Below are positions 1 to 64,000 of a stretch of 64,000 bases of DNA, one piece after another (position 1 is the first letter of the stretch; every line of letters starts with the position of its first letter). The notes below the pieces were generated by a model, which saw only the letters and a list, made by a program, of their open reading frames with translations, was not told the origin of the DNA and ran no database searches. Source of the DNA: Thermodesulfomicrobium sp. WS (GTDB taxonomy: Bacteria > Desulfobacterota > Desulfovibrionia > Desulfovibrionales > Desulfomicrobiaceae); assembly GCF_027925145.1 (NCBI RefSeq), contig NZ_AP027130.1, positions 992,001-1,056,000 on the forward strand. Direction: 5' to 3'. The translations under genes were made by a program, and so were the position numbers.

Positions 1-485
1 TGGCGTTAGAGCCAGAAATCGCAGAGGCGTATGTGCAATTGGGAGGACTGGCCATGCATCGCGGCGATTTGGATACATGTTTGGAAATGAACAAAAAAGC
101 CGCGCAAATTCGTCCTCGTTTTGCTGTTCCTTGGGGAAACATTGGCTTCGTACACATGCAGCGCCAAGAGCCGGACAAGGCTGTCAAAGCATTGAAAAAA
201 GCATTGAGCCTGGACCCAAAGTTCATCCAGGCTCATACGACATTGGGGAGCGCCTATCTTGCTTTAGGGGATCCTGATGGTTGCATCATGCAATGTATGA
301 AGGCCATCGAAATCGAACCCATGTTTGGCCCGGCGTATAACAATATCGGTCTTGCCTATTTGGAAAAAGGCGAGGTGGAGAAGGCCGTCCCGTATTTTGA
401 AAAAGCATTGGAAACGGGATTTGAGGTGGAGTCGGCGGTGCTGGAGGAGATTGCCCCGTACCGTTCGGGCGCACAAAAACCATGA
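1..485 (+). CDS. TPR-repeat protein, C-terminal part (5' end outside window)
   Basis: The reading frame is open from the first bases of the window, so the gene starts upstream; what is visible is about 160 residues. It consists of tandem tetratricopeptide repeats of about 34 residues, with the typical pattern of small residues and a Pro near each repeat end (for example PDKAVKALKKALSLDPKF and GEVEKAVPYFEKALE). TPRs are protein-interaction scaffolds. No signal peptide can be judged because the N-terminus is missing. It lies directly upstream of dsrA on the same strand but is separated by about 160 bases that hold a promoter candidate, so it is probably transcribed separately. A specific partner cannot be inferred. 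Confidence 0.85.
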   Translation, partial: ALEPEIAEAYVQLGGLAMHRGDLDTCLEMNKKAAQIRPRFAVPWGNIGFVHMQRQEPDKAVKALKKALSLDPKFIQAHTTLGSAYLALGDPDGCIMQCMKAIEIEPMFGPAYNNIGLAYLEKGEVEKAVPYFEKALETGFEVESAVLEEIAPYRSGAQKP

Positions 486-501
486 AAAAAAGATTTTCTG
501 G

Positions 502-530
502 TTGACTTTTTTGGGACTTTGAACCATGCT
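502..530 (+). promoter_or_regulatory. Candidate sigma-70 promoter for dsrABD
   Basis: TTGACT (502-507) is followed after 17 bases by CATGCT (525-530). The -35 is good and the -10 only half matches consensus. It sits in the gap between the TPR gene and dsrA, about 110 bases before the dsrA start. An imperfect hairpin at 582-605 (arms GCGGGCTTG and CAAGTCCCGC, one bulge) lies in the resulting leader. Sequence-only call. Confidence 0.35.
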
Positions 531-643
531 TCACAAGCAGGTATGATTGAGTAACTGCTTGAAATCGTTGGTGAGAGGTTGGCGGGCTTGATGGCCAAGT
601 CCCGCAACACAAGTATCCGGTCTAATCTCAAGGAGGATGCGTA

Positions 644-1957
644 ATGCCTAAACACGAGACCCCGTTGCTGGATCAGCTGCAGAGCGGTCCCTGGCCGAGT
701 TTTGTGACGGACATCAAGGAGGAAGCTGAGCGCCGTCACAAAAACGAGCGGAATGTGGAATTTCAGGTTCCGGTAGATGTCTGTGACGACCTGCTCGGCT
801 TGCTGGAACTGTCGTACAATGACGGCACCACCCACTGGAAACACGGCGGTATCGTCGGCGTGTTCGGGTATGGTGGCGGTGTTATCGGTCGTTACTGCGA
901 CCAGCCCGAAAAGTTCCCGGGCGTGGCCCATTTCCACACGGTGCGCGTGGCGCAGCCTGCCGGCCTGTACTACACCTCCGAGTACCTGCGTCAGCTGTGC
1001 GACATCTGGGAGATGCGTGGCTCTGGCCTCACCAACATGCACGGCTCCACGGGTGACATCGTGCTCTTGGGCACCACCACGCCGCAGTTGGAAGAGATCT
1101 TCTTCGAACTCACCCATAAGATGAATACGGACTTGGGCGGCTCGGGCTCCAACCTGCGCACCCCCTCCTGCTGCTTGGGTGAGTCCCGCTGTGAGTGGGC
1201 CTGCTACGACACGCAGGAACTGTGCTACCAGATGACCATGGAATACCAGGACGAACTCCATCGTCCGGCCTTCCCCTACAAGTTCAAGTTCAAATTCGAT
1301 GGCTGCCCCAACTGCTGCGTGGCCTCCATCGCTCGTTCCGACATGGCCTTCATCGGCACCTGGCGGGATGAGATCCGCATCGACCAGGAAGCCGTGGCCG
1401 CGTACATCGGCGGCGAGCTGCAGCCCAATGCCGGCGCTCACTCGGGCCGCGACTGGGGTCCCTTCGACATCCAGAAGGAAGTCATTGACCTGTGTCCCAC
1501 CGAATGCATGTGGATCGAAGACGGCAAGCTCATGATCAATAATCGTGAGTGCACCCGCTGCATGCACTGCATCAACGTCATGCCCCGCGCTCTGCGCATC
1601 GGTAATGACCGCGGCCTGTCCATCCTCGTGGGCGCCAAGGCCCCCATCCTCGATGGCGCGCAGATGGGTTCGCTCCTCGTGCCCTTCGTCAAGGTGGAAG
1701 AGCCCTACGACGAGATCAAAGAGGTCATCGAGAACATCTGGGAATGGTGGATGGAAGAAGGCAAGAACCGTGAGCGCCTGGGCGAGCTCATCAAGCGTCA
1801 GGGTCTGGCCAAGGCCATTTCCGTCGTCGGCCTCAAGCCCATGCCGCAGCACGTGCAGGAACCCCGTCACAATCCGTACATCTTCTGGAAGGAAGAGGAC
1901 GTGCCGGGCGGTTGGGATCGCGACATTGCGGAATACCGCAAACACCATCAGAGATAA
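644..1957 (+). CDS. dsrA: Dissimilatory sulfite reductase, alpha subunit
   Basis: 437 residues, the usual DsrA length. With DsrB it forms the cytoplasmic alpha2beta2 siroheme enzyme that reduces sulfite in the last step of dissimilatory sulfate reduction. The siroheme-[4Fe-4S] ligand pattern is visible as C177-x5-C183 (CCLGESRC) and C221-x3-C225 (CPNCC). A ferredoxin-type insertion with CPTEC and CTRCMHC follows in the C-terminal half. A strong Shine-Dalgarno (AAGGAGG) stands 8 bases before the ATG. It is followed after 14 bases by dsrB and then dsrD, the canonical order in sulfate reducers. All key cysteines are present and nothing looks broken. Confidence 0.98.
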   Translation: MPKHETPLLDQLQSGPWPSFVTDIKEEAERRHKNERNVEFQVPVDVCDDLLGLLELSYNDGTTHWKHGGIVGVFGYGGGVIGRYCDQPEKFPGVAHFHTVRVAQPAGLYYTSEYLRQLCDIWEMRGSGLTNMHGSTGDIVLLGTTTPQLEEIFFELTHKMNTDLGGSGSNLRTPSCCLGESRCEWACYDTQELCYQMTMEYQDELHRPAFPYKFKFKFDGCPNCCVASIARSDMAFIGTWRDEIRIDQEAVAAYIGGELQPNAGAHSGRDWGPFDIQKEVIDLCPTECMWIEDGKLMINNRECTRCMHCINVMPRALRIGNDRGLSILVGAKAPILDGAQMGSLLVPFVKVEEPYDEIKEVIENIWEWWMEEGKNRERLGELIKRQGLAKAISVVGLKPMPQHVQEPRHNPYIFWKEEDVPGGWDRDIAEYRKHHQR

Positions 1958-1971
1958 GAAGGGGGTAGACA

Positions 1972-3132
1972 ATGGCTTTTGTTTCTTCCGGTTACAATCC
2001 CGAAAAGCCCTTGGAGAACCGCATTACCGATATCGGCCCGCGCCATTACAGCGACTTCCTTCCGCCGGTCATCGCCAAGAACAAGGGCAAATGGTTGTGG
2101 CATGAGATCATCGAGCCGGGCATTTTGATGCACAAGGCCGAAAGCGGCGACGAGGTCTACACCGTGCGTTGCGGCGCCGCCCGCTTGCTGTCCGTGGGCA
2201 TGATCCGCGAGATCTGCGATATCGCCGATAAGTTCTGCGGCGGCCACCTGCGTTTCACCACCCGGAACAACATCGAGTTCATGGTAGGGACGCTGGAAGA
2301 GGCCAAGAAACTCAAAGAGTACTTGAACAGCCAGAAGACCTCCACGGGCAACTATAAGTTCCCGGTGGGCGGCACCGGTGCTGGCATCACCAATATCGTG
2401 CACACCCAGGGTTGGGTGCACTGCCACACCCCGGCCACCGATGCCTCGGGCACGGTGAAGGTGGTGCTGGACGAGCTCTTCGAGGAATTCCAGCAGATGC
2501 GCCTGCCCGCGCAGGTGCGTATCGCCATGGCCTGCTGCCTCAATATGTGCGGCGCGGTGCACTGCTCGGACATTGCTATCCTGGGCTACCACCGCAAGCC
2601 TCCCATCATCGACCACGAGTGGCTGGACAACCTCTGTGAGATCCCGCTGGCCGTGGCCGCCTGCCCCGTGGGCGCTATCCGTCCCACCAAGAAAGAGATC
2701 GTCACGGAGAAGGGTGAGACCAAGACCGTCAACACCGTGGCCATCAAGACCGACCGTTGTATGTTCTGCGGTAACTGCTATACCATGTGCCCCTCCCTGC
2801 CCTTGGCGGACAAGGAAGGCGATGGTCTGGTCATCATGGCGGGTGGCAAGGTGTCCAACCGCATCAGCAATCCCAAGTTCTCCAAGGTGGTGGTGGCCTT
2901 CATTCCCAACGAGCCGCCCCGCTGGCCCACTTTGGCCAAGACCGTGCGCCAGATCCTGGAAGCCTACGCCAAGGATGCCCGCAAGTACGAGCGCCTGGGC
3001 GACTGGGCCGAGCGCATCGGCTGGGAGCGTTTCTTCGAGAAGACCGGTCTGGAGTTCTCCGAGCACATGATCGACGACTTCCGCGATCCGGCCTACTACA
3101 CCTGGCGTCAGACCACGAACTTCAAGTTCTAA
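1972..3132 (+). CDS. dsrB: Dissimilatory sulfite reductase, beta subunit
   Basis: 386 residues, normal for DsrB, the catalytic partner of DsrA. Visible motifs are [11 protein letters not shown] (residues 188-198), belonging to the siroheme/[4Fe-4S] region, and a ferredoxin-type cluster [12 protein letters not shown] (C263, C266, C269, C273) that carries a second [4Fe-4S] centre. An AGGGGG ribosome site precedes the ATG. It is co-transcribed with dsrA (14-base gap). Downstream, a GC-rich hairpin separates it from dsrD, which may set different mRNA levels or stability for the reductase and the small regulator. The family assignment is unambiguous; the presence of the DsrC-interacting C-terminus is inferred from family knowledge. 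Confidence 0.98.
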
Positions 3133-3148
3133 TTTGGTTTCTCTTCCT

Positions 3149-3173
3149 GGGGCTGGCCTTTGAGGCCGGCCCC
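3149..3173 (+). other. Intercistronic hairpin between dsrB and dsrD
   Basis: GGGGCTGGCC (3149-3158) pairs with GGCCGGCCCC (3164-3173) around a 5-base loop, with one G-U pair. No T-run follows, so it is more likely an RNA-stability element protecting the upstream dsrAB message than a full terminator; dsrD follows 22 bases later. Confidence 0.5.
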
Positions 3174-3195
3174 ACAGCTTCAAGCGAGGCGAGTT

Positions 3196-3438
3196 ATGTC
3201 GGAAAAAAGTCCCAAAGAGATTGTCGTCGAGTTCATGCAGTCCAAGGCCAAACAGAAATCCAAGTTCTACTTCAACGACCTGGCGGCCTTGTTCCCGGAC
3301 ATGAAGCAGCGCGATGCCAAGAAGCTCATCAACCAGTTGGTCAATGAAGGGGTCCTGGTGTACTGGTCCAGCGGCAGCACCACCATGTATGGGCTGCCGG
3401 GAACGGGCAAGCAGGCTGGAGCCGAAGGCGAGGAATAA
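3196..3438 (+). CDS. dsrD: DsrD, small winged-helix partner of dissimilatory sulfite reductase
   Basis: 80 residues, against about 78 in Desulfovibrio. The start was set at the ATG of MSEKSPKEIVVEF; the frame is open further upstream, but that would run into the dsrB-dsrD hairpin. The protein shows the winged-helix pattern with FYFNDLAALFP, RDAKKLINQLVNEG and a beta-wing YWSSGSTTMYGL. DsrD is found in sulfate reducers but not in sulfur oxidisers that run Dsr in reverse, so its presence supports a reductive pathway. It has been reported to stimulate DsrAB. The C-terminal tail is acidic and Gly-rich. Confidence 0.95.
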   Translation: MSEKSPKEIVVEFMQSKAKQKSKFYFNDLAALFPDMKQRDAKKLINQLVNEGVLVYWSSGSTTMYGLPGTGKQAGAEGEE

Positions 3439-3447
3439 CGTTCTCTC

Positions 3448-4875
3448 ATGAGCGAAGCATTGTCCTGCCCTCGGCTGCTCGTCGCCGGTTTGGGCGGCGG
3501 GTCCGGCAAGACAATGGTGAGTTTAGGCCTGGCTCGCGCCCTGCGTGAAGATGGCCTGATCGTCCAGACCTTCAAGAAGGGTCCAGATTATATCGATGCT
3601 CAATGGCTCTCGTTGGCCAGTGGGCAGCCGACATCCAATCTGGACCCTTTTTTACTCTCCCCCACCCAACTGCGCCAGGTGGTGGCGGCGCGGGCAGCAG
3701 GCAAAGATTTGCTTCTCGTGGAGGGCAATCGCGGCCTCTTTGACGGTAAAGACGTCCAGGGTTCCTGCTCGTCGGCGGAGCTGGCGCGGCTCCTCCAATG
3801 TCCGGTGGTGGTGGTGCTCGATTGCACCAAGGTGACCCGCACCATGGCCGCGGTGGTCTTGGGTTTGGTGCATTTTGATCCCCAGCTTGCCATCGGCGGG
3901 GTGATCCTCAACCGTACCGCCGGGTGTCGGCATCGGACCATCGTCCGTCAAAGCATCGAGACCTATACCGGTGTGCCGGTGCTCGGAGAACTTCCCAAAC
4001 TCAAGGACAACCCCATTCCGGAGCGGCACATGGGGCTTACCTCCCATGCCGAGTGGGGCACGGACGTCCTTGCTGCGGTGGCGGCCAGAGTGCGGGAGCA
4101 CGTGGACATTGCCGCCTGCCTGCGTTTGGCCCGATCCGCACCGCATCTTCCGTTGTCGTTCCAAGAAGCTGCGCCGCTTTTTGTGCCTCGCGCGCCCCGT
4201 GGGGTGCGTATCGGTGTGGCCTTGGACGCTGCCCTGTGGTTTTACTATCAGGAAAATATCGATGCCTTGCAGGCCGCAGGGGCGGAAGTCGTGCCGTTTA
4301 GTCTGTTGCGCGACCCGGAGCTTCCGCCCATGCATGCGCTCTATCTGGGTGGAGGTTTTCCGGAGACCTTGGCCCAAGGGCTGTCCGCCAACGTCTCCAT
4401 GCGCGAGAGCGTGCGCCGGGCCGTGGAGCGGGGCATGCCGGTGTATGCTGAATGCGGCGGCCTCATGTACTTGGGCCGGGAACTGCATTTTCAAGGGCAG
4501 ACATTCCCCATGAGTGGAGCGCTTCCTTTTGCCACTACCGTGTGCTCGCGGCCGCAGGGGCATGGATATGTGGCCGCCACCGTGACCGCTCCATCGCCGT
4601 TTTTTGCGCCTGGCACACAGTTGCTCGGCCACGAATTTCATTACTCTTGCTGCACGGATCTGCCCGGGGATGCCAACCTGGTCCTCCAGCTTGATCCCGG
4701 TGTGGGCATGGCCGCCGGCCGCGATGGCCTGGTGTGGCGCAATGTTTTTGCGTCGTATACCCACATCCATGCCGTGGGCGTGCCTGCATGGGCAGAGGCC
4801 ATGGTGGAGGCTGCCATGGCTTTTGCGGCGTGCCCGTCCGGAGGTCGCTTGGAGAATTTGCGGCGGGGGACTTGA
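3448..4875 (+). CDS. cbiA: CobB/CbiA-type glutamine amidotransferase (DsrN-like, probable siroheme amidase)
   Basis: 475 residues with the two-domain build of cobyrinate a,c-diamide synthase. An N-terminal ATP-binding dethiobiotin-synthetase-like domain carries the P-loop GLGGGSGKT (14-22), and a C-terminal class-I-like glutaminase domain has its nucleophile C336 in YAECGGLMYLG. The family amidates carboxylates on corrinoids using Gln and ATP. Its position nine bases after dsrD argues that here it amidates siroheme to siro(heme)amide, as proposed for DsrN in purple sulfur bacteria and known for the desulfoviridin prosthetic group. That link is inference; a role in B12 synthesis cannot be excluded from the sequence. 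Confidence 0.85.
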   Translation: MSEALSCPRLLVAGLGGGSGKTMVSLGLARALREDGLIVQTFKKGPDYIDAQWLSLASGQPTSNLDPFLLSPTQLRQVVAARAAGKDLLLVEGNRGLFDGKDVQGSCSSAELARLLQCPVVVVLDCTKVTRTMAAVVLGLVHFDPQLAIGGVILNRTAGCRHRTIVRQSIETYTGVPVLGELPKLKDNPIPERHMGLTSHAEWGTDVLAAVAARVREHVDIAACLRLARSAPHLPLSFQEAAPLFVPRAPRGVRIGVALDAALWFYYQENIDALQAAGAEVVPFSLLRDPELPPMHALYLGGGFPETLAQGLSANVSMRESVRRAVERGMPVYAECGGLMYLGRELHFQGQTFPMSGALPFATTVCSRPQGHGYVAATVTAPSPFFAPGTQLLGHEFHYSCCTDLPGDANLVLQLDPGVGMAAGRDGLVWRNVFASYTHIHAVGVPAWAEAMVEAAMAFAACPSGGRLENLRRGT

Positions 4876-4931
4876 CGTAAAGAGAATTATTCCTAAAAGA
4901 GGCTCATCCGAACATAACGAGGAGGAGCCTT

Positions 4932-5285
4932 ATGGGACAGCTGCGTCGCTTCAAAGATTTGGTCATTGATTGGGAAATGACGCCGGAAGATGCGGTGGCC
5001 TTGTATTTGGAATGGGGCAACAATGGATATCGGGGCGGCTACCAGAATGCCGTGCGCAGCAAGACGGACCACTCCAACTACTTTGTGGTCAACACCTGGA
5101 AGACTCCGCCCACAGTAACCTTGGTGCGTCGCAATTCCGATGGAGCCGAGGAGTTGGTGGAACTTCCCTTGCCGGATTCTTTGGCGCGGGATTTTGTCAC
5201 CAGCGTCCATGGGCATAAAGGGGTATACGGGGTCAACGAGCCCATCCGCCAGTGGTTGGAGCGAGAGATCTTTGGCCGCTCATAG
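4932..5285 (+). CDS. Small conserved-looking protein of the dsr locus, function unknown
   Basis: 117 residues, soluble, no signal peptide or membrane segment. I do not recognise a named family. The sequence has a Trp-rich, mixed-charge N-terminal half (DWEMTPEDAVALYLEWGNN), a Tyr/Gly stretch (GYRGGYQNA) and a basic-then-acidic middle. A very good ribosome site (GAGGAGG) precedes the ATG. It is the last gene before a strong terminator and 56 bases after cbiA, so it probably belongs to the dsrAB-dsrD-cbiA transcription unit. No Cys ligands are present, so an Fe-S or heme role is unlikely; a structural or regulatory role is only a guess. Confidence 0.75.
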   Translation: MGQLRRFKDLVIDWEMTPEDAVALYLEWGNNGYRGGYQNAVRSKTDHSNYFVVNTWKTPPTVTLVRRNSDGAEELVELPLPDSLARDFVTSVHGHKGVYGVNEPIRQWLEREIFGRS

Positions 5286-5315
5286 AGTCATTTCTCCATC
5301 TATCCACTATCCACC

Positions 5316-5342
5316 AAAAGCCGGAATGTTCCGGCTTTTTTT
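5316..5342 (+). terminator. Rho-independent terminator of the dsr operon
   Basis: AAAAGCCGGAA (5316-5326) and TTCCGGCTTTT form a perfect stem around a TG loop, followed by an unbroken run of T to 5342. It ends the transcription unit before the Cys-cluster gene. Confidence 0.93.
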
Positions 5343-5361
5343 ATGACGTTAAGGAGCCTTC

Positions 5362-5961
5362 ATGCGTTGCCTGCGTTGCGGTACGTGCTGCCGAAAAAAT
5401 GGTCCAACCTTGCGCGTTCAGGACCGGGAGTTGCTGCGTTCTGGAGCCATCCTGGTCGGGGATTTGGTGTGTGTGCGGCGCGGGGAATTGGCGTGGGATC
5501 CGCGCACTCGCGCATTGCAGTCGGTGGCTGGGGAAATGCTCAAGATCCGCGGCCAGGGTTCGGGCTGGACGTGTCTCTACTATGACGCCGAAAGGCGCGC
5601 CTGCACCCGCTATGCGGTGCGCCCGGTGGAATGCCGGGTGCTTTCCTGCGCGGACCCTGGTCCGCTTTTGGCGGTGATGAACGAGGCGCCCCTGACCCGC
5701 GACGCCATTATCCGTCCGGAGAGTGCTCTGGCCTTGATTGTTCAGGAGCACGAAGCGATCTACTCCGCAGGCCAGGCCGTGGAGTGGGCGCAGAACCCGA
5801 CGACTCTTGCCCTGGCGCACGATCTTGCCCGCCGGGAGGCGCAGTTTCGCGCTGTGCTTGCGGAGCGACTGGCTGTGGACGATGCCGCCTTGTGGCCGTA
5901 TTTGGGCAGACCACTCACGCAGATCGTTGAGGCGGTACGTCAAATAAGAAGACTTCGTTGA
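5362..5961 (+). CDS. YkgJ-type cysteine-cluster protein (putative metal-binding)
   Basis: 199 residues. The N-terminus MRCLRCGTCCRKNGPT has the closely spaced cysteines (C3, C6, C9, C10) of the YkgJ/CxxCxxCC family, with further cysteines in ACTRYAVRPVECRVLSC. Family members are thought to bind zinc or an Fe-S cluster; no reaction is established. An AAGGAG ribosome site is at 5350-5355, just past the dsr terminator, so a promoter must lie in or before the terminator region. It ends 54 bases before dnaJ and may be read through into the chaperone genes. Confidence 0.8.
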   Translation: MRCLRCGTCCRKNGPTLRVQDRELLRSGAILVGDLVCVRRGELAWDPRTRALQSVAGEMLKIRGQGSGWTCLYYDAERRACTRYAVRPVECRVLSCADPGPLLAVMNEAPLTRDAIIRPESALALIVQEHEAIYSAGQAVEWAQNPTTLALAHDLARREAQFRAVLAERLAVDDAALWPYLGRPLTQIVEAVRQIRRLR

Positions 5962-6015
5962 CAATTTTGTTGAAAATCTTATGAGGGGTCAAATCGGTTG
6001 TGCCAAGGAGCGCCT

Positions 6016-6993
6016 ATGGCTGTAGAGTACAAGGATTACTATAAACTCCTCGAGGTTCCACGCACGGCCTCTCAGGAAGATATCTCCCGTGCATTCAAAA
6101 AGCTGGCCCGCAAATATCATCCTGACCTCAATCCGGGAGACCCCAAGGCCGAGGCCAAGTTCAAGGAGATCAACGAAGCTTATGAGGTCTTGAAAGACCC
6201 GGAGAAGCGCAAGCTCTATGACTCGTTGGGGCCGGGTTGGAAGGAGGGACAGAACTTCCAGCCGCCGCCGGGTTTTGAAAACATCCGTTTCCACTCCAGG
6301 GGTTTTGGCGAGAGCGGTTTCGGCGGCTCGGGTTTTAGCGATTTCTTTGAGATGTTCTTCGGCGCCCCGGGCTTTGATGTGGGCGGCGCGGGCTTCCCGG
6401 GCGGCGCTTTTGGGGGACAGTTTGGTGCTCGTCGCGCCCGGGGGCAGGATGCCGAGGTCCCGCTGACGTTGACGTTGGAGGAAGCCTACCGTGGTGGCCC
6501 CAAGACCATCACCGTGCAGGAGCGCCAGGTGGGGCCGGACGGACGGTGGCATTGGGTCCCCCGCACCTTGAACGTCACCATCCCGAGCGGGGTGAAGGAC
6601 GGCGCCAAGATCCGCCTGGCAGGCCAGGGCGAGCCTGGGGTGGGCGGTGGTCCTGCGGGGGACTTGTACCTGCGGGTGGAGCTCGCCCCGCACCCGATGT
6701 TCAAGGTGGCAGGAAATGACGTTATCTATGACTTGCGTCTTGCCCCGTGGGAGGCGGTACTGGGAACGAGCGTGCGCGTGCCGACCCTGGATGGCGAGGT
6801 GGATCTCAAAGTGCCGCCGGGTATCAGCAGCGGCCAGAAGATCCGTATCCCCGGCCGGGGGCTGGGCACCAAAGGCCAGCGCGGGGATCAATTGGTGCGG
6901 GTGATGATCCGGTCGCCCAAGAATCTGAGTGCGCGCGAGCGCAGCCTGTGGGAAGAATTGGCGCGCACCTCGACATTTTCTCCGAGGACCTAG
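6016..6993 (+). CDS. cbpA: DnaJ-class co-chaperone of the CbpA type
   Basis: 325 residues. The J domain is at the N-terminus with the HPD motif in KYHPDLNPG, which stimulates DnaK ATPase. A Gly/Phe-rich linker follows (about residues 75-140, many GFG repeats), then the two beta-sandwich substrate-binding domains. The Cys-rich zinc domain of canonical DnaJ is absent, which makes it CbpA-like. The ATG at 6016 was chosen because AAGGAG stands seven bases upstream and the J domain begins immediately. It is followed nine bases later by the modulator gene cbpM and then clpB, forming a disaggregation module. Confidence 0.93.
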   Translation: MAVEYKDYYKLLEVPRTASQEDISRAFKKLARKYHPDLNPGDPKAEAKFKEINEAYEVLKDPEKRKLYDSLGPGWKEGQNFQPPPGFENIRFHSRGFGESGFGGSGFSDFFEMFFGAPGFDVGGAGFPGGAFGGQFGARRARGQDAEVPLTLTLEEAYRGGPKTITVQERQVGPDGRWHWVPRTLNVTIPSGVKDGAKIRLAGQGEPGVGGGPAGDLYLRVELAPHPMFKVAGNDVIYDLRLAPWEAVLGTSVRVPTLDGEVDLKVPPGISSGQKIRIPGRGLGTKGQRGDQLVRVMIRSPKNLSARERSLWEELARTSTFSPRT

Positions 6994-7002
6994 GAGGGCA
7001 GC

Positions 7003-7320
7003 ATGACCTTACTCCATACGTATACCGCCATGCCTGTAGCCTCGGACCGTATCGCCAAGATGGAGTTTTTGGAGCTTACGGGCATTGACGAGAAGGAACT
7101 CATGGAACTCATTCACATGGAGTGGATTTCACCCATTGTGACTGCCCAAGATGAGTGGTTGTTTTTGGTTCGCGACGTGCCGCGGGTTCGCAAATACGTC
7201 CGTCTCTGTGATGATTTCGAACTGTCTCCCATTGCCGGCACGATCATCGTCGATCTGTTGCAGCGCATTGCAACACTCGAACGCCGTATTCAGGAGCTCG
7301 ATGCCCTGACGGCACTATAA
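7003..7320 (+). CDS. cbpM: Chaperone modulator CbpM (MerR-like helical protein)
   Basis: 105 residues. The N-terminal half resembles a MerR-type winged-helix segment (SDRIAKMEFLELTGIDEKE, then WISP and DVPRVRKYVRL) and the C-terminal half is a helix with LLQRIATLERRIQELDAL. CbpM binds the J domain of CbpA and inhibits it. It sits between cbpA and clpB with a 9-base and a 21-base gap. Identification rests on size, helical pattern and neighbour; the sequence family is divergent. Confidence 0.85.
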   Translation: MTLLHTYTAMPVASDRIAKMEFLELTGIDEKELMELIHMEWISPIVTAQDEWLFLVRDVPRVRKYVRLCDDFELSPIAGTIIVDLLQRIATLERRIQELDALTAL

Positions 7321-7341
7321 AAGCAAACTGAGGAGGATCCT

Positions 7342-9939
7342 ATGGATCTCAACCGTTTTACCCAGAAATCCCAAGAAGCCTTGGCCGCGGCGCAAGCCTT
7401 GGCCGTGCGCCATGGCCATCAAGGTGTGGATGCCGAGCATCTCTTTGCTGCCTTGCTCGATCAAGAAGGGGGCCTGGTCCCACGCATTGTGGAGCACATG
7501 GGCTTGCAGCCCCGGCGTCTGCGCGAGGCCGTTGATCGGGAGCTTGCGCGTATCCCTCAGGTGAGCGGCCCTGGGGTGCAGCCGGGCCAGGTGTATTTGA
7601 CCCAGCGGGCAAGCCAGGTGCTGGTGCGGGCCCAGGACACGGCCCAGACCATGAAGGACGAGTACGTGAGCGTGGAGCATCTGCTCTTGGCACTGGCGGA
7701 CGAGAGCCCGTCCACTGGTGTGGGGCGGGTGTTTTCCGAGGCCAAGGTGACCAAGGACGCGCTGCTTGCTGCCATGACTGCGGTGCGTGGCAATCAGCGG
7801 GTCACCTCCGCCAATCCCGAGGAGACCTACGAGGCCCTCAAAAAATACGGCCGGGACTTGGTGGATGAGGCGCGGCGCGGCAAGCTCGATCCGGTCATCG
7901 GCCGTGACAGCGAGATCCGCCGCTGCATCCGCATCCTTTCGCGCCGCACCAAGAACAATCCGGTGCTCATCGGCGAGGCGGGCGTGGGCAAGACCGCCAT
8001 CGTGGAGGGCTTGGCCCAACGCATCCTCAACCAGGATGTCCCGGAAGGGCTCAAGGACAAGACCATCTTTGCCCTGGACATGGGGGCGCTCATCGCTGGC
8101 GCCAAGTACCGGGGCGAGTTCGAAGAGCGCTTGAAGGCGGTGCTCAAAGAGGTCCAGGCCTCGGAAGGCCGCATTATCCTCTTTATCGATGAGCTCCACA
8201 CCATTGTGGGCGCGGGCAAGGCCGAAGGCGCCATGGATGCAGGCAACCTCCTCAAGCCGATGCTTGCCCGGGGAGAGCTCCATTGCATCGGCGCCACCAC
8301 CTTGGACGAATACCGCAAGTACATTGAAAAAGATCCGGCCTTGGAGCGTCGTTTCCAGCCCGTGCTCGTGGACGAACCCAGCGTGGAGGACGCCATTTCC
8401 ATCCTCCGGGGGCTGCGGGAGCGCTTCGAGGTGCACCACGGTGTGCGCATCGCCGACGCCGCCTTGGTCACGGCCGTGACCTTGTCGCACCGCTACATTT
8501 CTGATCGGCAATTGCCGGATAAGGCCATTGACCTCATTGACGAGGCCGCGGCCATGATCCGCACGGAGATTGACTCCCTGCCCACGGAGCTCGACGAGAT
8601 CAACCGCAAGATCATGCAGCTCGAGATCGAGCGTGAGGCGTTGCGCCGCGAGACCGATGCGGCCTCCAAGGAACGCCTGGCCAAGCTGGAACGGGAGCTG
8701 GCGGACCTCAAGGAAGAGCAGGCCGCCTTGCGCGCCCAATGGGAAAAGGAAAAGGCATCCATCGAGGGCGTGCGCCAGATCAAGGAGGAGATCGAACGCA
8801 CCCGTCTGGCCATCGAAAAGGCGGAGCGCGAGTATGACCTCAACCGGGCCGCCGAGCTGCGCTATGGCCGGCTGGCGGAGCTGGAGCGCAGACTCGCCGA
8901 GGCCCAGGGCGGCAGCGAGGACGAGAAGCGTTTGCTGCGCGAAGAAGTGGGGCCGGATGATGTGGCCGCCATTGTCTCCAAGTGGACCGGCATCCCGGTA
9001 ACCAAGCTCCTGGAAGGGGAGCGGGAAAAGCTGCTCAAGCTTGCGGACGTCCTCCACGAACGGGTGGTGGGCCAGGACGAGGCGGTGCAGGCGGTTGCCG
9101 ATGCGGTGCTGCGCGCCCGGGCCGGACTCAAGAACCCCAACCGCCCCATTGGATCCTTCCTTTTCTTGGGCCCCACAGGCGTGGGCAAGACCGAGCTGTG
9201 CAAGACCCTGGCGCAGACGCTCTTCGACACCGAAGAGAACATGGTGCGCCTGGACATGAGCGAGTACATGGAAAAGCATTCCGTGGCCCGGCTCATTGGC
9301 GCGCCTCCGGGATATGTGGGCTACGACGAGGGCGGACAGCTCACCGAGGCGGTACGGCGCAAGCCCTACTGTGTGGTGCTCTTTGATGAGATCGAAAAGG
9401 CGCATCCCGATGTGTTCAACGCCTTGCTCCAGATCCTCGATGATGGGCGGCTCACGGATAGCCATGGCCGCACGGTGGATTTCAAGAACACCATCGTGAT
9501 TCTGACCTCCAATATCGGCTCGCCTACGCTCCTCGAGGGGATTACTGAATCTGGAGAACTGCGCCCCGGGGTACGCGAGGCGGTGCTCCAGCAGCTGCGC
9601 AGCCACTTCCGGCCGGAGTTTTTGAACCGTATCGACGAGATCGTCCTCTTCAAGCCGCTGCTGGTGGAGCAGGTGATGCGGATCGTGGACCTGCAGATGC
9701 GGCGGCTCCAGGCCCGCCTGGAGGAGCGCCAGATCCAGTTGCAGCTCACCGAGTCTGCCCGGCAGTGGATCGCCCGGGAAGCCTACGACCCGGTGTACGG
9801 TGCCCGGCCGCTTTTGCGTTTCCTCCAAACCCATGTGGAAACCCCGCTGGCGCGGCAGATCATCGCCGGCACCTTGCGCGACGGCCAGACCGTCACCGTG
9901 GATGTGGAGGGCGACCAGTTGGCTTTTCGAGCGGTCTGA
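7342..9939 (+). CDS. clpB: ClpB disaggregase (Hsp104-type AAA+ chaperone)
   Basis: 865 residues, the usual ClpB length. In order: the Clp N domain (1-145), NBD1 with Walker [10 protein letters not shown] (about 210) and Walker [16 protein letters not shown], the coiled-coil middle domain rich in E, R and K (about 400-530) that docks DnaK, NBD2 with Walker [10 protein letters not shown] (about 610) and [19 protein letters not shown], and the C-terminal small domain. It threads aggregated proteins through its hexamer in concert with DnaK and DnaJ. A strong GAGGAGG site precedes the ATG. No HrcA/CIRCE or sigma-32 element was recognised upstream. Confidence 0.97.
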
Positions 9940-9952
9940 CGCCTGCTGGTGG

Positions 9953-10894
9953 TCACCAAACGCGGCCCTGGGAGGGACTTTCCTTCCCAGGGCCGTTTGC
10001 GTTGGGAAGCTCTGGGTGGGGCCACTGGGGTGGGTGGTCGTCCACGCGCACGGTCTGTGCCGATAGCGGACAGAGGAAGGAGAGATGGACGCACGCCAAA
10101 AGGAGCATTGGATGGACGGGACCACCGTAGCGAGTGTCGCCCACTATTGGCATGTGGAGGTGGCGGGCGGCGTGGATGCGGATTTGGTGGCGTCGGCCGG
10201 TGGCCAGATGCACGCGCACCCAGGTGCGGCGATCGTCCCGGGCGAGGACGCAAAAATGGCTGCGGGCAGCCTGTCCCTCAATGGGCGCCTGGACGGTGAT
10301 TTCGTCCCAAGTGGCTTGGCCTGCGAGCACGGCGGCGTAGGTCTTGGTGATGCGGCCCTCCTGCATCCAGCGGGAGAGGGCGGCCATGGAGGAGGCCGTG
10401 TGCGCCAGCAGCACGAGACCTGAAGCCGCGGTGTCCAGGCGGTACACGGGGTGGAGTTCGCCGGACTTCCCCAAGTGTTGCGCCGCAAGGCGGGTGAGTG
10501 CCAGGTGATCGCCCCACGGGGAACCTTGGGTCGGGACTCCAGGCGGTTTGGCCCAGATGCTCCAGGCATCCCGAATCATAAGGGCGGGAAGTGATGGGGG
10601 CTGCATCTGCAGCAGGCGTGGGTCATACCAGATTGTGAGCTCCTGGCCGGGGCGCACTACGGTCTGTGCCCGGCGCAGTCGGCGGGGCTTTTGTCCTGCT
10701 AGGTGCAACCACACCCCGCCTTTGGTCATGCAATCCTTGATGCGGGACTTGGAAAGGCCTGTGGCCTGGGCGAGGATGTCCACGGCCACGCCAGCAGCCA
10801 AGACAGGGATACGACGGCGGAAGCGTTCCATGCCGCGGCCGGTACTGGAGCGGCCAGACACTGTCGAGGGACTTTGAGAGGGACTTTTGGACAT
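9953..10894 (-). CDS. RluA-family pseudouridine synthase
   Basis: 313 residues from the ATG at 10894. An S4-like N-terminal segment (VDILAQATGLSKSRIKDCMTKGGVWL) precedes the catalytic domain, whose active-site Asp lies in HPVYRLDTAASGLVLL. GRRHQIRIHAARHLHMPIVGD is the usual RluA C-terminal motif, cut here to fit. It isomerises uridine in rRNA or tRNA; the target cannot be told. The start is uncertain: the residues before MERFRRRIP are low-complexity Ser/Arg, and this 5' part abuts the AAA/PD-(D/E)XK gene end, so it may be a newly made N-terminus. Its 3' end reads through the clpB terminator hairpin. Confidence 0.8.
   Translation of the reverse strand: MSKSPSQSPSTVSGRSSTGRGMERFRRRIPVLAAGVAVDILAQATGLSKSRIKDCMTKGGVWLHLAGQKPRRLRRAQTVVRPGQELTIWYDPRLLQMQPPSLPALMIRDAWSIWAKPPGVPTQGSPWGDHLALTRLAAQHLGKSGELHPVYRLDTAASGLVLLAHTASSMAALSRWMQEGRITKTYAAVLAGQATWDEITVQAPIEGQAARSHFCVLARDDRRTWVRVHLATGRRHQIRIHAARHLHMPIVGDTRYGGPVHPMLLLACVHLSFLCPLSAQTVRVDDHPPQWPHPELPNANGPGKESPSQGRVW
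9964..9994 (+). terminator. Terminator hairpin after clpB, inside the 3' end of rluA
   Basis: GGCCCTGGGA (9964-9973) pairs perfectly with TCCCAGGGCC (9985-9994) and is followed by GTTTGCGTT. It is 25 bases after the clpB stop and lies within the last codons of the convergent pseudouridine synthase gene. Confidence 0.7.
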
Positions 10895-10922
10895 CCACTT
10901 TGTGCTGTCTTTGTCCTTGGGC

Positions 10923-12494
10923 TCACGCCACCTCCCAGCCCACGATCTGGCGCCGGCTTGCGCTGAATTCCACCCCGACTTGCAGGAGCCTTTCCACCTC
11001 CGGTGCAGTGCGGTACTTGGCGGCATAGTCGCGGCCTATGAGCTGCGCCAGGGCCTCGCCGGTGGGGGCGTCGCCTTCTACCACCTTGAATTCAAAGAGC
11101 CATACGGTAGATCCGGCGCGCAGCATGAGGTCCAGCCGGCCCTGCAGCGAGGTGTCCTCCGCGGTCATGGGGAGCCCCAGGCTTGCCAGGTGGCTGTAGA
11201 ACACGCTGGCGAAGTAGCCTTCGTACTGGGCGATGGGGCTTTTGCGGTACCAGTCCGTCGGGATGCTGGTATAGAGGCGCTGGAAGTGCTCGTGCAGGGC
11301 CGCTGCGTCGCCGGCGCGCAGGATGCGGAAGATCTCGCCCAGGCTTTGCCGGGGCCGCGTGGGGAGCCATACCTGCTGGAGTGCTTCGTTGAGGGCCATG
11401 CGCACTTCCCGGTTGGGCACGCCCAGCTGGTACTCTTTCACGCCGTCATAGTCGTGCACGCCGGTGAAGGTGAGGTATCCGGTCTGCCAGAGCAGGGCCT
11501 CGGGCTCGATGTGCTCCACATCGAAGGCGGAGAGCAGCTGCTCGCTGGCGTACAAGCGCTCCAGCTGCGGGGTGTAGAAGCGGTGGCGGGCCAGCCACTG
11601 CACGAGAAAGCGCGGGGTGGCGGTCTCGAACCACCAGGCCCGGAACTCGCGCTGCCGCAAGAGCAGCAGCACGTCAAAGGGGTTGTACACCGTTGTTTCG
11701 CTTCCCCAGCGGTAGCCGTTGTACCAGTCGCGCACCTGCTGGCGGGGAAGTGGAGTGCCTTCGGCCGCTGCCGCGGCGAATTCCGGGGCAAAGACCGTGT
11801 CCAGATCTTCTTCGGTGTAGCCGCAGATGGTAGCCACTGAGGCATCCAAGGTGAGGTCGTAGAGGTTGTTGAGCCCGGAAAAGAGGCTCACCTTGCTGAA
11901 TTTGGAGACCCCGGTCAAAAACACGAAGCGCAGATCCGCATCCCGGCCCTTGAGTACGGAGTAGAGATTGCGCAGACCCTCGCGCATCTCGGCGGCGATC
12001 TCCGGGTGGGTGAGGTTATCGAGGATGGGTTTGTCGTATTCGTCCACGAGCACCACGGCCTGGCGTCCATGTGTCTCTGCGGCGCGGGTGATGAGTTGGC
12101 CGAAGCGCAGGTGGACGCCTTTGGGCGCAGGGTCGATAGCCACCCCAAGACGCCGGGCATTTTCCGTCAGGATCTCGTGGATGTGTTCTTCCAATTGGGC
12201 AGCCTTCTGGAGTTGCCCTTCGGCAAAGGAGATGCGCACCACCGGGTGGCGCTTCTCCCAATCCCAATGATTTTCCAGGTACAGGCCGGAGAAGAGCGCG
12301 CGGTTTGCTGCAAAGGCCTCGGCCAGGGTGTCGAGGAAGAGGGATTTGCCAAAGCGCCGCGGCCGGGAGAGAAAATAGTACTTCCCGCTTTCGGCAAGGC
12401 TCGCCACAAAGGGCGTCTTGTCCACGTAGTAGTAGCCTTCGCGCCGGATCTCGGCAAAGGTCTGGATGCCGATGGGCAGTTTCTTGCGCGCCAT
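10923..12494 (-). CDS. AAA-ATPase-like / PD-(D/E)XK nuclease fusion protein, copy 1
   Basis: 523 residues from the ATG at 12494 (GAGGTGGTTG just upstream). The N-terminal domain matches the AAA-ATPase-like family: LPIGIQTFAEIRREGYYYVD, a P-loop-like FLSRPRRFGKSLFLDTLAEAF region (quoted in part), and Walker B VVLVDEYDKPI. The C-terminal domain has the restriction-like catalytic pattern with D in GRLDLML and E-x-K in WLFEFKVV. Proteins of this build are often present in many near-identical copies per genome and have no proven function; nuclease or mobile/selfish roles have been suggested. Two further copies are in this window (14464-15248 and 51692-53257), and copies 1 and 2 share a leader that ends in a palindrome. 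Confidence 0.88.
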   Translation of the reverse strand: MARKKLPIGIQTFAEIRREGYYYVDKTPFVASLAESGKYYFLSRPRRFGKSLFLDTLAEAFAANRALFSGLYLENHWDWEKRHPVVRISFAEGQLQKAAQLEEHIHEILTENARRLGVAIDPAPKGVHLRFGQLITRAAETHGRQAVVLVDEYDKPILDNLTHPEIAAEMREGLRNLYSVLKGRDADLRFVFLTGVSKFSKVSLFSGLNNLYDLTLDASVATICGYTEEDLDTVFAPEFAAAAAEGTPLPRQQVRDWYNGYRWGSETTVYNPFDVLLLLRQREFRAWWFETATPRFLVQWLARHRFYTPQLERLYASEQLLSAFDVEHIEPEALLWQTGYLTFTGVHDYDGVKEYQLGVPNREVRMALNEALQQVWLPTRPRQSLGEIFRILRAGDAAALHEHFQRLYTSIPTDWYRKSPIAQYEGYFASVFYSHLASLGLPMTAEDTSLQGRLDLMLRAGSTVWLFEFKVVEGDAPTGEALAQLIGRDYAAKYRTAPEVERLLQVGVEFSASRRQIVGWEVA

Positions 12495-12589
12495 CAACCA
12501 CCTCGAAGGTCGAGTTCGGGTCGAGTACGGTTTGGGCATTTCCTGTACCTGCGCCCGATGGGGAAGTCAAAACGCGTGCGCCCATCTGC

Positions 12590-12614
12590 TACCGGACAAT
12601 ATCATTGTCCGGTA
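12590..12614. repeat. Palindrome at the outer edge of the copy 1 leader
   Basis: TACCGGACAAT (12590-12600), loop ATC, ATTGTCCGGTA (12604-12614): an 11-base perfect inverted repeat. The same element with one mismatch is at 15333-15359, ahead of copy 2. Between copies 1 and 2 the leader similarity runs from the start codon to this palindrome plus one or two bases and then stops, so the palindrome marks an edge of the repeated unit. No T-run follows on either strand. Confidence 0.8.
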
Positions 12615-12720
12615 ACAAATGTCATGATGCCCCCCTTGACAAAAACAGGAAATTTTCTGGAAAGAAGGCACGAATTCCTTTTGTGGAGAAAAAAACATTT
12701 CTTTTGCAAGGAGGTCCTGT

Positions 12721-13029
12721 ATGTATCCATGGATTCGGGTGGCATTTCTGGTGCTCGTCTTGATGATCGGTGGAGTGGCCATGGCTGCGGAGAAGATTGA
12801 CATCAATACGGCAAACCAGGCGCAATTAGAGACACTTCCCGGCATTGGTCCTGTGATTGCCGGACGCATCATCGAATACCGCCAGAAGAAGCCGTTTGCT
12901 TCCATTGAGGAAATCAAAGAAGTGAAAGGCATCGGGGAGGCAACCTTCCTCAAGATTCAGGACATGCTCACCGTGAGTGCGCCGCAAGCAGAGGCAAAAC
13001 CTGCTGCGCCCGCAGACGCCAAACAATGA
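12721..13029 (+). CDS. comEA: ComEA-like helix-hairpin-helix DNA-binding protein, exported
   Basis: 102 residues. An N-terminal signal peptide (MYPWIRVAFLVLVLMIGG, then VAMA-A) is followed by tandem helix-hairpin-helix motifs: INTANQAQLETLPGIGPVIA and IEEIKEVKGIGEATFLKIQ. The tail is Ala/Pro-rich. ComEA-type proteins bind incoming DNA in the periplasm during transformation; short versions also occur in non-competent bacteria with unknown roles. The ribosome site AAGGAGG is excellent. A TTGACA at 12636-12641 may be its -35, but no good -10 follows at standard spacing. No competence genes are nearby; it sits between two AAA/PD-(D/E)XK copies. Confidence 0.88.
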   Translation: MYPWIRVAFLVLVLMIGGVAMAAEKIDINTANQAQLETLPGIGPVIAGRIIEYRQKKPFASIEEIKEVKGIGEATFLKIQDMLTVSAPQAEAKPAAPADAKQ

Positions 13030-13036
13030 CCTTCCT

Positions 13037-13067
13037 TTCCCGCCGGGGCGGCTGGTCTCGGCGGGAA
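13037..13067 (+). terminator. Hairpin after comEA
   Basis: TTCCCGCCG (13037-13045) pairs perfectly with CGGCGGGAA (13059-13067), eight bases after the comEA stop. There is no clear T-run, so termination efficiency is uncertain. Confidence 0.5.
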
Positions 13068-13136
13068 TCCGAACTATTGGACATCCACGTTGTTGAGGGC
13101 TTTGGCGAACACCGTGGGGGGGCCGAAGTTCCGGCC

Positions 13137-14393
13137 TCATCGCAGCACCTCCGCCCACGCCAACTGCCGCGGCAGGCACGTGGACTTGAGGTCGTAATTG
13201 GCCTGCGCGAACGCCCGGGCATTGCGGCCGAGGCGCTCCCGGGCGGGAGGGTCATCGAGCAGTGTGCAGACTGCGTTGGCCAGCCCTGCGACGTCAAAGA
13301 AATCGACTAGCCGTCCTGTCTCGTCGTGGCGGATCGCCTCGTGCAGCGGCTTTGTGTCGCTCGCCACAATCGCGCAGCCAGCGCTCATCGCTTCCAAGAG
13401 GCTCCAGGACAGCACAAATGGGTAGGTCAGGTAGACGTGCACCGTGGAGAGCTGCAGGAGCGAAATGAAATACTGGTATGGGATGGTGCCGAGAAAATAC
13501 ACCCGCGCCCAGTCGGCATCGGGGATCTTCGGGCGCACCTCGGCGGTGAAGATGTCGCGCCAGGTGGTGAGTCCCCCGTGGCGCTTGGGGTCGGGCGCTG
13601 TGCCGTAGGAGACGCCACTGCCGCCAACGATGAGCACGTGCGCGTTGGGGCGGCGCGTCAAAATCTCCGGCAGCGCGCGCATGAAGATGTGAAAGCCGCG
13701 GTAGGGCTCCAGGTTACGGTTCACGAAGGTGATCACTTCATCGGCGCGGGTGAGCGTGCGCTGATGACCCTGCTGGGTTGTAAGGGTCAGGCTCACCGCC
13801 GGGTTGGGCGCAACTGTCTGGGTGTCGATCCCATCATGCACCACGGTGATCTTACCCCGGAAAGGCTCGGGGAAGGTGCTCGCCTGCCAGTGGGTGGGGG
13901 AGAGTCCCGCATCCGCCATCTCGAAGTGCAGCAGGTTGTTGAGGTTTTTGAGGCGTACCCGGCAGGCCTCGCCGGGGTCAGGGTTGGCAAACTCCGGATC
14001 AAAGCCCACATCCGCCCCGTGCGCGTGGTAGAAGAACTCGCAGTAGATACCCAGCCTCGCCTGGGGCCAGACTTCCTTCACGAACAGACTCTCGCCCCAG
14101 CCGGGGTGGGCGATGATGACATCTGGCGCAAAGCCCTGGGCCTTGAGCTGCATCGCGGTGCGAAAGCAGGCCTCGCCGCGGATGGTCTTGGTCTCGAAGT
14201 CGCCCACCCACGGATGCACCCCGGGTGTAGTGCCGCGGCTGACCGAGTAGGGCGTGAGCTTCACCCCCTGCCACTGGCGGGCGTCGGTGTTCTGCATGGT
14301 CATGGCCACCACGGTGTGACCGTGCTGGGCTAAAGCCGGCGCCAGGAACTTGAACTGGCCGGGGAAGTTTTGGTGGATGAAGAGGATTTTCAT
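13137..14393 (-). CDS. Glycosyltransferase, GT4-like (GT-B fold)
   Basis: 418 residues from the ATG at 14393 (the frame is open upstream to a GTG, but MKILFIHQNFPGQFKFLAPA is the usual N-terminus). The N-terminal Rossmann domain has the Gly-poor FPGQ opening, and the C-terminal domain has FVNRNLEPYRGFHIFMRALP, HVLIVGGSGVSYG and the acceptor/nucleotide motif SWSLLEAMSAGCAIVASDT. It transfers a sugar from a nucleotide donor; donor and acceptor are unknown. It stands alone, hemmed between comEA and a truncated AAA/PD-(D/E)XK copy and far from the polysaccharide locus, which suggests relocation. Confidence 0.85.
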   Translation of the reverse strand: MKILFIHQNFPGQFKFLAPALAQHGHTVVAMTMQNTDARQWQGVKLTPYSVSRGTTPGVHPWVGDFETKTIRGEACFRTAMQLKAQGFAPDVIIAHPGWGESLFVKEVWPQARLGIYCEFFYHAHGADVGFDPEFANPDPGEACRVRLKNLNNLLHFEMADAGLSPTHWQASTFPEPFRGKITVVHDGIDTQTVAPNPAVSLTLTTQQGHQRTLTRADEVITFVNRNLEPYRGFHIFMRALPEILTRRPNAHVLIVGGSGVSYGTAPDPKRHGGLTTWRDIFTAEVRPKIPDADWARVYFLGTIPYQYFISLLQLSTVHVYLTYPFVLSWSLLEAMSAGCAIVASDTKPLHEAIRHDETGRLVDFFDVAGLANAVCTLLDDPPARERLGRNARAFAQANYDLKSTCLPRQLAWAEVLR

Positions 14394-14415
14394 GAGCTGG
14401 TCAACCACGGGTTGA

Positions 14416-14432
14416 TGACGGCTCAGCCGTCA
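14416..14432. repeat. Perfect dyad between the glycosyltransferase and truncated copy 2
   Basis: TGACGGCT (14416-14423), C, AGCCGTCA (14425-14432). It lies between the start of the glycosyltransferase gene and the point where the AAA/PD-(D/E)XK homology of copy 2 breaks off (14464). It could be a regulatory dyad for the glycosyltransferase or a junction mark. Confidence 0.5.
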
Positions 14433-14463
14433 ATCCCTTCGAAGTCGGGCCCGCTGCGATCCG

Positions 14464-15248
14464 CCCCAGCTATAGCCGCTATACCAGTCGCGCACCATTT
14501 CCCGGGAAAGGGGGCGCCCCTCCTGCGCTGCTGCAGTAAATTCCGGGGCAAAGACCGTGTCCAGGTCTTCCTCGGTGTAGCCGCAGAGGGCGCTGAATTC
14601 TTCGGAAAGGATGATATCGCGCAGGTTGTTGAGCCCGGAAAAGAGGCTCACCTTGCTGAATTTGGAGACCCCGGTCAAAAACACGAAGCGCAGATCCGCG
14701 TCCCGGCCCTTGAGCACGGAGTAGAGATTGCGCAGGCCCTCGCGCATCTCGGCGGCGATCTCCGGGCGGGTGAGGTTATCGAGGATGGGTTTGTCGTATT
14801 CGTCCACCAGGACCACGGTCCGCTCTCCAAAGCGTTTTGCCGCACCGATGATGATGTCCTCGAAAAAGCCGACGATGGTTTCCTTGGAAGAGGTCACCCC
14901 AAGCTGCGCCGCGGTATTGTGGAGTTGCTCCCAGATACGGGCCTCCAATTCCGCCCGGCTTTGGAGTTGGCCGGAGGCAAAGCTGATGCGGATCACCGGG
15001 TGGCGCTTCTCCCAATCCCAATGATTTTCCAAATACAGGCCGGTGAAGAGCGTGCGATTGCCGGCAAAGGCCTCGGCCAGGGTGTCGAGGAAGAGGGATT
15101 TGCCGAAGCGCCGGGGCCGGGAGAGAAAATAGTATTTGCCGCTTTCGGCAAGCGCCGCCACAAAGGGCGTCTTGTCCACGTAGTAATATCCTTCGCGCCG
15201 GATCTCGGCAAAGGTCTGGATGCCGATGGGCAGCTTCTTGCGTGTCAT
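14464..15248 (-). pseudogene. AAA-ATPase-like / PD-(D/E)XK protein, copy 2, 3'-truncated
   Basis: Starts normally at the ATG at 15248 and encodes the AAA-ATPase-like half (P-loop RPRRFGKSL, Walker B VVLVDEYDKPI). Similarity to copies 1 and 3 stops after WYSGYSWGG at about 14464. The frame then runs a few unrelated codons to a stop at 14430. The whole nuclease half, about 260 residues, is missing. Residues 110-175 resemble copy 3 and not copy 1. Its leader carries the same conserved block and palindrome as copy 1. Expression may persist, but the nuclease cannot. Confidence 0.85.
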
Positions 15249-15332
15249 AAACCACCTCGAAGGTCGAGCCCGGGGGCGAGTACGGTTTGTACCTGCGCCC
15301 GAAGGGGAAGTCAAAACGCGTGCGCCCATTTG

Positions 15333-15359
15333 TTACCGGAAAATACCATTGTCCGGTAA
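15333..15359. repeat. Palindrome at the outer edge of the copy 2 leader
   Basis: TTACCGGAAAAT (15333-15344), loop ACC, ATTGTCCGGTAA (15348-15359), one mismatch in the stem. It is the counterpart of 12590-12614, and leader similarity ends right after it. It also lies in the leader of the divergent ispG gene, about 55 bases before its ATG. Confidence 0.75.
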
Positions 15360-15413
15360 CAGCCCCGGATGCGGCTTGGCTTCCGGTCGGCCTTGGGATA
15401 GGGCTCCTTGGCC

Positions 15414-16502
15414 ATGAACGCATTTTCTCCTTCTCGCCGGAGCACCCGTGTGGTGCATCTTGGCCCTGTAGCTGTGGGGGGCGGCGCCCCGGTGCGGGTC
15501 CAGTCCATGACCAACACCGATACCCGAGACGTGGACGCCACGCTGGCGCAGATTGTCGCCTTGGCCCAGGCGGGCTGTGAGATCGCCCGTGTGGCGGTAC
15601 CCGATGCCCGCGCTGCCGAGGCTCTCGCCTCCGTGTGCCGCCAGTCGCCGCTTCCGGTGGTGGCGGACATCCACTTCGATGGGCGTCTTGCCGTGGCCGC
15701 AGTCGAGGCCGGGGTGGCGGGCTTGCGCATCAATCCCGGCAATATCGGCCCGCAGGTGGAGCGGGTGGTGGACGCGGCCAAGGCCGCGGGGATCCCCATT
15801 CGCGTGGGGGCCAATTCCGGGTCCATCCCCAAGGACATCCTGGAGCGCTGCGGCGGCCCTACGGCGGATGCCCTGGTGGAGGCGGCCTTGCGCCATGTGC
15901 GCCTTTTGGAAGAGCGGGGCTTTGGTGCCATCAAGATTTCCCTCAAGTCCTCCTCGGTGCCGGTGACCGTGGCTGCCTACCGCAGGATGAGCGCGCTTGT
16001 GGACTACCCGTTGCACCTTGGCGTGACCGAGGCGGGGACACCTTTGCGCGGGGCCGTCAAATCGGCCTTGGGCATCGGCATGCTGCTTGCCGAAGGCATC
16101 GGCGACACCATCCGGGTTTCCCTGACGGGGGACCCTTTGCGGGAGATGACCGTGGCGTGGGAGATCCTCCGCTGTCTTGGGTTGCGCCGCCGCGGTCCGG
16201 AGATCGTGAGCTGCCCCACCTGTGGCCGCACGGAAATCGACCTTGAAGCACTTGCGTCCGCAGTGGAGGCGCATCTGGCCAATGTAACGGAACCTTTTAC
16301 AGTGGCGGTCATGGGCTGTGTGGTCAATGGGCCGGGCGAAGCGCGGGAAGCGGATATCGGTATCGCCGGCGGCCGGGATTGCGGCATTGTCTTCAAGAAG
16401 GGCGCGGTGGTTCGGAAGGTGCGCGGCGAAGCCTTGATCCCTGCATTTTTACAGGAATTGGATCTCTTTTTGGCCGAGCGTCGAGCCTCGGAACATTGTT
16501 AA
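15414..16502 (+). CDS. ispG: 4-hydroxy-3-methylbut-2-en-1-yl diphosphate synthase (GcpE)
   Basis: 362 residues from the ATG at 15414. It converts MEcPP to HMBPP in the non-mevalonate isoprenoid pathway, using a [4Fe-4S] cluster. The N-terminal TIM barrel shows VRVQSMTNTDTRD and the conserved NPGNIG. The C-terminal cluster domain has CPTCGRTEID and MGCVVNGPGEAREADIGIAG (20 residues), with the cysteine and glutamate ligands in place. It is the first gene of a plus-strand run that also holds ispA and dxs, so three isoprenoid enzymes are co-located. Nine bases separate it from proS. Confidence 0.97.
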   Translation: MNAFSPSRRSTRVVHLGPVAVGGGAPVRVQSMTNTDTRDVDATLAQIVALAQAGCEIARVAVPDARAAEALASVCRQSPLPVVADIHFDGRLAVAAVEAGVAGLRINPGNIGPQVERVVDAAKAAGIPIRVGANSGSIPKDILERCGGPTADALVEAALRHVRLLEERGFGAIKISLKSSSVPVTVAAYRRMSALVDYPLHLGVTEAGTPLRGAVKSALGIGMLLAEGIGDTIRVSLTGDPLREMTVAWEILRCLGLRRRGPEIVSCPTCGRTEIDLEALASAVEAHLANVTEPFTVAVMGCVVNGPGEAREADIGIAGGRDCGIVFKKGAVVRKVRGEALIPAFLQELDLFLAERRASEHC

Positions 16503-16511
16503 GGAGTCGTT

Positions 16512-18248
16512 ATGCTGCAAAGTCGCCTCTACATCCCTACGCTCAAGGAAACTCCGGCGGAAGCCGAAGTGGTGAGCCACAAGCTTTTGCTGCGCGCAGG
16601 CATGATTCGCAAGATCACCTCGGGCATTTATACGTATTTGCCCCTCGGATTGCGCTCGCTCGAGAAGATCAGCCGCATCGTGCGTGAGGAAATGAATGCT
16701 GCCGGCGCGCAGGAGATCCTCATGCCCATGGTCCAACCCGCAGATCTCTGGCAGGAAAGCGGCCGCTGGGAGCATTACGGCAAGGAACTGCTGCGCCTGC
16801 GGGACCGCCACGACCGCGACTATTGCCTCGGCCCTACCCATGAAGAGGTGGTGACCTCCTTGGTGCGGGATGAAGTGCGCTCCTACCGGCAGCTTCCCAT
16901 CAATATGTACCAGATCCAGACCAAGTTTCGGGATGAGATCCGGCCGCGCTTTGGCCTCATGCGGGGCCGTGAATTCATCATGAAGGACGCCTACTCCTTT
17001 GACCGCGACGAGGCCGGGGCTGATGCCAGCTATCAGGCCATGTACGACGCCTACACCCGCATCTTTACCCGCCTTGGTCTGCGTTTTCGGGCCGTGGCGG
17101 CGGACACGGGCTCCATTGGTGGGAGTTTCTCCCATGAGTTCATGGTGCTTGCCGAAACCGGGGAAGACACCTTGGCCGTATGCCGCCAGTGCGCGTACGC
17201 GGCCAATGTGGAGAAGGCAGAGGTTCGTATTGCTGCACGCGTTTCCGAGTTGCCTTCGTGTCCGGCCGTGGAGCCCGTGGCCACTCCGGGGGCGCGCACT
17301 GTGGAAGAAGTGGCGGCATTTTTGGGGCTCCCCCCGCAGGCGGTGATCAAGACCGTGCTCATGGAAGCCGATGGGCACCTTGTGGCGGTGCTGGTGCGCG
17401 GCGACCGTGAGGCCAATGTGGTGAAGGTGAAGAATATGCTCGGCGCGGTCACCGTGGACTTGGCCTCCCCCGAGGTGGTGGAGCGGGCCACCGGTGCGCC
17501 GGTGGGCTTTGCCGGCCCGGTAGGGCTTTCGGGCGTGCCCATCTACGTGGATCAGGAGCTCATGCTGGGCACGGATTACGTATGCGGCGCCAACGCCGCG
17601 GATACGCATCTGCGGCATGTGGACCTGCGCCGGGATGTGGTGGCCACAGCCTGTGCAGACCTGCGCACCATCACTCCGGAGGATCCCTGCCCGGCTTGCG
17701 GCGGGGCCGTGGAACTGGTGCGGGGCATCGAGGTGGGACACGTATTCAAATTGGGGACCAAATACTCCGAGGCCATGCACGCCACCTTCCTCGATGAGAA
17801 CGGCCGTGAGCGCCTCATGATCATGGGATGCTACGGTATCGGGGTAAGCCGGGTGCTGGCCGCGTGCATCGAGCAGAACCACGACGACGCCGGCATGATC
17901 CTGCCGCCGCCGGTGGCGCCCTTCGAAATCCATGTGCTTCCCTTGTCCGTGCGTGAAGAGGCGCCCCGTGCCCTGGCCCAGGAGATCCACGACGCCCTCA
18001 CGGCCCAGGGTATCGATACCCTGCTGGACGACCGCGACGAGCGGCCTGGGGTGAAGTTCAGCGAGGCAGATCTGCTGGGTGCGCCCATGCAGGTCATCGT
18101 CGGCGCCAAGGGCCTGGCGCGGGGCGTGGTGGAGGTCAAGGACCGGCGCACCGGCGTTCGCCAGGAGTTGCCCGCGGATGCGGCGGTGCAGGCCATCCTT
18201 GCCTGGCGGGCCGAAGTGCTGGAGGGCTGGTGCACGTCTTTGGCGTAA
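16512..18248 (+). CDS. proS: Prolyl-tRNA synthetase, bacterial type with editing domain
   Basis: 578 residues. Class II core motifs are at the N-terminus ([50 protein letters not shown], 20 residues). A YbaK-like insertion between about 230 and 390 ([20 protein letters not shown]) removes mischarged Ala. Motif 3 is in [20 protein letters not shown], followed by the anticodon-binding domain. TAAGGAG precedes the ATG. The long form with the insertion is the usual bacterial type. Confidence 0.97.
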
Positions 18249-19600
18249 GCGAGCTCACCTCGGCCCTGCGCTCGGTGCTGGAAGGGGAGTTTCCTTTCGT
18301 GTGGGTACGGGGCCAGGCGGTGAATGTGAGTCGGCCGCTGTCCGGACACGTGTATTTTACCTTGCGCGACGGCGAGTCGGTGCTGCCGGTGGTGTGGTTC
18401 CGCGGCCGCCAAGGGGGTGCCGCCCTGGTAGACCCGGTGACGGGCGAGGTCTTCGAAGAGGTGGGCACGTCCCCGCAGACACTGCTCCCGGAAGAGGGGC
18501 GGGAGACCTTGGTGGCCGGGCGCATCACCGCCTATGCCCCCCGCGGGGTGTACCAATTGGTGGCGGAAGTGGTGCAGGATGCGGGCGTGAGCTCGCTCGC
18601 CCTGGCCCTGGAGACCCTCAAGAACCAATTGGGGGCGCAGGGGCTTTTTGACGCGGCGCGCAAGCGGCCGGTGCCGCGCAATCCCCGGCGGGTAGCGGTG
18701 GTCACCGCCCCGCAGGGGGCGGCGCTGCAGGACTTTGTGCGGGTGGCAAGCACCCGCGGCCTTGGCGCGGTGGTGCGTGTGTATGCCTCGCCGGTACAGG
18801 GCGACGAGGCACCGCCGCGCTTGCAATACGCCTTGGCTCAGGTGGCGGCGGACGCCTGGGCCGAGGTGGTGGTGCTCCTTCGCGGTGGCGGCTCCCTGGA
18901 GGACCTGTGGGCCTTCAACACCGAAACGGTGGTGCGGGCCATTGCCGCATGCCCGGTGCCGGTGGTGACCGGCGTGGGGCACGAGGTGGACACCACCCTG
19001 GCAGATCTTGCCGCGGATCTTCGCGCCGCTACCCCCACCCATGCAGCCCAGCTCTTGTGGGAAGACCGCGAGGTCTTGGCGCAGCGGCTCGACGATGCGG
19101 CCTTGGGGCTGGGGCGGGCCGTGCGCAGTCATCTGGGGCGTGCGGCCCAAGCCCTGACCATGGCGCGGGAGCGGCTTGCGTGGGTGTCGCCGGCGTTGCG
19201 GGTGCAGCGCGCTGGCCTGGAGGTGGCGCGGCTTCGGCAGCGGCTGCAGCAGGCGGGCCTTGCCCGGGTGCATCGGGAGCACGAGAAGCTTGCCGGTTTG
19301 GGTCGCCGCCTGGAGTTCTGGGGGCCGGAGCGGGTGCGCCGGGCGGATGATGCCGTGCGCCAGGCCACGGACCACTTGGCGCGGGCAGGTGCGGCCCTTT
19401 GGGAGCGCAAAGCCCGGGAAGCCGCCGTACTCTCGGCGCGGCTTTCGGCCCTGGACCCGGCCGCGCCCCTGGCGCGGGGGTTTGCCGTGGTGCGGCGCAA
19501 CGGGCAGGTGCTGCGCTCTGCAGGCGCGGTGCGGCCCGGGGAGCGCCTCCAGGTCGGTATGCATGACGGCGCCTTTGGCGTGGTGGTGGAGGAGGTATGA
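18230..19600 (+). CDS. xseA: Exodeoxyribonuclease VII large subunit
   Basis: 456 residues, started at GTG 18230, which overlaps proS by 19 bases and begins directly with the OB-fold domain ([20 protein letters not shown]). The catalytic region shows [36 protein letters not shown] and [13 protein letters not shown] long helical coiled-coil region follows and the protein ends with [15 protein letters not shown]. With XseB it degrades single-stranded DNA in both directions. Translational coupling to proS and xseB is implied by the overlaps. Confidence 0.96.
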
Positions 19601-19791
19601 GCGAGATGCATTTTGAGGAGCGTCTGGCCCGGGTGCGGGCCATCGTGGCCCGTTTGGAGGACCCGGAGGTGCCGCTGGAGGAGGGCATGCAGCTTTTTCA
19701 GGAAGGCATGCGTCTATGCCGGCAATGCGACGAAGAACTCAAACAGGCGCGTCTGGTGGTGGAAGAGGCCATGCGCCAGGAGGAGGCGTGA
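19597..19791 (+). CDS. xseB: Exodeoxyribonuclease VII small subunit
   Basis: 64 residues, the short two-helix protein that decorates XseA. MHFEERLARVRAIVARLEDP, then VPLEEGMQLFQEGMRLCRQC is the family signature. It overlaps the end of xseA by four bases (ATGA) and ends in an ATGA overlap with ispA. Confidence 0.94.
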   Translation: MSEMHFEERLARVRAIVARLEDPEVPLEEGMQLFQEGMRLCRQCDEELKQARLVVEEAMRQEEA

Positions 19792-20672
19792 TGGACGCTG
19801 CTGCCCTGAAGGAGGCCCTGCGGCAGCGGGCGCGGCTGGTGGAAAACCGATTGGTCACGCTGTTTGCGGACGGCGCAGTGCCTGGGCGCCTGCGCGAGGC
19901 CATGGAGTATTCGCTTTGTGCCGGCGGCAAGCGTCTGCGGCCGGCCTTGGTGCTGGCCTGGGCGGAGCTCGAAGGGCTGGCGGCTTCGGATGTGCTCGAC
20001 TTCGCCTGCGCCCTGGAGTGCATCCACACCTATTCTCTGATTCACGATGACTTACCCGCCATGGACAACGACGACCTGCGCCGGGGCAAACCCTCCTGCC
20101 ACAAGCAGTTCGACGAGGCTACAGCCATTTTGGCGGGCGACGGCCTGCTCACGGAGGCCTTTTTGGTGATGGCCCGAACGCCGCTGGAGGCATCTCGGGT
20201 GCTGGCTGCCGTGAGTATCGTGGCTGAGGCGGCAGGTCCTCGCGGCATGGTGGGCGGCCAGATGCTGGACATGGAACTCACCGGCAAGCGTGCCGACCTG
20301 TCCGCCCTCCAGTCCATGCACCGCAAAAAGACCGGGGCGCTCATCGCCGCAGCGTGCGTGGCGGGCGCGCTGCTTGCCGGGGGCGATACGGAGCGGGCCC
20401 AATGCTACGGTCACCATCTGGGCCTTGCGTTTCAGATCACCGATGACATCCTCGACGTGGTGGGAGATACCTCCACCTTGGGCAAACCCGTCGGCAGTGA
20501 CGAGCGCCAGGGCAAAAGCACCTATCCCGCGGTGCTGGGCATGGAGCAGAGCCGCGCCTTGGCGCAGCAGAGCATCGACCAGGCAGTGGCCGCCCTTGCC
20601 CCCTATGGCGACCATCCCCAGGCGGTGTTTTTGCGCCGTCTTGCCCAGTACCTCATGGAGCGGAGCCAATGA
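19791..20672 (+). CDS. ispA: Farnesyl/geranyl diphosphate synthase (short-chain polyprenyl synthase)
   Basis: 293 residues. The start at 19791 overlaps the xseB stop (ATGA) and begins MDAAALKEALRQRARLVENR. Both Asp-rich motifs are visible: DDLPAMDNDDLRRGKPSCHK (first, DDxxxxD) and QITDDILDVVGD (second). KRLRPALVLAW carries the conserved substrate-binding residues. It condenses IPP with DMAPP/GPP to farnesyl diphosphate, feeding undecaprenyl and quinone synthesis. The xseB-ispA-dxs order is common in proteobacteria. Confidence 0.95.
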   Translation: MDAAALKEALRQRARLVENRLVTLFADGAVPGRLREAMEYSLCAGGKRLRPALVLAWAELEGLAASDVLDFACALECIHTYSLIHDDLPAMDNDDLRRGKPSCHKQFDEATAILAGDGLLTEAFLVMARTPLEASRVLAAVSIVAEAAGPRGMVGGQMLDMELTGKRADLSALQSMHRKKTGALIAAACVAGALLAGGDTERAQCYGHHLGLAFQITDDILDVVGDTSTLGKPVGSDERQGKSTYPAVLGMEQSRALAQQSIDQAVAALAPYGDHPQAVFLRRLAQYLMERSQ

Positions 20673-22567
20673 CCGTGGAAAAGTTTCCCCTCCTTGCCGC
20701 TGTGGATTCGCCCAAAATGGTGCGCCAACTGCCGGAAAACCAGCTGGGCGCCTTGGCGGCGGAGATTCGGGAGGTCATTATCCAGACCGTGGCCACCAAC
20801 GGCGGCCATCTTGCCCCTTCCCTGGGCGTGGTGGAACTCACCATTGCCTTGCTGCGCGTCTTCGATCCTGCGGTGGATCGCATCATCTGGGACGTGGGGC
20901 ATCAGGCCTATGCCTATAAGCTGCTGACCGGGCGGCTGCCCCAATTCCATACCTTGCGGCAAAAGGGCGGGATCAGCGGTTTCCCACGGCCGGACGAAAG
21001 CCCGTTCGATCACTTTGCCGTAGGGCATTCGTCCACCTCCATTTCAGCGGCCCTGGGCATGGCCGTGGCCCGGGATTTGGCCGGAAAACCCCACAAGACC
21101 GTGGCCGTCATCGGCGACGGCTCCATGACCGCCGGGCTCGCCTATGAGGGCCTCAATCAGGCCGGTGGCCTCGGCCGGGACCTCATCGTGGTCCTCAATG
21201 ACAACGAGATGTCCATTTCCCGCAATGTGGGGGCACTGTCGTCCTTTCTCAGCCGCAAGCTCTCCAAACGCTGGGTGCAGCGCTTCAAGCGCGAGGTGGA
21301 GGCCGTCATGCGCCAGGTGCCGGTCATTGGCGACGACCTGGCCGAATATGCCCGCCGTGCCGAGGACTCACTCAAGAGCTTCTTTACCCCGGGCATACTC
21401 TTCGAGGCCTTTCGTTTTTCCTACATCGGCCCCATCCAGGGCCATGACGTGCGCATGCTCGAACGGGTCCTGGCCCAAGCCGCAACCTTGGAAGGCCCCA
21501 TCTTGGTGCACGTGCTCACCAAAAAGGGGAAGGGCTATGCCCCGGCCGAGGCCAACCCGGTGTATTTCCACGGTGTGGGATGCTTCGAGCCCGAGACCGG
21601 CATGGCGCGCAAATTCGCCCCGTGCGCGCTTCCCAGCTATACCGATGTCTTTGGCCAGACCTTGTGCCGCTTGGCAGAAGAGGATGCGCGCATCGTGGCC
21701 ATCACCGCCGCCATGCCCGAAGGCACGGGGCTCACCGAGTTTGCCCGGCGCTTTCCAGAGCGCTTCTTCGACGTGGGTATCTGCGAGCAGCATGCCGTGA
21801 CCTTTGCCGCAGGCCTGGCCTCCCAGGGACTGCGGCCGGTGGTGGCCATCTACTCCACCTTCCTGCAGCGCTCCTACGACCAGATCGTCCACGACGTCTG
21901 CCTGCAGAACCTGCCGGTGGTCTTGTGTCTCGACCGCGCCGGGCTGGTGGGCGAGGACGGCGCCACCCATCACGGCGTCTTTGACCTGGCCTACTTGCGC
22001 CACATCCCCAATCTGACCCTCATGGCCCCGCGCAGTGAGCCTGAGCTCCAGCGCATGCTGGTAACGGCCGTTGCCTTGGGTACCCCGGTGGCGGTGCGCT
22101 ATCCTCGCGGCGTGGGTTCGGGCGAGGCGCTCGTGGATGACCCGACACCCATTGCTGTGGGCGAGGGAGAGCTTTTGCGCCCTGGAACGGACGCGCTGAT
22201 CATCGCCGTGGGCAGCCGGGTACTGCCGGCCCTGGCGGCAGCCCACTGTCTGGCCGAAGAGGACGGCCGGAGCGTGGCGGTATTCGACGCCCGCTTCGTC
22301 AAGCCCCTGGCGGAGCAGCAGATTGCGGCCTTGGTCGCCCAGCACCGGCGCATCCTCCTGGCCGAGGAGGGGTGCCTCCTGGGCGGATTTGGCTCGGCGG
22401 TGCTGGAGCTTTTGGCGGACCGTGACCTTTTGCACGGCCGCCGGGTGCGGCGTCTCGGGGTGCCGGACCGCTTCGTGGGCCATGGCACCCAGGACGAGCT
22501 GCGCCATGACTTGGGCCTGACCAAGAGCGGTATCCTCTCGGCATTACGGGAATTGATGCAAAACTGA
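20669..22567 (+). CDS. dxs: 1-deoxy-D-xylulose-5-phosphate synthase
   Basis: 632 residues, normal length. This TPP-dependent transketolase-like enzyme makes DXP from pyruvate and GAP, the entry point of both the MEP isoprenoid route and the thiazole part of thiamine. Motifs: WDVGHQAYAYKLLTGR, the TPP-binding GDGSMTAGLAYEGLNQAG with NDNEMSIS, and the C-terminal pyrimidine domain EQHAVTFAAGLASQGLRPVV. It overlaps ispA by four bases. The thi operon begins about 210 bases downstream behind a TPP riboswitch, so the product's two uses are genetically adjacent. Confidence 0.97.
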   Translation: MTVEKFPLLAAVDSPKMVRQLPENQLGALAAEIREVIIQTVATNGGHLAPSLGVVELTIALLRVFDPAVDRIIWDVGHQAYAYKLLTGRLPQFHTLRQKGGISGFPRPDESPFDHFAVGHSSTSISAALGMAVARDLAGKPHKTVAVIGDGSMTAGLAYEGLNQAGGLGRDLIVVLNDNEMSISRNVGALSSFLSRKLSKRWVQRFKREVEAVMRQVPVIGDDLAEYARRAEDSLKSFFTPGILFEAFRFSYIGPIQGHDVRMLERVLAQAATLEGPILVHVLTKKGKGYAPAEANPVYFHGVGCFEPETGMARKFAPCALPSYTDVFGQTLCRLAEEDARIVAITAAMPEGTGLTEFARRFPERFFDVGICEQHAVTFAAGLASQGLRPVVAIYSTFLQRSYDQIVHDVCLQNLPVVLCLDRAGLVGEDGATHHGVFDLAYLRHIPNLTLMAPRSEPELQRMLVTAVALGTPVAVRYPRGVGSGEALVDDPTPIAVGEGELLRPGTDALIIAVGSRVLPALAAAHCLAEEDGRSVAVFDARFVKPLAEQQIAALVAQHRRILLAEEGCLLGGFGSAVLELLADRDLLHGRRVRRLGVPDRFVGHGTQDELRHDLGLTKSGILSALRELMQN

Positions 22568-22617
22568 CTTTTTACTTTACAGCGCATGGGGTTTGGTTCT
22601 ACACGGAACTCGTGTCT

Positions 22618-22696
22618 ATCGTTAGGGGTGGCCTTCGGGCCTGAGAGTATACCCTCACCACCTGATCTGGGTCATACCAGCGGAGGGAAACGGTAG
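22618..22696 (+). promoter_or_regulatory. TPP riboswitch aptamer (THI element)
   Basis: The conserved THI-box pieces are all present in order: AGGGGTG (22624-22630), CTGAGA (22641-22646), ACCCTCACCACCTGATCTGG (22651-22670), and GTCATACCAGCGGAGGGAAA (22671-22690). The flanking CGTTA and ACGGT can pair as P1. It lies between dxs and thiC and is followed by a terminator hairpin, so thiamine diphosphate should shut off thiC-thiE by premature termination. Confidence 0.96.
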
Positions 22697-22734
22697 AAGA
22701 CTTGTCGGGGCGCCATGAACTCCTTCTGGTCTTT

Positions 22735-22770
22735 GAGCCGCTACCCAGTCGGGTGGCGGCTCAACTTTTT
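22735..22770 (+). terminator. Riboswitch expression platform: intrinsic terminator before thiC
   Basis: GAGCCGCTACCC (22735-22746), loop AGTC, GGGTGGCGGCTC (22751-22762) form a 12-base stem with one G-U pair, followed by AACTTTTT. The thiC ribosome site GGAGGAG begins immediately after at 22771. This is a transcription-off platform. Confidence 0.9.
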
Positions 22771-22779
22771 GGAGGAGTT

Positions 22780-24093
22780 ATGACCCTATTGGAAGCTGCC
22801 ATCGCCGGCAAGATCACGTGGGCCATGGAGCAGGTGGCCCGCAAGGAGGGGGTGCCCCCGGAGCGCGTGCGTGACGGCATCGCCCAGGGCCACATCGTGA
22901 TCCCCCACAACACCCGCCGTGAGTTCGTCCCCGAAGGCATCGGCGCGGGCCTGACGCCCAAAGTCAACGCCAACATCGGCTCTTCTCCGGCAGACGAGGA
23001 TATGGATGCCGAGGTGCGCAAACTCTGGGCCGCGGTGGAGGCGGGCGCACACAGCGTCATGGATCTCTCCACCGGGCCGCAGCTTGCGGCCATCCGCCGG
23101 CGCATCCTTGCCGAGAGCCCGGTCATGGTGGGCGCGGTGCCCATTTACGCCGTGGCTGCGGACCTCCTCGCCCAGGGGCGCGAGATCCCGGACATGACCG
23201 AAGACGAGCTCTTTGCCGCCATCGAGGACCAATGCGCCCAGGGGCTCGACTACATCACCGTGCATTGCGGGGTCACCCGCCGCGCCGTGGAGCTGGCCAT
23301 GGATCGGGTCTGCGGCATGGTGAGCCGGGGAGGCACCATCCTCGCGCAGTGGATGACGGCCCACGGCAAGGAGAATCCGCTGCTCACCGGCTATGACCGC
23401 CTGCTGGACATCGCCCGGCGCTTTGACGTCACCTTGAGCCTTGGGGATGGGCTGCGGCCTGGGGCAGGCTGCGACGCCACCGATGCCGCCCAGGTGGAGG
23501 AGCTCATCCTCTTGGGCGAGCTTGCCCGGCGGGCGCGGGCCGCTGGTGTGCAGGCCATGATCGAGGGCCCAGGGCATGTGCCTGCAGACCAGGTGGCGGC
23601 CAATGTGCTGCTGGAAAAGCGCCTGTGCCACGGTGCGCCGTTCTACGTGCTCGGGCCTTTGGTGACGGATGTGGCCCCAGGCTACGACCATCTGGTGGCC
23701 GCCATTGGCGGCACGCTTGCGGCCATGGCGGGGGCGGACTTCCTCTGCGTGGTCACCCCGGCGGAGCATTTGGGCCTGCCCGGGGAAGACGACATCCGTC
23801 AGGGTGTGGTGGCGGCGCGCATTGCGGCCCATGCCGCGGCCGTGGCCCGGGGGGTGCCGGCAGCGGTGGCCCGGGACCGCGAGATGTCCGCCTGTCGGGC
23901 GGCCTTGGATTGGGAGGGGATGTTTCGCTTGGCCCTGGACCCAGCCACGGCGCGTTCCCGGTATGCCCTGCTCCACCCAGAGGATCCTGCGTCCACATGC
24001 ACCATGTGCGGCGATCTGTGCGCGGTGCGGCGTTTTGCCCAGTGCCGTCAAAGCTGCAGCGCTGCTTCGTCCGCCCAGGAGGCATCCGCATGA
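22780..24093 (+). CDS. thiC: Phosphomethylpyrimidine synthase
   Basis: 437 residues from the ATG at 22780 (GGAGGAG six bases upstream; the frame is open upstream but that is the terminator region). This radical-SAM-like enzyme rearranges AIR to HMP-P. The cluster-binding CTMCGDLC (C407, C410, C415) is near the C-terminus as in all Thi[21 protein letters not shown] and IEGPGHVP are also typical. At 437 residues it is the shorter form without the N-terminal extension seen in enterobacteria. First gene of the thi operon. Confidence 0.97.
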
Positions 24094-24935
24094 GCGGGTC
24101 GTCGCTGCATCCCTATGCCACGGTGCTCGTCATCGCCGGGTCGGACTCGTGCGCCGGGGCCGGCATTCAGGCCGATCTCAAGGCCTGCGCCGCCTTGGGC
24201 GCGTATGCCCTCACCGTGATCACGGCGGTGACGGCACAAAACACCCGAGGGGTGCGGGCCGTGCATCCCGTGCCGCTGGACATGGTGGCCGCCCAAGTGG
24301 AGGCCGTGCTCGAGGACATCCCGGTGGCGGCGGTGAAGACCGGGATGCTCGCGGACCCAGCGGTGGTGGAGCTGGTGGCCGCGACCCTGGAGCGCATGCC
24401 TGCGGTGCCGGTGGTGGTGGATCCGGTGATGGTGGCCCAAAGCGGCGATCGTCTGGTGTCTGAGGCCGCGGCGGCCGCTGTGCGCGAGCTGCTCCTTCCC
24501 CGCGCCTGGGTGCTCACCCCCAATCTTCCTGAGGCATCAGTACTCCTGGGCCGGGAAGTGGCGGCGGGAGACATTTGCGCCGCTCAGGACCTGCGCGCCA
24601 TGGGGCCGCGTTTCGTGCTCCTCAAGGGCGGGCACGGCACAGGGGCGGTGTGCGAAGACGTGCTGGTGGGTCCGCACGGGGCGCAGCGGATGGTCGCCCC
24701 GCGCCTTCCCACCCCCAATACCCATGGTACGGGCTGTACGTTGGCTTCGGCCATCGCCGCAGGGCTCGCCCAGGGCTTGGGCGTGCCGGAAGCGACCGCC
24801 CGGGCGCATGGGTATCTCCAGCGGGCACTGACTGCCGGCGCCAAGAGGGTCCTGGGCCAGGGCGCCGGACCAGTAGATCACTTTGGTACAGGGGAGGATC
24901 CTGGATGCAGATCGTCGTCAATGGTCGGGAGATGA
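24090..24935 (+). CDS. thiD: Hydroxymethylpyrimidine (phosphate) kinase
   Basis: 281 residues, starting at the ATG overlapping the thiC stop. Ribokinase-fold motifs: [20 protein letters not shown] (20), [47 protein letters not shown] and the anion-hole/catalytic [17 protein letters not shown]. It phosphorylates HMP-P to HMP-PP. The last about ten codons overlap the start of thiS by 31 bases, an unusually long overlap, and give a C-terminal tail ([12 protein letters not shown]) that looks non-conserved. Confidence 0.95.
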
Positions 24936-25105
24936 CCGTCGCGGCAGGGGCCACTTTGCGGCAGGTCCTGGACGACCTTGGCCTTGGGCAGGCGCCGGTG
25001 GTGGCGGAGGTGGATGGGGAGATCGTCCCCCGGGAGCAGTGGGGGCGCTTGGTCCTCCAGCCGCAAAGCCGGGTGGAGCTGGTGCGTTTCGTGGGAGGCG
25101 GATGA
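24905..25105 (+). CDS. thiS: Sulfur carrier protein ThiS
   Basis: 66 residues, beta-grasp fold, ending in the required Gly-Gly (RFVGGG) that is adenylated by ThiF and thiocarboxylated. The N-terminus [20 protein letters not shown] is typical. The coding start lies inside the end of thiD; the stop overlaps the thiG start. Confidence 0.95.
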
Positions 25106-25884
25106 TGATGGACGATTTCTGGGAGCTCGGCGGTCGGCGTCTGACCAGCCGGCTGTTTTTGGGCACAGGCAAGTTCGGCGATGAGTCGCAGATTCCGGCG
25201 GTATGCGCGGCCGCCAAGGCCGAGGTCATCACCGTGGCCTTGCGGCGGGTGGATCTGGACGCCCCGGATGTCGGGGTGCTGGCCCATGTCCCCAAGCATA
25301 TGATCCTGCTGCCCAATACCTCCGGGGCGCGCAGTGCGGACGAGGCCGTGCGCCTGGCGCGCCTGGCCCGGGCCATGGGCTGCGGCAATTGGGTGAAGAT
25401 CGAGATCATTCGCGACGCCCGCCATCTGCTTCCGGACAACGAGGCCACCATCCGGGCGACGGAGGTCTTGGCGCAGGAGGGCTTCGTGGTGCTGCCCTAC
25501 ATGAATCCGGATCTCTACGCCGCCCGCGCCCTGGTGGCCGCCGGCGCGGCGGCGGTCATGCCTTTGGGCGCACCCATCGGCTCCAATCGCGGGCTTGCCA
25601 CGCGGGAGATGATCGGCATCCTGCTGGAAGAAATCACCGAGGTCCCCATCATCGTGGACGCCGGCCTTGGTCGGCCAAGCCACGCCGCCGAGGCCATGGA
25701 GATGGGCGCTGCGGCCTGCCTGGTGAATACCGCCATCGCCACGGCCGAAGACCCGGTGACCATGGCCCAGGCCTTTGCCTTGGGGGTTCAGGCCGGCCGT
25801 TTGGCCTATCTGTCGGGAATGCCTGCGGCCCGGTGGCAGGCCAGCGCTTCCTCGCCGCTCACCGGCTTTGTGGGGGAACTGTGA
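25102..25884 (+). CDS. thiG: Thiazole synthase
   Basis: 260 residues. Three consecutive ATG codons (25102, 25105, 25108) are possible starts; the first overlaps the thiS stop. TIM-barrel motifs include [12 protein letters not shown], the Schiff-base Lys in [30 protein letters not shown] (20), [14 protein letters not shown] and [20 protein letters not shown]. It joins DXP, ThiS thiocarboxylate sulfur and dehydroglycine into the thiazole phosphate. Confidence 0.96.
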
Positions 25885-26984
25885 GCTCCCTGTGGCAGCC
25901 CCCGCAGTTTCCGGACGCCGCTTTTACCGCGTCAGCGGCGGCCGTATCCCGGGCCTTGGGGCAGGCCTGGCCGCGTCTCGATGCCGTGGCGGCGCTGCTT
26001 TCGCCTGCTGCCGAAGCCATGCTCGAGGACATGGCCGCCGCGGCCGCGGAGCGCACCTTGCGGCACTTCGGCCGGGCGCGGCTGCTGTTCACCCCGCTCT
26101 ATGTGGCCAACTACTGCGAGAATCGCTGCCGCTACTGCGGCTATGCCGCCCACGTGACCATGCCCCGGCGCAAACTCTCCCTGGAGGAGGTGGCGGCTCA
26201 AGGGGAGCGCATCGCCGCCACAGGCCTGCGGCATCTCCTCCTCCTTACGGGCGAGGCCCCGCGCCGGGCCGGGGTGGACTACATCGTGGACTGCGTACGC
26301 CTGCTGGCCCCGCGCTTTCCCGGCCTGGCCCTGGAGGTCTTCCCGTTGGCGACGGCGCACTACGGCGCCGCCGTGGAGGCCGGCGTCACTGGTCTGACGC
26401 TCTATCAGGAGACCTACGACCCCGAGGTCTACCGCGCCATGCACCCCGCAGGCCCCAAGGCGGACTACGCCTGGCGCCTGGATGCCCCGTCCCGGGCCGC
26501 CCACGCGGGGATGCCTTCGATCACCTTGGGCGCGCTCTTGGGGCTTGCCCCCTGGCGGCAGGACGTGCTCGCCCTGGTGGCCCATGCCCGGTATCTGCTG
26601 GAGCGCTTTCCCGGGGTGGAGATCGGGGTGTCGCTGCCGCGTCTGCGCCCCCATGCCGGCGGCTTTGCCGCCCCGCATCCGGTCGCGGACCGGCAGTTCG
26701 TCCAGGCCATTTTGGCCTTGCGCCTGGCGCTGCCCTGTGCGGGGATCACCCTTTCCACCCGCGAGGCCCCGCGCCTGCGTGACGGATTGGTGGGGCTGGC
26801 GGTGACCAAGCTCTCGGCCGGGGTGCGCACGTCTGTGGGCGAGGTGGAGGGCAGTGAGCAATTTGTCATCAATGACACTCGTTCCGTGGCCGAGGTGGCG
26901 GCCATGCTCCACAGCCAGGGGCTGCAGCCGGTGTTCAAGGATTGGCAGCCCCTGGTGGGAAAAGCGGTGCCGAGGGCCGCATGA
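25881..26984 (+). CDS. thiH: 2-iminoacetate synthase (radical SAM)
   Basis: 367 residues from GTG 25881, overlapping the thiG stop (GTGA). The radical-SAM CxxxCxxC is [10 protein letters not shown] (C79, C83, C86), preceded by [12 protein letters not shown]. It cleaves tyrosine to give dehydroglycine (and p-cresol) for ThiG. Use of ThiH rather than the oxidase ThiO is the expected choice in an anaerobe. [19 protein letters not shown] near the C-terminus is family-typical. Confidence 0.96.
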
Positions 26985-27586
26985 GCTGGATGCCGCCGGA
27001 TTTGCCTAGTGCGGCCCGAGCGCGCCTGGAGGCGGCGCGGGTCCTGGTGGTGGGGCTCGGAGGACTCGGGGCGCACGTGGCTTTGCTCCTGGCCCGAAGC
27101 GGGGTGGGCCACTTGGTGCTGGCGGACGCAGACCGGGTGGAGGCCGCAAACCTCTCCCGCCAGCCGTACTTTCCTGAGCATGTGGGGCGTCTCAAGGCCG
27201 TGGCCTTGGGGGAGCTGCTGCAGCGGATCCGGCCGCAGATGGGGGTGACCTTGGTGCCGCAGTTCGTGGCCCCGGATGCGCTCCCCCGTCTTGCTGCAGG
27301 CTGTACGGCGGTGGTGGAGGCCGTGGACGACGCCGCCACCAAGGCGGCCCTGGTGGAGGCGGCCGTGGCGGCAGGGTTCCGGGTGGTGAGCGCCTCAGGC
27401 ATCGGCGGCGTGGGGGCGGGGCTTGCGGTGCGGCGATTGGGGCGGCTGGTGGTGGTGGGCGACGAATGTACGCCCTGCGCAGGCGCCACACCACCCCTTG
27501 CCCCCCGGGTCACTGCCGCGGCGGCCTTGCAGGCGGACGTGGTTGTGGGATGGATTGTGGGGAATGATAGCGGCACGGAGGATTGA
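26981..27586 (+). CDS. thiF: ThiF-type sulfur carrier adenylyltransferase (short form)
   Basis: 201 residues, ATGA overlap with thiH. The E1-like Rossmann motif VLVVGLGGLGAHVALLLARS (20) and the Arg-containing NLSRQPYFPEHVGRLKAVAL are clear. Only one CxxC (ECTPCAG) is visible instead of the two that bind zinc in classical ThiF/MoeB, and the protein is about 50 residues shorter, resembling the compact ThiF of Desulfovibrio and Campylobacter thi operons. It adenylates the ThiS C-terminus. Confidence 0.9.
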   Translation: MSWMPPDLPSAARARLEAARVLVVGLGGLGAHVALLLARSGVGHLVLADADRVEAANLSRQPYFPEHVGRLKAVALGELLQRIRPQMGVTLVPQFVAPDALPRLAAGCTAVVEAVDDAATKAALVEAAVAAGFRVVSASGIGGVGAGLAVRRLGRLVVVGDECTPCAGATPPLAPRVTAAAALQADVVVGWIVGNDSGTED

Positions 27587-27588
27587 TC

Positions 27589-28269
27589 ATGAGCGGACGG
27601 GAAAAGGTGCTCGAGCAGGTTCTCTCCGGCGGGCTGTATTGTATTACCGCGCTTGCCCTCTCGCAGGGGCGCAGCACCGTGGCGGTGGTGGCCGCCATGC
27701 TGGAAGGCGGGGCGCGCATCATCCAGTACCGGGAAAAGCGGGTCTCGCGCCTTCAGGCCTATCAGGAATGCGTGGCCATTCGGCGCATGACCCGGGCCTT
27801 GGGCGCGGCCTTCATCGTCAACGACCATTGCGATTTGGCCTTGGCGGTGGAGGCCGACGGCGTGCACGTAGGGCAGGACGACATGCCGGTGGAGGTGGTG
27901 CGCCGCTTGGTAGGGCCGCACATGGCCATTGGCCTTTCCACCCATGGGCCGGCGCAGGCTACGGCGGCGCTCTTTCTGCCCGTGGACTACATCGGCGTGG
28001 GGCCGGTGTTTCCCACCAGCACCAAGGAGGACGTGTGCGCCCCTGTGGGGTTGGATGCCGTGCGCCACGCCGCCACCCAGGCGCTTCCCTTTGTGGCCAT
28101 TGGCGGCATTTGCCGGCACAACCTTGCGCAGGTGCTGGCGGCTGGGGCCCGCTCTGTTGCCATGGTGAGCGAGGTGGTCACTGCCCCGGACATTGCAGCG
28201 CGGGTGCGGGAAGTGGAAGGGCTGCTGGCAGCGGCCTCGGGGACCGGGAGCCCGATGCCGCCGGAGTAG
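27589..28269 (+). CDS. thiE: Thiamine-phosphate synthase
   Basis: 226 residues from ATG 27589, with GGAGG eight bases upstream (a TTG six bases earlier is less likely). TIM-barrel motifs: GARIIQYREKRVSRLQ (pyrophosphate-binding QYREK), FIVNDHCDLALAVEADGVHV (20) with GQDD, YIGVGPVFPTSTKEDVCAPV and FVAIGGICRHN. It joins HMP-PP and thiazole phosphate. Last gene of the thi operon; the C-terminal 20 residues are low-complexity. Confidence 0.95.
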   Translation: MSGREKVLEQVLSGGLYCITALALSQGRSTVAVVAAMLEGGARIIQYREKRVSRLQAYQECVAIRRMTRALGAAFIVNDHCDLALAVEADGVHVGQDDMPVEVVRRLVGPHMAIGLSTHGPAQATAALFLPVDYIGVGPVFPTSTKEDVCAPVGLDAVRHAATQALPFVAIGGICRHNLAQVLAAGARSVAMVSEVVTAPDIAARVREVEGLLAAASGTGSPMPPE

Positions 28270-28329
28270 GGCAAAGTTGCGGCGAGCACTCCCCGCAGAA
28301 TCCTGCGCTCGGCGAAAGTGGTTACCATG

Positions 28330-28362
28330 GCCGCCCCCCGAGCACTGCGGCTGGGGGGCGGC
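28330..28362. terminator. Hairpin between convergent thi and GAK operons
   Basis: GCCGCCCCCC (28330-28339) pairs with GGGGGGCGGC (28353-28362). It lies between the ends of thiE (plus) and the last amphi-Trp gene (minus), so it can serve both, although neither side has a strong T-run. Confidence 0.55.
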
Positions 28363-28368
28363 AGGGGC

Positions 28369-28611
28369 CTAATTGGTTTCTTCAGCGCTGTTTTCCAGCC
28401 AGCTGATCTCGATTTCGAGCTTCACCTTGCCGGAGTCTTTGCGTTTGAGTTCCCATTCCACATGCACCTCTTTGGGAACGCACACGCTCTGGCCGGTCTC
28501 TTTGTTGCAAAATGCCCGCTGCGTGAACCCTTCGGCCAATTCCTTGAGGGTCATGCCAGCCATGTACGCCAATTGATCTCCTTCGTAGCACAGGATCTTT
28601 TCCGATGACAT
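28369..28611 (-). CDS. Amphi-Trp domain protein (GAK cassette, distal copy)
   Basis: 80 residues from the ATG at 28611 (GGAGGAAGT upstream). It is a short domain with an amphipathic helix (MAGMTLKELAEGFTQRAF) and a terminal strand pattern KVKLEIEISWLE with the conserved Trp. The amphi-Trp domain is a small family seen next to HPr-kinase-related and ATP-grasp proteins; no activity is known. It is the last gene of a nine-gene minus-strand operon and pairs with a second amphi-Trp gene 20 bases upstream. Confidence 0.8.
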   Translation of the reverse strand: MSSEKILCYEGDQLAYMAGMTLKELAEGFTQRAFCNKETGQSVCVPKEVHVEWELKRKDSGKVKLEIEISWLENSAEETN

Positions 28612-28631
28612 AGACTTCCTCCACAATGGTG

Positions 28632-28880
28632 TTAGAGTTCTCCCATCAAGGGACCCGATGTGGTCCATTCCAGCTCCATTTCCAATTTGGCGCGCGCGTC
28701 CTTGAGCTTGGCTTTGGCTTCTACCTCAAACACTGGGCTCGGCGCAAGACAGAGTCCGCGGCCGTCGTTGCCTTCCAGACGCACGCAGCCGCTGCGGATT
28801 CCTTGGGCCAACGATTCGAGCCAACAGGCCACCTGCTCCCGGGGGAGCATGCAACGGAAGGATACTTTGTCTTTACTCAT
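28632..28880 (-). CDS. Amphi-Trp domain protein (GAK cassette, second copy)
   Basis: 82 residues, ATG at 28880 with AGGAGG upstream (AACCTCCTATG context read on the minus strand). It has the same plan as its neighbour: MLPREQVACWLESLAQGI, a Gly/Arg turn, then KAKLKDARAKLEMELEW ending in the conserved Trp. The two proteins are clearly diverged paralogs, which argues for different partners rather than simple dosage. Function unknown. Confidence 0.78.
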   Translation of the reverse strand: MSKDKVSFRCMLPREQVACWLESLAQGIRSGCVRLEGNDGRGLCLAPSPVFEVEAKAKLKDARAKLEMELEWTTSGPLMGEL

Positions 28881-28902
28881 AGGAGGTTCCTCGAGAAAGG
28901 GG

Positions 28903-30078
28903 TTAACGGGCCATGGATATCAAAATGTGGCAGAGCTGGCGTGGATCGGCACGCTTTTCTGCGTTCAGCAGTGGAATTTCCAGGACGTCCACGTGGAGCG
29001 AGCGGAGAAGATCGATGGCCTCGGCACGGCCCGCGTATGATGCCGTGGGGTCCAAGACCACGGCATTGAGGACTTCGCTGGGAGGCGTATTGGCCGGGCA
29101 GGCATGGCAGAGCAGGGTGCGTATTTGGTCGCTCAAGGTGATGCCTACGGTTTCTGGGTCAGGGACCGGGTTGGGGAAGAACACCTTGGGGCATCCAGCG
29201 GCGGCGATGGCCTCGGCTACGCCTTGGGGCAGGAGATTGGCGATGAGTGAGGTGTAGAAACTGCCGATGGGGTAGCAGATGAGGTCGGCGCTGGTGATGA
29301 GCTGGGCGATTTTGTGGCGGATGCTCACGGTGGTGGCGTGGCCGTTGGGGTCCACCAAATCGAGATGCTCGATGGGGGCCTCCAGGGGGGGCACTTCCTT
29401 GGCCGTGAGTTGGTGTTGGCCGAGGACGGTGCGCCCGTTTTTGAGCCGGGCGCGCAGGTGGGCATCGGCATTGACCACGAGACGCACCTCGCCCCGAGCC
29501 TGGATGAGGCGGGCGTAGAGAAAGACGATGGGGTCCATGTGTCGACCGTCTTCGAGGTAGCCGGAAGCGAGGATGAGGTTACCGATGCTCGCGCCTCTGA
29601 GGTCGAAGTTTTGGTCGATGCGCACGGCAAAGGCGCGCAGGTGACGGCGGATGATGCGGCGCATGGGGTTTTGGATGCGCCGCACAAGGGGATGGGTGCC
29701 ATCGGCCAGGGCGTGGAGGGTGGCGCGCAGTTCGTGGTCCGGGGCTGTCTTGGGCAGGCGGTGGGCGAAGAGTTCGTAGATTTCCGGATAGCCGTGGAGG
29801 CTGCGGTCTGCCAGGGCCATGAGCCGGTTGCGCAGATCGCCCACCGCAGGCATGCCAAAGTAGCGGCGCAGCACTGCGGAGCTGCCGCCCGAGTCAAAGG
29901 GCGTGATGAGGTGGATGGAGTTATGGGTGTACTCCACGAGGGTCTGGCTGGTTTCCCGCAGGGCCGTGCCGCCGGAGAAAAAGAGGATGCGCGGTCCGAG
30001 TTCCGGGGCGCGGCGGCATAAGGCTACCCGCGCTGCATCGGGGACGGGCACACGCCGGCGCAGGAAGAATTCGGTCAT
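28903..30078 (-). CDS. CofD/YvcK-like protein of the GAK system
   Basis: 391 residues. The CofD-type fold is shown by ILFFSGGTALRE (35-39 glycine motif), HLITPFDSGGSSAVLRRYFG (20; about 57-76) and PAVGDLRNRLMALAD. A further conserved-looking segment is DLICYPIGSFYTSLIANLLP (20). CofD transfers a phospholactyl group to a flavin (F420 synthesis) and YvcK binds UDP-sugars; which, if either, applies here is unknown. No F420 genes are in the window. It overlaps the HPr-kinase-related gene by four bases and is followed by two amphi-Trp genes. Confidence 0.85.
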   Translation of the reverse strand: MTEFFLRRRVPVPDAARVALCRRAPELGPRILFFSGGTALRETSQTLVEYTHNSIHLITPFDSGGSSAVLRRYFGMPAVGDLRNRLMALADRSLHGYPEIYELFAHRLPKTAPDHELRATLHALADGTHPLVRRIQNPMRRIIRRHLRAFAVRIDQNFDLRGASIGNLILASGYLEDGRHMDPIVFLYARLIQARGEVRLVVNADAHLRARLKNGRTVLGQHQLTAKEVPPLEAPIEHLDLVDPNGHATTVSIRHKIAQLITSADLICYPIGSFYTSLIANLLPQGVAEAIAAAGCPKVFFPNPVPDPETVGITLSDQIRTLLCHACPANTPPSEVLNAVVLDPTASYAGRAEAIDLLRSLHVDVLEIPLLNAEKRADPRQLCHILISMAR

Positions 30079-31145
30079 GCACTAAGCTCCTGGCGCAGGA
30101 GACGGGCCGCTTGCGCAAAATTGACCCCGCCGGAGATCTCGAACACCGGGCAGCCCTCGAGCGCCGATACGTAATCTGCTGGCGAGGGATGCTGCCAGGT
30201 GGGGGCCAGGAAGAAGAGTCCTGGGTCTTTCATGAAGGCTGGCAGCAGGTCAGGGCGTCGACTCACGTCCACCGCCTGCAGCCGCACCGGGGTGTTGTCC
30301 CGCCGCCAGTTGAGGATGGCCAGGGCATGGAGCGGGGTGGCCAGGCGGAATCGGTCGGCCCCGAAGAGTTCGTGGATGGGGGCGTCGTACTTGGCCTCGA
30401 GGGTCCAGAGCTCGTCGGCAGGCAGGGCGGCGAAGCGTTGGCGGTCTGCCTCGGGTAGCAGCGGGGCGAGGGCGGGATTCCCCAGGATGGTGCCGGGATT
30501 GATGCGTGGATGCTTGGCCACGCCAAAGGCGTGGAGGGTGCCCTCCTGGCGCACCAGCACGAGGCGGTCGTTGCTGACGAAAGTGGCGCCTTCGGTGACC
30601 AGATGCAGGGCCAGGGTGGATTTGCCCATGCCCGAGAATCCGGCCAGGGCCACGCCGCGGTGCCCCAGGATGACCGCTGCGGCATGGGCGAGCAGCCCGC
30701 CGTGCTGCAGGCGGTACTCCAAAAAGCGATTGTTGACGAAGTTGATCACCTGGTTGGGGTTGGCCTCGCAGTCGCCTATGGCCACGTGATGTCCGGCACC
30801 AAAAAGGAACAGCATCCCGGTGAGCCGTTTGCGCACGATGCGGCCGTCGTCGGTATCGAACCATTCCTCCTTGATTTTGGTCTTCCCCGGTTCCGGCGGT
30901 TTGATGCGGAAGGGCACGTCCAACTCCGGCGCCGGCGCCTGCACGGCGAAGATTTCCACCGCAGGCGGCTGGGAGCCCTCCTCCAGGAAGGGCTGGAAAT
31001 AGCGGGTCAGCTCGGTGTGCAGGGCGGTGGAATTGGTGTGCACGCCAAGGACGAGGTCGGCCATGCGCACGGAAAGATGCGCCCGTACGGGATATTTGGC
31101 TGCCAGGGCCAAGGCGAGATCAGCGATGCGTGGTTGGGTGAGCAC
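30075..31145 (-). CDS. HPr-kinase-related protein B (GAK system)
   Basis: 356 residues if it starts at GTG 31145, which has CTGGAGA a few bases upstream; codons further upstream lie inside the ATP-grasp gene. The P-loop GFSGMGKST (169-177) is followed by a Ser/Asp-containing VSNDRLVLVR, as in the HPr kinase/phosphorylase nucleotide domain. The family's usual partner HPr is not encoded nearby, so the substrate is probably another protein, perhaps one of the amphi-Trp or XXXCH proteins (inference). It overlaps the ATP-grasp gene by 26 bases. Confidence 0.85.
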   Translation of the reverse strand: MLTQPRIADLALALAAKYPVRAHLSVRMADLVLGVHTNSTALHTELTRYFQPFLEEGSQPPAVEIFAVQAPAPELDVPFRIKPPEPGKTKIKEEWFDTDDGRIVRKRLTGMLFLFGAGHHVAIGDCEANPNQVINFVNNRFLEYRLQHGGLLAHAAAVILGHRGVALAGFSGMGKSTLALHLVTEGATFVSNDRLVLVRQEGTLHAFGVAKHPRINPGTILGNPALAPLLPEADRQRFAALPADELWTLEAKYDAPIHELFGADRFRLATPLHALAILNWRRDNTPVRLQAVDVSRRPDLLPAFMKDPGLFFLAPTWQHPSPADYVSALEGCPVFEISGGVNFAQAARLLRQELSA

Positions 31146-32013
31146 GAATCTTCTCCAGGACGTAATCAGCGTACAGACCGGCGGCATCCATGCCGCAGGC
31201 TTCAAGGATGCCGCGGAAGCCGCCAAAGGCCGAGACCTCGAATACCAGCGGCCCCTGGGCGGTTTCCACGATGTCCACACAGGTAAAATCGAGGCCGAAC
31301 AGGGCCTGGGCACGGCGGGCCAGTTCAATGAGTTCCGGTTCGGGTTGGGCCGGGGCATATTTGCCGCCCGAAGCCGTGGTGGTGTTCCAGGCGTTGGCGT
31401 CGGTGCTGCACCGGGCATAGGTGGTGAGATAGCGGCCGCCCAAAAAGACGAGGCCCAAATCGCGGCCCGGGATATCGATCTTCTGCTGGATGTACATCAC
31501 CGGGTTGGTGGCCTGGAAGTCGGCAATGCGCGCCAGGGCGTCTGGACCGTCATCGATGACCTCCATGCCCCGGGCCTTGGAGGTATAAAGGGGTTTGAAC
31601 ACCGCGCTGCCGAAGCGCTCCACCGCGGCCAGGGCTTCGGCAGGGGACTCGGTGATGACCGTGGGGGGCATGGGGATGCCGCCAAGGCGCAGGGTGACGG
31701 TGCAGCTCAAGCGATCAAGGGTACGCATAATGGCCAGCGGAGAGGAAAAGATGGGCAGGCCTGCTTCCGCCGCAAAGCGCAGCAGTTCCAAGCGGTCCAA
31801 GAGCAGCGGCGAGTAGCGGGAGCCGATCTTTTTGATGATCAGGGCATCAAGGGTCCGCAAATCCACGCCGTCGTACCACAATTGTCCGTTGTGGAGGTCG
31901 AGACAGGCTTCTTCCATGTCGACAAGGAGTCGGAATCCCGTGCGCTCTGCCACGGCATCGGCCAAAAGTTCCGAAGACCAGCCGCCTTTGGTTCCTACGA
32001 CACCAATTTTCAT
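31120..32013 (-). CDS. ATP-grasp ligase of the GAK system (RimK-like)
   Basis: 297 residues. The ATP-grasp fold is visible in the central AVFKPLYTSKARGMEVI (nucleotide-binding Lys), MYIQQKIDIPGRDLGLVFLG (20) and the metal-binding Glu/Asn-type strand FTCVDIVETAQGPLVFEVSA (20) with FGGFRG. Relatives such as RimK and lysine/arginine-biosynthetic LysX form amide bonds with Glu using ATP. The acceptor here is unknown. It overlaps the upstream PhoU/phosphotransferase gene by four bases and the downstream HPr-kinase-related gene by 26. Confidence 0.87.
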   Translation of the reverse strand: MKIGVVGTKGGWSSELLADAVAERTGFRLLVDMEEACLDLHNGQLWYDGVDLRTLDALIIKKIGSRYSPLLLDRLELLRFAAEAGLPIFSSPLAIMRTLDRLSCTVTLRLGGIPMPPTVITESPAEALAAVERFGSAVFKPLYTSKARGMEVIDDGPDALARIADFQATNPVMYIQQKIDIPGRDLGLVFLGGRYLTTYARCSTDANAWNTTTASGGKYAPAQPEPELIELARRAQALFGLDFTCVDIVETAQGPLVFEVSAFGGFRGILEACGMDAAGLYADYVLEKIRAHPTTHR

Positions 32014-33656
32014 TGTGCTTTTCCTTGTTCGAGGAGGATTTCCAACGGAAAGACAAAAGGATTATTGTTGTCCTGGGCATCCAAAAGACGCTCCATCAGG
32101 TATATGGCTTTATGATACATCGTCTTGGCAAATTTTTTATTGAGTTGAAATCTTGTGGAGGTGAAAAGCGAGCGAACAACACCGATTCCAAGACGAATAT
32201 GGAAAGTTTCATCATGAGTTTTTATTGCAAAATTTCGAGAAAATTCAAAAAACTTCAAAATAACTTTATTTATTCGAATTCTTGATTGGATATCAAAAAT
32301 GGGTATTCTAAAGTTTGATATGAGAAAAACAGAAACATCTTGGATGTAATCGCCATGTTGAGAGCGATAGACATCGATAAAGTAGATGCGCTGGTCTCCG
32401 TGATTGTAGATGATATTGTTGGTATTGAAGTCTCCGTGGGTGAACACGGAAAAAGGTGCCGGCGACTGCTGTTCGACTGTCTCCAGGCGGTCGAGCAGTT
32501 GGGAAAACGAAGGTACGTGGAAATCGTCCACGCACAGGGCGGGGCGTTGGAGCTCGGGGTGGACTTGAAACACCGCTGGCATGCGTTCGCGCATCTGCCG
32601 GATGAACGTAGAATGCAGGGGGTGGGGCTTGCGGGTTTGCTCCCAGATGTCATGGAGGGTCTGCTCGAGGATAAAGAGGGCGTTGTCGAGGATGTCTTCT
32701 TCCACATTGAAGATGGCCTCTTCCAATGAGCATCCGGGGAGGAATTCCGTGAGTAGCGAGGCCGTTTCCCCGTCTTCGTGGTAGCCGAAGATGCGCGGGA
32801 CCAGCCCAGGATAGAGGGCGTTCCAGCATTCGAGATTGGTCTTTTCCTGACGAATCTTGCGGAGATTTCCTTCTTTGAAGATGCTATCTTTGGCTTGTGG
32901 CCTGTCTTTTTCTTCTACCTTGGCGATGCGACATCCAGATCGCGTTCCCCAAATTCCTTGGAAATCGACTTCAGTGACGTCTCCATCAACACCACTTTTG
33001 GACAATGTTGTCTGAAGAGCTTCAAATTGTTGTATTTTTATTTTTTCTCCGATAATAGAAAAAAGTATCGATTCTCCTATATTGAGAAGAGAATCTCCGA
33101 TACGTTCCATGTATCGAATAATAAAAAGAGAAGTAATATGATCCTCAACATTGCGTCCGATGCGCAATTGAACCATTATTCTGTCAAAATTCTCTTTATA
33201 TATGGAATCGAGTTCGGATTCGAGGCGGCATATACTGAGCGCTCCTGGAAGATTTTTGTTGTCTAATATGTCCATTATTGTGCCAATAGCTTGATGGACT
33301 TCTCCCATTTTTTTCTTGTAAGAAAGGATCTCTATCGTTTTTGGAGATGACAGATACCCCATCTGTTTGGCGATATTGACACAATAATCGGCAATGCGCT
33401 CAAGATTGATGGCCATGATATGAATGGCCCGCAAGCGATTGATGGCTTCTTGATTGAGACTGAATTTATTGAGTGAAGAATAACATTTATTTTCAATGAT
33501 ATTTTTGAGATTGTCGATGTAGTCGTCTTTAGCAATAATTTTATCGTAGGTTTTTGGCGTTGGACGCTCAATGAATGATAACGTTGCTTCCAATTGATTT
33601 TGGACTTCTAAGATAAGAAAACGAAAGTTTTCCTCAATTGTTTTTATATTTTTCAT
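32010..33656 (-). CDS. PhoU-like domain fused to aminoglycoside-phosphotransferase-like kinase domain
   Basis: 548 residues from ATG 33656, just after the TAA of the amphi-Trp gene. Residues 1-215 form two PhoU-type helical repeats (INRLRAIHIMAINLERIADY, 20; then IRYMERIGDSLLNIGES). From about 225 on there is an APH/choline-kinase-like domain with the catalytic THGDFNTNNIIYN and the metal-binding IDVYRSQHGD. The PhoU part is AT-rich compared with the flanking genes. PhoU domains bind phosphate-transport or signalling proteins; the kinase half should phosphorylate a small molecule or protein. The combination is unusual and its substrate is unknown. Confidence 0.85.
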   Translation of the reverse strand: MKNIKTIEENFRFLILEVQNQLEATLSFIERPTPKTYDKIIAKDDYIDNLKNIIENKCYSSLNKFSLNQEAINRLRAIHIMAINLERIADYCVNIAKQMGYLSSPKTIEILSYKKKMGEVHQAIGTIMDILDNKNLPGALSICRLESELDSIYKENFDRIMVQLRIGRNVEDHITSLFIIRYMERIGDSLLNIGESILFSIIGEKIKIQQFEALQTTLSKSGVDGDVTEVDFQGIWGTRSGCRIAKVEEKDRPQAKDSIFKEGNLRKIRQEKTNLECWNALYPGLVPRIFGYHEDGETASLLTEFLPGCSLEEAIFNVEEDILDNALFILEQTLHDIWEQTRKPHPLHSTFIRQMRERMPAVFQVHPELQRPALCVDDFHVPSFSQLLDRLETVEQQSPAPFSVFTHGDFNTNNIIYNHGDQRIYFIDVYRSQHGDYIQDVSVFLISNFRIPIFDIQSRIRINKVILKFFEFSRNFAIKTHDETFHIRLGIGVVRSLFTSTRFQLNKKFAKTMYHKAIYLMERLLDAQDNNNPFVFPLEILLEQGKAQ

Positions 33657-33657
33657 T

Positions 33658-33921
33658 TTATTCAATATGAATTGATGATTTTTTTATACTTTCATCTCTA
33701 TCTTTCCAGCTCAATTTAATGTTGATCTTTGTTTCTCCTGATTTTCTTTTTGCTGTGAGATGAAAAGATAAAAATCCATTTGGCTCTAAAATCAGCGACT
33801 TTCCTTCGCTTGTGAGCGAAATCGTTCCTTTGGAAAATCCTTGTTCCAGTGCATGAAGATATCTGCGAATGGTCTCGCAGTCTTCTAAAGATTCAAATTC
33901 AATTTTTTCTTCCGCCGGCAT
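33658..33921 (-). CDS. Amphi-Trp domain protein (GAK cassette, proximal copy)
   Basis: 87 residues from ATG 33921 (AGGGAG upstream; two earlier in-frame starts lie in the end of the PHP-like gene). It matches the other two amphi-Trp proteins: IRRYLHALEQGFSKGTI, then LEPNGFLSFHLTAKRKSGET and KINIKLSWKD with the conserved Trp. It has an acidic N-terminus. Third paralog of the operon. Confidence 0.78.
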   Translation of the reverse strand: MPAEEKIEFESLEDCETIRRYLHALEQGFSKGTISLTSEGKSLILEPNGFLSFHLTAKRKSGETKINIKLSWKDRDESIKKSSIHIE

Positions 33922-33934
33922 ACAGACTCCCTGA

Positions 33935-35077
33935 TCATCCATGCAGACGCTCCCGGTATTCACGAATGACGATTTCTCGGGTCATGCCCGCGAGGATGAC
34001 CCGCTTCGAGATTTCCAAATCTTCCCATGCCGGCTGCCAGCCGATTTCCCGCGACGATTTTTCAGGGTGACGTTTGGCCGCGTCCTTGACCTTTTCGCCC
34101 ATGTGGGTGTCGTCGCCCATGAAAATGAGTTTGCGCCGCCGCTCTGGTCCCAAGCATTGATTCGCCCGTCCCAAGGAAGTGATGAGAAATGGGGTGTATC
34201 GCTGGGACTGGGGATTCCATGTCTCGAAACCGTCCACATCGTAGTCGGCTAACAGGATGGGCCAAAACTGCTCGGGATGAGGAATGACAATGCCCGCCCC
34301 CAAGGACCTCGCTTCTTCGATGACCTCCGAGGTGCGGTAAAAGTACTGCAAAGGGAAACGCTCTTTGACCAATCGTTTGACATGGGAAAGAAAACTTTGC
34401 GCATGATCAATACGATCGTCATCTTCCTCTCCACGCAATGCATCGAAATAGTCGCGCAAAATTTTATTTTTTAGGGAATCTTGCGGGAGCTCGTCGTGCA
34501 AGGATTCAATCATCAATTGTATTTTACGAACGTGTTCTCGAACCCATTGAACGAGCTCTGCTGAAGCTCCTGTTTCCCGAGCTGCAAGAAAGAGGATCTC
34601 GCTTTCCGGATGCACGATGGCATGCATGAAATCGAAAAGCTGGCTTGCCCGGTAGCGTCGGGTGTGCTCGAGCATGGCGCGCAAGGTATGCGCCTGGCGT
34701 ACCCGATCACTGCGAAAATGCAAAAGGAGTTGGACTTTTTGATCAAAGCCCCGGGAATAACAGTCAACCTCGACGCCGCTGTACGGACCCAATTCCAAAA
34801 GCTCGTTATGTTGCGTGGGAATGATGAGTGTCTCTTCGGCATTGGGAAACATGCGCTGGATGCGAGTGGCGATGACCTCCATGGGCACGAATTCCGGATG
34901 CCAATGCACGGCGAGCACTGCGCGCTGCAGCGGAAACACCCGCTCTGGTTGCGCCAGCGATTCGAGCTGTTCTGGTGTCAGCCGCGTTTCCGTGACCACC
35001 CGCAGGCGCTGCCAGTCTTTTTCTTGCGGCTCCACGGCATCGAGGCGCGGAAAGGAGAAAAAATGAGGAGTTTTCAT
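33935..35077 (-). CDS. PHP-like putative metal-dependent phosphoesterase of the GAK cassette
   Basis: 380 residues; the ATG follows directly on the TAA of the XXXCH gene. Metal-ligand-like motifs are scattered as in PHP-domain enzymes: HWHPEFVP (58-65), IIPTQHNELLELGPYSGVEV (20; His90), a middle helical part, then IVIPHPEQFWPILLADYDVD (20) with GFETWNP, and FMGDDTHMGEKV near the C-terminus. I infer a PHP fold from this order (HxH ... E ... H ... DxH); no close characterised relative is known to me. It could remove a phosphate that the cassette's kinases add. Confidence 0.7.
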   Translation of the reverse strand: MKTPHFFSFPRLDAVEPQEKDWQRLRVVTETRLTPEQLESLAQPERVFPLQRAVLAVHWHPEFVPMEVIATRIQRMFPNAEETLIIPTQHNELLELGPYSGVEVDCYSRGFDQKVQLLLHFRSDRVRQAHTLRAMLEHTRRYRASQLFDFMHAIVHPESEILFLAARETGASAELVQWVREHVRKIQLMIESLHDELPQDSLKNKILRDYFDALRGEEDDDRIDHAQSFLSHVKRLVKERFPLQYFYRTSEVIEEARSLGAGIVIPHPEQFWPILLADYDVDGFETWNPQSQRYTPFLITSLGRANQCLGPERRRKLIFMGDDTHMGEKVKDAAKRHPEKSSREIGWQPAWEDLEISKRVILAGMTREIVIREYRERLHG

Positions 35078-35581
35078 TTACTTGGAGCGCCCGTGGCAGG
35101 CTTTCTTTTGGGCATCCAGGGCCTGGACCGCTGCTTGTATTTCCGCAACATCGCCTGCGGCAATGGCCTCTTCCAGACGTCGGCAGCTTTCGAGGAACAC
35201 GGAGTAGTAGGGATCGCCGTATCCCGCAAAGGTGGTCATGCGCCGGGCATCCACAAGAAATACGGACAACAATTCCTGGGAGGGGATCTCTCCTTGCTCG
35301 GCGCTTTGCCGGATGCTGCGCCAGTACACCTGCATGCGCTTTTTGAGCTTCGAGTATCCTTCGTCGTCGTCCTCCCCGGTGGGGGCGAATCGACCGCTGA
35401 ATTTGACCTCCAGGGTGTCGCCGGCCAACTGGGTAAACTTGAGCTTGAATTTGATGAGCTCTGCCAGCTGAATGCCAAACCCGTTGACCTCGCTTTCTCC
35501 TTCCTCGATGGCGGTAGCGAGTGCTCGCAGGAAACGGGCGGTCTCACCGCGGGAGAGTGTCCAAATGCTTTTGGTTTTCAT
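35078..35581 (-). CDS. XXXCH-domain protein of the GAK system
   Basis: 167 residues, first gene of the operon (GAGGAGG upstream of the ATG). The N-terminal half resembles an amphi-Trp-like helix-plus-strands unit (LSRGETARFLRALATAIEEG, 20; then IKFKLKFTQLAGDTLEVKFS). The C-terminal half is helical and ends KKACHGRSK, with the Cys-His pair that names the family. The exposed Cys/His near the C-terminus could be a modification or metal site. Function unknown. Confidence 0.78.
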   Translation of the reverse strand: MKTKSIWTLSRGETARFLRALATAIEEGESEVNGFGIQLAELIKFKLKFTQLAGDTLEVKFSGRFAPTGEDDDEGYSKLKKRMQVYWRSIRQSAEQGEIPSQELLSVFLVDARRMTTFAGYGDPYYSVFLESCRRLEEAIAAGDVAEIQAAVQALDAQKKACHGRSK

Positions 35582-35610
35582 GGCGCCTCCTCATGGGGAA
35601 AATCGATTTT

Positions 35611-35639
35611 TTTACTGCCATGGAACCGGCGAAAGTCAA
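35611..35639 (-). promoter_or_regulatory. Candidate promoter of the GAK operon
   Basis: On the minus strand TTGACT (35639-35634) is followed after 17 bases by AGTAAA (35616-35611), about 30 bases before the XXXCH start codon. The -35 is good, the -10 weak. Confidence 0.3.
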
Positions 35640-35946
35640 CGGCGAATATGTGACAATGTTGGAAGCTGGGCGTGGGAGTTCAGTCAAAATGGAAACGGAT
35701 GGGTCTGGGGCATGGCAGACGGGGAAGGCGGGGGCGCAGGATGGTCCAGCATGCCTCTGTCTCGCTTGAGGGCAGCCCAGGCATTGGGCGAAGTCTTCAG
35801 AGGGGCGACTGGGTGAGAAACCTGCGGATGCGGCGTTCTTTGTACGGCGCGTGCCGCGATCTTTATGGCAGCTGGATTTTCGCGGGCGATGTATCGGAAC
35901 CTACGGGAAACGGGAGACAAGGCGCCGGGATGCGACCGGGCGTGAC
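35640..35946. other. Non-coding gap between polysaccharide locus and GAK operon
   Basis: About 300 bases lie between the end of the WecA-like gene and the GAK promoter candidate. Open frames here are short or antisense extensions of neighbours and I see no convincing gene. No clear terminator for the WecA-like gene was found. Confidence 0.5.
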
Positions 35947-37041
35947 CTAGGGACGTTTTTTCCAGGGCCGGAAATCTCGGGTGCGGAAGCGCACGATACG
36001 CTGGTAGGCCCAAATATAGAACAGGATAAAGGCCAGGGCGAAGAGGACGAGCACCGAGGTATGTCGCCAGAAGAGGACCGCCGGCACGATGGAGACCATG
36101 GCCAGACACCACAGATACGGGGCCGTGGCGGCGTTGCGCCGGGTCAGATCCCGGGCCGCTTCCTTGCCTGCGGCCCAACGCACCAGGCGGCGGAAGATGA
36201 GGGAGTGCAGATGCAAGGCGTCCGGAAGCCCGGTGCTTCGCCGTTGCAATACACGGCGGCGGTACATGGAAAACACGGTCTCGAATACCGGGTACAATCC
36301 CACCAGCAGGCCGAACCACGGCGAGACTTGGGGGTTGCGCGCCACGAGCAGCACGGCGGCCTCGGCAAACCAGAATCCGGCAAGATACGCTCCCCCATCG
36401 CCCAGGAAGATGAGACCGCGGGGATAGTTCCACAGCCAAAACCCCCATAAGGCGCCCATCCCTGCCAGGGTCATGTTCCACACCAGGGCGTCTTCCACGA
36501 GGTAGGCCACGTACCCCAGGGCCGCCAGCATCAAGGCCGCCACCATGGAGGCCAGGCCGTTGAAGCCGTCGATGATGTTCACGGCATGGGCCACTCCGGC
36601 CACGGCAAAGACCGTAAAGGTCGTGGCAGCGGGCCCCCAGCCAAGAAGGGCGTCCACGCCGGGCACGTCCAGCCGCGGGAGCACGGCTCCTGCCCACCAG
36701 GCACCCAGCCCCGCAGCCACCATGGTGGCCAGCAGGCGGGGGAGCGCTCCCACTTTTTTGGAGATGTCCTCGGCAAGGCCCATGAGGAAGGCGGGAAGCG
36801 CTGCCACAAGCAGCATCCCCATCAGGCTGGATTCGTTGCTTCCGCGCGCAAGGAGCACCATCCACGCCGCCACCATGCCGCCGAGCAGCCCCACGCCCCC
36901 CACTCGGGGGACGCTGCCCACGTGAAATTTTTGCACCCCCTGGGTGCTGTCCGCGGTAAGGCGGCCGTGGAGGTGGCGCAGACGCACGATCCATAGCGTG
37001 ATGGTGAAGGCAACCAAGAAGGCAACGATCAATACCTGCAC
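35947..37041 (-). CDS. WecA/MraY-family polyprenyl-phosphate sugar-1-P transferase
   Basis: 364 residues, about ten hydrophobic segments. Family signatures: KFHVGSVPRVGGVGLLGG, the catalytic Asp region HAVNIIDGFNGLASM, and IFLGDGGAYLAGFWFA. Such enzymes start O-antigen or capsule synthesis by moving a sugar-1-phosphate (often GlcNAc-1-P) onto undecaprenyl phosphate at the inner membrane. Its place at the promoter-distal end of the polysaccharide genes and beside a glycosyltransferase fits that role; the exact sugar cannot be read. It is distinct from mraY at 60.2 kb. Confidence 0.9.
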   Translation of the reverse strand: MQVLIVAFLVAFTITLWIVRLRHLHGRLTADSTQGVQKFHVGSVPRVGGVGLLGGMVAAWMVLLARGSNESSLMGMLLVAALPAFLMGLAEDISKKVGALPRLLATMVAAGLGAWWAGAVLPRLDVPGVDALLGWGPAATTFTVFAVAGVAHAVNIIDGFNGLASMVAALMLAALGYVAYLVEDALVWNMTLAGMGALWGFWLWNYPRGLIFLGDGGAYLAGFWFAEAAVLLVARNPQVSPWFGLLVGLYPVFETVFSMYRRRVLQRRSTGLPDALHLHSLIFRRLVRWAAGKEAARDLTRRNAATAPYLWCLAMVSIVPAVLFWRHTSVLVLFALAFILFYIWAYQRIVRFRTRDFRPWKKRP

Positions 37042-37044
37042 GGG

Positions 37045-38187
37045 TCATTCTCCCGGTATCAGTGCACGCACCAAGACCGCATTGGCCCGGCGCACGTCGA
37101 AGCGCTCCTCGGCCAGGCGGCGGCTTTCCCGGCCCATGGGCTCGATCCATTGAGGCCCCTCCACAAAGCGCAGCATGGCCTGCGCCAGAGCCTGCGTATC
37201 CCGCGGCGGCACCAAAAAGCCGTTGCCGCCATGGATCACCGTTTCGCGGCAGCCGGGGGCGTCGGTGGTGATGACCGGGCGGCCCATGGCCATGGCTTCC
37301 TGCGTGCTGCGCGGCACACCCTCGCGGTAGTACGATGGCAGCACAAACACGCTGGTCTGCGCCAGCCACGGCCGCACGTCCACCGATCCGGGCCACTCCA
37401 CGGTGCCGTCCTGCACGTACGGCTGCAGGTCATGTTCGTTCAGCGCCCCTGGATTGTCATCCAGCGGGCCAAGGAGCCAAAAGCGCGTGGCCGGGTACTT
37501 CTTTTTTACCTGCCGCGCGGCGGCCAAAAATTCCAGCACCCCTTTTTCCCGCAGCAGCCGGGCCACCATCGTGAAGGTGATGGGCTGCGTGTGCGGCGGG
37601 TGCATCGGCCATTGGTCGAGGGGCACACCAATGGGGCCTAACAGCAATATGCTCTGCGGGGCCAGGCCACAGCGCTGCTGCAACTCTTGGGCATCATCTG
37701 CGTTCAGTACTATTACTCGATGGGCCGCTCGGAATGCAGTCCGATACAAGAGCGAGAGCATCCATCCGAGCAGCAGTTGCCGCACTGACCGCGTGTTTGG
37801 GCCACATTGGGTAAAAGCGTACCCCATGCCTTCCACCATGACCACCCGTCGGGGAATGCCCGCCCAAGCTGCCGCAAGCGTCCCCCACACATTGGGCTGC
37901 GCCGTAGAGGTGAGCAGCGCATCATAGGCGTTTTCCCGGAAAAGTTTTCTCAGGGCCAACAGTACCCGCAGATGGTGCATGGGATGCATGCTGCGGCGAT
38001 CCAGCGGATAGGGAAGGCAGCGCGCGCTGAGCGCTTCCACGCGTGCGCGCTCCTCGGCCGACCAAGTAGGGGCCAAGACATCCACCGCACATCCCTGCCG
38101 AACCAGCTCCTCGATGAGCGGCAAGCGAAAGTGGATGACCGAATAGGCGGCGTTGCTCATGATCGCAACGCGGTATGGGGGTTTCAT
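37045..38187 (-). CDS. Glycosyltransferase, GT4 family
   Basis: 380 residues from ATG 38187. GT-B fold: the N-terminal domain begins RVAIMSNAAYSVIHFRLPLI (20), the C-terminal domain contains FTMVARLLREKGVLEFLAAA (20), FWLLGPLDDNPGALNE and VLPSYYREGVPRSTQEAMAM (20) with the E-x7-E-type donor-binding segment. It resembles WbpH/PglA-type transferases that act just after the WecA-like step. Four bases separate it from the WecA-like gene. Upstream it is cut off from the rest of the locus by an IS3-family element. Confidence 0.88.
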   Translation of the reverse strand: MKPPYRVAIMSNAAYSVIHFRLPLIEELVRQGCAVDVLAPTWSAEERARVEALSARCLPYPLDRRSMHPMHHLRVLLALRKLFRENAYDALLTSTAQPNVWGTLAAAWAGIPRRVVMVEGMGYAFTQCGPNTRSVRQLLLGWMLSLLYRTAFRAAHRVIVLNADDAQELQQRCGLAPQSILLLGPIGVPLDQWPMHPPHTQPITFTMVARLLREKGVLEFLAAARQVKKKYPATRFWLLGPLDDNPGALNEHDLQPYVQDGTVEWPGSVDVRPWLAQTSVFVLPSYYREGVPRSTQEAMAMGRPVITTDAPGCRETVIHGGNGFLVPPRDTQALAQAMLRFVEGPQWIEPMGRESRRLAEERFDVRRANAVLVRALIPGE

Positions 38188-38247
38188 CGTCCTGACTCCA
38201 ACCACGCCTCTGTACCGCCCTCAATTGATTGGACACCGATTTGCAGC

Positions 38248-39147
38248 TCATGCGGCCTTTCGGATGGCATGAGCCTGCCGGGCTTCTAGGGGGGACATGA
38301 ATCCCAATTTTGCCAGACGCCAATGGCGATTGTAACGATCCCTGAACTCAGTAGCGGCCTGCCGCACCGCTTCGAGGTTGCGGAAGAGGCGGCCATGAAT
38401 GGCCTGCTCCTTGAGCGTCCGATTGAAGCGCTCGACGCCTCCGTTGGTCTGAGGCTCGGCAACAAAGGCGAAGCTCTGATTGATCCCCCAGAACTCGATC
38501 TGCTTCAGGCGGTCCTCGGCCGTGTATTGCGTGCCGTGATCCATGCGCAGCTTGAGCCCCTTGCCGGCGTTGGCGCCGGTGCTGCCCAACTCGGAGTCAA
38601 GCCCCTGGGCGATCGGCTGCAATGCCGCAAAGCGATTGCCGATCTTCGCGACATGGATGCCGACACAGTAGGCATCGTAATGATCGACGGCAGAGAGCAC
38701 CCATACCCAACCGTCTTCCACGGTCTGGATGCGAATCCCGTCGGTGCCCCACATCAGATTCGGCGCCGTGGCCTGAATCGAACCTTCGTGAGCAGAGGGC
38801 GCGCCCTGTCGCACCCGATGGGGCGAGAGCAAGCCGTTCTCTCGCATCAGACGGCAAACGCGATCCTTGGATACCCGGATACCAGAAAGGATACGCAGCC
38901 GCGCCCACGCCTTGCGATGGCCCTCACCGACGAAGGGCGAAGCCTTGAGGTCAGCATGGATGGCTGCCAGGAGATCGGCGTCGGAAATTTTTGGCTTCGG
39001 GCCGCGCCGCGCCGGATGCAGCGGGACCACCTTGGCGGTCTCCCTGGCCTGCTGGGCGTAAAGGGTCGAGCGGGGGAACCCCAGTACCCGGCAACCCCGC
39101 TCAAGGCCATAGGGCTTGCCGGTGCTTGGCGAGGTCTCGCGGCTCAT
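38248..39147 (-). CDS. IS3-family transposase, OrfB (DDE integrase domain)
   Basis: 299 residues. The HTH-like start GLERGCRVLGFPRSTLYAQQ (20) is followed by the retroviral-integrase core: first Asp in LMWGTDGIRIQ, second Asp region LSAVDHYDAYCVG with RMDHGTQYTAED, and the Glu in TNGGVERFNRTLKEQAI. Probably produced both alone and as an OrfAB fusion by programmed frameshift at the ATGA overlap. All catalytic residues are present. Confidence 0.9.
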   Translation of the reverse strand: MSRETSPSTGKPYGLERGCRVLGFPRSTLYAQQARETAKVVPLHPARRGPKPKISDADLLAAIHADLKASPFVGEGHRKAWARLRILSGIRVSKDRVCRLMRENGLLSPHRVRQGAPSAHEGSIQATAPNLMWGTDGIRIQTVEDGWVWVLSAVDHYDAYCVGIHVAKIGNRFAALQPIAQGLDSELGSTGANAGKGLKLRMDHGTQYTAEDRLKQIEFWGINQSFAFVAEPQTNGGVERFNRTLKEQAIHGRLFRNLEAVRQAATEFRDRYNRHWRLAKLGFMSPLEARQAHAIRKAA

Positions 39148-39542
39148 CGCGACGACCTCCTGCCGGCTAAAGGGCGGCGCACCTCTCTTTTCTTGCGCAG
39201 CATCTTGAATTCCATCTCCAACTCGCCGATGCGCCGGTTGGCATCATCGAGTCGCTTCTCGATCGGGTCATTCTCCCGTTCCTTGAGACCGGCATCCATG
39301 CCGGCCAAAGCACGGTCGCGCCACTGCTCCAGTCGAAAGATCGGCATGCCCAGCTCCCGTGACAGAGCATCGACCGATTCGCCGCGCAACAGGCGCAGCA
39401 CGACTTGCTTCTTGCGCTCCACTGACCAACGCTTGATCTCGGCCACCGCGCTGGGCGCGCTTGCAGTCGCGCGACGCGCACCAATCAGCGCACCCAGCGC
39501 AACCCCGCCATCCTTCATCTCATTCAGCATTTCTCGCTCCAT
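39144..39542 (-). CDS. IS3-family transposase, OrfA (helix-turn-helix)
   Basis: 132 residues. A helix-turn-helix is seen in VERKKQVVLRLLRGESVDAL (20) with SRELGMPIFRLEQWRDRAL, followed by a Leu-rich helical C-terminus (RLDDANRRIGELEMEFKMLR, 20) that mediates oligomerisation. Upstream of and overlapping orfB. Confidence 0.9.
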   Translation of the reverse strand: MEREMLNEMKDGGVALGALIGARRATASAPSAVAEIKRWSVERKKQVVLRLLRGESVDALSRELGMPIFRLEQWRDRALAGMDAGLKERENDPIEKRLDDANRRIGELEMEFKMLRKKREVRRPLAGRRSSR

Positions 39543-39613
39543 TCTCAGACACGTCTATTTACCCCAATTTTGTGTCCAAAAGAATTGTGGACGGATCAGC
39601 AGATGAACAACTT

Positions 39614-40408
39614 TCAAAGTGCAATGTAATTATATTGTGCCAATAATTTGCACCAACGCCATAACCTTTTATAATGTTTAATAAACCGTAAAAACATCAA
39701 AAACGTCTGCAATATTAATCTACCTGAAACTTCAACCTGTACTCGATATAACTCTGTTATAGACCCCAAAGAATCTCGGCCACTAGTGCCGCCAATATCA
39801 AAAACACCTGCAACAAAATTCAGCTCATTTATCGTTGCACCGGTCCGTACTCCACGCAAAATAAAGAGCTGGTCAGCTGCGATAGGAAATCTCCTGGAAT
39901 AATAGCCTACAGAATCATGTAAGGATTTTTTAATAAGTGTTCCAACAGTATGCCCGCTGACATAGGCGGATAGTCCATATAGCCATTCCCATCGCCTCCC
40001 TTTTGGCCTGGTTATACCACGCCCTATTTGGATTTTGGCTGTCACAAAATCGGCTTGACTTTCCGCCGCCGCCTCCTTGTAGCGCGCTATTGCATCGGGA
40101 AAAAGCACATCATCAGCACCAAGCACAATGTAGTATTCGCCTTGCGCCAATTTGACTGCGCGGTTGAGCGCGTCATAAATACCAAAATCCGGGCGCGAAT
40201 CGACGACGACATTCTTGAGCCGCGCCTTGGCTTGCTCCAATAACGCCAGCGTGCCGTCGGTCGACGCGCCATCAGCCACTACCCACTCGAAATCAGCATC
40301 GGTTTGCGCGGCGAGCGCATCGATCAGACGCGGCAAGTGCGCTGCAGCGTTGTAGGTCGCAGTGACGACGGAAATGCTCACCTTATTCATAGCTGAAATA
40401 CCTGGCAT
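39614..40408 (-). CDS. Glycosyltransferase, GT2 family (GT-A fold)
   Basis: 264 residues; the ATG at 40408 has GAGGAG upstream. GT-A signatures: SISVVTATYNAAAHLPRLID (20), VVADGASTDGTLALLE, DFGIYDALNRAVKLAQGEYY (20) and the DxD-like VLGADDVLFPDA. No membrane span is obvious except a basic, hydrophobic C-terminus. It adds a sugar to the growing lipid-linked glycan. It overlaps the small membrane protein gene upstream by 26 bases. The C-terminal third is AT-richer and stops about 35 bases short of the IS3 element. Confidence 0.88.
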   Translation of the reverse strand: MPGISAMNKVSISVVTATYNAAAHLPRLIDALAAQTDADFEWVVADGASTDGTLALLEQAKARLKNVVVDSRPDFGIYDALNRAVKLAQGEYYIVLGADDVLFPDAIARYKEAAAESQADFVTAKIQIGRGITRPKGRRWEWLYGLSAYVSGHTVGTLIKKSLHDSVGYYSRRFPIAADQLFILRGVRTGATINELNFVAGVFDIGGTSGRDSLGSITELYRVQVEVSGRLILQTFLMFLRFIKHYKRLWRWCKLLAQYNYIAL

Positions 40409-40715
40409 GGATTCTCCTCGCTTGCCTTGCCGTAAGCCACCGTTCTGGCTGGTTGTCCCCTAGTATTTCCTTTCTCACCACTCCCCGGCGTTGACGAATC
40501 TGGTTTTCCGATGGCTCGTTGTTTCCCTTTTCTTGCAACTGGCGTATCAGCAACGCCGTCTCCAATTCATAAAAAGCTTCCACAAACTTAGCCAGATCGA
40601 TCACCGCCTTGCGATGCAGGGCGACAATCAAGACGCTCGCTCCACCAATCGCAGCTGCGAATACCGTTGCAGCGGCATTGATGATTGCGGCGAGAATATC
40701 AACATTTGTTGTCAT
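40383..40715 (-). CDS. Small single-span membrane protein, unknown
   Basis: 110 residues. An N-terminal hydrophobic helix (ILAAIINAAATVFAAAIGGA, 20; continuing SVLIVAL) is followed by a soluble, charged part with many Gln and Arg. GGAGAG precedes the ATG. I do not recognise the family. Its overlap with the GT2 gene suggests co-expression; similar small one-span proteins occur in many polysaccharide loci without known function. Confidence 0.65.
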   Translation of the reverse strand: MTTNVDILAAIINAAATVFAAAIGGASVLIVALHRKAVIDLAKFVEAFYELETALLIRQLQEKGNNEPSENQIRQRRGVVRKEILGDNQPERWLTARQARRIHARYFSYE

Positions 40716-40747
40716 TGTGCGCTCTCCTAACCATCTTTTTACTCAGT

Positions 40748-41917
40748 CTAGTGCGCAGGCACGCAAGTTGCCATATCCAAGGCTTTGCGTGCACAGTCCA
40801 GTACTTGTTCGACACTCACAGCGCTAATACACGGCACTGGGCCACCAGCATCGTGGGGCTGTGTGCAGCGCCAATTGCAGCCAAAGCATGACATCAACCG
40901 AGCCGCAACAACGGGCTTGATACCATCTAGTTGCTCAGGATAGGGCATAAATCGTCCATAATGCCCACCGCCCAGAATACATACCGCTGGCGTAGAAACT
41001 GCGGCTGCAATGTGTACAGCGGAAGTTTCATTGGCGATTAACAATCGAGCGTCACGAATCAAATCAGCCAGTTCGATTAAGTTTGTCCGACCAGCCAGGT
41101 TAAGCCCCCATCCAGAGATCCCATCCAAAATATTCTGGCAAACTGTCCATTCGTTTTTAGCCCCACACAAAACGACTTGCCAACCAAACTGAACGCACAG
41201 CGATTGAGCAACTTGAACAAAGTGCCTTGTTGGCCACATTCTGCCCTTCCATGATGCACCGGGAAACAAAATGAAATACGGTTTTCTAGGCTGGAGTTCG
41301 CTACGCAGGACCGCCTGGTAATTCCAACGCGGCAAACTGGCACTAAACGCCCGACCCGACAAATGTCTGATGAATTCGGCATTTCTATCTAACTCCATCA
41401 GCGGTTCTTTATTTGCGGGAAGCAATCTGGTGTACCAGCGATCACTTATTCTTTTGTCTTGGACGTCAATATTTGAGAGATCACCAATGGAGCCAATCCG
41501 ATGATTCGCCCGACTTACCCGAACGATGCTATCCCCTATTAAGAAAACTCTCGAGAACGTAGGTTGGATGGCAATCTCAAAGTTTGCCTTACTCACTTTA
41601 TGAATGAGGAAAAACCGATAAAACAGATTCCACACAAACGCCTTTACATCAACAGGCCATACCTCATCCCAATAGGGTAGAACTTGCGCCATTTCTGCCC
41701 AGGCTGCATTGGCAATCAACGTGATCCTTTGCTCAGGATAAATTCGACGAAATTCTTTAGCGCTGTCTAGGCAAATAATAAAATCGCCGATCGCATCCAA
41801 TCGAATGAGAGCGACCCCAGACTTTGGACGGCTACAAGCCAGAGAGGATGCTACCTTGTCCAGGCCGGTGAACAGGCGTTTTCGGCATTTTTTCAATAAT
41901 TGGATTAGTAACTTCAC
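40748..41917 (-). CDS. Heptosyltransferase-like glycosyltransferase, GT9 family
   Basis: 389 residues. GT9 features: VALIRLDAIGDFIICLDSAK (20) at the N-terminus, YFILFPGASWKGRMWPTRHF (20) with FVQVAQ, and the donor-binding ARLLIANETSAVHIAAAVST (20). ADP-heptose:LPS heptosyltransferases share this plan, but members in O-antigen loci use other sugars. The C-terminus contains four Cys in FGCNWRCTQPHDAGGPVPC, which is unusual. Confidence 0.87.
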   Translation of the reverse strand: MKLLIQLLKKCRKRLFTGLDKVASSLACSRPKSGVALIRLDAIGDFIICLDSAKEFRRIYPEQRITLIANAAWAEMAQVLPYWDEVWPVDVKAFVWNLFYRFFLIHKVSKANFEIAIQPTFSRVFLIGDSIVRVSRANHRIGSIGDLSNIDVQDKRISDRWYTRLLPANKEPLMELDRNAEFIRHLSGRAFSASLPRWNYQAVLRSELQPRKPYFILFPGASWKGRMWPTRHFVQVAQSLCVQFGWQVVLCGAKNEWTVCQNILDGISGWGLNLAGRTNLIELADLIRDARLLIANETSAVHIAAAVSTPAVCILGGGHYGRFMPYPEQLDGIKPVVAARLMSCFGCNWRCTQPHDAGGPVPCISAVSVEQVLDCARKALDMATCVPAH

Positions 41918-41951
41918 AATTCTTAAAATAAAGCGTATTGGCTAACCAGCG

Positions 41952-42656
41952 TTATTTACGAGCTATCACTTTTATCTCATAGGAGAATATCTGCGGAGTC
42001 GGCGCGTGGAAGGCGCTTCCAGTCACCTTATTCCAGAATGCGTAGTTGAAACGATAGATACTCAACAAAATCTTTCTCGCGACTCGGACCAGTGGTTTCA
42101 CACCTAACGTGCAATCCACATCAAGAAATTCGACACTGGTATATCCCGCAGCACGCAGCACATAGTAAAGGCTGCCAGCAGTAAACAGTGTCTCATGCGT
42201 AAAGTCTTCGTATGCCCAATAACACCCTGTGTTTGACTGTGCATTCGGCACCATAATGATTACCCATCCCTGGGGTTTCAGCAGGTCACGTATCTTTTTT
42301 AGCAGAGAAATAATATCCTTCTTCGGGAAGTGTTCAAGTATATGGCTCATGATCACCAAGTCGTACTTGCTCTTACTAGCTTCGTAAAAGACCGTTTCTA
42401 CGGATAGATCATGTACAACGATGGAACGACTGCGTAAATGAGCGATCGCTGCTGGATTGATATCCGCTCCCTCGACATTTTCGTACCCGGCCTCTTTTAA
42501 GGCGATAAGCAATTGACCGAATCCACAGCCAAAATCAAGGATTGCCGCACCCTTATCGAATGATGCCAGTGTAGAGCTCAAATAAACAGGAAGTCTGTAA
42601 TTTTCATACATTGACGGGGTTACATTTCGCCAAGCGAAGTAGTCGTTTTGTTCCAT
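41952..42656 (-). CDS. Class I SAM-dependent methyltransferase
   Basis: 234 residues. The SAM-binding motif I is ILDFGCGFGQLLIALKEAGY (20), motif II YENVEGADINP, and a catalytic-region motif DLVIMSHILEHFPKKDII. The substrate is probably a sugar of the polysaccharide or a lipid-linked intermediate (inference from neighbours). Sixteen bases downstream of a second methyltransferase gene. Confidence 0.85.
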   Translation of the reverse strand: MEQNDYFAWRNVTPSMYENYRLPVYLSSTLASFDKGAAILDFGCGFGQLLIALKEAGYENVEGADINPAAIAHLRSRSIVVHDLSVETVFYEASKSKYDLVIMSHILEHFPKKDIISLLKKIRDLLKPQGWVIIMVPNAQSNTGCYWAYEDFTHETLFTAGSLYYVLRAAGYTSVEFLDVDCTLGVKPLVRVARKILLSIYRFNYAFWNKVTGSAFHAPTPQIFSYEIKVIARK

Positions 42657-42672
42657 GGAAACCTCTTTTCAC

Positions 42673-43476
42673 TTACGTTGGGCAACTTTGACTGCGACGC
42701 AGCATCAGGCGATGATCGTCCATCGTTTTCGAACCGAGACGGCGACGAATCCACCAAGGCGCAATACGCGATGCCCAGCGACTGGTGGCGCACTTCAATA
42801 AAGTTGCATTAATCAACTTTCTGGAAAGCACATGAAGGCCATTTGCGCTGGCGAAATGAAGACCCAAATGCCGCCCTAATATTTTAAGCGTGCGCCGCTG
42901 AAAAAAACCGATATGCTGGCCCGTTTCGAATGCATAGTACCACCACTCATCCGGCTTTGGCGGTGCGCCCTCGTAAAGCTCGGTTGTGAAAATCAACGTT
43001 TGTGCACCAGAAAACGCTAGCGTTTCTTCAATGAATGCAGCCGGATCGGTCAAATGCTCCATTACTTCTATCGCAGTAACCGCGGTACATGGCCCCAGCA
43101 CCGGACTATACTCGAAGCCGCGAGCCAGCAGGTTGTCGCAGTATTTGTCGGCCCAGTAAAAGTCGAAACCTAAGTCGCGCATGAGGCGGGTCAGCATACC
43201 GTAGCCACCCGCGGCATCCAAGTAACGGCCCGTGCCACGTTCCTGCAGCACCCAATACAGCACCCCGGCCAATTTGGAGGCGATAGAAAGGTTTCTCATG
43301 ACCAGCCCGGTGTCAGCAGCAGCGATGGCAGAGGTATAGGCTTCGTCTAGCCAATTTGGGTCGCGGGCACACAGGAAGCCACAGTTGTCGCAGACTTCGT
43401 AGCTAGCTTGATATTTGGACAGCACCGTCGCGGTGAAACTGAATTTCATCTCCCCTTCACAAACAGGACAACGCAT
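42673..43476 (-). CDS. Zinc-ribbon methyltransferase of the polysaccharide locus
   Basis: 267 residues from ATG 43476 (AAGAGG upstream). The N-terminus carries CPVC and CDNC pairs that should bind zinc, then a methyltransferase core (RYLDAAGGYGMLTRLMRDLG, 20; AVTAIEVMEHLTDPAAFIEE, 20) and a C-terminal basic tail. The layout resembles C-methyltransferases of deoxysugar pathways (zinc N-domain plus SAM domain), which is a possible role here. It is the last intact gene before two transposase remnants. Confidence 0.8.
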   Translation of the reverse strand: MRCPVCEGEMKFSFTATVLSKYQASYEVCDNCGFLCARDPNWLDEAYTSAIAAADTGLVMRNLSIASKLAGVLYWVLQERGTGRYLDAAGGYGMLTRLMRDLGFDFYWADKYCDNLLARGFEYSPVLGPCTAVTAIEVMEHLTDPAAFIEETLAFSGAQTLIFTTELYEGAPPKPDEWWYYAFETGQHIGFFQRRTLKILGRHLGLHFASANGLHVLSRKLINATLLKCATSRWASRIAPWWIRRRLGSKTMDDHRLMLRRSQSCPT

Positions 43477-43667
43477 ATCTCGGAACCTCTTTACCAAATC
43501 TAACCTCGGATGATCCTGTCACCACCATGATGTCGCATCCCGGACGATCATATACTACCCTCGCACCTCGGTTACCTGCTCGCGCGCAGAGTTCTGGCCG
43601 AGCTGTCGGGTGCGCGCCACAGCAGCAAGGACGTCTTATACCGGGAGTCCAACGAATAATCACACGC

Positions 43668-44627
43668 CTGTACGAGTGCACCCACACCACACCGCACGTG
43701 CGCGCCGAAATTTCCGACAGAAACTACCCCATTGCCACGCTGGCGCAGCGCTAGAGTGTGTCGCCCATAACGGGTTTCAATTGGAGGCACCGCACCGACT
43801 TCGTGGACCGTCCTCACGCGGAGCACCGGCCTCAGACAACGCGCACGCCGGCGCAGGAGGCCATCGTCGTGGAACTGCGCAAGACCTTGTTGCTCTCGCT
43901 CGATGGCTTGCTGACCGTCATCCGCGAGTTCATCAATCCCGATGTGTCGCGCTCCGGGCTGGATCGCTGCTTGCGCCGCCATAGCTTGCGCAACCTCAGA
44001 ACGCTGCGGCCGGAAGCGAGTATGCCTGCGCACTACCCGTTTGCGGCGAATAAGCCAGAGTTTGTGCACATCGATCTCAAGTACCTCCCCCCGATGACCG
44101 GTGAGTTCTCGCTCCGCTACCTGTTCGTGGCCATCGACCGTGCCACGCGCTGGGTGTTCGTGCAGGTCAAGCCCGCCAAGACCGCTCGTAAGGTACGGGC
44201 GTTTCTCGCTGCCCTCATCCGGGCCTGTCCCACCCGGATCCACATCATTCTCACCGACAACGGCAAGGCGTTCACAAACCGCTTTGTCACCACCGCCGAG
44301 CGAATGCCCAGCGGGCAGCACGTCTTTGATGCGTTGTGCGCGACCCTGGGCATCAAGCATCGGCTCACCCGGGTGCATAGGCACCAGACCAACGAGATGA
44401 TGGAGCGCTTCAACGACAGCATCGAAGAAGTGCGGTGAAGCCGCCATTTCGTCAGCAGTGAGGATTTGAAGCAGACTCTGCTGCGCTTCGCTTGTCTGTA
44501 TAACCACCATCTACCCCACGCCGCACTCGACGCCCGCACGCCGGTTTGAGCCATGAAGGACTGGCATCGCACGCATCCTCGTCTGTTTCACAAAAAGCCA
44601 AATGATCGGCCGGAACTTGACACATAG
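43668..44627 (+). pseudogene. IS481-family transposase, decayed by three stop codons
   Basis: One frame (codons in register with 43668) reads as an IS481-type transposase: HTTPHVRAEIS, ATLAQR-stop-SVSPITGFNWRHR, DRPHAEHRPQTTRTPAQEA, SRSGLDRCLRRH, FVHIDLKYLPP, YLFVAIDRATRWVFVQVK (18), ILTDNGKAFTNRF, then after another stop LYNHHLPHAALDARTPV, stop, AMKDWHRTHPRLFHKKP. The stops are TAG 43752, TGA 44436 and TGA 44547. DDE residues are mostly preserved, so decay is recent. It is on the strand opposite to the locus. Confidence 0.85.
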
Positions 44628-44652
44628 AGCAGAACAGGTGCAAACTTGTTAA

Positions 44653-45882
44653 GGACACTCTGCAAAACCCCTCCCCTCCGGCAAAATAGCAGCGGGAAGA
44701 CGCGAGACACCACGGATGCTGCCATGATGAAGCAGATGAGCCTTGCCGGTGCTGGATTCGAACGCAAGACCAAACGCTCGCGCAAGCGCGGGTTCCTTGA
44801 CCAGATGGAGCGTGTGATGCCGTGGGGTGAGCTTGAGGCGCTGATTGCGCCGTACATGCCTGCGCCTGGCCCCAATGGCGGACGCCCCCCGTATTCGGTG
44901 TCGGTGCTCTTGCGCATCCACTTTTTGCAGCAGTAGTTCAACCTCTCGGACCCGGCGATGGAAGAGACTCTCTATGACACGCCCATGTTTCGCGAGTTCG
45001 CGGGGCTCGACATCGGGAAAGATGCGCTGTCCGATGAAACCACCATCTTGCGTTTCCGACACCTGTTGGAGAAGCACGACCTGGCGCGCAAGATGCTCGA
45101 CGTGGTCAACGCTGTGCTGCTCGAGCACGGGCTCATGCTGCGCCAAGGCACGGTGGTGGACGCCACCTTGATTGCGGCACCGAGCTCGACCAAGAACCGC
45201 ACACGCAGCCGCGACCCCGAGATGCTCCAAACTAGAAAGGGCAACCAGTGGTACTTTGGCATGAAGGCCCACATCGGGGTGGATGCCGACTCGGGTCTGG
45301 TGCACACGGTGGTGGGCACTGCTGCCAACGTCAGCGACGTCACGCAAGCGAGCCAACTGCTCCACGGTCAGGAGTGTGACGTCTTTGCCGATGCGGGCTA
45401 CCAGGGTGTGGACAAGCGCAAAGAGGTCCAGGGCAAACACGTCAACTGGCACGTGGCCATGCGTCTTGGCAAGCGCCGTGCGCTGGAAGCCAAGAGCCCG
45501 ATGGGAGCGGTGCTCGCTGAGCTCGAGCGCATCAAGGCTTGCATTCGTGCCAAGGCCGAGCATCCCTTTCACATCGTCAAGAACCTCTTTGGCTACCGCA
45601 AGACGCACTATCGCGGGCTGGCCAAGAACAGCGCGCAGCTCATGACGCTGTTTGCCTTGGCCAACCTGTGGCTGGCGCGCAAGCGACTGCTCAACATGGT
45701 GCCCCAGGGATAAGTGCGCCCGCAGGGGGCCAAAAGTGGGCCCCAAAGGAGCCCGCTGGTCCCCCAAAGGCTGTCTCATACCCGGCTGTAGGGTTTCAAG
45801 TCGCCGCAATCGATCCCCAAATGCCATCATGTGAAACCTCGGCGACTCGCGGTGTCCGCAGCAGTTGTTGTGCAGATGTTTC
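44653..45882 (+). mobile_element. IS5-family insertion sequence with TTAA target duplication
   Basis: About 1.23 kb. The left end GGACACTCTGCAAAAC and the right end (reverse) GAAACATCTGCACAAC are imperfect inverted repeats. TTAA flanks both sides (44649-44652 and 45883-45886), matching the YTAR target preference of the family. It contains one transposase gene interrupted by an amber codon. The insertion sits between the IS481 remnant and a glycosyltransferase gene. Confidence 0.85.
44724..45713 (+). pseudogene. IS5-family transposase with in-frame amber codon
   Basis: A single frame from ATG 44724 to 45713, about 330 codons, interrupted only at TAG 44934-44936, where family members have Trp (LRIHFLQQ-stop-FNLSDPAMEE). 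Downstream parts are intact: FREFAGLDIGKDALSDETTI (20), TVVDATLIAAPSSTKNRTRS (20), YFGMKAHIGVDADSGLVHTV (20), VFADAGYQGVDKRKEVQ and FGYRKTHYRGLAKNSAQLMT (20). One substitution would restore it. Very recent inactivation or suppression. Confidence 0.88.
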
Positions 45883-45901
45883 TTAATAATATCGAAGGAC
45901 A

Positions 45902-47074
45902 TTAGTTGCTATCCAAAATATTTTGAATACACTCTTTTAATCTTCTATAATATAAATCTTGCGAATGATTTGTTTTTACAAATTGCAGATTATTATATTG
46001 CAATTCCTTAATTTTATTAGTCGACAAAAGCATAGAATGTTTGATTGCCTTATCAACACTTTCGTAATCAAAGCCCTCAATCCAAATTTCGTAACCTGTT
46101 TTTATAGTTGTTTCTTTAGTAATGATAGGAATCAGACCCCCGTTCCCCACAGCAGTCAATACAGATGGCGCCCCCCCCTCAGAGCATGAAGGAAAAATGA
46201 CAAACGAACATAACGATAGAATATCATGAAACTCTTTATTTGTTATATCAATAAATCCATGGACTCTTACATTAGGCGACTCAAAAAGCTCTTTTTTATA
46301 CGCATCTACAAACTCCTTCTCATTTCCGATCGGGCCACATACGTGAAGAATAATATCTTGATTTCGAGAAAAATAGTCGAGACAAAGATCTAAACCTTTG
46401 TGAATTAAACCCGAACTCCCAAACCATAAATAGTGCCGCCTCGAAGAATCTTTCCTGTTTCTTATTATATTTTCCCCATCTTGTGTTTCGTAAAAAGGAG
46501 CTGGAAGCGCATGGACTATACCATCGTAATATTTTCTATAGCTATTTGCACATACTTCATTGCCAAGCGCTATTATTCCATCAACCAGAACTGTTTGATG
46601 AGTCCAAGTCTTTTCCACAAACCTAGCCGACTTTCCAAGCCACACCCCTTTTTTTAAATAGACATCCTTTACGCGCTTTAATGAAATGTTATTTTGATGG
46701 CAAACATGCATTCCCGTCCCATAATATATGGTTCGAATCCTTCTATTACCACTTAATTCAAACACCCTCTGAAAAACATCTCCGAAACCACATATCAAAT
46801 CATATTTAGCTAAATCAATTTTTTTTGTGCATCTATAATCTATAATATCTACATTAAATCCAAGATCGTCAAGAATTTTTGACCAACATTGAGCTTCAAA
46901 AAAATTTGTGTGCAAAAAAGGGTGTTTGTTTTTCTTAAACGGCGCTAAGATATAGGACAATAACGCATTTTTTTTGTGCGCCCTTTCCCAGTAATTCTTC
47001 ACAATTCGATTATTGTTGTAACTCACAATAATTTCTTTTATTTTTTTAAGGATCAATTTTTTAACGTTTTCCAT
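45902..47074 (-). CDS. Glycosyltransferase, GT-B type, AT-rich
   Basis: 390 residues. The C-terminal half has the GT4-like YLWFGSSGLIHKGLDLCLDY (20), ILHVCGPIGNEKEFVDAYK, VRVHGFIDITNKEFHDILS and the donor site FPSCSEGGAPSVLTAVGNGG (20). The N-terminal half is less typical and has several Cys. It is far richer in A and T than neighbouring housekeeping genes, pointing to acquisition from elsewhere. It overlaps the flippase gene by 22 bases. Confidence 0.82.
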   Translation of the reverse strand: MENVKKLILKKIKEIIVSYNNNRIVKNYWERAHKKNALLSYILAPFKKNKHPFLHTNFFEAQCWSKILDDLGFNVDIIDYRCTKKIDLAKYDLICGFGDVFQRVFELSGNRRIRTIYYGTGMHVCHQNNISLKRVKDVYLKKGVWLGKSARFVEKTWTHQTVLVDGIIALGNEVCANSYRKYYDGIVHALPAPFYETQDGENIIRNRKDSSRRHYLWFGSSGLIHKGLDLCLDYFSRNQDIILHVCGPIGNEKEFVDAYKKELFESPNVRVHGFIDITNKEFHDILSLCSFVIFPSCSEGGAPSVLTAVGNGGLIPIITKETTIKTGYEIWIEGFDYESVDKAIKHSMLLSTNKIKELQYNNLQFVKTNHSQDLYYRRLKECIQNILDSN

Positions 47075-48459
47075 AGAATTTTTAAAGACAATGAATCAAG
47101 AATTAATTTCAGCATTCTTTTGTCGCGAAAACCAAATATGCAATATACAATCAACAAGGAACTCAATAACGCATAAATCGCTCCAGCCACTCCAAATTTA
47201 TGTATTAGAAAATAATTAAAAATTATATTTAATAATGCCACACACCAATGAAATAACATGATTCGTTTAGCTTTGTTTTCTATTATCATCCAATAATTCC
47301 AAACGGAATTAAAAAAAATAAGCAAATTGACTGCTGCCATTGAACTCACTAATTGAGCAGCGTCTGCATACCTTTCGCTATACACCATTTGGATTATGAC
47401 TTCACCGAGACTTACGTATATAAAAAAAATTGCTATTGCAAGCCAAACTAATAGAGTTGATACAAAAAGAAGAGCGTCGTAAAATAATTTCAAGTTTTGG
47501 TGTTTTTTTACCAACCAAGGCATCAAAGAATATAAAACCAATCCTGGCAAAAAATACCACAACGTCACCAGACGATAAGCTGAATTGTAGACACCAACAC
47601 CAAAATCGCCTATTATTTCCTTAATCATTACACTATCGATGTTTGAAAATACGACGAACGAGAAACCCCCGAGCATTAAAGGCAATGCGTCTTTCAAAAT
47701 TGCTCTAGCCGTATTCAGATTAAATCTCCAATTTCGGATACTTAGTTTTACATAGTTGCATGTATAAAACCAAACGTACCCTATTGCCAACAAAAAACCA
47801 TCAAACACCACGGTCCATACAAAAGCTATTAAAGGCGCTTCAAAAAGTATAAGCGATACTTTTGTAGCGCTTGAGATCATAAGCGCGACTGCATTTGCGT
47901 ATGTGATGTATTTTCCCATCACCTTACTCTGAAAGTACATATCAATAACATTAAAACTTTGAAATATTGTGCCCAATGCGATAATAAAAACCAAAGTGTT
48001 TGTGTCTGTGTCATTTGAAGTTAAGTTCACCGCTATAGAAAGCAAGATTAGCAGAGTAACAGCTCCGATGATTTTGAGCCAAAACGCCGTACCGAGAAGC
48101 TCGTCTCGTCTGCTCTCTTCTTTGACAAGCTCACGAACAACGATATTGTCAAGACCAAGAGAGGCAATTGGCGTAAAAAGCGCTACAAAACTTTGTGCAT
48201 AGCTGAATAACCCATACCGCTCAGGACCAAGATATCGAGCCACCAAAACCCCTACAAAAAACCCTAATATCATTCGAAGAACTTTTTCTGCAAAAAGCCA
48301 GTTGGTATTAACAGCATAGCGGCGGAAATCTGGATGGGATGTAAATCGCGAGACATAAGAAGACAAACTTAAGAAACGATATCTGAGACGCAGAAAACCC
48401 TTACACAGCAAGTTTCTTGGCATCTGTCGCTGATGGGGCAGCAGTCCGTCACCACGCAT
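47053..48459 (-). CDS. Wzx-type oligosaccharide flippase
   Basis: 468 residues from ATG 48459, overlapping the end of fcl by 11 bases. It is a polytopic membrane protein with 12 or more hydrophobic segments. The start of the transport domain, [20 protein letters not shown] (20) with [18 protein letters not shown], is characteristic of the Wzx/MATE-like family. It moves undecaprenyl-linked repeat units across the inner membrane. AT-rich like the downstream glycosyltransferase. No Wzy polymerase was recognised in the window. Confidence 0.9.
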
Positions 48460-49540
48460 TTTTATAAGCCTTGACAAGGCCAGCCGCTAAATCGTGTTTC
48501 GCCTGCCAGCCCATCGCAGTGATCCGCGAAACATCCAGCACCTTCCTTGGCGTGCCATCGGGCTTGCTTGCGTCGAACACGATTTCCCCCTCATAGCCCA
48601 CCACCTGGCGCACGAGTTCGGCAAGTTCGCGGATGGTGATGTCCGTGCCAGTACCGATGTTTACCAAAGGGGCAAGGGGCAAAGTACAAGGTTCTAGGGA
48701 GGGGGCGGGCCTGAGGAGTTGGTCGAATTGGTCGTCTGGTAGATTCATGAGGTAGATGCAGGCGTCGGCCATGTCGTCGTTGTAGAGGAATTCGCGCCGG
48801 GGGGTTCCAGTTCCCCAAAGCACAACCCGTGGTGGTCTGCCTTCGAAACAAGTAGCATAGAGGTCGGGCTTGATGTCTTCCGGAATAGGACCGTGGCGAC
48901 GCTCATCGGCTTCGATGGCCGGCCAGTTTTTTTCCATGGCGAGTTTGGCCAGGTGGAATTTGCGCAGCATGGCCGGGATGACGTGGCTGTTCATGAGGTC
49001 GTAGTTGTCGCCCGGGCCGTAGAGGTTGGTGGGCATGACGGCAAGGAAACGCGTCCCATACTGCCGGTTGTAGGCCCAGCACATTTCGATGCCGGCAATC
49101 TTGGCCACGGCGTAGGGCCGGTTGGTAGGCTCCAGCAGCCCGGTGAGAAGGTATTCCTCCTTGATCGGTTGCGGGCAGTCGCGCGGGTAGATGCAGGAGG
49201 AGCCCAGGAACAGCAGACGCTTGACGCCATATTGCCAGGCAGCGTGGATGACGTTGGTCTGGATGGCTAGGTTCTGGTGGATGAACTCCGCCGGATACGT
49301 GTTGTTGGCGTAAATGCCCCCCACTTTCGCCGCGGCTAAGAAGACATATTCCGGCCGCTCGGCGGCGAAGAAGGCTTCCACGTCCGCCTGGCGGGTGAGG
49401 TCAAGTTCCGCGTGGGTGCGGGTGAGCAGGTTCGTATAGCCCCGCGCTGTGAGCTGGCGCATGAGGGCGGAGCCCACCAGTCCGCGGTGGCCGGCCACAT
49501 AGATACGCGCGTCAATGGGCATGGCGTTGTCGGTCTGCAT
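48449..49540 (-). CDS. fcl: GDP-L-fucose synthase
   Basis: 363 residues from ATG 49540. This SDR-type epimerase/reductase converts GDP-4-keto-6-deoxymannose to GDP-L-fucose. It shows the nucleotide-binding [19 protein letters not shown], the Ser-Tyr-Lys triad region GSSCIYP with [20 protein letters not shown] (20), and [20 protein letters not shown] (20). A roughly 40-residue insertion with [19 protein letters not shown] is usual in the family. It is immediately downstream of gmd, the preceding enzyme of the pathway. Confidence 0.95.
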
Positions 49541-49545
49541 GGAGC

Positions 49546-50628
49546 TCACTCCTGGCGGTTTGGCACCGTGTGGCCATGGGCGCGCATGAGCTGCTCACGC
49601 TGTGCCTCTTTCAGGTCCGCCTGCACCATTTCCCTGACCAACTCGTTGAATGTCACGCGCGGGTGCCATCCGAGTTTTTCCCGCGCCTTCCTGGCATCAC
49701 CCAGCAATGTTTCGACCTCGGTGGGGCGGAAGTAGCGCGGATCCACGGCGACGATGCAGCGGCCTTGGGGGTCAATGCCTTTTTCCTCCACACCCTTGCC
49801 TTCCCAACGGATTTCAATACCCAGTTCTTGCGCGGCGGCGTTGACGAAGTCCCGCACGCTGTATTGCACCCCGGTGGCGATGACGAAGTCTTCCGGCTGC
49901 GGCTGCTGCAACATGAGCCACATGGCTTCAACGTAATCCCGGGCATGCCCCCAGTCCCGTTTGGCGTCGAGGTTGCCCAGGTAGAGGCAGTCCTGCAGCC
50001 CGAGTTTGATGCGTGCCAGCGCCCGGGTGATCTTGCGCGTGACGAAGGTTTCGCCGCGGATGGGCGATTCGTGGTTGAAGAGGATACCGTTACACGCGTA
50101 GATTCCGTAGGCTTCACGGTAATTGACGGTGATCCAGTAGGCGTAGAGCTTGGCGGCGGCGTAGGGACTACGCGGGTAGAAGGGCGTGGTCTCGCGCTGA
50201 GGGATTTCCTGCACCTTGCCGAAGAGCTCCGAGGTGGAAGCCTGGTAGAAGCGTGTCTTGTTTGTCAGCCCCAGGGTGCGGATGGCCTCCAGGATGCGCA
50301 GCGTGCCCAGGGCGTCGGCGTTGGCGGTGTATTCCGGCTCCTCGAAGGAGACGGCTACATGGCTTTGCGCGGCAAGGTTGTAGATTTCGTCCGGCTGTAC
50401 CTTCTGGATGATGTGCATGAGGCTGGAGGAATCCGTCATGTCGCCGTGGTGCAGGAAAAAGCGCACACCCGGCTCGTGCGGGTCGCGGTAGAGGTGGTCG
50501 ATGCGCTGGGTGTTGAAGAGGCTGGTGCGGCGCTTGATGCCGTGGACTTCATACCCTTTGGCGAGCAGGAATTCGGCGAGGTAGGCGCCATCCTGGCCGG
50601 TGATGCCGGTAATGAGCGCTTTTTTCAC
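49546..50628 (-). CDS. gmd: GDP-mannose 4,6-dehydratase
   Basis: 360 residues from GTG 50628, which has GGAAGG nine bases upstream; earlier ATGs lie in the manC end. It makes GDP-4-keto-6-deoxymannose from GDP-mannose. Motifs: [20 protein letters not shown] (20), [38 protein letters not shown] (20), the Tyr-Lys pair in [20 protein letters not shown] (20) and [20 protein letters not shown] (20). It needs GDP-mannose, yet the adjacent manC lacks its nucleotidyltransferase start. Confidence 0.96.
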
Positions 50629-50629
50629 G

Positions 50630-51631
50630 CTATGTCTTCCTTCCATATTGGTCTTCGATACGGACGATATCGTCTTCACCAAGATATTCGCCACATTGCA
50701 CTTCGATCATGATCAGCGGGATTGTACCGGGGTTCATAAGACGGTGCAATTGCCCGGCAGGAATATAGGTCGATTCGTTTGGCATTACGAAGAATTCTTG
50801 CGTGCCATTGATGACTTTTGCCATACCCGTGACGACAACCCAGTGTTCCGAGCGGTGGTGGTGTAATTGCAGGCTGAGGCTAGCATCCGGTTTGACCTCG
50901 ATGCGTTTGATTTTGAAGCGCGGCCCTTCCTCAAGCACGGTATAGCTCCCCCACGGACGGAAAACGGTACGATGGACGCGGTACACGTGGTGGTTACGAT
51001 ACTTGAGGTATTGAACAATCCGTTTCACTTCCTGAGCTTTTTTCTTGTGTGCAACGAGCGTGGCATCTGGGGTATCGACAATGATGAGGTCTTCAACGCC
51101 CACGGCAGCGACGAGATGCGCTTCGCTTTGGACGAAGATATTGTGGCAGTCCAAAAGCACCGTCTCTCCGATGCTGCGGTTGCCCGCCTCGTCGGCTTGC
51201 GCTAGTATGGCCAATGCGTTCCAGGAGCCGATATCGCTCCAACCCAAGTCACAGGGAACCACCGCAACGTTTGCAGCCTTTTCCATCAGAGCATAGTCGA
51301 TGGAGATGTCAGGCAATTCTCTAAACGGCGTTTTCGGGAGTTCAACCGGGTTTGCCGTTTTTTCGCTCTGCGCCCAAACGGTACGCGCAGCGGCAAGAAG
51401 TTCCGGACATGTCGTTTCCATCGCGGTAAGCAGCGCTTCCGCGGTAAAGCAGAACATGCCGGCATTCCAGTAGTAACGGCCAGCGGCGAGGTATTCGGCG
51501 GCGCGGGAAGCGTCCGGCTTTTCAACGAAGCGTAGCACCACCTTACCAGCGCCGTCATGCACGGGGAGGGAATCGCCCGCTTCGATGTAGCCAAAGCCGG
51601 TTTCTGGCGCGGGGAACTGTTGGACACCCAC
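50630..51631 (-). pseudogene. manC: Mannose-1-P guanylyltransferase / mannose-6-P isomerase, 5'-truncated
   Basis: About 333 codons remain of a roughly 470-residue bifunctional ManC/AlgA. The N-terminal guanylyltransferase signature (GGxGxRLWP) and about 140 residues are absent; recognisable sequence begins near PAPETGFGYIEAG. The rest of the transferase domain (FVEKPD, YYWNAGMFCF, LGWSDIGSW) and the C-terminal cupin isomerase domain (RPWGSYTVLE, LSLQLHHHRSEHWVVVTG) are intact. The gene breaks off where the AAA/PD-(D/E)XK copy 3 begins. A GTG with AGGAG upstream at 51631 could still give a C-terminal product, so an isomerase-only protein is possible. Confidence 0.85.
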
Positions 51632-51691
51632 TTTATGCTCCTAAGGTTTCGATGGGAAAGAGGCAGGAGCATTGCAGCGCTTCTGTGGATT

Positions 51692-53257
51692 TCATGCCAC
51701 CTCCCAGCCCACGATCTGGCGTCGGCTTGCGCTGAATTCCACGCCGACTTGCAGGAGCTGAGTGACTTCCGGTGCGGCCCGGTACTTGGCGGCATAGTCG
51801 CGGCCTATGAGCTGCGCCAGGGCTTCTCCGGTGGGGGCGTCGCCGTCCACCACCTTGAACTCGAAGAGCCATACGGTAGATCCGGCGCGTAGCATCAGGT
51901 CCAGCCGGCCCTGCAGCGAGGTGTCCTCCGCGGTCATGGGGAGCCCCAGGCTCGCCAGGTGGCTGTAGAACACGCTGGCGAAGTAGCCTTCGTACTGGGC
52001 GATGGGGCTTTTGCGGTACCAGTCCGTCGGGATGCTGGTATAGAGGCGCTGGAAGTGCTCGTGCAGGGCCGCTGCGTCGCCGGCGCGCAGGATGCGGAAG
52101 ATCTCGCCCAGGCTTTGGCGGGGGCGCGAGGGAAGCCATGCCTGCTGGAGCGCCTCGTTGAGGGCCATGCGCACTTCGCGGTTGGGCACGCCCAATTGGT
52201 ACTCTTTCACGCCGTCATAGTCGTGCACCCCGGTGAGGGTGAGGTACCCGGTCTGCCAGAGCAGGGCCTCGGGCTCGATGTGCTCCACATCGAAGGCGGA
52301 GAGCAGCTGCTCGCTGGCGTAGAGGCGCTCCAGCTGCGGGGTATAGAAGTGGTGGCGGGCCAGCCACTGCACAAGAAAGCGCGGGGTGGCGGTCTCGAAC
52401 CACCAGGCACGGAACTCGCGCTCGGCAAAAAGGAGCAGCACATCGAAGGGGTTATACACCGATGTTTCGCTTCCCCAGCGGTAGCCGTTGTACCAGTCGC
52501 GCACCTGCTGGCGGGGAAGTGGAGTGCCTTCGGCCGCTGCCGCGGCGAATTCCGGGGCAAAGACCGTGTCCAGGTCGTCTTCGGTGTAACCGCAGATGGC
52601 GCTGAATTCTTCGGAAAGGGTGATATCGCGCAGGTTGTTGAGCCCGGAAAAGAGGCTCACCTTGCTGAATTTGGAGACCCCGGTCAAAAACACGAAGCGC
52701 AGATCCGCATCCCGGCCCTTGAGTACGGAGTAGAGATTGCGCAGACCCTCGCGCATCTCGGCGGCGATCTCCGGGTGGGTGAGGTTATCGAGGATGGGTT
52801 TGTCGTATTCGTCCACCAGGACCACGGTCCGCTCTCCAAAGCGTTCCGCCGCACCGATGATGATGTCCTCGAAAAAGCCGACGATGGTTTCCTTGGAAGA
52901 GGTCACCCCAAGCTGCGCCGCGGTATTGTGGAGTTGCTCCCAGATACGGGCCTCCAATTCCGCCCGGCTTTGGAGTTGGCCGGAGGCAAAGCTGATGCGC
53001 ACCACCGGATGGCGCTTCTCCCAATCCCAATGATTTTCCAGGTACAGGCCGGTGAAGAGCGCGCGGTTTGCTGCAAAGGCCTCGGCCAGGGTGTCCAGGA
53101 ACAGGGATTTGCCGAAGCGCCGGGGCCGGGAGAGGAAATAGTAGCCGCCATCCTCGGCCAGACGCGCCACGAACGGCGTTTTGTCCACGTAGTAGCAGTT
53201 TTCCTGGCGGATCTTGGCAAAGGTCTGGATGCCGATGGGCAGTTTCTTGCGCACCAT
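51692..53257 (-). CDS. AAA-ATPase-like / PD-(D/E)XK nuclease fusion protein, copy 3
   Basis: 521 residues, full length, from ATG 53257. It has the same domains as copy 1: LPIGIQTFAKIRQENCYYVD (20), P-loop-like RPRRFGKSLFLDTLAEAF, Walker B VVLVDEYDKPI, and nuclease motifs GRLDLML and WLFEFKVVD. The segment around residues 110-175 matches copy 2, whereas the C-terminal half is nearly identical to copy 1 at the DNA level: a mosaic. It separates the truncated manC from the mraZ cluster. The leader similarity to copies 1 and 2 fades at about 53332. Confidence 0.87.
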   Translation of the reverse strand: MVRKKLPIGIQTFAKIRQENCYYVDKTPFVARLAEDGGYYFLSRPRRFGKSLFLDTLAEAFAANRALFTGLYLENHWDWEKRHPVVRISFASGQLQSRAELEARIWEQLHNTAAQLGVTSSKETIVGFFEDIIIGAAERFGERTVVLVDEYDKPILDNLTHPEIAAEMREGLRNLYSVLKGRDADLRFVFLTGVSKFSKVSLFSGLNNLRDITLSEEFSAICGYTEDDLDTVFAPEFAAAAAEGTPLPRQQVRDWYNGYRWGSETSVYNPFDVLLLFAEREFRAWWFETATPRFLVQWLARHHFYTPQLERLYASEQLLSAFDVEHIEPEALLWQTGYLTLTGVHDYDGVKEYQLGVPNREVRMALNEALQQAWLPSRPRQSLGEIFRILRAGDAAALHEHFQRLYTSIPTDWYRKSPIAQYEGYFASVFYSHLASLGLPMTAEDTSLQGRLDLMLRAGSTVWLFEFKVVDGDAPTGEALAQLIGRDYAAKYRAAPEVTQLLQVGVEFSASRRQIVGWEVA

Positions 53258-53340
53258 AACCACCTCAGGCTCGCGTTCGGGGTCGGAAAGCTTGGGCATT
53301 TCCTGTACCTGCGCCCGATGGGGAAGTCAAAGTGGTTACC

Positions 53341-53367
53341 GACATCCAGTCGAAACTGGTGGATGTC
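53341..53367. other. Hairpin with CGAA tetraloop upstream of copy 3
   Basis: GACATCCAGT (53341-53350), tetraloop CGAA (53351-53354), ACTGG-TG-GATGTC (53355-53367): a ten-pair stem with a two-base bulge. It lies where the palindrome of copies 1 and 2 would be expected, right after the shared leader, so it may be its degenerate or replaced counterpart. Confidence 0.45.
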
Positions 53368-53700
53368 TCTGAACAGACAGCTGGTGGTAGCGCCAAGCGG
53401 AGCGCCGTAGGGGTCGCTCCAAATCTCCGCTGCTGACGAAGTGGCGGCTTCTGGGCAAGTTCCCCTTGAGCATCCGCAACCCAGAAGGGCTGCAGGAAGT
53501 GGCCCGTATCCATGCCGAGGCGCTCAAGGCCGGGGTCCTGCGCTCGGGCTGGAGGCGCGAAGTTGGGAGACGAGAGAGAAGGGTTGTGCGGGGAGAGGGT
53601 TTTTGGATCAACGAGCAAGAACACGCCTTATCTTGTTATGTTTGTCCGGTACTCAGCGCCGAGGAATCCAGCGGCCAAGAGCAACTTTTCGCCAGAGCCC
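53368..53700. other. Gap with a probable coding remnant
   Basis: In one plus-strand frame (53418-53570) codons read like protein (FPLSIRNPEGLQEVARIHAE, 20; then ALKAGVLRSGWRR) without a credible start, and the frame continues out of register into mraZ. It looks like the tail of a gene cut off by rearrangement. I cannot name it. The rest up to the mraZ promoter shows nothing. Confidence 0.35.
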
Positions 53701-53758
53701 TTGACAGGGTTCCCGAATCTTCACTAGCCAGGTGGAAAGAAGTGGGAAAAAGTGGGAG
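53701..53758 (+). promoter_or_regulatory. mraZ promoter with MraZ operator repeats
   Basis: TTGACA at 53701-53706 is a likely -35. Three direct repeats with TGG at 53733, 53743 and 53753, spaced exactly 10 bases (GTGGAAAGAA, GTGGGAAAAA, GTGGGAGG), match the known MraZ box, a series of TGGGN repeats on one face of the helix. They lie directly upstream of, and partly form, the mraZ ribosome site, so MraZ should repress its own operon by binding here. A good -10 is not obvious. Confidence 0.75.
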
Positions 53759-53764
53759 GTACGG

Positions 53765-54220
53765 GTGTTTCGTGGCCATGCCCTACGAACTCAGGACGAC
53801 AAAGGTCGCCTCATGCTGCCGCCGGAATTCCGGGACGAGGTGCTGCGGGTGTCGCCGGAGGGCGTGGTGGTGCTCACCAATTTCGACGATTGCGTGGCCG
53901 GATACCCCCTGCCGGAGTGGGAGGTCATTGAGCGCAGTTTTGCCCAGCTCAACATGGCCAACCGCCGTTTCCGCGACTTCCATCGGTTTTTTCTCTCCGG
54001 CGCGGTGCAGGTGACCTTGGACAAACAGGGCCGCCTCCTCATCCCACCGCATTTGCGCTCCTATGCAGGACTGCGCCGCGACATCGTCCTGGCCGGCGTG
54101 GGGCGCAAATTCGAGATCTGGGATCAGGAGCGCTTCGAGGCCCAGCGCCAGGCCATGCAGCAGGATTTCGACGCCGTCATGGATGAGCTTGCCCAGAATG
54201 GATTTCAACTGGCCCTCTAG
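53765..54220 (+). CDS. mraZ: Transcriptional regulator MraZ
   Basis: 151 residues from GTG 53765, with GGGAGG seven bases upstream; earlier in-frame ATG and GTG codons fall in the operator. It contains two AbrB-like SpoVT domains with the family's repeated D-x-K-G-R: RTQDDKGRLMLPPEFRD and TLDKQGRLLIPPHLR. It forms octamers that bind tandem TGGG boxes and control the dcw cluster. First gene of the cluster. Confidence 0.95.
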   Translation: MFRGHALRTQDDKGRLMLPPEFRDEVLRVSPEGVVVLTNFDDCVAGYPLPEWEVIERSFAQLNMANRRFRDFHRFFLSGAVQVTLDKQGRLLIPPHLRSYAGLRRDIVLAGVGRKFEIWDQERFEAQRQAMQQDFDAVMDELAQNGFQLAL

Positions 54221-54237
54221 GGCGATACGGGTGGACC

Positions 54238-55215
54238 ATGGCCCCGTTTGGCGAGACTTCCCATATCCCAGTGCTCCCCAAGGAAGTGCTGCACTGGCTC
54301 GCTCCTCGTCCGGGAGGCCGCTATCTGGACGCCACGGTGGGCCTCGGCGGCCATAGCGCCGCCATTGTGGAACACACGGCAGGCCAGGCGGAGGTCCTTG
54401 GGCTCGACCGGGATGCCGACGCCCTTGCCGTGGCGCGCCAGCGTCTGCACTCCTGCTCCTGCGTCCATCTGTTTCAGAGTAATTTCGCGGATGCCGCCAG
54501 ATGGGTACAGCAGCTGGGTTGGGAGCGTGTGGATGGCATCCTCGCGGACCTCGGGGTCTCGTCGTTGCAGCTGGATACTGCGGAGCGGGGCTTTTCCTTT
54601 CTCCATGACGGCCCCCTGGATATGCGCATGGATCAGCGTCTGCCCGAGACCGCAGGGAAATTGGTCAACGAAGCAAGCTACGTGCGCCTCAAAGGCATCA
54701 TCCGTGATTTGGGCGAAGAGCCGCTGGCCGGGCGTATCGCCCGGGTCATCGTGGATGCCCGCGAAAAACAGCCCATCTCCTCCACGCTGGAATTGGCCCG
54801 TTTGGTGGCGTTGGCCTATCCGCCGGCGCGGCGCTACCAGGCCCGCAATCATCCGGCCACTCGTACGTTTCAGGCCCTGCGCATGGCGGTCAATGGGGAG
54901 CTGGAAGCGGTGGAGGCGTTTTTGCGCGTGGCTGTGGACCTTTTGGCCCCAGGGGGGCGCTTGGTGGTGATCTCCTTTCATTCCTTGGAAGACCGCTTGG
55001 TAAAGCGGTTTTTTCGCGCCGAGGCCGCTACCTGTGTGTGTCCGCCGCGCCAGCCGGTGTGTACCTGCGGCCACAGCCCGCGCCTGCGTATCCTTACCCG
55101 TAAGCCCATCACCCCCTCGGACGAGGAGCTGGCGAGCAATCCCCGGAGTCGCAGCGCCAAGTTGCGTGCCGCAGAACGTTTGCCTGGGGCACGTGGCCTT
55201 GAGGAGGAGCGATGA
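54238..55215 (+). CDS. rsmH: 16S rRNA (cytosine1402-N4)-methyltransferase
   Basis: 325 residues (formerly mraW). SAM-binding motif YLDATVGLGGHSAAIVE, GLDRDADALAVARQRL, then the substrate-side GILADLGVSSLQLDTAERGF (20), RVIVDAREKQPISSTLELA and VISFHSLEDRLVKRFFR. It methylates C1402 of 16S rRNA. A Cys-rich CVCPPRQPVCTCGHSPRLRI loop near the C-terminus is common in the family. Seventeen bases after mraZ and overlapping ftsL. Confidence 0.96.
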   Translation: MAPFGETSHIPVLPKEVLHWLAPRPGGRYLDATVGLGGHSAAIVEHTAGQAEVLGLDRDADALAVARQRLHSCSCVHLFQSNFADAARWVQQLGWERVDGILADLGVSSLQLDTAERGFSFLHDGPLDMRMDQRLPETAGKLVNEASYVRLKGIIRDLGEEPLAGRIARVIVDAREKQPISSTLELARLVALAYPPARRYQARNHPATRTFQALRMAVNGELEAVEAFLRVAVDLLAPGGRLVVISFHSLEDRLVKRFFRAEAATCVCPPRQPVCTCGHSPRLRILTRKPITPSDEELASNPRSRSAKLRAAERLPGARGLEEER

Positions 55216-55481
55216 ACCAAAGACCCCTGCTGTGGCTGACGGTGTTGTTGCTCGTGACCACTGCCGTGCTGGGGTTGGTGCTCGTGTGGGTGAATATCGA
55301 GCGGTTGGATCTTTCTTACGAGTGCAAAGGGCTGGAGCGGGAGCTTGCCCGGCGCATGGATCTCCATGAAAAATTGGTGGTGGAGCGCCAGTACTTGCTT
55401 TCTCCTGCGATCTTGGGTGCGCAGGCGCAGCGGTACGGCCTCAAGCCTCCTTCCCGGGAGCAGATACGGGTGGTGCCCTAA
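55212..55481 (+). CDS. ftsL: Cell-division protein FtsL-like
   Basis: 89 residues, bitopic: a short N-terminus, one membrane helix (LLWLTVLLLVTTAVLGLVLV, 20) and a periplasmic Leu-rich coiled coil (LERELARRMDLHEKLVVERQ, 20), ending KPPSREQIRVV. FtsL sequences vary greatly; identification rests on size, topology and position between rsmH and ftsI. It overlaps rsmH by four bases and ftsI by one base (TAATG). Confidence 0.85.
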   Translation: MNQRPLLWLTVLLLVTTAVLGLVLVWVNIERLDLSYECKGLERELARRMDLHEKLVVERQYLLSPAILGAQAQRYGLKPPSREQIRVVP

Positions 55482-57481
55482 TGGCCAAAGCAAAAACAGG
55501 TCCCAAGCGCGACTGGTTTCGCGTGAAGGCCCTTTTTGTCGCTGTCTTTTTCGCCAGTGTCCTCACGGCTGCTTGGGGCCGTGCCTATTGGCTGCAGGTG
55601 GTGCAGGGGCCGGAGCTCGCCCGCAAGGCACAGGCGCAGCATTGGACTTCGGAGCAGATTTCCGGCCGACGTGGGGCCATCATGGACCGCAATGGCGTGC
55701 TTTTGGCCACGTCGGTGAACGTGGCCTCGGTGTCGGCAAGGCCAGCGGAAGTGGCGGACCCGGCCCAGGCTGCCGTGCGTTTGGGCAAGATTCTGGGCAT
55801 CTCGCCGGAGCACATTGCGCGTCAGCTGCGCTCGGGCCGCAAGTTCGTATGGATTGCGCGCAAGATTAGCGATGCCCAGGCACAGGCCGTCCGGGAGCTG
55901 GGTATTGCCGGGATTTTTTTGGAAAATGAAAGCGCTCGGCAGTATCCCCAAGGGGTGGTGGCCGGACAGCTTCTTGGTTTTGTGGATGTGGACGGAGTGG
56001 GCATCGAGGGGCTGGAGCGAGAGTTCGAGAGCGTGCTCAAGCCGTCGCAAGCCAAGTTCACGGTGCAGCGTGACGCCCAAGGCAATCGTTTGGGGCCGAG
56101 TCCTGCGGACTTGGAGGCCCTCAGTGGCCGTGCCCTGCAGCTTACCCTGGATGTCCAGGTGCAGGTGGCGGCAGAGGAGGCTTTGGAGCGGGCCGTTCTG
56201 GGCAGTCAGGCGAAAAGCGGCATGTGTATGGTGGTGGACGTGGCCACTGGCGAGATCTTGGCCTGGGCCAATTATCCATTCTTCAATCCGAATATGCGAA
56301 GCAAAGATCGCGGCCAGTGGCGCAATCGCATCGCTACGGACATTTTCGAGCCCGGATCCATCATGAAACCCTTCGTGATGGCCGCTGCCTTGGAAGAGCG
56401 GGTCTGTTCTCCGACTCAGAGCTATTTTTGCGAAAACGGTCAGTGGAGCGTGGCGGGAAAGCGCATCAAGGACACCCACGCCTATGGGTCGCTGCCCGTC
56501 AACAAGATTCTGCGCTATTCCAGTAACATCGGCATGGCAAAGATCGGCTTGGAGTTGGGTGGACCGCGCCTTCGCAAGTATCTGGACGCCTTGGGATTGG
56601 GGAAGCCCACGGGGCTGCCGCTGTCCGGCGAGGCCGCAGGCTTGGTGAAACCCCTGTCTAGCTGGCGCAAGGTGGAGCAGGCCAATATTTCCTTTGGCCA
56701 GGGCATCGGCGTCACCATGCCGCAGATGATGCAGGCCTACCTCACCCTGGCTCGGGAGGGGGAGCGCATCCCATTGCGTTTGGTGCGTGATGCCGAGAAC
56801 GCCTCTCTGGGGGCGCCTGCCGAGCCGATACGGGTGTTTTCCCGTCAGACGGCGCGCACGGTGCTCAACATGCTCGCGGAAGTGGTGGAAGAAGACGGCA
56901 CCGGCACCTTGGCCCGCATCCAAGGGGTGCGGGTGGGGGGCAAGACCGGTACCGCCCAAAAGGCTTCGGCCCAGGGCGGGTATGGGTCGGATTACTTGGC
57001 GTCCTTCTTTGCGGTGTTGCCCGTGGATCAGCCGCGGTATGTGGTGGGCATGGTGGTGGATACACCGCGCACCAGCCACTACGGCGGCGTGGTGGCTGCC
57101 CCGGAAGTGCGCAATGTGGGAGTGCGGCTGCTTACCTTGGCGGGCATGCTGCAGCCGATGGTAGACGGCAAGCTTTTGGCGGAAGCCGCCTCTTTGCAGT
57201 CGAAACCGGAATATATGCAGCGCACGAAGATCTCCGCAGCCGTGGTCAAACCGCAAGAAGGGACGCAAGAGAAGATTCCTTCGGGCAACGCCACGGAGGT
57301 GCCGGATGTGCGTGGCCTGACCGTGCGTGAGGCCCTGGAGGTGCTCGTTCCTTGTGGAGCGACCTTGAGCGTTGCCGGCAGTGGTTCGGTGGTGGAACGG
57401 CAGCTACCTGTGGCCGGCGGGTCGTGGCCGGAGGGCAAGGAAGTCCGGCTGTGGCTGGCGCGGGAGCCTGGTGATGGATAA
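55481..57481 (+). CDS. ftsI: Division-specific peptidoglycan transpeptidase (PBP3/FtsI) with C-terminal PASTA domain
   Basis: 666 residues. One N-terminal membrane anchor (FVAVFFASVLTAAWGRAYWL, 20), a dimerisation domain with RRGAIMDRNGVLLA, then the transpeptidase: catalytic S293 in EPGSIMKPF, SSN at 347-349 (YSSNIGM) and K488 in GGKTGTAQ. The last about 70 residues form a PASTA domain (VPDVRGLTVREALEVLVPCG, 20). PASTA on FtsI is not found in enterobacteria but occurs in deltaproteobacterial-type genomes. Overlaps murE by eight bases. Confidence 0.94.
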   Translation: MAKAKTGPKRDWFRVKALFVAVFFASVLTAAWGRAYWLQVVQGPELARKAQAQHWTSEQISGRRGAIMDRNGVLLATSVNVASVSARPAEVADPAQAAVRLGKILGISPEHIARQLRSGRKFVWIARKISDAQAQAVRELGIAGIFLENESARQYPQGVVAGQLLGFVDVDGVGIEGLEREFESVLKPSQAKFTVQRDAQGNRLGPSPADLEALSGRALQLTLDVQVQVAAEEALERAVLGSQAKSGMCMVVDVATGEILAWANYPFFNPNMRSKDRGQWRNRIATDIFEPGSIMKPFVMAAALEERVCSPTQSYFCENGQWSVAGKRIKDTHAYGSLPVNKILRYSSNIGMAKIGLELGGPRLRKYLDALGLGKPTGLPLSGEAAGLVKPLSSWRKVEQANISFGQGIGVTMPQMMQAYLTLAREGERIPLRLVRDAENASLGAPAEPIRVFSRQTARTVLNMLAEVVEEDGTGTLARIQGVRVGGKTGTAQKASAQGGYGSDYLASFFAVLPVDQPRYVVGMVVDTPRTSHYGGVVAAPEVRNVGVRLLTLAGMLQPMVDGKLLAEAASLQSKPEYMQRTKISAAVVKPQEGTQEKIPSGNATEVPDVRGLTVREALEVLVPCGATLSVAGSGSVVERQLPVAGGSWPEGKEVRLWLAREPGDG

Positions 57482-58895
57482 CTTGCGGCAGATAGAGGAA
57501 TTGGTGCGCCGTGGTGCGCGTCTGTGCAGCCACTCCGGGCAGGTGACGGCTGGGGATGTCTTTGTCGCCCTGCCGGGGACCCATGTGGACGGGGCGCGCT
57601 TCGTGCCCGACGCCGTTTCCCGGGGGGCCGTGGCCGTGGTGACGGCCCGGGGGGTTGCGGTCCCTGCCGGGGTGCTCCACGCCGAGGTGGAGAATCCTGG
57701 GCAGACGTTGGGGGAGCTTGCGCGCATCGCCTATGGCGGGGCCGGGTATCCCTGTGTGGTGGGCATTACCGGGACCAACGGCAAAACCACCACCACCTAT
57801 CTGGTGGAGGCCATCCTTGCTGCTTGCGGCCAGCGGGTCGGCGTGGTGGGCACCGTGGCCTGCCGGTGGCCGGGATACGCGATGCCTGCATCCATGACGA
57901 CGCCTGATGTCCTCACCCTGCACCAGCTGCTCGGCCGCATGACGCGTGACGGGGTGGACACCGCGGTGCTCGAGGTCTCCTCCCATGCCCTGCACCAAAA
58001 TCGTCTGGCCGGGATCGCGGTGGAAGTCGGGGTGTTCACGAACCTCACCCAGGATCACCTGGACTACCACCCCACCATGGAGGCGTATTTCGCGGCCAAG
58101 GCTCTGCTCTTTCACGCCCAGGGCAAGGCCTGCCGCCTGGCGGTCATCAACGTCGACGACCCATGGGGGCAGCGCCTGGGCCAAATCCGCCCAGACGCCC
58201 TGACCTTTGGACTCCGGCAACGGGCTGCGCTGCGCGGCTGCGTGCAGCGCATGGACCTCGCGGGCATGCGTCTGGCCATGACCTGGCAGGGAAAGCAGTG
58301 GGAAGTGACCTCCCCTTTGGTGGGAGCGTACAATGCCGAGAATCTGCTCGCTGCCCAGGCCGTGGGGCTGCTTTTGGGTCTCGACCCGAACACCTTTGCC
58401 GCGGCCTTGGAGCATGCGGGCGGCGCCCCGGGCCGCTTGGAGCGGGTGCCGCATCCGCGCGGCGTCCATGTGTTCGTGGACTACGCCCACACCCCCGATG
58501 CCTTGGACAAAGTGTGCGCCACCCTGCGGGCCATCGGGAAGGGCCGGCTCATCGTGGTCTTTGGTTGCGGCGGGGACCGGGACCCAGGCAAGCGACCGCT
58601 CATGGGCGAGGCCGTGGCGCGGCATGCCCACGTGGCGGTGGTGACCTCGGACAATCCTCGCTCCGAGGATCCCGAGGCCATCATCGACGCCATCATGCCA
58701 GGACTTGCCCAGGCGCCGCGGGTGCTGCGCGAACCGGACCGTCACGCTGCCATTGCCCTGGCCTTGGCCGAAGCCCGACCCGGAGACGCGGTGCTCATTG
58801 CCGGCAAAGGGCACGAGTCCGTGCAGATCATTGGGCAACGACGGCTGCCCTTTTCTGATGTGGCCGTTGCCCGGGAGCTTGCCGCATGCGCATGA
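57474..58895 (+). CDS. murE: UDP-MurNAc-L-Ala-D-Glu:meso-DAP ligase
   Basis: 473 residues from ATG 57474, overlapping ftsI. The Mur ligase P-loop is GTNGKTTT (100-107), and FTNLTQDHLDYHPTMEAYFA (20) carries the carbamylated-Lys neighbourhood. The selectivity motif DNPR (393-396) identifies the meso-diaminopimelate form and so a Gram-negative-type murein. It adds the third residue to the stem peptide in the cytoplasm. Confidence 0.97.
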   Translation: MDNLRQIEELVRRGARLCSHSGQVTAGDVFVALPGTHVDGARFVPDAVSRGAVAVVTARGVAVPAGVLHAEVENPGQTLGELARIAYGGAGYPCVVGITGTNGKTTTTYLVEAILAACGQRVGVVGTVACRWPGYAMPASMTTPDVLTLHQLLGRMTRDGVDTAVLEVSSHALHQNRLAGIAVEVGVFTNLTQDHLDYHPTMEAYFAAKALLFHAQGKACRLAVINVDDPWGQRLGQIRPDALTFGLRQRAALRGCVQRMDLAGMRLAMTWQGKQWEVTSPLVGAYNAENLLAAQAVGLLLGLDPNTFAAALEHAGGAPGRLERVPHPRGVHVFVDYAHTPDALDKVCATLRAIGKGRLIVVFGCGGDRDPGKRPLMGEAVARHAHVAVVTSDNPRSEDPEAIIDAIMPGLAQAPRVLREPDRHAAIALALAEARPGDAVLIAGKGHESVQIIGQRRLPFSDVAVARELAACA

Positions 58896-60241
58896 GCATG
58901 GAAACCATCGCCCAGGCCGTGGGGGGGGCGTTTTCCGGGCAGAACGTGGAGGTGACCGGGGTTACCATGGACAGTCGCCGCGTCCGGCCGGGGGACCTCT
59001 TTGTGGCGGTGCCGGGTACCCGGGTGGATGGCCATGATTTTGCGAAAGACGCCATTGCTGCCGGTGCGGTGGCCGTGCTTGCGTTGCGTCCGCTGCCGGT
59101 GGCAGCCCCCATCTTGGTGGTGCCGGATACGGTGCGCGCCCTTGGGCTTCTCGCGCGGGCGTGGCGGGAGACGACCCGAGCCCGGGTGGTGGCGGTCACC
59201 GGGTCCGCGGGCAAGACCACGGTCAAGGAGGTCTTGGCCTTGGCGCTCTCCACGCAAGGGAAGGTGGGGAAAAATCCTGGGAATTTCAACAACCAGCTGG
59301 GGCTGCCGCTCTCCATCCTCGCCCTGGACGGGGATGAGGACTTCTGGGTCCTGGAAGTGGGCATCAGTCAGCCCCAGGATATGGACGAACTCGGGGCCAT
59401 CCTGGCACCGGACGTGGCCTTGATCACCAATGCGGGCCTGGCCCATGCCGAAGCCTTGGGCGGGGTGGAGGGGGTGGCCCGGCACAAGGCGCGCCTTCTT
59501 GCCTGGCTTCGCCCCGGTGGGGTGGGGGTGTGGAACATGGGCTGCCCGGAACTGCACGCCGCATGTGCGCAGGCTGGCTGCCCGTCGCTGACCTTTGCCG
59601 GCCGCGCGGACGTGGATGCGGACGTGCGGGTCCTTGCGCGGCACAAGACCCCCACGGGATTTGCCTTTACTGTTGCTTGCGCCGACGACACGGTGCAGCT
59701 ACAGGCCACGGCCGCCTGTGCGCACGCGGAGAACGTCGCTGCCGTGGTGGCGGTGGCCCGTGCTTTACGGGTGCCCATGACGGCGGTGGAGAGTGGGCTT
59801 TTGGCGTTTTCCCCGCAGGCGGGACGGTTTGTGTGCCGCGCGCGTGGCCCATGGGTGCTCATCGACGACACCTACAACGCCAATCCCTTGTCCATGGCCG
59901 CGGCCTTTGCCGAGGCCAGGCAGATGGCCGGCGCCCGTCCTTTGGTGGCGGTGCTCGGAGAAATGCGGGAGCTCGGCGTCCATGCCCCAGATGCCCATCG
60001 CCGTTTGGGCGAGCTGGCCCGTGCGGCTCAGTGTCCATTGGTGGTGTATCGAGGGGCGCATGCCGAGGCGGTGGCCGCGGGCCTTGGCCCAGGGGCTGTG
60101 TTGTGTGTCACGGACACCCCAAAGGAGGCATGGGAGGCCTTTGCTGCCCTTAGGCTGCCGAACGCCGTGCTTTTGTTCAAAGGCTCTCGGGGGAGCCGTA
60201 TGGAAGAATTTTTGGCGTATTTTGAGGAGCGTCTTTCGTGA
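58886..60241 (+). CDS. murF: UDP-MurNAc-tripeptide:D-Ala-D-Ala ligase
   Basis: 451 residues. Three ATGs (58886, 58892, 58898) are close; 58892 would give the ATGA overlap with the murE stop. Mur ligase motifs: [20 protein letters not shown] (20), [19 protein letters not shown] and [20 protein letters not shown] (20). It adds D-Ala-D-Ala to the stem peptide. Ends in a GTGA overlap with mraY. Confidence 0.96.
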
Positions 60242-61314
60242 TCTATCATCTGCTCTATCCGCTGAGTGATACCATCAGCGTTTTCAATGTCTTCCGCTAC
60301 ATCACCTTTCGCTCCGTGTACGCCATGGTCACGGCCCTTGTGTTGGCCATTATCGTCGGGCCGACATGCATTGAGTGGCTGCGTCGTCTCAAAGTGGGGC
60401 AATACATCAAGGAGTGCGGACCGGATCATCAGCAAAAGAGCGGCACTCCCACCATGGGTGGCTTGCTGTATGGGATGTGCCTGCTGGTGAGTGTCTTTTT
60501 GTGGGCGGATTTGACCAATCCGTTCATTTGGCTGTGTGTGTTCGTGTTCGTCGGCTTTGGTCTGGTGGGTTTGGCCGATGACTATCTCAAGGTGGTGCGT
60601 CGGCATAACGACGGCCTGTCCGCCCGGGGCAAGCTCTTGGGACAGATACTCGTGGCCTTGGGGGCCGTGAGTGTGCTCGTGGCCTTGCCGCAGTATTCCA
60701 CCAAACTCATGGTGCCGTTTTTCAAACATCTGCATCCGGATCTCTCCTGGTTCTACATCCCCTTTGCGGTGTTCGTGCTTACCGGTTCTTCCAATGCCGT
60801 GAATCTCACCGACGGGCTCGACGGCTTGGCCATTGGTCCGGCGGTGGTGTGCGCCGCCTGCTTTGCGGTGTTCGTGTACGTGGCCGGGCACGTCAATTTG
60901 GCCAACTATCTCCAGGTGGCCTACATCCCTGGCGTGGGTGAGGTGGCGGTGTTTTGCGGGGCCATGGTGGGCGCGGGGCTCGGGTTTTTGTGGTTCAACG
61001 CCTATCCTGCCCAGGTATTCATGGGGGATGTGGGAAGCCTCAGTATCGGCGGGGCCTTGGGCTTCGTGGCCGTGCTCTGCAAGCAGGAGCTGATCCTGGC
61101 TGTGGTGGGCGGGCTTTTCGTGGTGGAGACCCTTTCGGTGATCCTGCAGGTGGGCTACTTCAAGGTAACCGGGGGGCGTCGCATTTTTCGCATGGCGCCG
61201 CTGCATCATCACTTTGAAAAATGCGGCCTGCACGAGTCGAAGATCATCGTACGGTTTTGGATTCTTTCCATTTTACTGGCGGTGCTCGCCCTGGGCACCC
61301 TCAAACTGCGGTAG
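60238..61314 (+). CDS. mraY: Phospho-MurNAc-pentapeptide translocase
   Basis: 358 residues from GTG 60238, with about ten membrane helices. Catalytic motifs: [20 protein letters not shown] (20; Asp-Asp), [38 protein letters not shown] (20) and [20 protein letters not shown] (20; the HHH loop). It makes lipid I on undecaprenyl phosphate. Distinct from the WecA-like gene at 35.9 kb. Confidence 0.97.
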
Positions 61315-61320
61315 GTTTCC

Positions 61321-62610
61321 ATGCGGGCAATGATCCACTCCGACCAATTGCGTGGACACCAGGTGGCGGTGGTGGGCGCCGGGCGCTCGGGCATGGCGGC
61401 GGCGCGGCTGCTGCGCGCCTTGGGCGCCGAGGTGCAGGTGCATGACGTGCGCCCCGAGGGGCTTGCGGAGGCTGCGGCGCAAGGGTTTTCCGTGCGCGCG
61501 GGCGAACACCGGGCAGAGGATTTTGCCCCGTGTTCGATGGTGGTGCTCAGCCCAGGGATCCCGCGGGCGCGCATCGCCCCGCTGCTGGCCCCAGGCACGA
61601 CCCTCATTGGTGAGCTGGAGCTGGGCAGCTGGTTCGTGGCCGAGCCCATGGTGGCGGTGACCGGCTCCAACGGCAAAACCACCACCACTTCCGTGATCGG
61701 CCATGTCTTGAAGAGCACGGGCCGCAGGGTCTTTGTGGGCGGCAATATCGGCACGCCGCTGTGCGAGTACGTGCTTTCCGGGGACCTGGCGGACGTTGTG
61801 GTGCTGGAAGTCTCCAGTTTTCAGCTCCAGACCGTCAATGCCTTCCATCCGCGCGTGGGGGTGCTGCTCAATATCTCTCCCAACCATTTGGATTACCACG
61901 CCGACATGGACGAATACCGCGCCGCCAAGATGCAGCTTTTCGCCCGCATGACCGAGGCGGACCTGGCGGTGCTTCCGTTGAGCCTCAAAGAGGATGTGGA
62001 ACGCCAGGGACAGGTGCGGGCGCGGCGGGTATATGTCACGGCCGTGCAGCGCTTCTCCTGCCCCGGGCTTCCTGGGGCGCACAACCAAGCCAACCTGGAG
62101 GCCGCGTTTCATGCCTGCCGCTTTTTCGGCGTGGACGAGGCGGCCTTTGCCGCAGCGGTCAAGGATTTTCAGGGGCTTCCCCACCGCCAGGAAGTGGTGT
62201 TCGAAAAGGACGGGGTGCGTTTTGTGGATGATTCCAAGGCCACCACGCTCGAATCTCTGGCAGCGGCCTTGCGCGCCCAAGATCGGCCGGTACGGCTCTT
62301 GGCGGGAGGGGTGTTCAAGGGCGGGGATCCTGCAGAGCTCGCCCCGTTGATCCGGGAGCACTGCCGCAGCATTCATTTGTTTGGCCAAAGCCGGGAGGTG
62401 TTTGCCGCAGCCTGGGAACATTTGGGGCTGCCCCTTTCCTGGCACCCCACCCTGGAGGAGGCCGTGGCCGAGGCTGTGCGCATGGCTGTCCCCGGAGAGA
62501 CGGTGCTCCTCTCTCCAGCCACGGCGAGCTTCGACCTTTTTGCCAACTACAAGGAACGTGGTGCGGTCTTTGCCGCAGCTGCCCGCCGCGCCATGGGGGT
62601 TGCGGGATGA
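61321..62610 (+). CDS. murD: UDP-MurNAc-L-Ala:D-Glu ligase
   Basis: 429 residues. N-terminal Rossmann domain (VAVVGAGRSGMAAARLLRAL, 20), P-loop GSNGKTTTTSV from residue 115, VVLEVSSFQLQTVNAFHPRV (20), NISPNHLDYHADMDEYRAAK (20) and VDDSKATTLESLAAAL in the C-terminal domain. It adds D-Glu to UDP-MurNAc-L-Ala. Overlaps ftsW by four bases. Confidence 0.97.
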   Translation: MRAMIHSDQLRGHQVAVVGAGRSGMAAARLLRALGAEVQVHDVRPEGLAEAAAQGFSVRAGEHRAEDFAPCSMVVLSPGIPRARIAPLLAPGTTLIGELELGSWFVAEPMVAVTGSNGKTTTTSVIGHVLKSTGRRVFVGGNIGTPLCEYVLSGDLADVVVLEVSSFQLQTVNAFHPRVGVLLNISPNHLDYHADMDEYRAAKMQLFARMTEADLAVLPLSLKEDVERQGQVRARRVYVTAVQRFSCPGLPGAHNQANLEAAFHACRFFGVDEAAFAAAVKDFQGLPHRQEVVFEKDGVRFVDDSKATTLESLAAALRAQDRPVRLLAGGVFKGGDPAELAPLIREHCRSIHLFGQSREVFAAAWEHLGLPLSWHPTLEEAVAEAVRMAVPGETVLLSPATASFDLFANYKERGAVFAAAARRAMGVAG

Positions 62611-63719
62611 GCGCGCCTCAAGGCCTGCGGAAGCCCTCGTGGGATGTGCCGCTTTTGGCCGCGGTGCTGTGTCTGACGGCCTTGGGACTCATCATGGTGT
62701 TTTCCGCCAGCGGCATCGTGGCGGAGAAGACCATGGGCAGCAAATATGTGCTGTTCCAAAAGCAGCTCTTTTTCGTGGGGCTGGGGTTGGCGGTCATGAT
62801 GGCGGCCATGCGCATCCCCGTGGCCTTCTTCCAGCGTCATGTCTATTGGTGGGTGTTTTTTGCCTTGGTGCTGCTCATTTTGACCTTGGCCTCCCCCCTT
62901 GGCGTGCGCATCGGCGGGGCCAGACGCTGGCTGCACCTGGGCCCGCTTTCCTTCCAGCCCCTGGAAATGGCCAAGATCGCCCTGGTCTTGTATCTGGGGT
63001 ACTTTTTCTCGCGCAAACAGGAGAAGGTGAAGACCTTTAGCGTGGGATTTTTGCCGCCGCTTTTGATGACCGCGCTTTTTTGCTTGCTCCTCATGCTCCA
63101 GCCGGACTTTGGCGGCTCGGTGTTTTTGGCCGCCATCTTGTTTCTGCTCTGCTTTGTGGGGGGCACGCGCCTCATCTTTTTGGGGGCGTCGGTGCTTTTG
63201 GCCGTGGTGGGGGGCATCCTTTTGGTGCTCCATTCGCCGTATCGCCTCAAGCGGGCCTTTGCCTTTCTCGATCCCTTTCAAGACGCCCAGAATACGGGGT
63301 ATCAATTGGTGCAGTCCTTCTATGGGCTCGGCTCGGGCGGCTGGTGGGGCGTGGGGCTGGGGCAAGGGCGTCAGAAGCTCTTTTTTCTCCCCGAGGCCCA
63401 CAATGACTTCATCTTGGCGGTCATGGGCGAGGAGCTCGGGTTCGTAGGGTTGTCGCTGGTTTTTGCGCTGGTGGCGGTCATTTTGTGGCGGGTGTTTGTC
63501 ATCGCCTTGCGCCAGCGGGATCTGGAGCGCCGCATCGTCGCCTTGGGTATGGGCGCCATCATCCTTTTGGGGGCACTGCTCAATAGCGCGGTGGTGCTCG
63601 GCATGCTTCCTCCCAAGGGCGTGCCCATGCCGTTTGTGAGTTACGGCGGCAGCCACATCTTGGGCGGATTTTTCTGTGTGGGCATGCTTCTCAACCTTTC
63701 CCGGGAGAATGCGCCATGA
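62607..63719 (+). CDS. ftsW: SEDS-family peptidoglycan glycosyltransferase FtsW
   Basis: 370 residues with ten predicted membrane helices. Family motifs: MVFSASGIVAEKTMGSKYVL (20), RRWLHLGPLSFQPLEMAKIA (20), LLMLQPDFGGSVFLAAILFL (20), the periplasmic loop with QSFYGLGSGGWWGVGLGQGR (20) and LPEAHNDFILAVMGEELGFV (20), and PFVSYGGSHILGG. It polymerises lipid II at the septum together with FtsI. The C-terminus GGSH replaces the more common GGSS. Confidence 0.96.
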   Translation: MSAPQGLRKPSWDVPLLAAVLCLTALGLIMVFSASGIVAEKTMGSKYVLFQKQLFFVGLGLAVMMAAMRIPVAFFQRHVYWWVFFALVLLILTLASPLGVRIGGARRWLHLGPLSFQPLEMAKIALVLYLGYFFSRKQEKVKTFSVGFLPPLLMTALFCLLLMLQPDFGGSVFLAAILFLLCFVGGTRLIFLGASVLLAVVGGILLVLHSPYRLKRAFAFLDPFQDAQNTGYQLVQSFYGLGSGGWWGVGLGQGRQKLFFLPEAHNDFILAVMGEELGFVGLSLVFALVAVILWRVFVIALRQRDLERRIVALGMGAIILLGALLNSAVVLGMLPPKGVPMPFVSYGGSHILGGFFCVGMLLNLSRENAP

Positions 63720-64000
63720 ATATCGTGCTGACCACAGGAGGTACGGGCGGCCATATCTTTCCTGCGCTCGCTGTGGCCGAGGCCCTGCGGCAGCTGGAGC
63801 CCACCGCGGCGGTGGTCTTCGTGGGCGGGACCTACGGCCCGGAAGGGCGCATGGCGCATGGGGCGGGTATCCCCTTCGTGGGCTTGCCGGTGCGTGGGGT
63901 CATTGGCCGGGGGCTGCGGGGCGCTGTCGCCGGGGCGCGGCTCGGGGCCAGTGTGCTCATGGCCGGAGGACTCTTGCGTTCCCTGCGGCCCGCAGTGGTG
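63716..64000 (+). CDS. murG: Lipid II synthase MurG, N-terminal part (runs off window)
   Basis: 95 codons are visible from ATG 63716, overlapping the ftsW stop. The N-terminal GT28 motif IVLTTGGTGGHIFPALAVAE (20), then VVFVGGTYGPEGRMAHGAGI (20) is diagnostic; MurG adds GlcNAc to lipid I at the inner face of the membrane. The gene continues past 64000. Confidence 0.95.
   Translation, partial: MNIVLTTGGTGGHIFPALAVAEALRQLEPTAAVVFVGGTYGPEGRMAHGAGIPFVGLPVRGVIGRGLRGAVAGARLGASVLMAGGLLRSLRPAVV

Follow-up and report, generated by a model that had tools for sequence, protein, structure and literature searches.

A 64,000-nucleotide stretch of DNA from Thermodesulfomicrobium sp. WS (the window, part of a complete 2.36-Mb genome) carries nine adjacent genes which, judged by their profile matches, are a genuine GAK system, a set already named and functionally uncharacterised. 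Comparison of GAK loci across phyla indicates that the cassette is probably associated with the phosphate (Pho) regulon. Tentatively, it may be a phosphate-responsive phosphoryl-transfer module, running a cycle of phosphorylation and ligation on a small metabolite.

The GAK cassette

All nine open reading frames lie on the minus strand between 28369 and 35581, where they adjoin, overlap or are separated by at most 22 bases. In an NCBIfam profile search seven of the nine proteins exceeded the cut-offs for five GAK-series families (TIGR04354-TIGR04358). A preliminary description, which had claimed a nine-gene minus-strand GAK cassette and GAK family names without assigned function, is borne out on both points by the frames and profiles. 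Here a single operon encodes members of all five families, each above its cut-off, whereas NCBIfam itself gives names without function. The genes are as follows.

35078-35581, minus strand: XXXCH protein; N-terminal amphi-Trp domain (residues ~1-65) and four-helix bundle like cytochrome c'/b562, with C-terminal CH (TIGR04358, 99.7 bits; TIGR04354, 22.3 bits; model pLDDT 89; cytochrome c' matches; H163 invariant)
33935-35077, minus strand: putative PHP-like metallophosphoesterase (conserved motifs, no profile match)
33658-33963, minus strand: amphi-Trp protein 1 (TIGR04354, 55.8 bits)
32010-33665, minus strand: PhoU-APH fusion kinase, 551 aa, core (Pfam PhoU, E = 2.5e-24; APH, E = 3.1e-10)
31120-32013, minus strand: GAK ATP-grasp enzyme, RimK/MptN/LysX-like (TIGR04356, grasp_GAK, 458.6 bits; structure 5zct, E = 1.8e-23)
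30075-31145, minus strand: HprK-related kinase B (HprK-B), start corrected (TIGR04355, HprK_rel_B, 481.5 bits; HPrK structures, E = 2.5e-4)
28903-30078, minus strand: GAK CofD-like protein, closest to YvcK/GlmR, accessory (TIGR04357, CofD_rel_GAK, 485.9 bits; structure 2ppv, E = 4.3e-39)
28632-28880, minus strand: amphi-Trp protein 2 (TIGR04354, 50.7 bits)
28369-28668, minus strand: amphi-Trp protein 3, borderline (TIGR04354, 31.7 bits, cut-off 31; Pfam, 23.5, below the cut-off of 27)

The raw HprK-B frame is about 91 codons too long at its 5' end; the likelier start is the GTG at 31145 (residue 92 of the frame), and the profile aligns from residue 99 onwards. As the XXXCH protein has an N-terminal amphi-Trp domain, the cassette holds four such domains. 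The literature library searched returned no paper on the GAK system or on amphi-Trp, nor one dealing with ATP-grasp, HPr kinase and PhoU together, and a fitness paper on Desulfovibrio vulgaris (PMC10102598) makes no mention of ATP-grasp, PhoU or CofD. PADLOC models for anti-phage defence matched none of the nine proteins, and a search for a phage-borne ATP-grasp gene found none.

G+C content falls to 0.30-0.54 at 32000-33900 (amphi-Trp 1 and PhoU-APH) and is mostly 0.50-0.69 in the remaining operon; a close relative (L004) has a comparable dip at ~8100-9900. The segment is possibly foreign or constrained. Elsewhere in the window, a polysaccharide cluster (40748-50694) encodes heptosyltransferase-like proteins, methyltransferases, a glycosyltransferase, a flippase, an epimerase and GDP-mannose dehydratase, with G+C down to 0.345 at 46-48 kb. 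The DNA between it and the cassette has a gene for an IS3-type integrase (rve; 38248-39147), overlapped on its upstream side by a small frame (39144-39542).

Core and accessory genes

A scan of 84,980 genomes with the ATP-grasp protein gave 61 loci (62 with the window), distributed among Desulfobacterota, Rhodobacterales, sulfur-oxidising and methanotrophic Gammaproteobacteria, Nitrospinota, Planctomycetota, Zixibacteria and FCPU426. The nearest relative found was an uncultured Desulfomicrobiaceae genome, whose ATP-grasp protein is 92% identical. Among these 62 loci, many of which are cut by contig ends, PhoU-APH was present in 61, amphi-Trp in 57, HprK-B in 55, the CofD-like gene in 36, the PHP-like gene in 32 and XXXCH in 18. 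The core of the system is amphi-Trp, PhoU-APH, the RimK-type ATP-grasp enzyme and HprK-B, with the CofD-like, PHP-like and XXXCH proteins as accessory members. Since the same gene order recurs in several phyla, the cassette is not a product of chance.

GAK genes cluster; the scattering that the preliminary description had named as grounds for rejection is not seen. Among 101 relatives, all 43 genomes with HprK-B fell within the 52 with grasp_GAK above cut-off (5.5e-20 by counting, shared ancestry being ignored). Eight genomes (G050, G060, G063, G073, G079, G083, G088 and G094) have two copies of HprK-B, and at one G060 locus (L103) grasp and HprK-B were found with no PhoU-APH or amphi-Trp detected. 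Besides the query genome, broader draws yielded the system in 0 of 141 Alphaproteobacteria, 4 of 23 Nitrospinota, 4 of 293 Planctomycetota and 20 of 296 Desulfobacterota. This patchy occurrence, together with the plasmid-borne location of the system in Rhodobacterales, suggests that it has spread horizontally.

The Desulfobacterota-type order is XXXCH, PHP-like, amphi-Trp, PhoU-APH, ATP-grasp, HprK-B, CofD-like and amphi-Trp. From the alpha- and gammaproteobacterial loci and most of those in Planctomycetes PHP and XXXCH are missing; genes for a histidine phosphatase, a metallophosphoesterase and amphi-Trp are present, often with NUDIX and a SixA-NUDIX fusion. As one type of phosphatase is swapped for others, removal of phosphate or pyrophosphate is presumably a fixed step of the pathway, and the replacement by phosphatases and NUDIX proteins points to a small phosphorylated compound. 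In Pseudodesulfovibrio-like loci (L107, L110, L009, L010 and L063) a gene for a ParA/MinD-type ATPase adjoins the downstream amphi-Trp gene. Glycosyltransferase genes adjoin some GAK loci, inconsistently.

Probable association with the phosphate regulon

Genes for PstS, PstB or PhoU lay within ~10 kb of 12 of 116 GAK loci (7 of 61 in the first set, 4 of 35 in the second and 1 of 20 in the third). The corresponding figure for random windows of similar size is 1 of 80 (P = 0.009). In this comparison the GAK loci are phylogenetically non-independent, and the random windows, a few of which overlap, come from related genomes of Desulfobacterota and Nitrospinota only. When only loci collected later than the hypothesis are counted, 5 of 55 have Pst/PhoU neighbours (P = 0.04). 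The loci with such neighbours are found in Planctomycetota (L024), Desulfobacterota (L025, L032, L080, L082, L109 and L207), FCPU426 (L039 and L048), Pseudomonadota (L038), Zixibacteria (L008) and Nitrospinota (L093). About 90% of the GAK loci, that in the present window included, lack a Pst/PhoU neighbour within 10 kb. A scan with a Pho-box consensus gave chance level at GAK loci, and most pstS controls were missed by it too.

PstSCAB-type genes adjoin the cassette in a Planctomycete (L024), a Desulfobulbaceae member (L025) and a Desulfobacteraceae member (L032); PstSCAB-PhoU adjoins it in L080 and PhoB-PhoR-Pst in FCPU426. In two Desulfovibrionales families (L109 and L207) genes for PhoB, a PhoR/PnpS-type kinase, PstB and PhoU stand immediately upstream of XXXCH-PHP-amphi-Trp-PhoU-APH, with Pho and GAK genes in the same direction on one strand. 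The likeness to the Pho regulon (PstSCAB-PhoU-PhoBR) lies both in adjacency, in several lineages, and in the PhoU domain of a core protein, although the PhoU of GAK is fused to a kinase. To our knowledge such a PhoU-kinase fusion is known only from the GAK cassette. Neither the Pho link nor the exchange of PHP for other phosphatases had figured in the preliminary description.

Genes for CHAD proteins lie beside the cassette in L029, L031, L033 and L024, two of the four being confirmed by profile; CHAD is a polyphosphate-binding domain (PMC6537752). On a Halorubrum plasmid (L198, 6013-6513) a haloarchaeal amphi-Trp domain is fused to an HVO_2922/DUF1508-like domain, with pstS-pstC-pstA ~2.4 kb away, and in Haloarcula marina another amphi-Trp gene is near one for a phosphate permease. 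Phosphate transporters were present in two of five haloarchaeal amphi-Trp plasmid neighbourhoods, too few to count.

Enzymes of the cassette

The preliminary description's two kinase-like folds and ligase are upheld by the APH, HprK_rel_B and grasp_GAK matches, the ligase being of RimK type. In the APH domain the HGDxxxxN kinase motif, D216 and K49 are invariant in 30 of 30 sequences. The ATP-grasp protein aligns over its full length with the RimK structure 5zct (E as listed above) and shares the ATP-grasp core of RimK/MptN/LysX ligases. Its Asp and Glu metal ligands are kept; it differs at the third metal-ligand position. The Asn of RimK is a metal-binding ligand; in GAK it is replaced by an invariant Ser261 (EVN to EVS261, 32 of 32).

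HprK-B shares with HPr(Ser) kinase/phosphorylase the P-loop and the catalytic His region, and its P-loop Gly-Lys-Ser, H154 and D193 are invariant. However, the Asp-Asp of HPr kinase has become N192-D193 in 28 of 28 sequences, and there is little similarity beyond the P-loop region. The homology of HprK-B and of the YvcK-like protein could be taken to mean HPr-type carbon-catabolite signalling, in which HprK-B would phosphorylate HPr and the YvcK-like protein adjust the flow of cell-wall precursors, as in Firmicutes. HPr was indeed found in 26 of 30 GAK genomes, including that of the present organism. In the other four, those of L052, L053, L058 and L064, none was found, and three of these four have the HprK-B gene next to that for ATP-grasp; HPr is therefore not the general substrate of HprK-B. 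As HprK-B also has only one of the two Asp residues of the active site and several GAK genomes are without the CofD-like gene, signalling of this kind is very improbable.

The CofD-like protein had been taken for a CofD-type transferase, an assignment that needs revision, since the only solved structures really similar to it (E of 0.1 or better) are of UPF0052/YvcK (GlmR) rather than F420 CofD. With YvcK/GlmR and F420 CofD it shares the sequence family and the nucleotide-site motifs GGSS and GDxRN. In Listeria, GlmR is an accessory uridylyltransferase for which two Asp residues are important (PMC10128056). Of the GlmR catalytic residues D40, D41 and N198, the D40 equivalent is kept and the D41 position (Ser63) is mostly Ser. 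A further difference from YvcK/GlmR is that in GAK the gene is an accessory one.

No Pfam or NCBIfam profile and no PDB sequence matches the PHP-like protein. Its motifs HWH, QHN, GVEVD, IPHPEQF, GYEVWNPQS and GDDTH are conserved in 26 homologues, in all of which the PHP-type metal ligands (HxH, H, E, H, H, DxH) are invariant, making the phosphoesterase suggested earlier a likely one.

Three of the enzymes (ATP-grasp, HprK-B and CofD-like) thus carry family-specific changes near the catalytic site that are invariant or nearly so. From the residues affected, they may have a different chemistry or none. The conservation of the changes would favour a shared altered chemistry or a regulatory use rather than decay.

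Amphi-Trp and XXXCH proteins

Across 87 amphi-Trp domains Trp70 is the sole invariant residue, and there is no conserved Ser, Thr, Lys, Cys or His acceptor and no conserved C-terminus. The model (pLDDT 89) has one helix followed by four strands; Foldseek with this model gave no convincing PDB match, with nothing at E < 1, a result compatible with a new or a known fold. In the last hairpin basic residues dominate in bacteria; the single haloarchaeal homologue read has acidic ones in that position.

The N-terminal amphi-Trp domain of XXXCH is supported by a weak match to TIGR04354 and by a strand-helix-strand-strand pattern in the model. K80, F108 and H163 are invariant and Cys162 and Met83 nearly so. 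Sequence and fold matches of the C-terminal four-helix bundle are dominated by cytochrome c' and b562 (profile match to cytochrome c', E = 0.002; Z ~10.9, rmsd 3.0-3.8 over ~100 residues, values within the generic range for helical bundles). The bundle and the C-terminal CHxxY resemble these cytochromes; in contrast to them, XXXCH is without the first Cys of CxxCH and without a signal peptide, and is fused to amphi-Trp. From the model, and with the signal peptide absent, XXXCH is possibly a cytoplasmic heme or redox sensor. Extra XXXCH genes, short frames of 93-120 aa, occur away from the cassette in many Desulfovibrionales (for example, G026, G047 and G060).

These features bear on whether the cassette modifies a protein. 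RimK amino-acylates ribosomal protein S6, and HPrK homologues phosphorylate lasso peptides. Both families thus act on proteins, small proteins are encoded alongside the enzymes, and XXXCH has a fixed C-terminal end besides its three invariant residues; HprK-B and APH might therefore phosphorylate, and the ATP-grasp enzyme amino-acylate, a partner such as amphi-Trp or XXXCH. The absence from amphi-Trp of a conserved nucleophile or C-terminus speaks against a covalent carrier. XXXCH, present in 18 of 62 loci only, is not a core substrate, and its fixed end would be explained by its likeness to cytochrome c'. As the NUDIX partners also suggest a small molecule, modification of a protein is rather unlikely. 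The earlier proposal of amphi-Trp and XXXCH as carriers is weakened accordingly; of the pathway that it described, phosphorylation and ligation are retained, and of its two targets the small metabolite is favoured over the carrier protein.

Alternatively, the enzymes could synthesise and degrade a highly phosphorylated signal of phosphate status, akin to polyphosphate or an inositol pyrophosphate, in the manner of the eukaryotic ATP-grasp kinase PPIP5K, NUDIX proteins and histidine phosphatases. The basic hairpin of amphi-Trp, the Pho-regulon link, the CHAD genes adjoining four loci and the SixA-NUDIX, histidine phosphatase and metallophosphoesterase partners agree with such a signal. We consider it improbable, however, because the relatives of the ATP-grasp protein are RimK/LysX ligases and a match to PPIP5K/ITPK was absent at E 0.01, because neither the second nor the third set of loci yielded CHAD, and because the one haloarchaeal hairpin is acidic.

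A possible phosphate-responsive module

In the phosphate-responsive module that we tentatively favour, the PhoU half of the fusion would read the phosphate signal of Pst/PhoR, as free PhoU does, and gate the fused APH kinase. This kinase and HprK-B would phosphorylate a small metabolite, to whose carboxylate the ATP-grasp enzyme would join an amino acid or other amine, and the YvcK-like protein, where present, might make or bind a nucleotide-linked form. PHP, or the set of histidine phosphatase, metallophosphoesterase and NUDIX, would hydrolyse the product, so that its pool follows phosphate status. The amphi-Trp proteins would be non-covalent effectors or adaptors rather than carriers, and in the present organism XXXCH may couple an amphi-Trp domain to the cytochrome c'/b562-like bundle, a link through which heme or redox state might be sensed.

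This module is favoured because of the core and gene order in 62 loci, Pho adjacency, the PhoU domain of a core protein, phosphatase/NUDIX replacement, intact catalytic motifs (APH, the HprK P-loop and PHP ligands), CHAD genes near four loci and the lack of a conserved attachment residue in amphi-Trp. Counted against it are the ~90% of loci without Pst/PhoU within 10 kb, the uninformative Pho-box scan and the altered catalytic-site residues. In a more specific and speculative form, which is unlikely to hold as a whole, GAK would make an undescribed amino-acid-conjugated, phosphorylated second messenger reporting phosphate status; it would be made by the PhoU-gated kinase, the HPrK-like kinase and the RimK-like ligase, read by amphi-Trp and erased by the interchangeable phosphatases.

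To the NCBIfam names are added here a core that includes PhoU-APH, interchangeable phosphatases, an affinity to YvcK over CofD, the exclusion of HPr as general substrate, weaker grounds for the carrier idea and, most importantly, the association with the phosphate regulon. The Pho link gives the GAK families, so far names only, a concrete growth condition and phenotype for study. If the proposed mechanism is true, phosphate signalling in bacteria would include, next to PhoR-PhoB, a second layer based on a metabolite.
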